Shown here: piece by piece, positions 1 through 41,211 of the stretch
Layout: each line of letters opens with the position of its first letter
Position numbering within the stretch: the stretch's first letter is position 1
Source of the DNA: Bacteroidia bacterium
GTDB taxonomy: Bacteria; Bacteroidota; Bacteroidia; UBA4408
DNA: 41,211 nucleotides
Reading direction: 5' to 3'
Assembly: GCA_020845635.1 (NCBI GenBank)
Contig: JADLFI010000010.1
Span: 1 to 41,211, forward strand
Program-made: the position numbers and the translations under genes
The notes under the pieces: generated by a model
Databases searched by the model: none
The model's input: only the letters and a program-made list of their open reading frames with translations
What the model was told of the DNA's origin: nothing

Positions 1-2
1 AT

Positions 3-116
3 TCAATTGAGGAAGTTGATCAACAACTTGGAGTTGCTTTGTGTGATTTGCAAAATGAAAAAGAGGATATTAAATCAATGTGTTATTTTGATTGGTTATA
101 TTGTGCTACTTGTTAG
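3..116 (+). CDS. 3' end of an unrecognised gene (partial)
   Basis: This is an open frame entering from the left edge. It encodes 37 residues (SIEEVDQQLGVALC... ending FDWLYCATC) before a TAG at 114-116. The stop codon lies inside a GTTAGCGG motif (112-119) that resembles the right-hand boundary box of the cassette repeats found further along. The start and most of the protein are outside the window and I do not recognise the family. The tail is acidic, then Cys- and aromatic-rich. Reading it as a real gene rests only on the open frame and on its position directly before another accessory gene. Confidence 0.35.
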   Translation, partial: SIEEVDQQLGVALCDLQNEKEDIKSMCYFDWLYCATC

Positions 117-178
117 CGGTTTAGTATAAAGAAGCAATTTTAAAAAGTTTAGACGAAATAAATAGCCTGACAAATTAT

Positions 179-1099
179 ATGGAGATTTACAAACATATAA
201 TTCAAAATAATTATTACGAATTTGGAACTGCTAAGACACCAGCTTCTACTATTTCTGCATTACTTGGCGACTTTATTCGGAATGGCGACACAAGAGTAAA
301 GCGTATCAAACAAGATGGTGGAACGTATTCTTACTACTTAACAAAAAACGAGCAAAATATTGGAATTGACATTTTGAGTGGCGACACAGAAACTCAAAAT
401 GCAAAACCAATCAAAATAAATAAGTCCAAAACGTATGAAGAACGGGATTTACACATACTTTTGAGTAGTTATCTGAAAAATACAGACACTTACTCAAAAA
501 CAATTTTTCACGAACAATCAAACGGAAAAGATAACAATCAAATTTGGACACATCCAGATATGGTTGGCATTAAATTCCAGAACCTACAAACAAAAGCAAG
601 TCAAAATTTTTTAAAAGCAATTAACCGTGTTGATACTTTTAAATTGAGTTCATATGAACTGAAAAGGGAAATTAACAGCGATAGTGAACTTAAAAAAGCT
701 TTTTTTCAAGCCGTTTCAAATTCCAGTTGGGCGAATTACGGATATTTGGTAGCTTTTGAATTTAGCGACAGCTTACACGAAGAAATGGCACGACTAAATC
801 AATCTTTTGGTATCGGAATAATTGAACTTAACGCAAATCCTTATCAAAGTAAAGTGCTTTATCCTTCTGTTTTTCGTGTTTTGGACTTTAAGACTATTGA
901 CAAACTTTGCAAAATGAATAAGAAATTTGAAAAGTTTATCGAGCAAACAGAAAAGCTAATGACTGCAAGTGAAAAGTACATTTCAGGAGCAGAAAAAGAA
1001 TTGGATGAATTTTGCGACAGATATTTTGAAAACGACACAGAAGTAGATAAATATTGTAAGGAAAAACATATTCCAACAAATGAAGATGACAATATTTAA
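179..1099 (+). CDS. HARE-HTH domain protein (HrgA/COG2958-like)
   Basis: The N-terminal part (EIYKHIIQNNYYEFGTAKTP..., residues 1-60) looks like a HARE-HTH winged helix, a DNA-binding module common in restriction and chromatin-associated proteins. The remainder (about 75-260; YEERDLHILLSSYL, IWTHPDMVG, SSYELKREI, WANYGYLVAFEF) resembles the HrgA/COG2958 group, whose C-terminal region is thought to have a restriction-endonuclease-like fold. The acidic pattern WTHPDMVG...YELK fits such a fold. The ATG at 179 falls inside the HARE domain. The same frame is open back to a TAG at 122-124 and encodes YKEAILKSLDEINSLTNY, which looks like the missing first helix, but it contains no ATG, GTG or TTG. 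Either a rare start (ATT at 137) is used or the start codon has been lost. The function is inferred from fold only. Confidence 0.6.
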   Translation: MEIYKHIIQNNYYEFGTAKTPASTISALLGDFIRNGDTRVKRIKQDGGTYSYYLTKNEQNIGIDILSGDTETQNAKPIKINKSKTYEERDLHILLSSYLKNTDTYSKTIFHEQSNGKDNNQIWTHPDMVGIKFQNLQTKASQNFLKAINRVDTFKLSSYELKREINSDSELKKAFFQAVSNSSWANYGYLVAFEFSDSLHEEMARLNQSFGIGIIELNANPYQSKVLYPSVFRVLDFKTIDKLCKMNKKFEKFIEQTEKLMTASEKYISGAEKELDEFCDRYFENDTEVDKYCKEKHIPTNEDDNI

Positions 1100-1115
1100 G
1101 TTACATTTTTCTTTA

Positions 1116-1177
1116 TGCGGTGAAAAAACAAAATAATCACCGCAAATTTGCGGTAAATAATCACTATATTTACCGCA
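1116..1177 (+). promoter_or_regulatory. tandem palindromic operator upstream of the first Fic gene
   Basis: There are four half-sites: TGCGGTGA (1116-1123), TCACCGCA (1137-1144), TGCGGTAA (1149-1156) and TTACCGCA (1170-1177). They form two inverted pairs of the form TGCGGTRA-N13-TYACCGCA. Both spacers are exactly 13 nt and the two units are offset by 33 bp, about three helical turns. The block ends 16 bp before the Fic start codon. It is probably an operator, bound either by the Fic protein's own C-terminal winged helix or by the HARE-HTH protein upstream. The binding protein is inferred. Confidence 0.7.
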
Positions 1178-1193
1178 AATTATATTTTGAGCA

Positions 1194-2300
1194 ATGGCAA
1201 AATACATTTATGAACATAAAAACTGGACAGATTTCACTTGGCAGGACAAAGCCATAAATGCCGTCTTTGGTGAAGTCCGCTTAATGCAAGGCAAAATCAT
1301 CGGACAAATGAACGCTTTGGGGTTTTCTGCCAAAGAAGAAGCTACACTTACTGCATTAACTTTAGATGTTGTAAAATCATCGGAAATAGAAGGTGAATTG
1401 CTCAATTATGACCAAGTACGTTCGTCCATCGCAAGGCGTTTGGGTATTAATACGGCAGGACTTGTACCAAGTAGTCGTCATATTGAAGGTATAGTAGAAA
1501 TGATGCTTGATGCTACCCAACGCTTTAATTTACCTTTAACGGAAAAGCGTTTATTTGGTTGGCACGCAGCACTTTTCCCAACAGGACACAGCGGACCTTA
1601 CGAAATAGAAACAGGCAAATACCGAACAGGCAAAATGCAGGTAGTTTCGGGAGCAATGGGAAAAGAAAAGGTGCATTACGAAGCCGTCAAACCCAAATTG
1701 GTAAAAACAGAAATGGACAAATTTCTGGATTGGTTTAATAACGACAACACGCTCGACCCGGTTTTGAAAGCTGCTATTGCTCACTTTTGGTTTATCATCA
1801 TTCACCCTTTTGATGATGGAAATGGCAGAATTGGACGAGCAATAACCGATATGTTACTTGCTCGTGCAGAAAATAGTGGCGAACGTTTTTACAGTATGTC
1901 AAGTCAAATTTTGACCGAGCGTAAACAGTATTACGAAGTATTACAAAAAGTACAACATAGTTCGGGTGACATCACTGCATGGCTCGATTGGTTTTTACAT
2001 TGTCTGAAAAATGCAATGCTTTCTACCGAAAGCACCATGCAAAAAATATTGCAGAAAGCGGAATTTTGGAAATTGCACGAAGACACTCCGATAAACGAAA
2101 GACAACGCCTTATAATCAACAAACTTTTTGACGGATTTGAAGGTAAATTGCAAACTTCAAAATGGGCAAAAATTGCCAAAACATCTACCGACACCGCTTT
2201 AAGAGATATTAAAGACTTAATAAAAAAAGGTATTTTACAACAAACAAGTGAAAGCGGACGAAACGTAAACTATGAGCTGACAAACTTTAAAAGAGAGTAG
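1194..2300 (+). CDS. Fic family protein, class II, DUF4172-type N-terminus
   Basis: Fic enzymes usually transfer AMP from ATP to a hydroxyl of a target protein. This 368-residue protein has the complete catalytic motif HPFDDGNGRIGR at residues 204-215. An inhibitory-helix motif SSEIEGE at 62-68, N-terminal to the Fic core, places it in class II (autoinhibited by an upstream helix). The N-terminus (KYIYEHKNWTDFTW...) fits the DUF4172 module that often precedes Fic domains. Residues about 303-365 (NERQRLIINKLFDGF... to YELT) form a probable winged helix. The gene lies just after the HARE-HTH gene with a 94-nt gap holding the duplicated palindrome at 1116-1177, so autoregulation is likely. The length is normal and all key catalytic residues are present. 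The target is unknown. Confidence 0.93.
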   Translation: MAKYIYEHKNWTDFTWQDKAINAVFGEVRLMQGKIIGQMNALGFSAKEEATLTALTLDVVKSSEIEGELLNYDQVRSSIARRLGINTAGLVPSSRHIEGIVEMMLDATQRFNLPLTEKRLFGWHAALFPTGHSGPYEIETGKYRTGKMQVVSGAMGKEKVHYEAVKPKLVKTEMDKFLDWFNNDNTLDPVLKAAIAHFWFIIIHPFDDGNGRIGRAITDMLLARAENSGERFYSMSSQILTERKQYYEVLQKVQHSSGDITAWLDWFLHCLKNAMLSTESTMQKILQKAEFWKLHEDTPINERQRLIINKLFDGFEGKLQTSKWAKIAKTSTDTALRDIKDLIKKGILQQTSESGRNVNYELTNFKRE

Positions 2301-2309
2301 CCATTGGCT

Positions 2310-2507
2310 ACTACATTTTGGGATTAAACCAAACTCTTTCTTGATTTAATTCTGTGCCTGACTGCCTTTGGCAGGTTGAATGAAGCTTCTTGGAGTTCGA
2401 TTGAACAGCTTTAGATGTTTATCAGTTTTTATTTGTACTTTTATTTCAAAATAATAAACAGCTTGTGTTAATTACTACAAGTTTTTTCACAGGCTGACGT
2501 TATAAGT
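2310..2507 (+). repeat. interspersed palindromic repeat copy A (attC-like, family 1)
   Basis: This is the first full copy of the repeat that separates gene groups in the first 11 kb. The shared core runs from GGATTAAACCAAACTC (about 2321) through the hairpin CTGCCTTTGGCAG and GAAGCTTC...GGAGTTC. The family-1 right half (AACAGCTTTAGATGTTTATC, AATAAACAGCTTG, TTTTTTCACAGGCTGAC) follows and ends in GTTATAAGT (2499-2507). The left CTAAC box is degraded here (GGCTACTACA). The 15 nt after the GTTATAAGT box are mirrored by the sequence just before copy B. I see nothing else between this copy and the regulator gene at 2702. Confidence 0.6.
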
Positions 2508-2701
2508 AATGGTTGTGGTGCGTTTCAATCTTTACAAATCGCATTCTAATTTTAAAGTTTATTATTCTGTGAACTCTTTTAATAATTTGTGACCTACACT
2601 GCTTACGCCCCTAATATGATTACCTGTACTATTTACAATTTTAATAAAGATGTAAACTCTAAAATACAGTTTACTCAATTGAATTACGATTTACTATACT
2701 A

Positions 2702-3088
2702 TTAAGATTTCAACCTATTTATTTCTTCCTTTAAAAGATTTATTTCTTCTTTTAAAAGATTTATTTCTTTTTTATAGTACTCAAGTAAATCTTCATAATA
2801 AATTAAATTTTTATCGCTTTGATATTGATTTTGAATAAAATTTGTATTGGATTCTGAATGATTATTAAATGTATTTACAATTAAATGGTTTTCATCAATA
2901 TTCAATATTTCAGATGGTTCACATCCTAATGCTTTTGCAATTTGATTTAGCTTGTCTGCGTCCATTTCAGTTTCACTCCTTTCGATTTTGCTATATGCCG
3001 CCTGACTAAGACCAAGATTATGAGCAATAGATTCCTGCTTAATCCCCTTAAATTGTCTCATTTTTTGAATTTTAGCACCTATTTTCAT
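2702..3088 (-). CDS. XRE-family HTH regulator with coiled-coil tail
   Basis: This is a 128-residue protein with a classical lambda-repressor-type HTH at residues 5-60 (IGAKIQKMRQFKGIKQESIA, LSQAAYSKIERSE, LNQIAKALGC). A polar Asn/Gln-rich linker follows, then a C-terminal heptad array EINLLKE-EINLLKE-EINRLKS that should form a coiled coil. The heptads are encoded by near-identical 21-bp tandem DNA repeats (about 2707-2770), so their number could vary by slippage. The gene is divergent from the secreted-protein pair at 3225, and a direct repeat just before its start is a plausible operator. It probably controls itself and/or the neighbouring genes; this is inferred from layout only. Confidence 0.85.
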   Translation of the reverse strand: MKIGAKIQKMRQFKGIKQESIAHNLGLSQAAYSKIERSETEMDADKLNQIAKALGCEPSEILNIDENHLIVNTFNNHSESNTNFIQNQYQSDKNLIYYEDLLEYYKKEINLLKEEINLLKEEINRLKS

Positions 3089-3089
3089 T

Positions 3090-3122
3090 GTAATAATTTA
3101 TTCTGCTAAAGTAATAATTTAT
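3090..3122 (-). promoter_or_regulatory. direct repeat upstream of the XRE regulator (putative operator)
   Basis: GTAATAATTTAT occurs at 3090-3101 and again at 3111-3122, a 21-bp period (two helical turns), immediately upstream of the regulator's start codon. On the minus strand, TACTTTAG between the copies is one base from the Bacteroidota -7 element TAnnTTTG. Repressor binding here would block the regulator's own promoter. This is a sequence pattern only. Confidence 0.45.
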
Positions 3123-3224
3123 AACCATATAATTAGTTGCATTTTGAAAATAATTTTATTTATTTGAAAACAGAAAAGCCGAAAACTGTTATACAAGGTA
3201 GGCATTAATATAATTCAATGTATT

Positions 3225-3521
3225 ATGAAAAATAAAATTTTAGCAGTATTCTTATTAATGATTTCATCGACCAATCTGTTTGCTGACATTATTATAAAAG
3301 GAAGAACTCGTGTTTCACAAGGAGATGCTGGAGACACAATTGTAAGATGCAAAGGTAGAAAAGGAGAATGTGTAAGGATTTCCGGTGCAGCAATTATCAG
3401 GGTCGATGTCTTTGCGGAAAATGGGACTGAAACTTTTACTTGCAATTCATACACTATTAAAGACAATGGTGCTGAAAATGAAGATGAATTCGAAACTATT
3501 ATTATTTTAAACAATAAATAA
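3225..3521 (+). CDS. small exported protein with CKGR-GEC motif, paralogue 1
   Basis: This is a 98-residue protein with a clear signal peptide (MKNKILAVFLLMISSTNLFA, cleavage near residue 20). The mature part starts DIIIKG and contains RCKGRKGEC (Cys42, Cys49) and a further Cys73. I do not recognise the family. It shares the start of the mature chain (F-ADI-I-G) and the motif CKGR-GEC with the next gene, so the two are tandem duplicates. The gap to the next ATG is a single base, which indicates co-translation. The paired cysteines suggest a disulfide in the periplasm or outside the cell. It is divergent from the XRE regulator. The function is unknown. Confidence 0.7.
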   Translation: MKNKILAVFLLMISSTNLFADIIIKGRTRVSQGDAGDTIVRCKGRKGECVRISGAAIIRVDVFAENGTETFTCNSYTIKDNGAENEDEFETIIILNNK

Positions 3522-3522
3522 A

Positions 3523-3813
3523 ATGAAAAACTTACTTTCTATATTATTCTGCCTCACTTCTTTTAATTTATTTGCAGATATCAAAATTAGTGGAAAACTT
3601 TCTGATGTAACAACCGGACCTTCACCTAGTCAAGGCACTATCACAATAACTTGCAAGGGGCGTGGTGAGTGTGGTACTATTATTAAAACCTCATCTAATT
3701 CCGGTAAAGCCCAGTTTCAATCTGCGGAAAAGCAAATAAGTTTTTACTTCGAATCCTATGAGACTAAAGTAGATAATAAAACAACCTCATTAATTTTCTA
3801 TCTTGCAGAATAA
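3523..3813 (+). CDS. small exported protein with CKGR-GEC motif, paralogue 2
   Basis: This is a 96-residue protein with a signal peptide (MKNLLSILFCLTSFNLFA, cleavage near residue 18). The mature start is DIKISGKL, with the motif TCKGRGEC (Cys44, Cys50) at the same place as in the preceding gene. Outside the mature start and the CKGR-GEC segment the two diverge strongly, so the duplication is old or fast-evolving. It starts one base after the stop of its partner. I do not recognise the family; a beta-rich small secreted domain is plausible from the alternating hydrophobic pattern near the C-terminus (ISFYFESYE, TSLIFYLAE). Confidence 0.7.
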   Translation: MKNLLSILFCLTSFNLFADIKISGKLSDVTTGPSPSQGTITITCKGRGECGTIIKTSSNSGKAQFQSAEKQISFYFESYETKVDNKTTSLIFYLAE

Positions 3814-3876
3814 TTTCAATTCTTTTATTTACATTGCATATATTTTTTAAAGTATATGCAATGTAATTTCTAATTT

Positions 3877-5280
3877 ATGCAACTTAATATTGCCAATTTT
3901 TTTGTGATTCTAACATGTATTCTTTTTGGGGATATTGAATTTGTGTTATCTAATGAGTATAAACTTAAAGTAGAATTAAAAACCACAGATTGCATTAATT
4001 GTATTTCTTATATACAACTTTTTGAAAAATTAAATTCAAACATCAATACATATTTCATTTATAGAAATTCTAATGATAGTGCAGTAACTGCAGAATTTCT
4101 TTCAAATTACAATCCTTCACTGATTTTAAGGCCTGATAAAAACTATAGTAATAATGAAAGTTCTGAATCTTATTCAATGGTGTATTTTTTTATTGATTCA
4201 ACATTGATATTTAGCTTTCCATTAACCAAACTCAATGACCGAATACCGATTATTAATCATTTAACAGAAAAATCGGAGGATTTGAGAATTGATTCTGTTT
4301 TAATTAGAAGCGTGATTTCAAAAAATGCTGAATTAATAATTTATCAAGAAAAGAAGTATATCTTTGATTCATTTTTAAACAAATTGCTTGTTTTTAATGA
4401 AAGTAGCCAAGAATTTAAAACATTTTTTAAGCCCAATCCGAATTTCAACCTTTCCCTATGTAAATTAGCACAATTAGACACAATAAGATACATTAAATTT
4501 GATAAAATTTTAGCAAAGTATGGTAAATCTAATCTCAAATTAAATAGTATTTCATTGGATGGTGAAGATGTATGGGCCACATCAACATTAAGTTATCCAA
4601 TAATTGATAGAAAAGACACAATTTTAGAAAATTTCTATTTTTTGATTAAAATAATAGAAAATAAAATCGAAAAAGCCTATTATATAAAGGATTCTACTAT
4701 GAGTCAAAAAAGTAGATATTTTTTCGATGATTCTAACTCTTTTTGTATAAAGGATAGCTCAATTTATTTAGGTATCTATAAAGAAAATACCAATTCAGAA
4801 AATCTTCTATTATCGAAATGGAAATTTTTCAGAGAAAATTTAATTTTTGAATCGTTTGAGAATTTTAAACTACCTGATTTATACGTTTCAAATAAATTTG
4901 ATTATGATTACACGCACATGGGAGTTAATCAAAATAGCTTTTTTATCCAAAATTATCCTATCATTCACAACATAAATTCATCAAAAACATTTGATTTTAA
5001 AAGGACAATTGAAAAATTGGAAAACAGTAATCTTGTAAAGGAAAGAGTGCCGCAAATCTATATCTATGACTGTTTATATAAAGACGAGTTAATATGGGTT
5101 ACCTATAATTATTCTGGAAAAGTAAAAATTGTCATAGTAAATCAAAACAATCAATTAGTAAAAAAAATTGACCTGCCTGAAAATATTTTTTTTAAATCGT
5201 TGAGATTTACAAGTTATAGTTCATTGGCTGGCCTGAATGGAAGTTCTAAGAAGATGTTTACAATTAATTTTAGTCCATAA
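3877..5280 (+). CDS. unrecognised exported protein with N-terminal CxxC
   Basis: This is a 467-residue protein with a hydrophobic N-terminal segment (residues 5-25). An early CINC motif (Cys39-Cys42) follows, in a context (LKTTDCINCISYIQLFEKL, then TYFIYRN) that resembles the first strand and helix of thioredoxin-like domains. The remaining ~350 residues are rich in Ser, Asn, Phe and Tyr and have repeated short beta-type stretches (IIYQEKKYIFDSFLNKLLVF; YIYDCLYKDELIWVTYNYSG; KIVIVNQNNQLVKKIDL) of the kind seen in six-bladed beta-propeller proteins of Bacteroidota. The reading frame is very AT-rich. It lies downstream of the two small secreted proteins, with 63 nt between. I cannot assign a function. 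A redox role is only suggested by the CxxC. Confidence 0.6.
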   Translation: MQLNIANFFVILTCILFGDIEFVLSNEYKLKVELKTTDCINCISYIQLFEKLNSNINTYFIYRNSNDSAVTAEFLSNYNPSLILRPDKNYSNNESSESYSMVYFFIDSTLIFSFPLTKLNDRIPIINHLTEKSEDLRIDSVLIRSVISKNAELIIYQEKKYIFDSFLNKLLVFNESSQEFKTFFKPNPNFNLSLCKLAQLDTIRYIKFDKILAKYGKSNLKLNSISLDGEDVWATSTLSYPIIDRKDTILENFYFLIKIIENKIEKAYYIKDSTMSQKSRYFFDDSNSFCIKDSSIYLGIYKENTNSENLLLSKWKFFRENLIFESFENFKLPDLYVSNKFDYDYTHMGVNQNSFFIQNYPIIHNINSSKTFDFKRTIEKLENSNLVKERVPQIYIYDCLYKDELIWVTYNYSGKVKIVIVNQNNQLVKKIDLPENIFFKSLRFTSYSSLAGLNGSSKKMFTINFSP

Positions 5281-5663
5281 ATATTAGGAAAATATTACCT
5301 AGAATTATCTAAATCAAATAGAATCTTTTCAATTGTAATAAAGGTAAATGCCATATAATAATTCTAAAATTTCACGCCCCATAGCCAACAGCTTAAACAG
5401 CCGCAGCATGACAAACAAATTCTGACAATTATTGTGTAAAATTGGAGTATTTAAATGGTGCTGTACTTTCTACTTATTGCACTAGAATACTCCTTGCAAC
5501 ATTGCATGAACTATTGTTTAGACGACCATATTGTGATAGCCTTCGTATAAGGTCAGAATTTTAATTGATGACGTCCATATTGCTTACCCCACCCAACCCC
5601 GTCCTAGAAACATGGATTGCATAGATAGTGTTTTGATGTAGGGAGTGGCAGCCACAACCACAA
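5281..5663. other. intergenic, no gene seen
   Basis: There is no convincing coding frame or RNA. The last 20 nt (GCCACAACCACAACTTATAA at 5651-5670, running into copy B) are nearly the reverse complement of the sequence that begins the cassette at 2499 (GTTATAAGTAATGGTTGTGG). Confidence 0.5.
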
Positions 5664-5845
5664 CTTATAACCTATAGGGATTAAACCAAACTCTGCCTTG
5701 ATTTAATTTTGTGATGAATAAAGCTTCCGGAGTTCGTTTGAACAGCTTTAGATGTTTAGCAGTTTTTATTTGTATTTTTATTTCATAAATAATAAACAGC
5801 TTGCGTTAATTAATACGAGTTTTTTCACAGGTTGCTGTAAGCGGG
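5664..5845 (+). repeat. interspersed palindromic repeat copy B (attC-like, family 1)
   Basis: The left box CTTATAAC (5664-5671) is followed by CTATAGGGATTAAACC and then AACTCTGCC. The apical part is shortened (TTTTGTGATGAATAAAGC), lacking the CTGCCTTTGGCAG hairpin of copies A, C, D and E. The family-1 right half (AACAGCTTTAGATGTTTAGC ... TTTTTTCACAGGTTGCT) ends in GTAAGCGGG (5837-5845). Next to the boxes, CCTATAGGGATT pairs partly with TTTTTTCACAGG. The left box is an exact complement of the right box of copy A (GTTATAAG), as expected if 2499-5671 is one excisable cassette. Confidence 0.65.
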
Positions 5846-5912
5846 CATTGTAAGACGAGCATTTCCAAAGACACTTTTCGCCTTGACAGAAACAAATATT
5901 TAAATTTAGACA

Positions 5913-6593
5913 ATGAAAAAGATACTTATTATATCTGTTATAATTTCGACACTTACTTCTTGTAAAATTGCACATAGTTTAATTGAACTAAACAAAACGA
6001 AAGCAAAGACACATTCATATACAATAGACGACAAAAAACTTATATTCGTGCCAATGCACCATATAGGGAAAAAGAAATTTTATGACAATGTTAAAAGCAT
6101 AGTCACAGACAGTAAAAACAAGGGATTTATAGTTTACTATGAGCTAATTAGCACGGACTTTACTACAGACAGTTTACTTAAAGACACAATCCGAAGAAAA
6201 GTAAGAAAGTTGAAAGGTTTTAGTGGGACATATAAAGAAAATGCCGAAAGCAATTTTTTTAAAAAATATATACAACAACCCTCTTACTCTGATCTTGGGA
6301 CAGATGATAAAGATTTGCGTGCTGACGTAAATTATTTGCAACTTATCAATCAATGGGAAAAAGTGAATGGACAAATTATTTTAGACAGTTTGGATTTACA
6401 TACGCCATTCACCGTGAAGTTTAATAAAAATGTTTTTTACTCGAAAAGCCAATACAATAAAATCTTTATTGAATATAGAAACGATTATTTAATCAACCTA
6501 ATAAAAAACAGCCCGGACAAAAAAATACTAATACTTTATGGTGCAGGACACAGAAAAGATTTTAAAAAACGCATTAATTCAAAAGGCCATTGA
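5913..6593 (+). CDS. TraB/GumN (TIKI)-like lipoprotein
   Basis: This is a 226-residue protein with a type II signal peptide: hydrophobic residues 4-12 and lipobox LTSC with Cys17. It has the scattered motifs of the TraB/GumN/TIKI superfamily: FVPMHHIGKKKFYDNV (about 46-60), a Glu after a beta strand (GFIVYYELI, Glu77), and a C-terminal LYGAGHRKDF (209-218) matching the GxxH box. Members are thought to be metal-dependent hydrolases or proteases. The protein ends 13 residues after the GxxH histidine, shorter than usual, so the C-terminus may be trimmed. It is the only gene between copies B and C, and its codons are rich in GACA/ACAA words like the neighbouring cassette genes. The substrate is unknown. 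Confidence 0.65.
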   Translation: MKKILIISVIISTLTSCKIAHSLIELNKTKAKTHSYTIDDKKLIFVPMHHIGKKKFYDNVKSIVTDSKNKGFIVYYELISTDFTTDSLLKDTIRRKVRKLKGFSGTYKENAESNFFKKYIQQPSYSDLGTDDKDLRADVNYLQLINQWEKVNGQIILDSLDLHTPFTVKFNKNVFYSKSQYNKIFIEYRNDYLINLIKNSPDKKILILYGAGHRKDFKKRINSKGH

Positions 6594-6616
6594 CTAAACA
6601 GAAAAAAGAACAACGA

Positions 6617-6794
6617 CCCACTAACCTATAGATATTAAACAAAACTCTGCTTTGATTTAATCCTGTGCCTGACTGCCTTTGGCAGGTTGAATGAAGCTTC
6701 CGAAGCTCAGTTGCCAATAAAATGTATTATGGGGTTTAAAATATTAATAGAGATGCAAGTGCAGTTATAGTACGCGTTGTATTTGTGTTATGGG
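6617..6794 (+). repeat. interspersed palindromic repeat copy C (attC-like, family 2)
   Basis: The left box is CCCACTAAC (6617-6625), followed by CTATAGATATTAAAC, the apical hairpin CTGCCTTTGGCAG and GAAGCTTCCGAAGCTC. The right half differs from family 1 (AATGTATTATGGGGTTTAAA ... TACGCGTTGT) and ends in GTTATGGG (6787-6794). The left box mirrors the right box of copy B (GTAAGCGGG against GTTAGTGGG), delimiting the TraB-like gene as a cassette. In this copy the right half is more diverged than in D and F. Confidence 0.55.
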
Positions 6795-7049
6795 TAGTTG
6801 AATAATTAATTTTATTCTTTCTTTTTACCTCTTTTAAATTATTTTGATACGTATTTAGTTTATAGCAAAACAACCCTATTTCATTTCCACAAGCTATTTT
6901 AAGCTGCTTTACGACCTTATATTTCTAACTCATCGAAAACATATTTTGAAAAGATAGTTTTTAAATTTGCTTATAATTGAAATATATACGTGGTTTTTGG
7001 AAGAAAATTTACGGTAAAGTAGATGATTAAACAAACTGCCGTTGGTGGC
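6795..7049 (+). other. gene-free AT-rich segment ending in a cassette boundary box
   Basis: About 245 bp without a usable frame. It ends in AACTGCC-GTTGGTGGC (box at 7041-7049). That box and the following AATATT are complementary to the end of the ParDE unit (GCCACTAAC at 7709-7717 preceded by AAAAACT), so it is likely to be the true left end of the ParDE cassette. The segment may be a cassette without a gene, or a long degenerate repeat arm. Confidence 0.4.
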
Positions 7050-7113
7050 AATATTACCGAACCGAACTTCTGACATAAAATCAACGGCAAAACATAAAAT
7101 GTAATCTAAAAAA

Positions 7114-7144
7114 TTTGCTTATTTACCAATTTTTGGTAACTTTG
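7114..7144 (+). promoter_or_regulatory. parDE promoter with overlapping palindrome
   Basis: TTTG (7114-7117), a 19-nt spacer and TAACTTTG (7137-7144) form a perfect match to the Bacteroidota promoter TTTG-N19-TAnnTTTG. Inside the spacer and touching the -7 element is the palindrome TTACCAA-TTT-TTGGTAA (7123-7139). It is a likely operator for the ParD ribbon-helix-helix protein or the ParDE complex, which usually represses its own operon. Confidence 0.75.
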
Positions 7145-7160
7145 AAGAAAGTTTTTAAAA

Positions 7161-7409
7161 ATGAAAAATACATCAATATCACTTGGTAACCATTTTGACC
7201 AGTTTGTGAGTAGTCAAGTTTCGGCAGGACGATATAAAAATGTAAGCGAGGTTATTCGTGCCGGACTTCGACTTTTAGAAGATGAGCAAAATAAAATTTT
7301 AGCATTGAAAGCAGCAATTCAAGAAGGAATTGACAGTGGAATTGCTCACGATTTTGACCCTAAAAAACATCTGAAAGAATTAAAAGCTAGAAAGAAAGCT
7401 AATGTCTAA
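7161..7409 (+). CDS. parD: ParD-family antitoxin (ribbon-helix-helix)
   Basis: This is an 82-residue protein. The first ~45 residues (MKNTSISLGNHFDQFVSSQV then GRYKNVSEVIRAGLRLLED) match the CopG/ParD ribbon-helix-helix pattern: a beta strand, then two helices with the usual ASEVIRxGLRLLE signature. The C-terminal half (IAHDFDPKKHLKELKARKKA) carries the toxin-binding tail, with the DFDP segment common to ParD of this type. It should dimerise, bind the palindrome in its own promoter and neutralise ParE. The stop overlaps the start of the toxin gene by 8 nt, giving translational coupling. Confidence 0.92.
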   Translation: MKNTSISLGNHFDQFVSSQVSAGRYKNVSEVIRAGLRLLEDEQNKILALKAAIQEGIDSGIAHDFDPKKHLKELKARKKANV

Positions 7410-7701
7410 GTATAAACTGACTAACAAAGCTGTTGAAGATTTGACAAATATTTGGAATTATACTTTTGATAAATGGTCTGAAAACCAAGCAGACAAATAT
7501 TATAAAATGTTGCTTGAAAATTGTCAAAACATTGCAGACAACCCCAAAATTGGCAAAAAATATGAAGTGGTCAATAATGAATTATTAGGATTGAAAATAA
7601 ATCGACACATCATATTTTACAGATACCTTGATAAAAAACAAATAGAAATAACAAGAATTTTACACGAACGAATGGACTTGGAAAACAGAATAAACGAATA
7701 A
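7402..7701 (+). CDS. parE: ParE/RelE-superfamily toxin
   Basis: This 99-residue protein shows the ParE pattern: KYKLTNKAVEDLTNIWNYTF (N-terminal strand and helix), WSENQADKYYKMLLENCQ (long helix), NPKIGKKYEVV, then the beta-sheet core LLGLKINRHIIFYRYLDKKQ and the end IEITRILHERMDLENRI. ParE toxins typically poison DNA gyrase, whereas RelE relatives cleave mRNA. The R-H-I-I-F-Y-R pattern and partner type favour ParE. It overlaps the antitoxin gene by 8 nt. The pair is the sole content of the unit 7041-7717, and toxin-antitoxin pairs are common stabilising cargo in cassette arrays. Confidence 0.92.
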   Translation: MSKYKLTNKAVEDLTNIWNYTFDKWSENQADKYYKMLLENCQNIADNPKIGKKYEVVNNELLGLKINRHIIFYRYLDKKQIEITRILHERMDLENRINE

Positions 7702-7708
7702 AAAAACT

Positions 7709-7920
7709 GCCACTAACCTATAGATATTAAACCAAACTCTGCTTCGATTTAATCCTGTGCCTGACTGCCTTTGGCAGGTTGAATAAAGCTTCCGGAGTTC
7801 AGTTGCAAATAAAAAGTATTTTTGGGTTTTAAAGAATTTGATGTAATTTTAAACAATAAACAAGTGTACTTTTTAGTACCGTTTTAGGGGTGTTTTATGG
7901 AGTTTGTGTTGTGGTTATGG
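7709..7920 (+). repeat. interspersed palindromic repeat copy D (attC-like, family 2)
   Basis: The left box is GCCACTAAC (7709-7717), followed by CTATAGATATTAAACC, the CTGCCTTTGGCAG hairpin and AAGCTTCCGGAGTTC. The family-2 right half includes TTTTAAACAATAAACAAGTG, the small hairpin GTACTTTTTAGTAC, GGGGTGTTTTATGGAG and TTTGTGTTGTG, and ends in GTTATGG (7914-7920). From 7921 to 8110 I see only T-rich sequence and a weak candidate box (CCGGTGGCGC, about 8082-8091). Confidence 0.6.
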
Positions 7921-8110
7921 TTGTTTTTTTTCTTATCTTGTTTTCGTTATTTTTAGTTTTATTTTTGATGTTTGCTCCATACCATGCCTGTTCGCTTGTT
8001 GCAAGCAAATACACTGATGTTCCTAAATTATTTTTTCATCTTTTTTTGAGGTTGAATGAGTTGTAAAATTTCCGGTGGCGCATTGGAAGAATTGAGCTTC
8101 TTAATTTATT

Positions 8111-8197
8111 TTTTTTGGATAAAATATAGATAAGATATAGATATTTCATATCTTTGTATAATTCTTTTTTGGATAAAATACAGATAATATATGGATA
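8111..8197 (+). promoter_or_regulatory. 33-bp direct repeats spanning promoter and start of the second Fic gene
   Basis: A 33-bp element (TTTTTTGGATAAAATA-Y-AGATAA-K-ATAT-R-GATA) occurs at 8111-8143 and 8165-8197, differing at three positions, period 54. A -7-like TATCTTTG (8149-8156) lies between the copies. The second copy contains the ATG of the Fic gene (8191), so its last bases encode Met-Asp. Protein binding to the repeats would cover both promoter and start. The Fic protein's own winged helix is the obvious candidate ligand (inferred). Confidence 0.6.
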
Positions 8198-9264
8198 AAT
8201 TCATTCAGAAACTCAATTTTGATTTCGATACCAATCAACGAATTTTACAACTCATTGGCTACATTGACGGTTTCAAGGGCAAATGGGGTATTGCCGAAAA
8301 GCAGGAAAACCGTTATTTGAAAGAATTGCGAAAAATTGCCACTATTGAAAGTATCGGCTCATCTACGAGAATTGAAGGTGCAACGCTTACAGACCAAGAA
8401 GTAAAAGACCTTTTGAAAGACGTTAAAATCACAAAACTAAAAACCCGTGATGAACAGGAAGTAATCGGCTATTACGAAGTATTAGAATTGATTTACGACA
8501 ATTATTCCGACATCAAACTTTCGGAAAGTTATATCAAACAACTACATCACATGTTGCTGAAATACAGTAATAAAGATAAGCGACATAGAGGAACTTACAA
8601 GTTTATTTCTAACAAAGTTGTGGCAACTTATCCAACAGGCGAACAGCGGACGATTTTTGCCACTACCGAACCAGCATTGGTAGCAACAGAAATGCAGGAA
8701 TTAGTTGAATGGACAAACGAAACTTTGAAACAAAACAACATTCATCCACTCATAGTTATTGGCAGTTTCATCTATGATTTTTTGAGCATACACCCATTTC
8801 AAGATGGAAACGGCAGACTATCGAGATTGCTTACAACACTTTGTTTGCTTCAAAACGATTATTCGTTTATTCAATACATTTCTTTTGAAAACCATATCGA
8901 GCAAAATAAAAAAGCCTATTACGAGGCTCTGATGAACGGACAGAAAAATCGGGGAACAGACAACGAACGTATAGACTTGTGGTTGATTTTTTTCTTGGAA
9001 AGTTTGAAAACACTTACCGAGAAATTAGAACAAAAATATGACGTTTTCAAATCCAAAGGTGCTTATCTGAACAAGAGACAAAAGTTAATCAAAAAGTTTA
9101 TTACAAGCAATCAACCTATTAAAGTAAGTGATTTAGCAAATCAATTTCCCGAAATCGGATTGAGTACCTTAAAGAAAGACCTACAATACTTACGAGATGA
9201 ACAGGTGCTAACAATGATTGGAAAAGGAAAAGGGAGTGTGTATGTATTGACTGAAAAAGAGTAA
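8191..9264 (+). CDS. Fic family protein, class II, with C-terminal winged helix
   Basis: This is a 357-residue protein with catalytic motif HPFQDGNGRLSR at 201-212 (complete) and class II inhibitory motif SSTRIEG at 57-63. The N-terminal FDFDTNQRILQLIGYIDGF region resembles Fic_N. The flap and target-dock region is around THVATYPTG-like residues 140-155 (VVATYPTGEQRTIF). The C-terminus (LNKRQKLIKKFI ... VSDLANQFPEIGLSTLKKDL ... GSVYVL, 292-352) is a DeoR/MarR-like winged helix. It probably AMPylates a protein and represses itself. It is not a close copy of the Fic proteins at 1194 or 9488. It lies between repeat copies D and E. Confidence 0.93.
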   Translation: MDKFIQKLNFDFDTNQRILQLIGYIDGFKGKWGIAEKQENRYLKELRKIATIESIGSSTRIEGATLTDQEVKDLLKDVKITKLKTRDEQEVIGYYEVLELIYDNYSDIKLSESYIKQLHHMLLKYSNKDKRHRGTYKFISNKVVATYPTGEQRTIFATTEPALVATEMQELVEWTNETLKQNNIHPLIVIGSFIYDFLSIHPFQDGNGRLSRLLTTLCLLQNDYSFIQYISFENHIEQNKKAYYEALMNGQKNRGTDNERIDLWLIFFLESLKTLTEKLEQKYDVFKSKGAYLNKRQKLIKKFITSNQPIKVSDLANQFPEIGLSTLKKDLQYLRDEQVLTMIGKGKGSVYVLTEKE

Positions 9265-9278
9265 TCTAAATACTGCCC

Positions 9279-9480
9279 GGCCACTAACCTATAGATATTA
9301 AACCAAACTCTGCTTTGATTTAATCCTGTGCCTGACTGCCTTTGGCAGGTTGAATGAAGCTTCCGGAGCTCTTTTGAACAGCTTTAGATGGTTATCAGTT
9401 TTTTTGTATTATTACTTCGTTAATAATAAACAGCATGGGTTAATAACTACAAGTTTTTTTTACAGGCTGCTGTTAGCAGT
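9279..9480 (+). repeat. interspersed palindromic repeat copy E (attC-like, family 1)
   Basis: The left box is GGCCACTAAC (9279-9288), with CTATAGATATTAAACC, the CTGCCTTTGGCAG hairpin and GAAGCTTCCGGAGCTC. The right half is family 1 (AACAGCTTTAGATGGTTATC, AATAATAAACAGCATG, TTTTTTTTACAGGCTGCT), ending in GTTAGCAG (9473-9480). The outer arms pair: CCTATAGA against TTTACAGG. The box and its flank (GTTAGCAGTAAGCAT) are complementary to the sequence just before copy F, marking the third Fic gene as one cassette of about 1.39 kb. Confidence 0.65.
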
Positions 9481-9487
9481 AAGCATT

Positions 9488-10651
9488 TTAAAACTCGTCA
9501 CGAACAGGCAAAAAACCTTTATCTCCCAATAACTTAATGATACTTCTTAGCAAATAGCTGTTATCAAATCGAAGGACATACTTTCGTGTTCCATCTTTTT
9601 CAGGGGAAATCATCTTTTTATCAATCAACCGCTTAATTTGCCTTGACACCTCAGCATTTGCTTTTCCAACAAAAAACTCCTTTACATCAGCAGCTTGAAT
9701 AACCTGCAAGTCAATGACTTTTTTCAAAATCTTTGACTCTACATCTGTAATATATTTTCTTTCTAATGAATGACTGATGGCTGGCAAGAGTATTTCTTTA
9801 CGAAGAAAAGTGTAATCCGACAGCTTATCTATTTTTTCAATTTCTTCCTTTAGACCTTTTAATACATATTCAACCCAAGCCATTATTCCTTCATCAGCTC
9901 CTTTATCGGCTTCTGACAAGAAATTGCAATAGTCATTACGATTACTGCAAAAAACTGCGGTTGGATTTATTATCCTGCCAACATTTACATTAAAACCTGT
10001 CTTGACAAGCATTGCATAAGTAAATAATCGAACGGCTCTACCGTTTCCATTCCCGTATGGGTGTATCCAAACAAAACGATGATGAGCAATGGCAGCTTTT
10101 AATAAATCATATTTTGGACTATCTTCTCGGTTTACAAAAGCAATTAGTTCATTCATATAATCATCAACATCCAACCAATCAGGTGGTAAATGGAGCGACT
10201 TATTTATTTTCAAATTTCTTTTCCTGTATTCACCGGGAGTGGCATCGCCTTCTCCCTCAGGTGGTGGTAATAATCCATCAACTATCATTTTGTGCATCTC
10301 GCTAAGAAACGCTCTATTAATAGAGTAATCATTTACATTCTGTTCTATGAAAGCCATTGCTTTTTCAATGTTCTGGATTTCCTTTATGCTTGGTGGGACT
10401 TTCTTAGTTTCCGTTAGTTTCGTTTCAATATATTCAGCGATAGTTGTGTTATTACCTTCAATTCTTGCCGAGCCGATACTTTCAAGAGTATGGAATATGT
10501 GTTTTAATTGAAAAAAAACTTTCGGATGGGTCGAACCTCCAAGCTGTTTTTTTCTTAAATAATCCAATTCAATGATTAAGTCCGTAAGAGTTGAACCGAA
10601 TGAAGGTTCCACTAATTTCAAATCATTGTGTATAAATTTCGCCTCTGACAT
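9488..10651 (-). CDS. Fic family protein, class II, non-canonical active site (HPYGNGNGR)
   Basis: This is a 387-residue protein with a Fic core at about 110-260 and active-site loop HPYGNGNGRAVR (197-208). The metal-binding Asp/Glu of HPFx(D/E)GNGR is replaced by Asn, and Phe by Tyr. The rest of the loop, including both Gly-Asn and the final Arg, is intact. An inhibitory-type motif SARIEGN (61-67) sits upstream as in class II proteins. Residues 305-365 (TDVESKILKKVI ... AEVSRQIKRLIDKKMI ... RKYVLRFD) form a winged helix. The Asn form could mean weak AMPylation, another nucleotide or phosphate transfer, or simply a tolerated variant. It is transcribed against the neighbouring cassettes from its own promoter. 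Confidence 0.9.
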   Translation of the reverse strand: MSEAKFIHNDLKLVEPSFGSTLTDLIIELDYLRKKQLGGSTHPKVFFQLKHIFHTLESIGSARIEGNNTTIAEYIETKLTETKKVPPSIKEIQNIEKAMAFIEQNVNDYSINRAFLSEMHKMIVDGLLPPPEGEGDATPGEYRKRNLKINKSLHLPPDWLDVDDYMNELIAFVNREDSPKYDLLKAAIAHHRFVWIHPYGNGNGRAVRLFTYAMLVKTGFNVNVGRIINPTAVFCSNRNDYCNFLSEADKGADEGIMAWVEYVLKGLKEEIEKIDKLSDYTFLRKEILLPAISHSLERKYITDVESKILKKVIDLQVIQAADVKEFFVGKANAEVSRQIKRLIDKKMISPEKDGTRKYVLRFDNSYLLRSIIKLLGDKGFLPVRDEF

Positions 10652-10730
10652 TTGAAAACTTTATTTTTATGAATTAACATCATCTAAATCAAGAATTAAC
10701 AGTACGTTATTTATTAGTATTGTTTTTCAA

Positions 10731-10772
10731 TGACTTGCAAATATACAATACTTGTAAACAATTAACAAGTCA
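10731..10772 (-). promoter_or_regulatory. promoter and inverted repeat of the third Fic gene
   Basis: On the minus strand TATATTTG (complement of 10738-10745) matches the -7 element TAnnTTTG. It is framed by the perfect inverted repeat TGACTTG (10731-10737) and CAAGTCA (10766-10772), with an extra ACTTGT half-site at 10750-10755. The -33 position has only CTTG. Its position around the promoter suggests an autoregulatory operator. The 5' leader from here to the start codon is about 80 nt and shows nothing else. Confidence 0.55.
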
Positions 10773-10852
10773 AAAATAAATATTTGCATTTTGCATATGT
10801 AAAAATTGCATTCCGCCTATATTGACAATTAACACATAGAAAAGTATGCCAG

Positions 10853-11046
10853 CCGCTAACATATAGAGATTAAACAAAACTCTGCTTTGATTTAACCCAG
10901 TGTTGAATAAAGCTTCCGGAGTTCAGTTGCAAATAAAATGTATTATGGGGTTTAAAAAAAATTTGATGTGATTTTAAACAATAAACAAGTGTACTTTTTA
11001 GTACCGTTTGAGGGGTGTTTTATGGAGTTTGTGTTGTAGTTATGGG
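10853..11046 (+). repeat. interspersed palindromic repeat copy F (attC-like, family 2)
   Basis: The left box is CCGCTAAC (10853-10860), followed by ATATAGAGATTAAAC. As in copy B, the apical arm is shortened (AACCCAGTGTTGAATAAAGC) and lacks the CTGCCTTTGGCAG hairpin. AAGCTTCCGGAGTTC and the family-2 right half follow, almost identical to copy D (TTTTAAACAATAAACAAGTG, GTACTTTTTAGTAC, TTTTATGGAGTTTGTGTTG), ending in GTTATGGG (11039-11046). This is the last copy; the accessory region ends here. Confidence 0.6.
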
Positions 11047-11809
11047 TGTTTTTTATATTGTTGATATCCTGTTAGATAAAAATTATAGAAGGTTGCCAAA
11101 ATTGGTATTTTGCAAAACCTGTAAAATCTAACAATATTACTATCAACTCGCCTGGGTTATCAGATTGAGTTTTATAAAGATTTGCTGTGTTAGTGATTTT
11201 TTTGACTTTGCGGGGTTTAACGACTTTAACCCATCTGAAAACATTGGCTTGTAATATATTAGACGAACACAAAAACCCATATCCATAAACTATACATTAA
11301 AACCTTCTCATAACCTACATCAATTAGAATTATTATTTTCCCTCCAAAAAAGTACAAGTATTTAATTTTTCGGAATATGGTCAAATTATCAACGCAGAAT
11401 TTACAGGAGCTCCCGGTATAATTACCCTTTGAATTTATGAAAGACCAATTGAAATTCAGTTAACAATACAATGGGATTGCCGTAATCTGTTAAAATTCAA
11501 CGCTATTTTGGTTTAGGTAAACATATTGTTACCATTTATGCTGCCTTTTAACTAGAGAATAAAATTTCTATACTTTAATTTGCAGAAGGGTGTAAAAAAT
11601 ATTACTTTTACGGTTTATTATTAATTGGTTTTTACTTTTTTGATGCTTTATTTAACAAATACTTTTGTTAATAAAGTGTTTTATAGGTGAAAAACTATTT
11701 TGTAATTACAACTAACAAAAGGCAAAAATATAACGTATTGTAATTAATAATTAGATTAACCTATCATATAGATTAGTAATATATTTCAAGTTTTAATAAC
11801 CCCAATAAA
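11047..11809. other. long intergenic region, no confident gene
   Basis: About 760 bp with only short broken frames. At 11070-11133 there is a 64-bp inverted repeat with perfect 8-bp arms (TGTTAGAT ... ATCTAACA), whose left arm contains a canonical GTTRRRY. Fragments such as EYGQIINAEFTGAPGIITL (about 11371-11430, followed by a stop) look like remains of coding sequence but match nothing I can name. The last ~200 bp before the adhesin gene are very AT-rich, as expected for a promoter. Confidence 0.4.
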
Positions 11810-14800
11810 ATGAAAAATTATTTCATAAAATTAATTTTCGTTTCACTTCTTCTATTTGTATTTACATCAGTTTCATACGCACAGCCTTGTGCCGGAACTA
11901 GCAGTTTTACAGTAAATCTACAACCTGTAGGTGGGGGTTATGCTCCGGGTACGGTAGTAACCTATTGCTTTACTCTTAATAGCTGGTCAATGAATGGGTC
12001 GAACTGGTTTGAAGGGTTCAATATTCAACTTGGGCCGGGATGGTTGCCCGGCTCTATCACACCAGTTACCCCCCCAACTAATTTTGGAGGTGGCGGTGGT
12101 CAATGGGTTTGGGTGTCTAATACATTTGTTAATAATGGAGTAACTTTTGGTCCGGGCTATTTCTTTGATTTAAACAATAATGGGATAACGAATGATGATT
12201 TTGGCGATATGGGGGCAGGTCCCTGGACGATGTGTTTTAGTGTTACAGTAGGCTTTAATGTTGGTGCTTCATTAGGAGTTGGTGTAGCTACAGTCTCTGA
12301 TGGATATGCGGGATCTTGGTCAAACGGTTCGTGTAATGGTTTGAATTATAATACACTTACCCCAAATTCAATTATAGTTTTGGGTTGTGGTTCTTTAATT
12401 CCGGGAGTTGTAAATCAAATAAATGTAACTTGCAATGGAGCAAGTACAGGGAGCTTTGAAATAAGTACACAAAATGGAAATCCTCCTTTTACCTATTCTT
12501 TTCAAGGCGGTCCGTTTAACAATACCAACTCTTTTAGTGGGCTGCCGGCAGGTACTTACACTGTAACCATTCAAGATGCCAATAATTGTACTGTTCCTTT
12601 TCCGGTAACTATTACACAGCCTCCTAATCCTTTAAGTGTTACTCTCATATTTAAAAACAATGTAGGTTGTTTTGGTGGAATAAGTGGAAATTATAAAGTT
12701 ATTGGCACAGGAGGTACCGGGCCTTATCAATATTCAACAGATGGGGTTAATTTTGTTCCTGCTAATAATGGAGCTGCATTTCAAACCAATGGCTTAACAG
12801 CCGGATCCTATGATGTGTGGGTAAAAGATGCCAATGGTTGTACTGCTACTTTAAATATTATTTTAACGGAACCTCCGGCTATAACAGGTACAATAGTTTC
12901 GCAAACCAATCCTCCTTGTACAGGTCCGGGTTCGGGTAGTGTTGAGGTGGCAGGCTCAGGAGGAACACCAAATTACACCTATTCTTTAAATGGAGGTCCA
13001 ATACAGTTAACAGGAGTTTTTAATAATTTAACTCCCGGCCCTTACACCATCACCATTAAAGATGCCAATAATTGCAGTACTACGGTTAACATAAATATAC
13101 TTTCACCATCTTCTACAACTACAGGCTCCGTAGTGTCGCAAACTAATATTGATTGTTTTGGAGCTTCCACAGGCTCCTTAACTCTACAAGGAAGTAATGG
13201 AAATCCGCCATATACCTTTTCTTTAAATGGAGGTCCTTTTTCAGCCGGCCCTTTTAATAATTTACCGGCAGGTTTATACAACGTAGTTGTTCAAGAGGCA
13301 AATGGATGTACAGGCAGTTTCACGGCTACCCTTACCGAGCCTACTGCCCTTAATTTAACTATTGCATCGCAAACAAATATTGATTGTTTTGGAGCTTCAA
13401 CAGGTGCCGTTACTCTCAGTGCCAATGGAGGTACAGCTCCATATACATACAGTTTTGGGGCTACTCAAAACAATACCGGTGCTTTTAATAATCTTTCGGC
13501 CGGAAACGCTACTTTCAATGTTACTGACGATCATGGTTGTACCGCTTCTGTAAGTACCAATATTACTCAACCGGCAACGGGGGTAGGAGCAAATATTACT
13601 ACCCAAAATAATGTACTTTGTTTGGGAACTAATACCGGAAGCTTTACAATACAAGGAAATAGCGGAAATGCACCTTATTCATACACCTTAAATGGGGTTA
13701 CCAATACAACCGGGACTTTTACGGCATTAGGAGCCGGAATCTACAATGTTACCGTTACCGATGCTACGGGGTGTACATTTGTTCAAGCTGTTAACTTAAC
13801 TTCGCCTAATGCCCTTTCGGTTTCAATAGGCAATCAAACTAATGTAAACTGCTTTGGAGGAAATAACGGAAGTGTTACTATTAATGCCAGCAGCGGAACC
13901 AATCCATATACCTTTACCTTAGGAGGGACTACAAACGCCACAGGGGTGTTTAATAATCTTGTGGCCGGAAATTACAATGTTGTTGTTAGCGACCAAAACG
14001 GATGTACCTTAACCCAGGCGGTTGTTATAACAGAGCCTGCCGCTGCCCTCTCATCTTCAATTACAACACAACAAAATGTTTCTTGTTTTGGAGGCAGCAA
14101 TGGTTCGGTTACCGTTACCGCTGCAAATGGTACTGCCCCATATAGCTATCAATTAGGCGGAACCAACAATACAACCGGTGTCTTTAATAATTTAAGTGCA
14201 GGCGCATATACAGTTTCTATTACCGATAATAACGGTTGTTTGTTTAACCAGAATATTACTATTACCGAGCCTAATGCAGCCTTGGGTGCAATTACTCAAA
14301 ACATAGTAAGCGTAAATTGTTTTGGAGGAAATGACGGACAAATACAGGTAAGTGGTACAGGAGGTACAGCTCCATATAGTTATAGCCTTGGAGGTGTAAA
14401 TAATACCACCGGAACTTTCAGCGGATTAAGTGCAGGCAATTTTAATATTAATTTAACCGACAACAACGGATGTACTTTTGTGTATCCTATAGCAATAACA
14501 CAGCCGGCTTCTGCACTTAGTGCTACAATTGCCAATCAAACTAATGTAACTTGTTATAATGGTTCTAATGGTTCAGTTACCATTAACGCGGCAGGCGGCA
14601 CACCAAATTATCTGTATGGAATAAGTGGTACAACATTTACCAACAATAATACCATTCCAGGTTTCTCAGCAGGGAATTATACTGTAGTGGTTCAAGATAA
14701 TAACAACTGTACGGCATCAGTAAACGTTAACATTACACAACCCTTGGTTCCTATCAGTGCCACCGTTAACTCAACAACCGATGTATTATGCTTTGGCAAT

Positions 14801-16216
14801 AATACCGGTGCAGCCTCTGTTACTGCCATAAACGGAACCGCACCTTATAGTTATACCTTAGGAGCAACCACTAATAGTACCGGAAATTTCAGCAATTTAA
14901 ATGCAGGTAATTTAACTGTAAATATTACCGATAATAATGGTTGTGTAGGAATAGTTAACCTAACTATTAACCAGCCGGCATCAGCCTTAACTGCGGTTAT
15001 ACAAAATGCCGGTAATCCATTATGTAATGGCTCAACCAATGGCTCGGCTACAGTTTTGGCAGGAGGCGGAACTGCCCCATACAGTTATTCATGGAATACT
15101 AATCCGGTACAAAATAATGCTCAAGCTTCAAATTTAGGTGCCGGCAATTATACAGTAACAGTTACTGATGCCAATTTGTGTATGACCACTACAAATGTTA
15201 CTTTAACCGAGCCTAACTTTCAACTTAATACTAATCCGCAGTACGTTGTTTGTAGTGGCGAGCAGGTAACACTAGCAGCCACTTCGCTTGATGGTGCTGC
15301 TCCGGTTACTTATTCATGGACAAATGTGGCTAATGGCTCTGTTTTAACCGGAAGCCCTGTAAATATTTCTCCAACCTCAAGTGTTGCCTTTACCGTTGTA
15401 GCTACTGATGCAAATGGATGTAATACTGCTGCCGCCAATGTAAATGTTACAGTAAACCCCGCACCGGTGGCCTCTTTTACCGAAGATGTAAAAGAAGGTT
15501 GCCAGCCCCTTTGTGTAACCTTTAATACCACTTCGGGCGGAGCCGGATACTCTTGGCAATGGGATTTTGGTGACACACATACAGGCGTGGGACAGAATCC
15601 GGTAAACTGTTTTCAAAATGATGGACTATTTACTGTTTCATTAACAGTTATTTCTCCTAACGGTTGTTCTAATACTTTACAAAAAAATGATTTAATTACG
15701 GTGCTTCGCTCACCTAAAGCACATTTTACAACCGATCCTAAAGAAACTACCTTGTCAAACCCAACTATTAATTTTAGCAATCAATCTATTGGTGCCGAAA
15801 GCTATTTATGGCAATTTGGCGACAGAACAACATCCACTTTATTTCAGCCCGAACATGATTATTTGGAGGCTCGGGAGTATTGCATAAGGCTAATTGCAAA
15901 GAATGATTTTGGGTGTACCGATTCTGTTAAGGAATGTGTAAACATTAAGCCCGATTTTACCATTTTTGTTCCTAACACTTTTACCCCTAATTCTGACGGT
16001 TTAAATGATGTTTTTATGCCAATTATGCAATCCGTTCAGGAGTATGAAATTAAAATTTACAATCGTTGGGGAATAGTAGTTTTTAACTCTAACAATCCCT
16101 CATTTGGTTGGGACGGAGCAGGGCAACCGCAAGGCGCTTTTAATTACTTTATTCAGTTGAAAACCTATACCGGAGAAGAAAAAATTTATACCGGTAGTGT
16201 TACCTTGTATCGCTAA
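11810..16216 (+). CDS. secreted SprB-repeat/PKD adhesin-like protein with T9SS type-B sorting domain
   Basis: This is a 1468-residue surface protein. The signal peptide is residues 1-24 (LIFVSLLLFVFTSVSYA). Residues ~25-195 form a unique Gly/Trp-rich domain. About twelve SprB repeats of ~75 residues follow (about 200-1135; each with C-F-G-...-G-S, G-APYSYTLGG, GVFNNLSAGNYTV, D-NGCT and ITEP). Then come an Ig-like segment (about 1136-1217), two PKD domains (about 1218-1298 with WDFGD; about 1299-1380 with WQFGD) and the gliding-motility-associated C-terminal domain (FTPNSDGLNDVF ... YNRWGIVVF ... GWDG ... YFIQL ... GSVTLYR, 1383-1468). That last domain is the type-B signal for type IX secretion. 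By analogy with SprB of Flavobacterium johnsoniae, such proteins act as cell-surface adhesins; actual gliding is not shown here. It has no sequence link to the upstream array. Confidence 0.93.
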   Translation: MKNYFIKLIFVSLLLFVFTSVSYAQPCAGTSSFTVNLQPVGGGYAPGTVVTYCFTLNSWSMNGSNWFEGFNIQLGPGWLPGSITPVTPPTNFGGGGGQWVWVSNTFVNNGVTFGPGYFFDLNNNGITNDDFGDMGAGPWTMCFSVTVGFNVGASLGVGVATVSDGYAGSWSNGSCNGLNYNTLTPNSIIVLGCGSLIPGVVNQINVTCNGASTGSFEISTQNGNPPFTYSFQGGPFNNTNSFSGLPAGTYTVTIQDANNCTVPFPVTITQPPNPLSVTLIFKNNVGCFGGISGNYKVIGTGGTGPYQYSTDGVNFVPANNGAAFQTNGLTAGSYDVWVKDANGCTATLNIILTEPPAITGTIVSQTNPPCTGPGSGSVEVAGSGGTPNYTYSLNGGPIQLTGVFNNLTPGPYTITIKDANNCSTTVNINILSPSSTTTGSVVSQTNIDCFGASTGSLTLQGSNGNPPYTFSLNGGPFSAGPFNNLPAGLYNVVVQEANGCTGSFTATLTEPTALNLTIASQTNIDCFGASTGAVTLSANGGTAPYTYSFGATQNNTGAFNNLSAGNATFNVTDDHGCTASVSTNITQPATGVGANITTQNNVLCLGTNTGSFTIQGNSGNAPYSYTLNGVTNTTGTFTALGAGIYNVTVTDATGCTFVQAVNLTSPNALSVSIGNQTNVNCFGGNNGSVTINASSGTNPYTFTLGGTTNATGVFNNLVAGNYNVVVSDQNGCTLTQAVVITEPAAALSSSITTQQNVSCFGGSNGSVTVTAANGTAPYSYQLGGTNNTTGVFNNLSAGAYTVSITDNNGCLFNQNITITEPNAALGAITQNIVSVNCFGGNDGQIQVSGTGGTAPYSYSLGGVNNTTGTFSGLSAGNFNINLTDNNGCTFVYPIAITQPASALSATIANQTNVTCYNGSNGSVTINAAGGTPNYLYGISGTTFTNNNTIPGFSAGNYTVVVQDNNNCTASVNVNITQPLVPISATVNSTTDVLCFGNNTGAASVTAINGTAPYSYTLGATTNSTGNFSNLNAGNLTVNITDNNGCVGIVNLTINQPASALTAVIQNAGNPLCNGSTNGSATVLAGGGTAPYSYSWNTNPVQNNAQASNLGAGNYTVTVTDANLCMTTTNVTLTEPNFQLNTNPQYVVCSGEQVTLAATSLDGAAPVTYSWTNVANGSVLTGSPVNISPTSSVAFTVVATDANGCNTAAANVNVTVNPAPVASFTEDVKEGCQPLCVTFNTTSGGAGYSWQWDFGDTHTGVGQNPVNCFQNDGLFTVSLTVISPNGCSNTLQKNDLITVLRSPKAHFTTDPKETTLSNPTINFSNQSIGAESYLWQFGDRTTSTLFQPEHDYLEAREYCIRLIAKNDFGCTDSVKECVNIKPDFTIFVPNTFTPNSDGLNDVFMPIMQSVQEYEIKIYNRWGIVVFNSNNPSFGWDGAGQPQGAFNYFIQLKTYTGEEKIYTGSVTLYR
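12409..15215 (+). repeat. tandem ~225-bp SprB-type coding repeats (about 12 units)
   Basis: This is an in-frame array inside the adhesin gene. Units of ~225 bp encode ~75 residues, each with two conserved cysteines (one near the start in C-F-G, one near the end in NGC) and the terminal ITEP/ITQP. Neighbouring units share short identical DNA stretches (for example CAAACTAATATTGATTGTTT in units 4 and 5), but most are diverged, so the array is fairly old rather than freshly amplified. Confidence 0.85.
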
Positions 16217-16239
16217 AGTTTAACCATATTTATGATGAT

Positions 16240-16740
16240 ATGGTTAAAATAGGGTTGCTGTCTGATACTCACGGTTATATTGATAATTCGGTGTTTAAAC
16301 ACTTTAAGTTATGTGATGAAATATGGCATGCAGGCGACATTGGTAATATTGATACTTACGATAAATTAAGCGCATTTAAGACTTTACGTGCTGTTTACGG
16401 AAACATTGACGGACACGTATTGAGGAGTGCTGTCCCCGAAAATCAATACTTTGAAATTGAGGGTATGAAGGTATTTATGACCCATATTGGAGGATATCCC
16501 GGAAGATATAATGTAAGAGTAAAAGAATTTTTATCAAAAAACCAAGCACATCTCTTTATTTGTGGGCACTCGCATATACTGCGTATAATGTACGATAAAG
16601 CATTTCAATTACTACACATAAACCCCGGAGCAGCCGGAAATATTGGTTTCCATCATGTTAAAACCTTGGTTCGATTTGATATAGAGCAAGGCGTACCCAA
16701 AAATATGGAAGTCATAGAATTAGGAAAAAGAGCTATTTAG
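16240..16740 (+). CDS. YfcE/MJ0936-type metallophosphoesterase
   Basis: This is a 166-residue calcineurin-like phosphoesterase with the full set of metal-binding motifs: SDTHG (8-12), GDIGNID (32-38), a GNID block (55-58), THIGG (81-85) and CGHSH (108-112) followed by NPGA. Members of this compact group hydrolyse phosphodiesters and need two divalent metals; the natural substrate is generally unknown. ATG codons at 16232 and 16235 are out of frame, so 16240 is the likely start. The gene begins 23 nt after the adhesin stop and may be read through from it. Nothing is unusual in length or motifs. Confidence 0.92.
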   Translation: MVKIGLLSDTHGYIDNSVFKHFKLCDEIWHAGDIGNIDTYDKLSAFKTLRAVYGNIDGHVLRSAVPENQYFEIEGMKVFMTHIGGYPGRYNVRVKEFLSKNQAHLFICGHSHILRIMYDKAFQLLHINPGAAGNIGFHHVKTLVRFDIEQGVPKNMEVIELGKRAI

Positions 16741-16893
16741 TATCTTTAAAAATTTGTGAGAAATACTTATTAAGAATCATTTTAATTAATTCTGTTGTGT
16801 GTTTTAATTAATTGATATTTAATGTATTGTAATTATGCTGAAAAGTTAGTATAAATGGCATTTTAGGTAAAAAACAAAAAAAACAATTTTTGG

Positions 16894-16924
16894 ATATTGT
16901 ACTATAAGATAATTGCTAAATTTG
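16894..16924 (+). promoter_or_regulatory. probable promoter of the nuo operon
   Basis: TAAATTTG (16917-16924) matches the Bacteroidota -7 element TAnnTTTG and lies 19 bp before the nuoA start. A perfect TTTG at -33 is missing; ATTG (16896-16899) is the closest. The 200-bp gap from the phosphoesterase gene contains nothing else obvious. Confidence 0.45.
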
Positions 16925-16943
16925 TGTACCTAAAAAATACATT

Positions 16944-17309
16944 ATGCAAGGAAATTTTTATGACTATTTGCCAATAGCTCTTACTTTTTTAGTAGCTGCG
17001 GGTTTTGTTGTAACCACTATGGTGGTTACCCATATATTAGGCCCCAACAGGAAATCTAAAATTAAACTTAATACTTTTGAATGTGGTATTGAATCAAAAG
17101 GAAACGCCCGTATGCCATTTAGTGTAAAATATTTTTTAGTGGCCATTCTTTTTGTGTTATTTGATGTGGAAGTAATTTTTATGTATCCATGGGCCGTTAA
17201 CTTTAAGTCTCTGGGCTTGTTTGGCTTTGTTGAGATGTTTATATTTATGGGATTGTTTCTTACAGGTTTTTACTACATTGTAAAGAAAGGTGCCTTAAAC
17301 TGGGAATAA
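16944..17309 (+). CDS. nuoA: NADH-quinone oxidoreductase subunit A
   Basis: This 121-residue membrane subunit of complex I has three transmembrane helices (about 7-30, 63-85, 92-113). Conserved features are the loop LNTFECGIESKGNARMPFSVKYFLVAILF with its Cys (switchable in the family) and FDVEVIFMYPWA, whose acidic residues line the quinone-site region. It is the first gene of the nuo operon, followed 69 nt later by nuoB. Length and motifs are standard. Confidence 0.97.
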   Translation: MQGNFYDYLPIALTFLVAAGFVVTTMVVTHILGPNRKSKIKLNTFECGIESKGNARMPFSVKYFLVAILFVLFDVEVIFMYPWAVNFKSLGLFGFVEMFIFMGLFLTGFYYIVKKGALNWE

Positions 17310-17378
17310 TTTTCCTTCTTTCACATTTTAGACTACTAAGGAAAACAATTCTAACCTCAAATTTTAATAAGTTTTACT

Positions 17379-17936
17379 ATGTCAGAAATTAATAAGCCTA
17401 ATTATAATATAGCTAATAAGCCCGATGGGATTGAAGGGGAAGGCTATTTTCTTACCACTTTAGACCAAGCAGTTGGATTAGCAAGAAAAAACTCCTTATG
17501 GCCATTGCCTTTTGCCACATCGTGCTGTGGTATTGAGTTTATGGCACTTATGGCAGCACATTACGATTTGGCACGCTTTGGAAGTGAGCGTTTAAGTTTC
17601 TCTCCGCGTCAGGCCGATTTGTTAATGGTAATGGGAACTATAGCCAAGAAAATGGGGCCTATTTTACGTCAGGTTTACGAGCAAATGGCCGAACCAAAAT
17701 GGGTGCTTTGTATGGGGGCATGTGCCTCTTCGGGCGGAATTTTCGATTCATACAGTGTGTTACAAGGCATTGACCGGATTATTCCTGTAGATGTTTATGT
17801 GCCGGGCTGCCCACCAAGGCCAGAGCAGGTTATTGAAGGTGTTTTACACATACAAAAATTGGCTTCAAGCGAATCTTTACGCAAAAGAGACTCAAAAGAA
17901 TACAAAGCAATGCTAAACGAATACGGAATAAAATGA
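17379..17936 (+). CDS. nuoB: NADH-quinone oxidoreductase subunit B
   Basis: This 185-residue peripheral subunit carries the terminal [4Fe-4S] cluster N2, which passes electrons to quinone. The four ligands are visible: Cys49-Cys50 (SCCGIEFM), Cys115 (MGACASSGG) and Cys144 (VPGCPPRPE). Helix and strand patterns are typical, and the C-terminus carries a short Lys/Arg-rich extension (RKRDSKEYKAM). The stop codon overlaps the nuoC start (ATGA), so the two are translationally coupled. Confidence 0.98.
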   Translation: MSEINKPNYNIANKPDGIEGEGYFLTTLDQAVGLARKNSLWPLPFATSCCGIEFMALMAAHYDLARFGSERLSFSPRQADLLMVMGTIAKKMGPILRQVYEQMAEPKWVLCMGACASSGGIFDSYSVLQGIDRIIPVDVYVPGCPPRPEQVIEGVLHIQKLASSESLRKRDSKEYKAMLNEYGIK

Positions 17937-18448
17937 TGCTCATATCTCAATCAGTACAAGAAAAATTAATCAATGAAATCAATGAACATTTTCAAGACGC
18001 CCTTGTAAAACATGAGGTGTTGTACGATATGTTTACCATTACACTTAAAAGAGAAGCTGTTGCTCCACTTATTAGGCATTTATATAACCATGAAGAGTTT
18101 AAGTTTAAATTTTTAACTAACTTATGCGGGCTGCATTATCCCAACCAAAAAAATCAGGAATTAGGTTTAATGTATCAGTTACATAGTTTTGAAAACAATT
18201 ACCGCATCAGAATAAAAACTTTTTTCCCTATCAACGATCCGGTAATAGCTACGGTTACAGATATTTTTAATGCTGCCAATTGGATGGAACGCCAAGAGTA
18301 CGATTTTTTCGGGATAGAATTTAAAGGGCATCCAAATTTGAAACGCATTTTGAATGTTGATGATATGACTATTTTTCCGATGAGAAAGGAATACCCTGCC
18401 GAAGATCAGGCAAGAAAAGATAAAAACGATATTATGTTTGGTCGCTAA
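17933..18448 (+). CDS. nuoC: NADH-quinone oxidoreductase subunit C
   Basis: This 171-residue protein is the 30-kDa-type subunit of the complex I arm next to NuoD. The signature region is NWMERQEYDFFGIEFKGHPN then LKRILNVDDM (about 120-150), followed by FPMRKEYPAED. It starts with ATGATG, so either of two adjacent codons may be used; the first overlaps the nuoB stop by 4 nt. NuoC and NuoD are separate here, not fused as in Escherichia coli. Confidence 0.95.
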   Translation: MMLISQSVQEKLINEINEHFQDALVKHEVLYDMFTITLKREAVAPLIRHLYNHEEFKFKFLTNLCGLHYPNQKNQELGLMYQLHSFENNYRIRIKTFFPINDPVIATVTDIFNAANWMERQEYDFFGIEFKGHPNLKRILNVDDMTIFPMRKEYPAEDQARKDKNDIMFGR

Positions 18449-18464
18449 TTTTTAATTTAAGGCT

Positions 18465-19691
18465 ATGTCTAAAAAACAAACAAAAGAGATTACAGAATCA
18501 ACCATTATACTACCCGAAGATATTAAGAAGGAATATACTATTCTTAATCTCGGTCCTACCCATCCTGCTACACACGGTATTTTCCAAAATATATTAAAAA
18601 TGGATGGCGAAAAAATTGTAGAAGCAGAATCTACCGTAGGCTATATTCATCGTGCTTTTGAAAAGCTTGCCGAGCGTAAAGCATATTATCAGATTACTCC
18701 ATATACCGACCGTTTAAACTACTGTTCGGCTCCGCTTAATAATTTAGGGTGGCACATGGCAGTTGAAAAACTTATAGGTGCCGAAATTCCTAAACGTGTA
18801 CAATATATGCGTGTAATTATTATGGAGCTTGCGCGTATTATTGATCATATTATTTGCAACTCTGTAATAGGTGTTGATACAGGAGCTTTAACAGGTTTCG
18901 TTTATATGTTCCAACAGCGCGAGTTTGTGTATGATATCTTTGAAGAAATTTGCGGTGCACGTTTAACTACTAATATTGGTCGTATTGGGGGCTTTGAGCG
19001 CGATTTCTCACCAAAAGTTTGGAAAAAAATAGAGCAATTCTTAAAAGAATTTCCAAAGGTATTAGCCGAGTTTGAATCTCTTTTTGTGCGCAACCGTATT
19101 TTTATGGACAGAACTATTGGTTGTGGCGCTATCAGTGCCGAAAAAGCTTTAAGCTATGGATTTACAGGGCCAAATTTGCGAGCTACCGGTATTGATTATG
19201 ATGTAAGAGTTATGAATCCGTACTCTTCGTACGAAGACTTTGATTTTATTATTCCGGTTGGAACACAAGGCGATACTTACGACCGCTTTATGGTACGTGA
19301 AGAAGAAATGAAACAAAGCTTAAGCATTATTCGCCAAGCACTTGATAAAATGCCTGAAGGGCCTTTCCATGCCGATTTACCGGAGTTTTACTTGCCCGAA
19401 AAACAAGATGTTTACAGCAAAATGGAAGCCCTGATTTATCAATTTAAAATTGTTATGGGCGAAAATGATGTTCCGGTTGGTGAAATATACCATGCCATTG
19501 AAGCTGCCAACGGAGAGTTAGGGTTTTACATTATTAGTGACGGAGGGCGTACGCCATACAGATTACACTTCCGCAGGCCATGCTTTATTTATTATCAGGC
19601 CTATACCGAAATGATTAAAGGTGCTATGCTAAGTGATGCTATCCTTACCATGAGTAGTTTAAATGTAATTGCTGGAGAATTAGATGCTTAA
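18465..19691 (+). CDS. nuoD: NADH-quinone oxidoreductase subunit D
   Basis: This is a 408-residue homologue of the hydrogenase large subunit that forms the quinone-binding cavity with NuoB. Motifs include [12 protein letters not shown] (about 28-39, with the His loop), [59 protein letters not shown], and the end of the 49-kDa family ([25 protein letters not shown] ... IAGELDA). The start lies 16 nt after nuoC. A charged N-terminal extension ([11 protein letters not shown]) precedes the conserved part. Confidence 0.98.
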
Positions 19692-19713
19692 TAGAATATA
19701 ATATATAATTTGT

Positions 19714-20361
19714 ATGAAATTTTTTAAACCACTTTGTTTATTCTTAATTACGGCTTTACTAGCTTCATGTGGTTCTTACCGTGGCGTAACCATTGTAAAA
19801 CGAAAACATAATCCGGGCTATTATGTAAATGTTGGCAATCATAAGAGTCAGAAATTAGTTCAAAAAGAGCATAAAGAAGTTGTTTCTGCTACTAAGCAGC
19901 ATGCTAGTGATAGAACAGTTAACAATAGTAATAGTAAAAAAGAAAGTGCTGAAAGTACTGCCTTGGTAATGAATGAGACGGCAACCACAAAAACTTACCA
20001 AAAAGAAATACAGTATTTGGCATCAACCCAAAATTATATTTTACCCAATAGTATAAAGAGCCATATCACTGACAATAAACTTACAGCCCAAAAAAGTACT
20101 ACTCAAAATATCAGTCATATTGCTGCGGTAAAGCAACTTCTTAAAGCAAAGAAAGAAGCTCAAAGAGCCAAGGGCAGTACCAATACTATTGTACTGGTAA
20201 TTTTATCTTTATTCCCAATTTTGGCCTTAATAGCTATCTTTTTAAAAGACGGAAGACAAATAACTTTGAATTTTTGGGTGGATTTAATATTACATTTAAC
20301 CGTCATTGGGTATCTCATATTTGCCCTGTTGGTAGTCCTAGATATAGTTAATTTAGCATAA
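19714..20361 (+). CDS. lipoprotein with C-terminal Pmp3/YqaE-like membrane domain
   Basis: This is a 215-residue protein with an N-terminal lipobox (LLASCGS, Cys19) followed by the KRKHNPGYYVNVG motif often seen after the lipidated Cys in Bacteroidota lipoproteins of this type. A long Ser/Thr/Lys/Asn-rich spacer (about 45-145) follows. The C-terminal ~55 residues contain two hydrophobic helices around FLKDGRQITLNFWVDLILHL, which matches the Pmp3/YqaE pattern (FLKxG...NFWxxLLL). It lies between nuoD (22 nt upstream) and nuoE (19 nt downstream) in the same direction, so it is almost certainly co-transcribed with complex I. It is not a known subunit; a role as an accessory or assembly factor is speculative. 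Confidence 0.75.
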   Translation: MKFFKPLCLFLITALLASCGSYRGVTIVKRKHNPGYYVNVGNHKSQKLVQKEHKEVVSATKQHASDRTVNNSNSKKESAESTALVMNETATTKTYQKEIQYLASTQNYILPNSIKSHITDNKLTAQKSTTQNISHIAAVKQLLKAKKEAQRAKGSTNTIVLVILSLFPILALIAIFLKDGRQITLNFWVDLILHLTVIGYLIFALLVVLDIVNLA

Positions 20362-20380
20362 TAAAAAATTAAATAATACA

Positions 20381-20920
20381 ATGTCATCACAAAACACACA
20401 AGATAAAATTGCTTTTAGCGATGAAGCATTGCAACTTGTTAATAGTATCATAAAACGTTACCCTGAAGGAAAACAAAAGTCGGCTTTAATTCCTGTTTTG
20501 CACATTGCACAGGCCGAGTTTGATGGTTGGCTTAGCCCGCAAACCATGGACTATGTGGCATCATTACTAAAACTTAAACCAATTGAGGTGTATGAGGTGG
20601 CTACTTTTTATTCCATGTTTAATTTAAAACCTGCGGGCAAATGTATATTAGAAGTTTGCAAAACGGTTCCATGTTGGTTGAATGGTGCCGAAGATTTAGT
20701 AGCCTATTTAGAGAAAAAATTAGGAATTAAAACAGGTGAAACCACTGCTGATGGTATGTTTACTTTACGCACAGTAGAGTGCTTGGGTTCGTGCGGTACA
20801 GCACCTATGTTGCAATGTGGTGCCAGCTATTACGAAAATCTGACCAATGAAAAAGCTGATGCCTTGATTGATAAATTAAGAGTTGAGAACACAAGAAAAA
20901 ACTATACTGATATTATATAA
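20381..20920 (+). CDS. nuoE: NADH-quinone oxidoreductase subunit E
   Basis: This 179-residue thioredoxin-like subunit carries [2Fe-2S] cluster N1a in the NADH-oxidising module. Ligands are Cys93 and Cys98 (EVCKTVPCWLNG) and Cys134 and Cys138 (VECLGSCGTAPML). The N-terminal helical part (IIKRYPEGKQKSALIPVLHI ... YEVATFYSMF) is typical. It forms the electron-input module with NuoF, whose gene follows after 52 nt. Confidence 0.97.
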   Translation: MSSQNTQDKIAFSDEALQLVNSIIKRYPEGKQKSALIPVLHIAQAEFDGWLSPQTMDYVASLLKLKPIEVYEVATFYSMFNLKPAGKCILEVCKTVPCWLNGAEDLVAYLEKKLGIKTGETTADGMFTLRTVECLGSCGTAPMLQCGASYYENLTNEKADALIDKLRVENTRKNYTDII

Positions 20921-20972
20921 CCGATTAGAAAAACTTGTTTAATCAGATTAAATATCTGCAATAAAGAAAAAA

Positions 20973-22307
20973 ATGGGTAAAAAATTATTACTTGAACATA
21001 TAAATGTAGAAGGAATACAATCACTTGAAGTGTATCGCAAGATGGGTGGATATGCTTCGGTTGAGAAAGCAATAAAAACAATGACTCCTGATGAGGTTGT
21101 TGAAGAAGTAAAAAAATCAGGACTTAGAGGAAGGGGAGGTGCCGGTTTCCCTACGGGCATGAAATGGAGTTTTATTGCCAAGCCCCAGGGAGTACCTCGT
21201 TATTTAGTATGTAATGCAGACGAAAGCGAACCCGGTACTTTCAAAGACAGATATTTGATGGAAAAAATTCCTCACTCTTTAATTGAGGGAATGATTACCT
21301 CTAGTTATGCCTTAGGAGCCAATACATCATACATTTACATAAGAGGTGAGTATTTTTATGTATCGCGTATTTTAGAACGTGCCATTGCCGAGGCCTATGC
21401 CGCAGGTTGGTTAGGAAAAAATATATTAGGTTCAGGTTATGATCTTGATTTATATGTACATGTAGGTGCCGGAGCTTATATATGTGGTGAAGAAACCGCC
21501 TTGCTGGAATCTTTGGAAGGGAAAAGAGGTAACCCGCGTATAAAACCTCCATTTCCTGCAGTAAAAGGTCTTTACGGCTCCCCAACCGTGGTTAACAATG
21601 TTGAAACTATTGCTACAGTTTCGCATATTGTAAATATGGGTGGCGAGGAGTACGCTAAAATTGGAATTGGACGCAGCACCGGAACAAAATTAATTTCGGC
21701 AGGCGGCAATATTAATAAGCCGGGGGTTTATGAGATTGAATTAGGAGTTCCGGTGGAAGAGTTTATTTTTTCTGATGAATATTGTGGTGGTATTCCTAAT
21801 GGTCGTAAGTTGAAGGCATGCGTACCCGGAGGGTCATCTGTTCCTATCTTACCGGCTCATTTATTGCTTAAAACAGCCAAAAACGAAAGTCGCTTAATGT
21901 CTTACGAATCGCTCTCTGATGGTGGTTTTGAATCCGGTTCTATGTTAGGTTCAGGTGGGTTTATTGTGTATGACGACCGCGCTTGCATTGTTAGAAGCAC
22001 TTATAATTTTAGTCATTTTTATCGCCATGAAAGCTGCGGTCAATGTAGCCCTTGTCGGGAAGGAACCAGTTGGATGGAAAAGATATTGAAAGAAATAGAA
22101 TATGGTCGTGGCACTATGGACGATATTGACTTATTGTGGGATATTCAGGGCAATATTGAAGGAAAAACTATTTGTCCTTTAGGTGATGCTGCTGCATGGC
22201 CTGTAGCTGCCGCCATACGTCACTTCCGCCACGAGTTTGAGTATCATGTTAAGTATCCTGAAAAAGTAAAGGATATTAAGCATACACCACCGCCAATGCC
22301 GGTGTAA
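20973..22307 (+). CDS. nuoF: NADH-quinone oxidoreductase subunit F
   Basis: This 444-residue subunit binds NADH and FMN and holds [4Fe-4S] cluster N3. The Gly-rich loop is GLRGRGGAGFPTGMKW (50-65), then CNADESEPGTFKDR, the FMN/NADH segment GAGAYICGEETALLESLEGK, and the cluster ligands SCGQCSPCREGT (about 353-364) with TICPLGDAAAWP (about 399-410). All expected residues are visible. It is the last complex I gene here: the next genes on this strand are absent and a convergent gene follows, so nuoG and the membrane subunits H-N must be elsewhere if present. No terminator stem is seen in the 60 bp after the stop. Confidence 0.98.
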   Translation: MGKKLLLEHINVEGIQSLEVYRKMGGYASVEKAIKTMTPDEVVEEVKKSGLRGRGGAGFPTGMKWSFIAKPQGVPRYLVCNADESEPGTFKDRYLMEKIPHSLIEGMITSSYALGANTSYIYIRGEYFYVSRILERAIAEAYAAGWLGKNILGSGYDLDLYVHVGAGAYICGEETALLESLEGKRGNPRIKPPFPAVKGLYGSPTVVNNVETIATVSHIVNMGGEEYAKIGIGRSTGTKLISAGGNINKPGVYEIELGVPVEEFIFSDEYCGGIPNGRKLKACVPGGSSVPILPAHLLLKTAKNESRLMSYESLSDGGFESGSMLGSGGFIVYDDRACIVRSTYNFSHFYRHESCGQCSPCREGTSWMEKILKEIEYGRGTMDDIDLLWDIQGNIEGKTICPLGDAAAWPVAAAIRHFRHEFEYHVKYPEKVKDIKHTPPPMPV

Positions 22308-22367
22308 ACGGAATTGCCCTAGATTATTACAATTACTTATTTTACTAGAGAAGTTTATTAGTCGAAT

Positions 22368-22541
22368 TTAGATTTGACTATTGACTATTATATTTCCTCT
22401 GTTGTGCCAATAGCTGTAGGTTGGGCAGCCGCATTTGTTTTTTTTACGATAGGGCAAGTACGACTTTTGGACAGGTTTACATGATGTACCAATAATAATC
22501 AGCATAAACACTAAGGCCAAAATATTTTTTGTTTTTAACAT
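22368..22541 (-). CDS. small Cys-containing lipoprotein (57 residues)
   Basis: This is a short gene convergent with nuoF. It encodes an N-terminal MLKTKNILALVFMLIIIGTSC (hydrophobic segment plus lipobox GTSC, Cys21) and a mature part KPVQKSYLPYRKKNKCGCPTYSYW with a CGC pair (Cys37, Cys39), ending IIVNSQI. Small lipoproteins with a Lys-rich stretch followed by CxCP are, as far as I recall, frequent in Bacteroidota, but I cannot name the family. On the minus strand TAACTTTG lies 5 nt before the ATG, matching a -7 element, which would give a near-leaderless mRNA. The lipobox is the main evidence. Confidence 0.6.
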   Translation of the reverse strand: MLKTKNILALVFMLIIIGTSCKPVQKSYLPYRKKNKCGCPTYSYWHNRGNIIVNSQI

Positions 22542-22708
22542 GGCTCAAAGTTAAACAAATAATAAAAATACGGATTCATTTTATGAAGTTAAAAGTTAAC
22601 TGATACATTATGGAATAACCCCATAGGCAATAGCGCTTATACTTATAAGCTTATATGATGGTTACTTGGTACAACTTAAAATTTATTAAAAAAGGGTAGT
22701 ATAAAATA

Positions 22709-22736
22709 AAAAAGCCTCATTTTGTGAGGCTTTTTT
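22709..22736 (-). terminator. intrinsic terminator after tRNA-Gln
   Basis: The stem AGCCTCA/TGAGGCT (22713-22719 with 22725-22731) has a 5-nt loop and A/T tracts on both sides (AAAAAA before, TTTTTT after), so it can work in both directions. On the minus strand it lies a few bases downstream of tRNA-Gln. On the plus strand it could stop any read-through from nuoF. Confidence 0.85.
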
Positions 22737-22739
22737 AAG

Positions 22740-22810
22740 TTGTCCGACAAGGATTCGAACCTTGAATGACAGAATCAAAATCTGGAGTGTTACCATTACA
22801 CCATCGGACA
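22740..22810 (-). tRNA. tRNA-Gln (anticodon TTG)
   Basis: The cloverleaf reads on the minus strand. Acceptor arms TGTCCGA/TCGGACA pair fully. The D arm is GTGT...ACAC. The anticodon loop TTTTGAT gives TTG (Gln, CAA). The T arm is CAAGG-TTCGAAT-CCTTG. The outermost anticodon-stem pair is a C/T mismatch. The discriminator base is A (22740), and CCA is not encoded. Confidence 0.93.
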
Positions 22811-22820
22811 TTAAGGGCTG

Positions 22821-22851
22821 CAAAAGTAGATTATTTTTTACAATTTTCAAA
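22821..22851 (-). promoter_or_regulatory. tRNA-Gln promoter
   Basis: On the minus strand TTTG (complement of 22848-22851), a 19-nt spacer and TACTTTTG (complement of 22821-22828) match the Bacteroidota consensus TTTG-N19-TAnnTTTG exactly. It lies 10 bp before the tRNA, so the tRNA can be transcribed independently of recX. Confidence 0.8.
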
Positions 22852-22878
22852 CTTTTAAAGCAAAAAAATATTGTTTTC

Positions 22879-23364
22879 TCAGGTTTTACCGTCTTTAATA
22901 TCTTTTAATACCCGTGTAACTGCATCATTTTCAAACCCCTTACCATAGAGGAATTGATATGTTTTTTGCTCTTCCTCCCACGATAATTTTTTGCTTTGCT
23001 TACCCCATTTCTTTACAATAAGTTGCTTTATACAATTCTCATAATCTTTTTCAGAAATTTGAGCCAAAGCTTTTTTGATACAATAGTCTGATATTTGATG
23101 CATTTTCAAGGCTTGTTTTATCTTTATTTTTCCCCATTTTTTAATTCTAAACTTGCCCCCTGCAAGTGTCAAGGCAAAACGTTCTTCATTTATATAATTA
23201 TGGCTAATCAGTTCAGCAATCAATATCTCAACTTCTTTGCGCGCCACGCCCCACTCATACAATTTATTGCGTACTTCTTGTTGCGATCGCTCCTGATAGA
23301 CACAATATTTTTGTGCTTTGAGCCATGCGGCTTGGTAATCAGTTAGCGTTTTTTTCTCATTCAT
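22879..23364 (-). CDS. recX: regulatory protein RecX
   Basis: This 161-residue protein is built of the three-helix RecX repeats: AWLKAQKYCVYQERSQQEVRNKLYEWGV, then IAELISHNYINEERFALTLAGGKFRIKKWGKIKIKQAL (with the typical NEERFA...KFRxKKWG signature), then QLIVKKWGK ... KTYQFLYGKGFENDAVTRVL. RecX binds RecA filaments and limits RecA activity. The start codon overlaps the stop of the sulfatase gene by one base (TGATG), so the two are coupled. recA itself is not in the window. Confidence 0.93.
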   Translation of the reverse strand: MNEKKTLTDYQAAWLKAQKYCVYQERSQQEVRNKLYEWGVARKEVEILIAELISHNYINEERFALTLAGGKFRIKKWGKIKIKQALKMHQISDYCIKKALAQISEKDYENCIKQLIVKKWGKQSKKLSWEEEQKTYQFLYGKGFENDAVTRVLKDIKDGKT

Positions 23365-25253
23365 CAGTAATCCAAGTATTGTTGAAAAAGAGTCTGCAAA
23401 TAAGCTTTTCCCAAATGTGCCATACTATCCGCCTCGGTTTTATTATTGCACGTGTTCCAGTCGTAATCATGGCTTTGATAGCTGTATGCTAACCAGCAAT
23501 TATCGTTAGCCCATCCAAAGCCATTAACCAGCGAGTAATATATAAAAGGTTTGCTGTAGGGATTCATCATATTCCGGCTCCATGCAAACTCATTGGCATT
23601 TTGGTGTAATTGTTTGAGTAAAGTGGCGGCTATGTCGCTTTTCGAGCCTTTAAAACTATTGGTTTTGCCTCTGAACTCTTGTTTTATAACATCACCAAAA
23701 AATATTAAAGGAATATGTCGGTTGAGTGGTTCAAAATAGTTTCTGTCGAAATGTGTGTGTTTGCTGTGGTCCGCTACCAGAATAAACAAGGTATTTTTAT
23801 ACCATTCCTGTTTTTTACAATTATTTATATACACCCCAATACAACTATCGCTATAGTGTGCAGCGTTTAAATAATCTTGTTCGCTACCACCTTTTTTTAT
23901 GCTCCATGCAGCCGGTATATCGTAGGGGCTATGTGTACTTACGGTAAATAGTCCGCTGAAAAAGGGCTGTGGCATTTTATTCAATTCCTGTAAATGGTCG
24001 GGTAGGGTATAACCATCGTGTATGCCCAACTTGCCTCGCGGTATGTCTGAGTCGTAGTTGTCAATGTCTTTTATTTTCTTGAAATTGTTAAAATACATAT
24101 AGCTCTTTATGTTGGCATAGCTGAGCTGTCCACCAAAATAAAACGAGGTATAGTATCCCATTTTATTAAACCTTTCATTGAGCGAAGGAAGCTTGCTAAA
24201 TTTGGCTTGCTCTTTGATGATAGAAGTGGCAGGTTGAGCCGGAAAACTACTATAAATAGAGGCTATACCTTGATGCGATAAGGTACCGCTGGCATAAATT
24301 TGGTCAAACAAATAACCTTCTGAAATAATCTTCTCTAACTGAGGGCTTATGCCGCTATCGCCTCCGCAACTCTCTATTAAATCGGCCGAGTAGCTCTCGA
24401 GCAGCAATAATATTATATTAGGTTTAGGGTGATTTAAAAAATAAATGGTGGTATCTTTCGGTACCATATATAACGAATCAACAATAGCTTGTGCTTCGTG
24501 ATGGGGCATAGTGATATATGGGTTAGTATTGAGAGCTGCCGCATTTTGATACAAACTTCCCAACAAATTCCACATGGAATTTACCGAAGTTAAGTTAATA
24601 CTGTTGTTTTGAGAGAAATAGGCACTGCTTTGGTTAATGGGTATTTGCTGTATGCCTCCACGAATTCCAACTCCAATAAATGCGCTCCCAACAATTAGTA
24701 AAGTAAAAGCAAAGCCTATTTTTTGCCACTTATTTTGAATATTTAAATTAATTTGTTTCCTAAACAAAAATAAATAAAGCTTATAAGCCCCATAACCAAA
24801 GGCTAAAGTATAGATAAAGAAAATAATAGTTTGCCACCAGGTGGCAGTTCTAAAAACTTCATCGGGTGTTTTAAGATAGATTACTGCGCGGTAGTCAATT
24901 TTGGTTAGCCACTCTGCATATAAATTTATTTCGGCTCCACCAATCAACAAGTAAATTATTGATATAAACATTGTGTATATCAGCATCATTTTTTCTATAA
25001 CTTTTTGGTTGATGAATATTTGTGCAACCACTAGCAACAAGGGTATTGCCAATATATAGCTAATCATGCTTAAATCTAACATCAGGGCATGGTAGGGAAT
25101 AAACAAAACATCGGTTGCATGCTCCTTAAAGGTTTGTTGGTAATAATATATTACAAACAACAACCGTGTAGCATTAAATAAGATAAGCCAATATAAAATA
25201 TATCGTAAAACAAATTTTACTATGGCTAAACTAAATGTCTTAATAGTTTGCAA
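23364..25253 (-). CDS. LTA-synthase-family membrane sulfatase/phosphotransferase
   Basis: This is a 629-residue protein with five hydrophobic helices in residues 8-200 and a periplasmic alkaline-phosphatase/sulfatase domain (about 277-560). Visible metal-site residues are Glu286 (LLLLESYSAD), Asp495-His496 (VADHSKH) and further His residues (HTHFDRN; NRHIPLIFFG). The nucleophile loop is SGTLSHQGIASI (322-333). In LTA synthase the nucleophile is Thr; here the aligned position could be Ser326 or Thr324. Gram-negative bacteria lack lipoteichoic acid, so the enzyme more likely transfers or removes a phosphate-linked head group on periplasmic glycans or lipids. It overlaps dapA by 14 nt and recX by 1 nt. 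Confidence 0.85.
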   Translation of the reverse strand: MQTIKTFSLAIVKFVLRYILYWLILFNATRLLFVIYYYQQTFKEHATDVLFIPYHALMLDLSMISYILAIPLLLVVAQIFINQKVIEKMMLIYTMFISIIYLLIGGAEINLYAEWLTKIDYRAVIYLKTPDEVFRTATWWQTIIFFIYTLAFGYGAYKLYLFLFRKQINLNIQNKWQKIGFAFTLLIVGSAFIGVGIRGGIQQIPINQSSAYFSQNNSINLTSVNSMWNLLGSLYQNAAALNTNPYITMPHHEAQAIVDSLYMVPKDTTIYFLNHPKPNIILLLLESYSADLIESCGGDSGISPQLEKIISEGYLFDQIYASGTLSHQGIASIYSSFPAQPATSIIKEQAKFSKLPSLNERFNKMGYYTSFYFGGQLSYANIKSYMYFNNFKKIKDIDNYDSDIPRGKLGIHDGYTLPDHLQELNKMPQPFFSGLFTVSTHSPYDIPAAWSIKKGGSEQDYLNAAHYSDSCIGVYINNCKKQEWYKNTLFILVADHSKHTHFDRNYFEPLNRHIPLIFFGDVIKQEFRGKTNSFKGSKSDIAATLLKQLHQNANEFAWSRNMMNPYSKPFIYYSLVNGFGWANDNCWLAYSYQSHDYDWNTCNNKTEADSMAHLGKAYLQTLFQQYLDY

Positions 25254-26118
25254 TGACTAATTTTAAACGCTCGTAAACTTGTTGATTAATATTCACTAAA
25301 GGCAATCGCAAGGTATCGCCACACACCCCTAAAAGTTTAAGGGCTGCTTTAACTCCTCCCGGATTTCCATCGGCAAAAAGCAAATCGGTAATTTCACAAA
25401 GTTTATAGTGTAATGGGCGTGCCGCTTCAAAATTGCCGGCCAAACAGTAGTTTACCATGTTGCAGTAATCATTGGTAAAGGCATTGGCGGTAACTGATAT
25501 TACACCTACACCCCCGGCAGCTATAATAGGTAAAGTTAAATTATCATCGCCCGATATTACCATAAAGTGCTGAGGTTTGTTTTTTATAATATGCATAATC
25601 TGCTCCATATTCCCCGAAGCCTCTTTAATACCTGCAATATTGTGCACTTCGTTAGCTAAGTGCAAGGTAGTTTGTGCCAACATATTGGAGCCTGTTCGGC
25701 CCGGAACATTATATAAAATAATTGGCAGTGCCGAAACTTTACCTAAGGCGGTATAATGCTGTATTATGCCCTGTTGTGATGGTTTGTTATAATAGGGCGA
25801 TACAGACAGTACAGCCGTAAATCCACTATAATCAAACCGTTCCATTTGTTTTATCAAATCAGCAGTATTGTTTCCACCAATACCAATAACCAACGGTACT
25901 CTGTTTTGGCTTACCTGTTTAATACAGGTTATTATTTCTTTTTTCTCCTCTTGACTTAAAGTGGCAGTTTCGCCTGTGGTTCCTTGCACTACTATGTAGC
26001 CTATACCTTGTTCTATCAAACGGGTTACTAATCTTTCCAGAGCTTTATAATCCACCTCGCCTTGTGTTGTAAAAGGGGTTATTATAGCTACACCGGTACC
26101 TTTTAATGCTGTTATCAT
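25240..26118 (-). CDS. dapA: 4-hydroxy-tetrahydrodipicolinate synthase
   Basis: This 292-residue TIM-barrel aldolase condenses pyruvate with aspartate semialdehyde, the first committed step to diaminopimelate and lysine. Visible residues are TTGET (47-51), Tyr136 and Arg141 (LYNVPGR) and the Schiff-base Lys165 (AGIKEASG), with GDD (about 189-191) and the G-GVGVISVTAN loop. Length and motifs are standard. It starts 5 nt after the DUF6913-like gene and its end overlaps the sulfatase start by 14 nt, so the four genes form one operon. Confidence 0.97.
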   Translation of the reverse strand: MITALKGTGVAIITPFTTQGEVDYKALERLVTRLIEQGIGYIVVQGTTGETATLSQEEKKEIITCIKQVSQNRVPLVIGIGGNNTADLIKQMERFDYSGFTAVLSVSPYYNKPSQQGIIQHYTALGKVSALPIILYNVPGRTGSNMLAQTTLHLANEVHNIAGIKEASGNMEQIMHIIKNKPQHFMVISGDDNLTLPIIAAGGVGVISVTANAFTNDYCNMVNYCLAGNFEAARPLHYKLCEITDLLFADGNPGGVKAALKLLGVCGDTLRLPLVNINQQVYERLKLVIANY

Positions 26119-26123
26119 GTTTC

Positions 26124-26672
26124 TTACTTTGGATTAATCATACTTAAATATTTTTCACACAAACTTATAAAATCTTTTAAGCTAGTATCATCATTGGTTT
26201 TTAACATTACGTCAAAATATGGTGCATAGAGTTTATGCTCGCGTCCTACTTTAAATTTTGCTTTAGACAATGCGGTAACATACAATAGCGGAGTTTTGAA
26301 ATTCATACATAGGTTAATCAGCAAATCAAAAGGCTCATTAATAAAGTTTTCTACAAGTGGGTCGCTGGGTTTTAAATACCAATTTAAACTTTTTTTGGTA
26401 AAGAAATCGTATTCTAATCGTGAGCTCATCAACGCTGGCGATTCTTTTTCATCATAAAAGCCTAAGGCCTTAACCTTACGTTTTTGTTCTTTTAGTTTTT
26501 TAATATATTTTTTTACAAGTTCAAACTCATCTTTATGGGTAGCATCAAATATGAGTGCTATAGTTTCGGCATCATTATAGTTTACAGCAACAGCTTTTCT
26601 TTGACGGTTGGCATATTCTTTTTTCAGAAAATATTCACCGGCTCTTTTCTGTGTTTTTTTAACTATACTCAT
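26124..26672 (-). CDS. DUF6913-like conserved protein
   Basis: This is a 182-residue soluble protein: a basic N-terminus (KKTQKRAGEYFLKKEYANRQRK), then an alternating beta/alpha pattern (TIALIFDATHKDEFELVKKY, KVKALGFYDEKESPAL, FDLLINLCMNFKTPLLYVTA, AKFKVGRE). It fits the uncharacterised Bacteroidota DUF6913 group, which I recall as frequently adjacent to dapA; the name is from memory and not checked. There is no signal peptide. It is co-directional with dapA, with a 5-nt gap. The function is unknown; the Rossmann-like pattern is only suggestive. Confidence 0.7.
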   Translation of the reverse strand: MSIVKKTQKRAGEYFLKKEYANRQRKAVAVNYNDAETIALIFDATHKDEFELVKKYIKKLKEQKRKVKALGFYDEKESPALMSSRLEYDFFTKKSLNWYLKPSDPLVENFINEPFDLLINLCMNFKTPLLYVTALSKAKFKVGREHKLYAPYFDVMLKTNDDTSLKDFISLCEKYLSMINPK

Positions 26673-26702
26673 GCTCAGTTTTTTATTAAATTTAGATTTC
26701 TT

Positions 26703-27524
26703 TTAAAACAATTCAATATCTTTCAACAACTGTTTTCGCTCGGCTTCGCTCCATTTTGCATCAAATTTAATTAAATTACCTGCATCGGCAAAAGGTTGAG
26801 GATTCTTTTTTGTGGTAAGTCTTATATAATGATGATGATAAATGTTTAACGCTATATGGCAAGGTTTAATATCGCCATATTCCAAACTTCTTTTTTTTGA
26901 ACGCATGTAAATATCAAAGTCGGCCGATTGTATACGTTCGTCCCATAAGCCAAGCAGTTCAATGGCTCTGCGAGTACAAAACACACTATGACCTACAAAC
27001 CCTTCTTTTATTTGGTTATGAAATTTCAAATCGCGCTCATGACAAAATTTTTCCCAGTTGTTATACATCCAGGAGTGCATAAGCTTTAGGCTATATTCAG
27101 TAGTTGGAAAAAGATTTAAAAAGTTCTTTACATAGTTCCATTTTCTGCGCAAACGGTCAGAAGAGGTTTTGCTTTCCACCTGTTCTAACCCGCAGGAAGT
27201 AAGCACATCCAGTTGATTAATACGAATACTCTCTAGAAGTAACGCATCCCAGTTGGGGCATACAATAATATCGTTATTCAAAAATGCAAAAACATTTCCT
27301 TTGGCGGCTTTAATACCTTGATTTTGAGTGTAAGGGTAAGAGTAATTTTTTGCATTGCGTATTACGGTTGCTCCACACGATTCAAAAAATTCGGCACTAC
27401 CATCACTGCTAGCGTTATCAATAATTACCAGCTCAAAAGGGTGTTTGCTGTATTTCTGCAAATTTCTAACAAATAGCCTGTTCATAGCTAATTGATTATG
27501 TACAGCAGTAATTATGCTTATCAT
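26703..27524 (-). CDS. family 2 glycosyltransferase
   Basis: This is a 273-residue GT-A protein. The N-terminal nucleotide-sugar part is MISIITAVHNQ, then FELVIIDNASSDGSAEF, then TQNQGIKAAKGNVFAFLNNDI, where NND is the metal-binding DxD-like site. An acceptor region follows (IKEGFVGHSVFCTRRAIELL-GLWDERIQSADFDIYMR). It probably adds a sugar to a surface glycan; donor and acceptor cannot be told. It is 30 nt upstream of the DUF6913-like gene and could lead the dapA operon. Confidence 0.88.
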   Translation of the reverse strand: MISIITAVHNQLAMNRLFVRNLQKYSKHPFELVIIDNASSDGSAEFFESCGATVIRNAKNYSYPYTQNQGIKAAKGNVFAFLNNDIIVCPNWDALLLESIRINQLDVLTSCGLEQVESKTSSDRLRRKWNYVKNFLNLFPTTEYSLKLMHSWMYNNWEKFCHERDLKFHNQIKEGFVGHSVFCTRRAIELLGLWDERIQSADFDIYMRSKKRSLEYGDIKPCHIALNIYHHHYIRLTTKKNPQPFADAGNLIKFDAKWSEAERKQLLKDIELF

Positions 27525-27682
27525 GCTTTGTTAACGCTTTGAAACAGTTATTATTTTTATGTTTTATGGATGTTGCAAAATTAATCAAGAATTGAAAATT
27601 GCCCTAATTACTTTTTGTTTGTCTTTTATTGTAATGAAAAACAATTACTTATCATAAAAATACACGATTAATAAATTATTTT

Positions 27683-27712
27683 TTTGTAAATAATAATATT
27701 GAGCTATATTTG
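27683..27712 (+). promoter_or_regulatory. tRNA-Val promoter
   Basis: TTTG (27683-27686), an 18-nt spacer and TATATTTG (27705-27712) match the Bacteroidota consensus with the spacer one base short. It lies 36 bp upstream of tRNA-Val. Confidence 0.7.
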
Positions 27713-27748
27713 CAGTCCTAAAAATTTAGAAAGCGTTATTTACATCAA

Positions 27749-27826
27749 GGGAGATTAGCTCAGCTGGTTCAGAGCACCTGCCTTACAAGCAGGGGGTCAC
27801 TGGTTCGAACCCAGTATCTCCCACCA
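27749..27826 (+). tRNA. tRNA-Val (anticodon TAC)
   Basis: Acceptor arms GGGAGAT/ATCTCCC pair fully. The D arm is GCTC...GAGC. The anticodon arm CCTGC-CTTACAA-GCAGG gives anticodon TAC (Val). The T arm is ACTGG-TTCGAAC-CCAGT. The discriminator is A, and CCA is encoded (27824-27826), unlike the tRNA-Gln in this window. Confidence 0.96.
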
Positions 27827-27834
27827 CATTTTAG

Positions 27835-27863
27835 AAGCCTTTACAGTATTGTAAGGGCTTTTT
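27835..27863 (+). terminator. intrinsic terminator after tRNA-Val
   Basis: The stem AAGCCTTTACA/TGTAAGGGCTT with a GTAT loop is followed by TTTTT and starts 9 nt after the tRNA CCA end. One G-T wobble lies in the stem. Confidence 0.85.
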
Positions 27864-28346
27864 GCTTTACTTCACTTTTTCCGTTAGTTTCTCTATCATT
27901 CCCCCTTAATGAAAGCAAGTTTTTTACCAGGCTATAAGTGCAAGGTATAAGAATACGTATTTAACGCGGTTTCAATATTATTCCTCAATTATTACTTTGC
28001 TTTTTCTTGTTTGCCAACTTGTATCTATTCCCGTTTTATAACTTTAGTTGAAATCATTCTTAACTCCATTCATACAGCAATATAACAGCCATAGAAATGC
28101 CTGAACCTATCATTTATTTACGCTAGCAATACCTCTTGCTTTTTTTGTTGTTAATTCTGTATTAAATTTTTATGAAGTTTGTAAAAGCTAATAAAAAATT
28201 GTTTATTTTTGTCTATGATAATTTTGTTTTTATCATGCCTTTTTAATATTTGAAATTAATTATTTGATTTTTTTAAATACACATTTAGTTGTTTTAGCAT
28301 GATATCTTTACAATCTCCCTATAAAAAACAATCAAACCTTTATACA
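27864..28346. other. intergenic region before the giant gene, no gene seen
   Basis: About 480 bp, AT-rich, with no frame, RNA or repeat that I can support. TATCTTTA (28303-28310) is one base from the -7 consensus and lies 37 bp before the giant gene's ATG, but no matching -33 element is clear. Confidence 0.4.
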
Positions 28347-31300
28347 ATGAAACAGTTTTACTATTTCAAATTTACGGCATTGGTTTTTCTTTTTAGCTTA
28401 TTGGCTTTAAATACAAATGCCCAAATTTCTATCCCTAACACCACCCCCGTTACTGAAAATTTTGATGCAATGGGTACAGGAACAAGCCTTCCTTCAAACT
28501 GGAGAATAAGGGAAAAGAACGGTACCATCACTTGGGGTGCCGGGGTTACCTCAACCACGCAAGCAGCACACAGCGGATCGCCTACAGCAGGCGGAACCTA
28601 TAACTGGGGTACAAGCTCCTCAGAGCGTGCCGTGGGAGCTATGACTTCCGGATCCTTTGCTTCACCCAATACTTTAATGGCATACTACGAGAATACTAAT
28701 TCAAATGACATTACTGCCTTGAGTGTTAGCTACAAATTAGAAAGATATCGTATTAATTCCGCTAATGCCTCAGTAACTTTTTACTACTCTACCAATGGTA
28801 CAAGTTGGACTAATGTGACAGCCGGAGATATTTCCACATCTGACTTACCCACCGGTTCAAGTTCGTATGACTTTAGCCCATCGGGTACACCTTCAAGCAG
28901 CAATTGTGGGGTAATTACTAAATCAGGAATTAACATTACAGGGTTAAATATTACTAACGGTAGCCCAATATACTTGGCCTGGCAGTTAAATACAACCGGA
29001 TCAAACTCACAAGGTATTGGAATAGACGATGTAAGTGTAACGGCTACTTTTTCCTCAGGGAGTTTTCATACTGTTAATTTTACAGGTAGCTCTTCTGATT
29101 TTGATAATAGTGAAAAATTCAGTGCTGCCGCCAACAATACCGATTACTACATTACTTTTGACCAGGAGTATTTGTATTTAGGGGCTTTCCGCACCTCAGG
29201 TTCTTTTGGCAGTAGCGATAACTTTGCCGCGTACATTGACACCGACCCGCGCAGCAACCCTACCGGTGATGGAAATGGAACAACCGCAGGTCGTAATTAT
29301 AACAGTGTTACACCTACTTTGCCTTTCCGTGCCGATTATACCTCATATACCGAACAGAGCTATACAGACCCTCTGTATAGATACAACGGAAGTTGGTCGA
29401 GTACCGGAAATACACCTACTGTATATACTAGTTCTACCTCACGCGAGGTACGCATAGCTTTAAAAGATTTGGGAAATCCGGCTTCGGTTTATATTACTTT
29501 ATGGATGGGCTATAGCGGTGGTAACTTCTCTAATGCACCGGGTACTGATGTTTCGGCATCTTCAACACCAACATTTACAGGTTTTTTTGGTAGTTTCCCG
29601 ATATACAAAGACGGCATCAACCCCGTTACTTATCGTAGTCAGAATACTTCTACTGCCAGTGGAGGAGGTACGGCTATAAGCGACTTAACCTTATCGTCAA
29701 GTGGCAACATTGCAGGCGATTATGGTGATATAACCCTTAGCAGTAGTGCCGTGGGTACGGTTTCGGTTACCCATGCCTCGTTTACCGGTTCTCTTACCCT
29801 TAACGGAACTTCAACAGTTGCCTTAGGTACAAATAGCTTAAGTGTTGGGGGTCGTGGAGTAGGTGGTACTGCCGGACAAATTGTAATGGATAATACTTCA
29901 GCCACCTCCATTAATGGTACTTCAACAGCAGGTAAGGTTAGTTTCTTGGGTGATGGTTTAATAAAAGGAACAAATACAGCACGTACCTTTGGTACCAACT
30001 CTACCGTAACTATTGCCGGTGGTGTTGACTTTACGAGTTCGGTTACTAATATTAACGGAAATCTTCAAATTAATGCTAATGGATATGTCAATACCAATGC
30101 TCCAACCTATGGAAGCAGCTCAACTCTAATTTATAATACGGGCAGTTCATACACTGCCGGCCTCGAGTGGAAAACTAATGCCACTTCAGGTCAAGGTGTT
30201 CCAAATCATGTTTTAATTGGTAATGGTGTAAATACTACCTTAAGCTTTGGCTCCTCATCACAGTATCGCTTTGCTTCCGGAAACGTTACCATTAGTGCAT
30301 CTTCGGGTCTTACTTTATCATCAGCCTCGGGGGGCGATTTAAAGTTGGGCGGTAACTTTACCAATAATGGAACTTTTACCCACAATACTCGCGCGGTATT
30401 TCTTGACGGTACTGCTGCTCAGAGCCTATCCGGAACACTTAACGGTTCGGGAACAACTAATTTTTTCCCCTATTTATTTATAGGCAACACTTCGGCTGCA
30501 GTTAGCTGTGGTGTAAGTATAAATGTTGGTACCAGCAGTATAAGTAGTTTTACGGTACCGGCTTCGGGTGGTGTTTATCAGCAAACTGCCGGAACATTTA
30601 CCTTAGTAAGTGGTGCTTTAGGTACAGTCAATGGTATTTTCCGCAATTCGGGAGCTACTATTACTAACAGTGGTACTATGACCATAGCCAATGGTGCTAC
30701 TTATGACCATAATATGAATGGTGGAAGTTTGGGTACTTGTACTTGGTCGGCAGGTTCTACATGCTTGATTACCGGTACAACCAATAACGCACCGGGTAAT
30801 TTAAATCAATCGTTTTCTGATTTTACTTGGAATACAGCGGGCATGACTACCGGAGTTAACCTAAGTGGGAATCTTAACGGAACAAATGTAGGTCGTGATT
30901 TTAATGTTGTAAGTACCAATGGATATGTTTTAGGTCTTACTGCTACCTCTTCTTTAGGACTTACCATAGGTAGAGATTTAAATATAAGTGGAGGGAATTT
31001 GACAGTAAACACCGGAACTAACTCTACGAGTCCTTCATTAACAGTAACCGGCAACACCAATATTTCGGGGGGGGCATTGCTTGTAAATAGCGGTTCTACA
31101 TCTACCGGAACGGTGTCTTACACTTCTACCGTTAATTTAAACATCAGTTTAAGTGGTAGCTTTACAGGAAACACAGGGACAAATACCGGAGGGGGAGTAT
31201 CTATAAACGTTAGTGGGACTTTAAATAACAGCTCAAGCGCTGCAACTTCGTTTGCATTGAACGCTTCAGCTAAAACAAGTGTAACAGCAACAATTACAGG

Positions 31301-34300
31301 ATTATTTACTCATTCGGGTACAGGTAATGGCTATGTGCAATCGGCCGGAACAGGAACTTCTACCTTAAATTGTAATGGAGGCTTTACACTTAGTAACGGC
31401 ACATTCTCGGTAGCTAAAGATTGTAGCTCCGGTACCGGAAATATGAATATTGCCGATAATAAAACCATAACACTTAGCAGTGGTACGTTTAATATTGCTT
31501 CGGCTACATCCGGAACAGTAACCGGAGTGCTAAATGTGGCCACCAATACACCAAGTCCGGTGGCAACTACCGGTTCCTTAACTTTAAATGGTGCCACTTT
31601 AAACATTTCAACGGGATCCGGCTCAGGTGCAGTGGGAACATTAAATATGTATGCCGATTTAAATTTAACCAGTGGAAATATGGCACACACCTCGGGTTCT
31701 TCTACCGTAAACTTTAGAGGAGTAGGAACTTCTATAACAACTCCACACCCACAAAATGTTTCGCAAAGTACAGCCACTGTTTCAGGAACTATTGCGTTTA
31801 ATGTTGGTGTGTCAGGTCCATCATATACTTTATTAAATTTAGGCAGTAATGTAGATTTTGGCTCAGGAAGTTCAACTACTGTTTATTCAGGTTCTTTCTT
31901 AAATTTTGCTACCAATTTATTAAGTGGATATAATTTTACTCAAAATGCCGGGGGTAATTTAATTACGGCTCATGTTGATGGTATTAATACTATTGCTACC
32001 GGAAACGTTGGCTCGCTTAGAACAACCAATACCCGAACCATGCATGCTACCGATGGGCAGTTTATTTATAATGGTACCTCAGCTCAGGTTACCGGAACCG
32101 CTGTTACCAATGCTTTTGCTTTATCAGTATTTAATAGCTCAGGAGTTTCATTATCAGTTCCTTTAACTATTAAAGGCGGAGGAGCTGTATATTTAGATTT
32201 ATCAGGTCAACACGGTAAATTGTATTTAGGTAATAATAATCTTACTTTAGGTGCTTCGGCCTCAATTGTTGGATATTCGGCCACCGATTATATAGTAACC
32301 AACGGAACAGGAATGTTGAGACAAACTGTAGGAGGTTCAACCATAACTTTTCCTGTAGGAAATTCGGCCTACAATCCTTTAAAACTTGCTAACAGTGCTA
32401 CCAGTGATGTTTATGGAGTTAGCGTGGTTGATGGAGTTTCTACTCCGGCTGCTTACGATGACACCAAATTGATTAATAGATATTGGAAAGTAAGCGAAAA
32501 CACTGCCGGAGGAAGTACCATTACTGTCGATGCACAATACAACACTGGCGAAGAAAATGTAAACTTTGCCGCAGGAGTAACTCTAAAAATGGGATTACAT
32601 AATGGCACTGTATGGACAACAGTAGGAGCCACAAGCGCAGGTGCAGGTCCTTATGTCGTTACTAATAGTTCTAGTTTTTCTCCATCTGTGGCTAATTACA
32701 CTTTGGGTGTAGGTAAAGATGATGGCTTTTTAAACCCTTCAGTTACTTATACCTGGAATGGGGCAATTAGTAACGATTGGGGATTAAATACCAACTGGAC
32801 GCCTAATGGTGTTCCAAGTATTTCTGATAATGTTATTATTCCAACTGCTGCAGGTTATACTAATGAACTATTAGTGAGCGGTTCGCGCTCGGCAACTGAT
32901 TTTACTGTAAATGGCACCGGTAAGTTTACTATGGCAGGTTCGTCAGATTTAACCATTGCCGGTGATTTCACTTATGCTAGTACCGGATTATCATCTTTTA
33001 ATTGTACCAGTACATTAAATATAGTGGCAACTACCTCACAAAATATCCCGGCACTTAATTACGGGAATTTGAACTTAACCGGTGGTGCAAGAGTTTTAGC
33101 CAATAGTGGAACTATTGGTATTTGCGGTTCATATACCCCGGGGTCATCTATGACTGTTACCGGAAGCACCATTAACTATAATGGTTACGGAGCGCAAACT
33201 ATTACCGCTACTAATTACAATAATCTAACTATTAGTAATAACCGAAGTGGAGCTGCTATTAGTGAACCTGCAGGAACTATTGAAGTAGCAGGTGTTTTTG
33301 ATGTTTCTACTTTAAGTTCATTTACCTCTAGTATAAATTCAGCTAGTATCTTTGATTTTACTTCAGCAAGCAGCCAAACAATTCCGGCTTTCTTCTATGG
33401 TCAGTTAAATAACTCCGGAAATGGAGCCAGAACATGGGCTTCATCGGGTGTTATAGATATTGCTCAAGGTTTTACACCAACAACTGCTACCAATACTATT
33501 ACGGGCAGTACGGTTAGATACTCCAATACCGATGCGGTAGCCTGGAACTTAACCAACTTTACTACTAATGTGGCCAACAGACATTACAATAATCTGGAGA
33601 TAGTAGGTGGGGCTAGCACTACCTGGAAATTAGTTTCGGGACTTAACTTGGGATGTACCGGAAACTTTAGTTTAACCGGTGCGGGTACACTTACCATAGC
33701 TACTAACAGCACTGCTAATACAATGTATGTTGATGGAGACTTAGCTTTAAGCGGAACCGGAAATATTATTGTGTCGAACAACACCAATGCAGGTATTGTT
33801 GGAACACTTACCGTTACCGGAAACTCAACCATTAGTAATGGCGCTCTAACCTGTGTTGGTTCATTATCAAACACTACTGTTCAGGGCAACTTTAATACCA
33901 ATAATTTAACTATTTCGGGCAGCGGTGTTTTAGGGCTTGATGCCGCTTCAAATACTGCCAACGCAAGTGTTGTCGTAAACGGAAATTTTAGTATGACAAG
34001 TACTGCTACCAATGCGGTTAACTTTGGATCGGGAACAAATAATGCCAATAATACAATTGCTATTAAAGGAAATTTCTCAAAATCAGGCACAGGTACAATT
34101 GGACTTTCAGGAACATATAATGCCACAGCTATTTTCAGATTTAATGGCACAGGTACGCAAACATACTCGTATGCAGGAGCCGCACAAACAGGAGGCGGTT
34201 ATACTCTTGAGGCCGGAAGCACTCTACAATTATTATCAAACTTAACTTCGGCAAGCAGCAGTAATGCTAACCCTATTAATATTGCCGGAACTTTAGATTG

Positions 34301-37300
34301 TCAATCTTATGCAGTAGTTGGTTCAAACGCTTCTAATACCTTTGCTTTGAATGCTACCGGAACACTTATCATTAACAGTGCCAGCGGTATTGCCGGTGTG
34401 GTTACTTCTTATACGGCTACACCGACATTTGCTTCGGGTGCTTCCTTTGAGTTTACCGGAACCAACGTAAATACAGGTGCTTCAGGTTTTACAGATATTG
34501 TTTTTGCAAAGGCTTATACTATAACTTGGAAAGGTTCAACCAGCTTAACTCTCGATAAATCGTGGAACTTAAATGCTTTTAACTTTACCAATAACGGTCT
34601 AGTGTATATGGGCAATTATGATATCAATATACCATCTGCAGCAGGCGGACTTACCGGATCAGGTTTTGGAGTAAGTAAAATGTTTGTTACTAACGGAACG
34701 GGAGTGTTGAATAGAGCCGTATTGAATAGTGGTGTAGGCTTACCGTTTACCTGGCCTATAGGCGAAAATACCGGAACTACAGAATATTCACCTGTAACTG
34801 TAAATGGTATAGCCGGTGCCGGAATTAACGGAACAGTAGGCTTTAGAGTAGTTGATGGAGTACATCCGAGCATGAGCCCGGCAGTTAGTTATGTTAGTCG
34901 CTACTGGCCAATCACCGTAACAGGATTTATTGCAGGTTATTCTCTATCTAACCTAACTTTCACATACACCGCTGGCGATATAGTGGTAGGTCCTGAAACG
35001 TCATTAAAAGGAAATGTTTATAGTCCTGCCAGTGGAGGTTATTGGACTCAACTAGCCTCATCATCGGCCGGTTCTAATGTGTTAACTATTACTTCAGGAG
35101 TTGCCGGTTCGTTTATGCCAACTCCGGGTACTTATGATATTACCGGAAGAATAGATGTTCCTGTTTATTATCAATCGGTAGCTACAGGCAACTGGTCTAA
35201 TGTTAGCACTTGGGAAGTATCAAGCGACCCTACCTTTGTTTCGCCTCCGGGAACTACCCCGGCAGTGGCTCCAACCCACCTCAATAGTACAGGAATATTT
35301 ATCAGAAATGGGCATACTGTTACAATTAATAGTAACACTACTGCAGATGAGTTGGTAATTAACTCAGGCGGTACTCTGGAAGTTACCAATAACTCACTTA
35401 CCATCAATAGTGGTACAGGTACCGATATGACCATAGATGCAGGAGGTACTTTTTTAATGAACTCTTCAAGCAACAATGCTTTGATTGTAAACTCAAGCGC
35501 TACAGTATTAGTGAATGGTTTGATGAAACAGCAAGGCTCCGGAAGTCCGGATGTAACTTTTAACGGTACTGTTACCGTAAGCTCTACCGGAACATACGAG
35601 CATGCTCGTAATGCAGGTATTATTCCTACCTGTACCTGGCAAAGTGGAAGTACTTGTTTAATTACCGGAATTACGAATAATGCACCAAGTGGTTTAGGAC
35701 AATCTTTCCACCATTTTACGGTTAACTCCACTTTAGGAAGTAGTGTTAATTGTTCGGGAAATTTACAAACCATTAATGGTGACTTTTCGGTTACCACTAA
35801 TCATGCAAGTTTTGGGTTTAGACTAACTACCAACGTTTCATTTACCTTAAATGTTGCTGGCGATTTAATTGTTAATAATGGCATTTTAGACATTGCCAGT
35901 AACGGTTCTGCTACGTGTGTGGTTAATGTTACCGGTAATACCACTTGTACCGGAGCTAACTCGCAAATTACCAAAACCGGAGCATCTACCGCTACTTGGA
36001 ACTTTGATGGAAACTTTACTCAAAATAGTGGAAGACTTGAGTTTAATGAAGGAGGTTCAAGTAATACTACAGTTAATTTTAAAGGCGATGTGGTAATGAA
36101 CGGTACCGTTCAGCGTACTAATGGAGGAACACATACCGTTAATTTCATTAAACCTTCAGGCACTCAAACCTGGAGTTTCGGTGGAACATCGGGTTCCGGT
36201 TTGATTAACTGGAATGTTGGTAACGGCACTTCTACCAATATTGTTAAGATGTTAACTAATGTAGCATTAAGCAGTAGTGCTCATGTATTTACGGTATTGA
36301 ATGGTGCCATATTAGATTGTGGTCCTTATGTATTATCAGGTACTAATACTTCATTTACGATTAATGCAACCGGAGGTATAAAATCAGGTAATGCCAATGG
36401 TATATATACACCTCCTACAGCCTTAGGCAGTATTCAAACCAACTCAAGAAACTTCCCGGGAACGGCTACTTATTTCTATAATGGGACATTTAACCAAACC
36501 ACCGGAAATGCCTTACCTAATACACTAGTAACTACCGGAAATATTAATATTGATAATACCGGTGCTTCGGGCGATAATACCGTAACTTTAACTAATAATA
36601 ATACTACCGTACCAACCTTTAACTTAATATCAGGCTTGTTTGCGGCAGGTACACCACAAAATTTAAATATTACCTCAGGCGGTACTGTAAATTCAACAGG
36701 AGGAGACTTTGCCACCGGATCAACAGCGGGCTTGTTGGTATTTTTGGGCAGTGGAACCTTTACGGGCAGTTGCAACCCATACAATGTAGATATAAACGGA
36801 GGTGTTGATTTTAGCAGCGGTACAGTAACCATACAAAGTGGAGGAACCTTGAAAATAAAATCAGGGGGCTATGCCAACACCAATGCACCTGCCTATGCGT
36901 CAGGCTCCACCTTGGATTACAACACAGGGGGTAACTATAACCGTTCAATAGAGTGGAGTTCCTCTTCGGGCAAGGGCTATCCTCACCACGTATTAGTAAG
37001 CAGCAGCACATTAATTCCGGCAGGTTCGGGAGGAAGCTATGCAAATACTGTATTTAAGACAGGCGGTGACCTCAGCATTAGCTCAGGCGGTAATTTGTAT
37101 ATGGATTATGGAGGCAACAATATGAATGTACCCTTAGAGATTAGTGGAGATTTGAACTTAATCGGCAACTTATCAGAGTCGGGTGCTATGGGGGGCGATA
37201 TCAATTTAAAAGGACATTGGAACAATAATGGCAGTAGCACCAACTTTTACCCTAACGGACGCGCAGTAACCTTTAGCGGAACCAGCAACCAAAATATAGG

Positions 37301-40300
37301 GGGCAGTAACACTACGGTAATCCCATTTGCATACCTGACTATTAATAATGCTGCCGGAGTTACTTTAACCACCAACCATGTAGAAGTAAACAACCAGTTA
37401 ACCTTAAGTTCAGGAAATGTAACCATAGGTAACTATAACTTAAAACTCAATGGCACCAATACCCCAATAAGCGGAGCAAGCAGTACAAGGTATATAATAA
37501 CCAATGGCAGCGGAAAGCTAAGCCGTAAGTTTGATAATAACTCTACATTGTATCCTATTGGTCCTGATGGCAGTACCTACTCTCCGGTAACCCTTAACCA
37601 GTCGGGTACTGCTGACGATATAGGAGTACGTGTAAAAACGGCACCTTCTTTCACTTATGCGGTATATGACAATAACCAGATGGTTAACTTAGAATGGATA
37701 ATGGACGAAGGGACAGCCGGAGGTAATAACTTAGAGAGTGTGTTTCAGTGGCCATTGAGCAGTGAAGCCGCAGGCTTTGTAAGAGGCAATGGAGTATTCC
37801 AGGGCGACTATACAGGCAGCAACTGGCAAGTAAGAAGCTCTATGGTATCAGGTGGTAACCCTTATTTAAGCAGTTCGGCCAATAACTTTATAGGCAATTT
37901 AAGCAATAGAAGCTTTGTGTTAGGCAATATCAACGGAATATTAAGTTGTGTTTCCACAGCCGCTTCCGGCACTTGGGGAAATCCAAGCACCTGGGATAGC
38001 GGAGTGGTACCTCCAACCTCCTCACGTACATGTATCTCTCATGCAGTACAAATATCGGGAGGTAATACAAATGCTGTAGGCTCAGTAACTTTATCTTCCG
38101 GAGGCAGTTTAGACATAGATGCTACTTACTATTTAGTATTAGAGCCCAACGGAGTATTTACCAACAGTACTGGAGCCGGTACCACAGTAACCGGAGCAGG
38201 CGGAATATTATTTAACGGAGCCGGAACCTTTGCCGGTGGTAATGACATTACTATTAATAGTGCCGAACTAAACGGTTTAACCACTATCAGTACCCCTTTA
38301 ACGGTAAATGGCAATTTGCAGTTTAACAGTGGTAGCTCGGTAAGCGCCACACCAAGCTATGGATCGGGCTCAACTATAATCTATAATACAGGAGGCAGCT
38401 ATAATGTCAATGTAGAATGGACAGGCAATAGTAACACGGTAGGCTTAGGTGTTCCGGAGAATATAAGTATTCTGAATAATACCATCCTTAATATGCCAGC
38501 GAGCGATAGAGGTATAGCCGGTAATATGAATATATCAGCGGGAGAACTTAATATGGGTTCAGGAGATTTGTATGTTAACGGAAACTGGACGCGCCATGGC
38601 AGCAATGGAGTATTTACCCCTAATAACAAGGCAGTTTTCTTTAACCGTGGCGGAACACAAATTATAACAGTAACAGGCGGAGGTACAGAAACCTTTAACT
38701 ATTTAGTATTAGATAAACCATCGGGCTCACTGGTATTAAACAACAGTGGTGACCCAACGGATGTAACCATTAACGGAAGCGCGGGCAATACCTTACAGAT
38801 ATTAGGAGCCGGAGGCTTAGACATAAATGGTAATGAAGTAAACTTAACGAATAACGGAGGCGATGTATTGGTAAGCGGAGGCCTACGAAACATTATCAGT
38901 ACCATTTCAGGTGGTCGTTTTAATGTGAGTGCCACAAAAGGAGTAACAAGCAGCTTAGGCGGTACTTTAGAGTTTGGTTCAAATGTGCGGGTAGTTTTAA
39001 CCTCAGGAATGAACTTTGGCAGCAACTTAAGTACCATTAAAGGAATATTGCAGATAGAAAGTGGAGGTTATGCCAATACTAATGCCCCAATTTATGCAGC
39101 TAACTCTACTTTGCGTTATTACAGTGGCAACACTTACGGGCGCTCTGTAGAGTGGAGTGCAACTTCAGGAGCCGGTTATCCTTATCATGTAGAGGTAGAA
39201 GGCAATGGCACAGCAACAACCTTAGACTTATACAATGGTTCAAGTGCATTACGCCAGATGGCAGGTAATTTAACCTTAAACGATGGTGGTAACCTGAGTA
39301 TGGGAAGCATGACCGATGCTTTGGTAGTAAAAGGCAATGTAAATATTGGAGGAACCGTCAGCGGAACATTAACCCTGAGTAGCACTACGGGAGGCGATAT
39401 ACAAATAGCAGGTGATCTTACCCGCAATACCGGGGGAACCTTTACACAAAACGGACGAGAAGTAATTATGAACGGAACTACGGTACAGAATATCAGCAGC
39501 AATATAGGAAGTTTTGGATATTTAAAGATAGATAATACCGGCAGCAGCGTAAAAATAAACGGGAATACGCAAATTGATAGCCGCTTGTATTTAAGCAACG
39601 GCTTGTATGATTTGAATGGCTATAGCACAACAATGGGAACAGGCTCTCAAATAAGAAGAGGGCAAAGTGGGGCTACCATGAGTGCCTCTCCAACGGTAAA
39701 TGTAGGTGATGTGGTAGATATGCGTTATGACGGTACCATGACTACAGGAGTAGAGTTTTTACAAGACCTGAACAAGATACGCGATTTAGAAATAAGTGCA
39801 GGAGTATTAACATTAGGAGAGGACAAGACCATCAACCGCGATTTGATATTAAGCGGAGGCGATTTGGATTTGAGTACTTATACCTTTGTTGACCGAGGAA
39901 ATGCCACGAGTCCAAGTTTTGCGGGAAGTATAACGGTTAGCGGAGGAGGTACACGCACCATTACCGGAGCTGTAGGAAGCAGATTTGATATTACGGGTGT
40001 ATTGGGGAACAGTCCTTTAAAATACACCAAGACGGTAAGCTCATTTGGAGGAACCTTGTTAGAGTTTGATGATGATGTATTGGTACGAATAGGCGATGGT
40101 TCGGTTGACTTTGGAACGGGTAACCCAACAACCATAAAAGGCGTATTACAAGTAATGCTTGGCGGTTCAGTAGGACAATTACTCAACCCATGCCATTACG
40201 GAACAAGCTCTATTTTGCGCTTTGCCAATACGGTAGATTATCAGGTAGGTGTCAACGACAAGACTTGGGCAGCCGGCTCTATTTGGTCAGGCAATGCAGG

Positions 40301-41211
40301 TATTCCATGGAATGTAGAAGTAAATGATAATGGCACCGAACTAGAATTACATGACACAAGAGCCTTGCGCGGAAACTTAACCATAACAGACGGTTCGTTT
40401 GAGCTAACATCAAGCTTCACGGGAGCCTTTGAAATAGGTGGTAATTGGTCACGTACGGGAGCAACCAGTGCTTACACACATAACAACAAGAAAGTAAACT
40501 TTAATCGTCAGAGTGCAGGCAATCAACAAATCTCGGTAGGAGGAGGAGTAACCTCAGAGACCTATTACGATTTGGAATTTAGCCCTCAAAATGGAGATAT
40601 GCTATTAAATGGCGATGTAAACGTATTGAATGAATTAACCTTAACAAATGGAAAGGTTGACTTAAATAGCAATACCATTAGCATAGGAACTACAGGAAGT
40701 GATGGCGTATTAACGGGAGGCTCATCGACCGAGTACTTTATTTCGGGCAATGCCGCTTCAAAAGTTATCAGATATACAACAAACACAGCTACTACTTATA
40801 GTTTCCCGGTAGGCGATAACAGCAATTATTCCCCAATAAGTTTATATTTGAACAGTGGTTCTATGGCATCAAACTCTTATGTAAGTGTAAATGTAATACC
40901 ATCGGCACATCCTAATGTTGGAACCTCTACCAATTATTTATCCCGCTATTGGCAGGTAGAGCCGAGCAATTATCCTGTGTCGGGAGTAAACTATAAGGTT
41001 GACTATCAGTGGGCCTCAGCAGATGAAGCAACGGCACCGGTATTAAGTAATTTAAAGCCATTTAAGTACGATGCAGTGGGTTGGATTGCAGCCTTAGGAA
41101 GTGGAGCCAACTTTGAAATGGGAACAGGCACAATAAATGTGGGAACTAAAACCATCAGTTGGGACGGGTTAACCAATTTTAGTGACTTTACCGGATTAGG
41201 AAACGGCTCAC
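28347..41211 (+). CDS. giant secreted beta-helix-like repeat protein (>4,288 residues, 3' end outside window)
   Basis: One frame stays open from ATG 28347 to the right edge. I checked the frame at 32703, 36867, 37962, 39063 and the end, all in register. A signal peptide (FTALVFLFSLLALNTNA, residues ~9-25) precedes a jelly-roll-like domain (~28-235; FDAMGTG...LPSNW, GIDDVSV). The rest is Thr/Ser/Asn/Gly-rich short beta repeats (GNLTI, GGTL, NNGTF) typical of beta-helices. Markers recur: G-W-S/N-W starts at ~1467, 2274 and 3202 (NDWGLNTNWTPNGVP; TGNWSNVSTW; SGTWGNPSTWDSGVVPP); YANTNAP...EW modules; and segment ends with FPIG...YSPV-L near ~1331, 2131, 3067 and 4147, often with SRYW. The end (WDGLTNFSDFTGLGNGS) resembles the segment preceding a T9SS type-A sorting domain, which would lie just outside. 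Likely a cell-surface or released adhesin or matrix protein; the function is inferred. Confidence 0.9.
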   Translation, partial: MKQFYYFKFTALVFLFSLLALNTNAQISIPNTTPVTENFDAMGTGTSLPSNWRIREKNGTITWGAGVTSTTQAAHSGSPTAGGTYNWGTSSSERAVGAMTSGSFASPNTLMAYYENTNSNDITALSVSYKLERYRINSANASVTFYYSTNGTSWTNVTAGDISTSDLPTGSSSYDFSPSGTPSSSNCGVITKSGINITGLNITNGSPIYLAWQLNTTGSNSQGIGIDDVSVTATFSSGSFHTVNFTGSSSDFDNSEKFSAAANNTDYYITFDQEYLYLGAFRTSGSFGSSDNFAAYIDTDPRSNPTGDGNGTTAGRNYNSVTPTLPFRADYTSYTEQSYTDPLYRYNGSWSSTGNTPTVYTSSTSREVRIALKDLGNPASVYITLWMGYSGGNFSNAPGTDVSASSTPTFTGFFGSFPIYKDGINPVTYRSQNTSTASGGGTAISDLTLSSSGNIAGDYGDITLSSSAVGTVSVTHASFTGSLTLNGTSTVALGTNSLSVGGRGVGGTAGQIVMDNTSATSINGTSTAGKVSFLGDGLIKGTNTARTFGTNSTVTIAGGVDFTSSVTNINGNLQINANGYVNTNAPTYGSSSTLIYNTGSSYTAGLEWKTNATSGQGVPNHVLIGNGVNTTLSFGSSSQYRFASGNVTISASSGLTLSSASGGDLKLGGNFTNNGTFTHNTRAVFLDGTAAQSLSGTLNGSGTTNFFPYLFIGNTSAAVSCGVSINVGTSSISSFTVPASGGVYQQTAGTFTLVSGALGTVNGIFRNSGATITNSGTMTIANGATYDHNMNGGSLGTCTWSAGSTCLITGTTNNAPGNLNQSFSDFTWNTAGMTTGVNLSGNLNGTNVGRDFNVVSTNGYVLGLTATSSLGLTIGRDLNISGGNLTVNTGTNSTSPSLTVTGNTNISGGALLVNSGSTSTGTVSYTSTVNLNISLSGSFTGNTGTNTGGGVSINVSGTLNNSSSAATSFALNASAKTSVTATITGLFTHSGTGNGYVQSAGTGTSTLNCNGGFTLSNGTFSVAKDCSSGTGNMNIADNKTITLSSGTFNIASATSGTVTGVLNVATNTPSPVATTGSLTLNGATLNISTGSGSGAVGTLNMYADLNLTSGNMAHTSGSSTVNFRGVGTSITTPHPQNVSQSTATVSGTIAFNVGVSGPSYTLLNLGSNVDFGSGSSTTVYSGSFLNFATNLLSGYNFTQNAGGNLITAHVDGINTIATGNVGSLRTTNTRTMHATDGQFIYNGTSAQVTGTAVTNAFALSVFNSSGVSLSVPLTIKGGGAVYLDLSGQHGKLYLGNNNLTLGASASIVGYSATDYIVTNGTGMLRQTVGGSTITFPVGNSAYNPLKLANSATSDVYGVSVVDGVSTPAAYDDTKLINRYWKVSENTAGGSTITVDAQYNTGEENVNFAAGVTLKMGLHNGTVWTTVGATSAGAGPYVVTNSSSFSPSVANYTLGVGKDDGFLNPSVTYTWNGAISNDWGLNTNWTPNGVPSISDNVIIPTAAGYTNELLVSGSRSATDFTVNGTGKFTMAGSSDLTIAGDFTYASTGLSSFNCTSTLNIVATTSQNIPALNYGNLNLTGGARVLANSGTIGICGSYTPGSSMTVTGSTINYNGYGAQTITATNYNNLTISNNRSGAAISEPAGTIEVAGVFDVSTLSSFTSSINSASIFDFTSASSQTIPAFFYGQLNNSGNGARTWASSGVIDIAQGFTPTTATNTITGSTVRYSNTDAVAWNLTNFTTNVANRHYNNLEIVGGASTTWKLVSGLNLGCTGNFSLTGAGTLTIATNSTANTMYVDGDLALSGTGNIIVSNNTNAGIVGTLTVTGNSTISNGALTCVGSLSNTTVQGNFNTNNLTISGSGVLGLDAASNTANASVVVNGNFSMTSTATNAVNFGSGTNNANNTIAIKGNFSKSGTGTIGLSGTYNATAIFRFNGTGTQTYSYAGAAQTGGGYTLEAGSTLQLLSNLTSASSSNANPINIAGTLDCQSYAVVGSNASNTFALNATGTLIINSASGIAGVVTSYTATPTFASGASFEFTGTNVNTGASGFTDIVFAKAYTITWKGSTSLTLDKSWNLNAFNFTNNGLVYMGNYDINIPSAAGGLTGSGFGVSKMFVTNGTGVLNRAVLNSGVGLPFTWPIGENTGTTEYSPVTVNGIAGAGINGTVGFRVVDGVHPSMSPAVSYVSRYWPITVTGFIAGYSLSNLTFTYTAGDIVVGPETSLKGNVYSPASGGYWTQLASSSAGSNVLTITSGVAGSFMPTPGTYDITGRIDVPVYYQSVATGNWSNVSTWEVSSDPTFVSPPGTTPAVAPTHLNSTGIFIRNGHTVTINSNTTADELVINSGGTLEVTNNSLTINSGTGTDMTIDAGGTFLMNSSSNNALIVNSSATVLVNGLMKQQGSGSPDVTFNGTVTVSSTGTYEHARNAGIIPTCTWQSGSTCLITGITNNAPSGLGQSFHHFTVNSTLGSSVNCSGNLQTINGDFSVTTNHASFGFRLTTNVSFTLNVAGDLIVNNGILDIASNGSATCVVNVTGNTTCTGANSQITKTGASTATWNFDGNFTQNSGRLEFNEGGSSNTTVNFKGDVVMNGTVQRTNGGTHTVNFIKPSGTQTWSFGGTSGSGLINWNVGNGTSTNIVKMLTNVALSSSAHVFTVLNGAILDCGPYVLSGTNTSFTINATGGIKSGNANGIYTPPTALGSIQTNSRNFPGTATYFYNGTFNQTTGNALPNTLVTTGNINIDNTGASGDNTVTLTNNNTTVPTFNLISGLFAAGTPQNLNITSGGTVNSTGGDFATGSTAGLLVFLGSGTFTGSCNPYNVDINGGVDFSSGTVTIQSGGTLKIKSGGYANTNAPAYASGSTLDYNTGGNYNRSIEWSSSSGKGYPHHVLVSSSTLIPAGSGGSYANTVFKTGGDLSISSGGNLYMDYGGNNMNVPLEISGDLNLIGNLSESGAMGGDINLKGHWNNNGSSTNFYPNGRAVTFSGTSNQNIGGSNTTVIPFAYLTINNAAGVTLTTNHVEVNNQLTLSSGNVTIGNYNLKLNGTNTPISGASSTRYIITNGSGKLSRKFDNNSTLYPIGPDGSTYSPVTLNQSGTADDIGVRVKTAPSFTYAVYDNNQMVNLEWIMDEGTAGGNNLESVFQWPLSSEAAGFVRGNGVFQGDYTGSNWQVRSSMVSGGNPYLSSSANNFIGNLSNRSFVLGNINGILSCVSTAASGTWGNPSTWDSGVVPPTSSRTCISHAVQISGGNTNAVGSVTLSSGGSLDIDATYYLVLEPNGVFTNSTGAGTTVTGAGGILFNGAGTFAGGNDITINSAELNGLTTISTPLTVNGNLQFNSGSSVSATPSYGSGSTIIYNTGGSYNVNVEWTGNSNTVGLGVPENISILNNTILNMPASDRGIAGNMNISAGELNMGSGDLYVNGNWTRHGSNGVFTPNNKAVFFNRGGTQIITVTGGGTETFNYLVLDKPSGSLVLNNSGDPTDVTINGSAGNTLQILGAGGLDINGNEVNLTNNGGDVLVSGGLRNIISTISGGRFNVSATKGVTSSLGGTLEFGSNVRVVLTSGMNFGSNLSTIKGILQIESGGYANTNAPIYAANSTLRYYSGNTYGRSVEWSATSGAGYPYHVEVEGNGTATTLDLYNGSSALRQMAGNLTLNDGGNLSMGSMTDALVVKGNVNIGGTVSGTLTLSSTTGGDIQIAGDLTRNTGGTFTQNGREVIMNGTTVQNISSNIGSFGYLKIDNTGSSVKINGNTQIDSRLYLSNGLYDLNGYSTTMGTGSQIRRGQSGATMSASPTVNVGDVVDMRYDGTMTTGVEFLQDLNKIRDLEISAGVLTLGEDKTINRDLILSGGDLDLSTYTFVDRGNATSPSFAGSITVSGGGTRTITGAVGSRFDITGVLGNSPLKYTKTVSSFGGTLLEFDDDVLVRIGDGSVDFGTGNPTTIKGVLQVMLGGSVGQLLNPCHYGTSSILRFANTVDYQVGVNDKTWAAGSIWSGNAGIPWNVEVNDNGTELELHDTRALRGNLTITDGSFELTSSFTGAFEIGGNWSRTGATSAYTHNNKKVNFNRQSAGNQQISVGGGVTSETYYDLEFSPQNGDMLLNGDVNVLNELTLTNGKVDLNSNTISIGTTGSDGVLTGGSSTEYFISGNAASKVIRYTTNTATTYSFPVGDNSNYSPISLYLNSGSMASNSYVSVNVIPSAHPNVGTSTNYLSRYWQVEPSNYPVSGVNYKVDYQWASADEATAPVLSNLKPFKYDAVGWIAALGSGANFEMGTGTINVGTKTISWDGLTNFSDFTGLGNGS
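30081..30213 (+). repeat. YANTNAP-EW module, copy 1
   Basis: Encodes GYVNTNAPTYGSSSTLIYNT then LEWKTNATSGQGVPNHV. First occurrence of a ~45-residue module repeated in the giant protein (copies at 36867, 38340 and 39063; a diverged one near 40185). Confidence 0.7.
36867..36997 (+). repeat. YANTNAP-EW module, copy 2
   Basis: Encodes GYANTNAPAYASGSTLDYNT then IEWSSSSGKGYPHHV. Very close to copy 4 at 39063 in protein and closely similar in DNA (TATGCCAAYACYAATGCMCC). Confidence 0.75.
38340..38465 (+). repeat. YANTNAP-EW module, copy 3 (diverged start)
   Basis: Encodes VSATPSYGSGSTIIYNTGGS then VEWTGN...GLGVPENI. The YANTNAP opening is replaced by SATP; the rest aligns with copies 1 and 2. Confidence 0.6.
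39063..39197 (+). repeat. YANTNAP-EW module, copy 4
   Basis: Encodes GGYANTNAPIYAANSTLRYY then VEWSATSGAGYPYHVEV. The closest partner is copy 2, 2.2 kb upstream. A more distant relative (CHYGTSSILRFANTVDYQVG, then GNAGIPWNVEV) follows at about 40185-40325. Confidence 0.75.

Follow-up and report, generated by a model that had tools for sequence, protein, structure and literature searches.

A predicted Pmp3-domain lipoprotein gene at a variable site between nuoD and nuoE in Bacteroidota

Why does a gene for a predicted lipoprotein with a Pmp3-like C-terminus lie between nuoD and nuoE, and is its product a part of complex I? The gene was found in the window analyzed here, a stretch of 41,211 nt of contig JADLFI010000010.1 from a Bacteroidia bacterium. 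It is an ORF of 215 codons with an ATG start and no internal stops. All three genes lie on one strand, and the gaps amount to 22 nt towards nuoD and 19 nt towards nuoE, so that the tight spacing described in an earlier note holds to the nucleotide.

18465..19691, plus strand: nuoD, upstream flank, matched in relatives
19714..20361, plus strand: lipoprotein-Pmp3 gene, ORF of 215 aa with homologues at the same junction
20381..20920, plus strand: nuoE, downstream flank, closest to that of the same-genus genome G003 (81%)

The window protein shares 39-41% identity with four homologues from this junction; the gene is therefore not a chance ORF. The short same-strand gaps support its placement in the nuo operon and, as spacing evidence, suggest that it is probably co-transcribed with nuo, as the membership of the complex I transcript proposed earlier would imply. 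Between 19400 and 20600, nine sigma-70-like matches were found vs 4.9 expected (sd 2.0), one of them at 19673-19702 on the plus strand. Given this excess and the position of the plus-strand match, the gene may possess its own promoter. One terminator-like match, on the minus strand, was found in the same region vs 1.0 expected. The site TTTG...TANNTTTG, which we take to be the Bacteroidota promoter consensus, occurs six times elsewhere in the window and not at the lipoprotein-Pmp3 gene.

Some further features of the region were recorded. The window carries nuoA-F (16944-22307), followed by a minus-strand gene (22879-23364) and by no further nuo genes. Non-nuo genes also follow nuoF in G003 and in a second same-genus genome, G002, and ORFs resembling later nuo genes are found there in the relative G004. 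A repetitive protein of 1468 aa is encoded at 11810-16216; its C-terminus resembles what is presumably a T9SS type B sorting domain. At 28299-41210 lies a reading frame that runs past the right end of the window, with 4304 aa as its minimum length.

The window protein can be divided into the following parts.

19714..19770, plus strand: lipoprotein-type signal peptide with lipobox LASC and Cys19 (sequence pattern)
19771..20178, plus strand: polar basic spacer spanning residues 20-155 (net charge of about +14); residues 20-133 with pLDDT below 50
19798..19827, plus strand: head motif KRKHNPGYYV inside the spacer, residues 29-38 (conserved columns)
20179..20358, plus strand: divergent Pmp3 domain with two hydrophobic segments (profile comparison, hydropathy, AlphaFold helices 127-178 and 185-214 of low to medium confidence)

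The N-terminus, MKFFKPLCLFLITALLASC19, is compatible with a lipobox, and Cys19 is invariant among five aligned nuo-linked sequences, the window protein included; the Pfam lipobox model LPAM_1 gave no match to the window protein. Judged from this pattern, the protein is probably exported and lipidated at Cys19. Of the lipidated N-terminus claimed before, the signal type, the lipobox and the invariant cysteine were thus observed, with lipidation as their predicted consequence. The polar spacer between lipobox and hairpin is also present, although with about 136 residues it is longer than the roughly 100 residues first given. The AlphaFold model (two sequences) is poor, with a mean pLDDT of 48.8, and supports little beyond the predicted C-terminal helices. 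When solved structures were compared with the profile of the nuo-linked proteins, the spacer matched ribosomal protein L7 (E 0.002-0.013); these matches and a further one at E 5.7 were read as compositional chance.

Two hydrophobic segments, residues 154-180 and 187-215, were identified by hydropathy. The Pfam model of Pmp3 (PF01679) gave no match to the window protein up to E=10, and a repeat search likewise gave none. Nine C-termini of the window type were then aligned by hhalign with nineteen canonical Pmp3 C-termini, with a probability of 98.3% and an E-value of 1.1e-14 over 59 columns. Control comparisons yielded 0.13% for TM2 (two sequences only), 0.75% for DUF2752 and 0.72% for the C-terminal part of NuoA. 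A homologue from the same taxonomic family, in G006, shows the same layout with a clear Pmp3 domain (E 2.8e-15). The homologue L155, located at the same nuoD-nuoE junction, also carries a Pmp3 domain (61 bits, E 1.1e-16), and its three same-junction siblings have the window-type C-terminus. From the profile probability, the low controls and the clear domains in homologues, it follows that the hairpin belongs to the Pmp3 domain as a divergent form, so the two-helix Pmp3/YqaE-like domain read from the sequence earlier was borne out in spite of the Pfam miss. The PPLAV stretch of the family reads FPILALIA in the window protein. Bare Pmp3 proteins, in contrast, have neither a lipobox nor a long spacer.

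Membrane potential and the response to salt are the functions with which Pmp3 proteins are associated. Yeast PMP3 has been considered a membrane potential regulator, and E. coli without YqaE is sensitive to both the lack and the excess of NaCl (passages of PMC7835403). According to passages of PMC12136403, Pmp3 proteins may be monotopic and thus occupy one leaflet only, in which case a membrane-spanning hairpin would be unnecessary.

The same architecture was found in a family widespread among Bacteroidota. A profile built from three sequences matched in 104 of 395 genomes of the class (E up to 1e-4), and PF01679 matched in 107 of the same genomes, in 105 of them over the cut-off. Among the 57 family rows collected, the lipobox pattern was found in 46 and the head pattern in 49, of which L122 is a spurious match. 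Four rows (L109, L120 and two in L222) have the head without the lipobox and signal peptides that look ordinary, which means that not every member of the family has the lipid anchor. In the 44 rows with both lipobox and head, 112-136 residues (median 122, sd 7.2) separate the cysteine from the first membrane segment, a range that may be favored by the limited-length profile with which most rows were found. In 39 of these 44 rows the spacer is net positive. The membrane module varies: it is mostly Pmp3, TM2 in two L227 proteins, a below-cut-off DUF5670 in L226, and without family assignment in L228. The predicted family layout begins with a signal peptide that in most members includes a lipobox; the K-R-x-Y-x-x-G-Y head, a basic spacer and an exchangeable membrane module follow. 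The L227 proteins, which lie next to DUF2752, share the lipobox, head and spacer length of the window protein; they differ from it in their C-terminal TM2 module (PF05154) and in a region without nuo genes. DUF2752-like genes were seen at eight loci that encode head proteins with Pmp3 or TM2 modules (L205, L206, L216, L218, L223, L227, L231 and L232). The identity was confirmed in all four genes tested of these eight similar ones outside nuo, and at six of the eight loci the gene adjoins the family member, overlapping it or lying up to 26 nt away.

A phage origin of the gene was considered and rejected: a weak N-terminal match to phrog_6716 (E 6.7e-4) was absent from ten relatives at E <=0.1. 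The C-termini of several of these relatives match other PHROGs. In phage records the matches numbered five, all insignificant and over the Pmp3 part (E 5-9), and viral contigs gave none. Plasmid records were matched mainly over the Pmp3 part, and most among the matches listed are annotated as YqaE/Pmp3 family membrane protein.

If the protein served complex I generally, its gene should be expected next to nuo in relatives, as the earlier note had proposed for a tether or assembly factor spanning the periplasm. In the taxonomic family of the window, the gene occurs in two of eight genomes (G000 and G006); in G006 the homologue lies on contig C81 and nuoD on contig C172. In both visible junctions of the same genus, those of G002 and G003, nuoD and nuoE are separated by only 26 and 28 nt and the gene is absent, as it is from the junction of G004; a nuoD search in G001 found none. 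A tblastn survey with the window protein over the best 80 of 548 nuoD loci revealed a homologue in one (L080), with nuoE visible in 76 of the 80, and a very distant homologue could escape such a search. Conservation between the two genes in relatives was therefore not found, genus g25 having the gene in a minority of its junctions, and these absences speak against the proposed tether or assembly role at complex I.

Flanks of about 1.5 kb were inspected at 59 loci, of which 29 came from the family profile and 30 from searching with the Pfam Pmp3 model; the set includes bare Pmp3 proteins and counts some genes more than once. Nuo genes were found near one of these loci, L096, which is the same g25 gene as L080. 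Nuo genes were seen in none of 40 wider regions (flanks up to about 5 kb, some regions ending at contig ends) and near none of another 23 loci. Three matches came from a search of 395 genomes across the phylum: G408 and two others, L256 and L257. Nuo-linked flanks were thus seen only in the window and in genus g25 among the loci examined. Of the two observations by which the earlier note would be refuted, the first was made, as the gene does occur far from nuo; the second was not, as a further bacterial family carries the insertion between nuoD and nuoE, so that it extends beyond a single lineage.

This second occurrence was followed in the taxonomic family to which G105, the source genome of L080, belongs; the search covered 36 genomes, all of genus g25. 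Homologues of the L080 protein were found in six of them. In G105, G408, G412 and G395 the gene lies between nuoD and nuoE, in G400 the contig begins inside the gene and nuoE is next (L158, a partial, contig-edge case), and in G413 the gene lies away from nuo. In G395 (L155/L189), nuoD matches as two pieces, possibly due to a frameshift or an assembly error. The contents of 30 g25 junctions are four lipoprotein-Pmp3 genes, five genes for a protein of about 300 residues, three DUF433+DUF5615 pairs and 18 gaps of at most 124 nt. The proteins of about 300 residues (L163, L166, L170, L171 and L174) are 32-66% identical in pairwise comparison, have a signal-peptide-like start and are probably secreted; Pfam found no family in the two tested. 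The DUF433/DUF5615 pairs, one of which was tested by Pfam, are 75-96% identical among themselves. On the best nuoBCDE tree, which holds relatives only and leaves out the window, with two rows (L091 and L094) unlabelled, the junction states require 12 changes vs a shuffled-label mean of 11.5 and are thus no more clustered than at random.

Junctions of at least 250 nt were observed in 17 of 99 cases for D-E (window included), compared with 1 of 86 for A-B, 1 of 95 for B-C, 8 of 102 for C-D and 9 of 89 for E-F; a large gap may also mean that the two genes lie apart, as in L027 and L083. The difference between D-E and the other junctions pooled has a Fisher p of 0.0004, a value that overstates the strength because the loci are related, not independent, and g25 supplies much of the excess. 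No flanking repeat common to the junctions compared, as a signature of a mobile element, was found by eye. The nuoD-nuoE junction is variable, with unrelated co-directional contents, and is read here as a site of fast turnover.

Since the junction of relatives holds unrelated genes or nothing, the lipoprotein-Pmp3 gene is probably cargo and not complex I core; the unrelated co-directional genes at one site likewise suggest that it is expressed with complex I and is not a core part. With slightly better than even confidence, we consider it an accessory cargo gene in the nuoD-nuoE site, encoding an exported lipoprotein-Pmp3 membrane modulator. The anatomy suits such a modulating lipoprotein, or a tethering one, as far as a predicted layout can tell. 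In the proposed mechanism, the protein would be exported and lipidated at its N-terminal cysteine, and the lipidated head and basic spacer would position it in the envelope. The Pmp3 module would enter the inner membrane, or only the leaflet that faces the periplasm, and may alter the membrane as Pmp3 proteins do, by ion leak, membrane potential or lipid packing. Against the cargo explanation stands the fact that five of the six g25 matches to the L080 protein are at nuo and that the window, from another family, has the gene at the same junction. Together these exceed what random cargo would give, and a functional link could exist. The D-E expansion excess used for the cargo explanation comes largely from g25.

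Concerning its history rather than its function, the gene could be ancestral to both families and lost repeatedly, the observed turnover then being loss, which we regard as somewhat unlikely. In a tree of 40 rows (17 of the 57 family rows were excluded for other modules, lack of the head or short length), the nuo-linked rows group at 99/82 with one non-nuo row among them, and in a test with a second set of rows a single nuo-linked clade is not rejected (AU p 0.425). Their high divergence, seen in the identities to the window protein, also fits an old gene, as does the descent of the flanks: window nuoB, nuoC, nuoD and nuoF are closest to G002 and nuoE to G003, both of the same genus, which gives the flanks the look of vertical descent. 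In the same test, a grouping of the window protein with non-nuo f60 rows is not rejected either (p 0.144). In this second tree, with more f60 rows and the only one to include L158, the resolution is lower and L155 is placed with canonical Pmp3 rows, which means that the 40-row grouping is not firm. Ancestral presence would moreover require that most lineages of both families lost the gene, and it leaves the three different contents of one site unexplained. The gene may have been acquired by transfer, or it may be old and repeatedly lost. Transfer of nuoE together with the insert was not supported, given its closest match in same-genus G003. The nuoE of G002 (L092) is only 70% identical to that of the window, while its nuoD reaches 84% and its nuoF 89%, a possible case of nuoE replacement.

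An unlikely role is that of a general tether between inner and outer membrane, with the lipid in the outer membrane, the hairpin in the inner membrane and the spacer of about 122 residues across the periplasm; it would be compatible with cargo status. The narrow spacer length and the mostly positive charge, kept across differing modules, are compatible with a tether and give no pointer to complex I. However, the limited-length profiles may have favored this spacing, and by our own estimate a disordered chain of that length would bridge only if stretched. The four head-bearing rows without lipobox and, following the passages of PMC12136403, a Pmp3 domain confined to one leaflet also argue against it.

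Distinctly unlikely, in our assessment, is a role in complex I as an accessory subunit or assembly factor confined to certain lineages, with the hairpin on the membrane arm and the anchor and spacer at its periplasmic face. The use of the same junction in two bacterial families, on the same strand and with short gaps, speaks for it, and a precedent exists in PscF/Ric1 of Chlorobaculum tepidum (PDB 7ueb, 8gwa), an accessory subunit of the reaction-centre supercomplex (PMC9529944). PscF is also a small membrane protein of the Pmp3 family bound to an energy complex. It is embedded in the bilayer with four membrane helices in the supercomplex, according to the passages of PMC9529944 at hand, in which the name PMP3 is not used; passages of PMC12136403 name a protein in the Chlorobaculum reaction-centre structures a PMP3 protein. 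L155 matches the PscF chain 7ueb_F at E 1.6e-4, and this match, together with the precedent as far as those passages describe it, makes an association with complex I possible in principle. PscF has 58 residues and no long spacer, in contrast to the window protein, and it was matched by the sibling L155, not by the profile of the five nuo-linked proteins. Further evidence against a subunit is that nuoA-F are in order in G002 and G003 without the gene, that 79 of the best 80 nuoD loci lack a homologue, that the site is also used by unrelated genes such as the DUF433/DUF5615 pair, and that relatives are located elsewhere in their genomes. Highly doubtful is the broader idea, drawn by analogy, that Bacteroidota might reserve the site for modulators of complex I that can be exchanged for one another, with the lipoprotein-Pmp3 protein as a conditional PscF-like subunit.

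Reports on a variable nuoD-nuoE site or on the head-spacer layout of Bacteroidota were not found among the papers listed from the open-licence literature. The window protein is a divergent variant within the Pmp3 kind at an unusual variable operon site. The findings suggest that an operon encoding a conserved respiratory complex can contain an internal site with variable gene content while the nuo gene order stays intact. The Bacteroidota layout of lipobox, head, spacer of narrow length and exchangeable module is only partly captured by family databases. Binding of the protein to complex I, if it occurs, would link the Pmp3 family to a second kind of energy complex.
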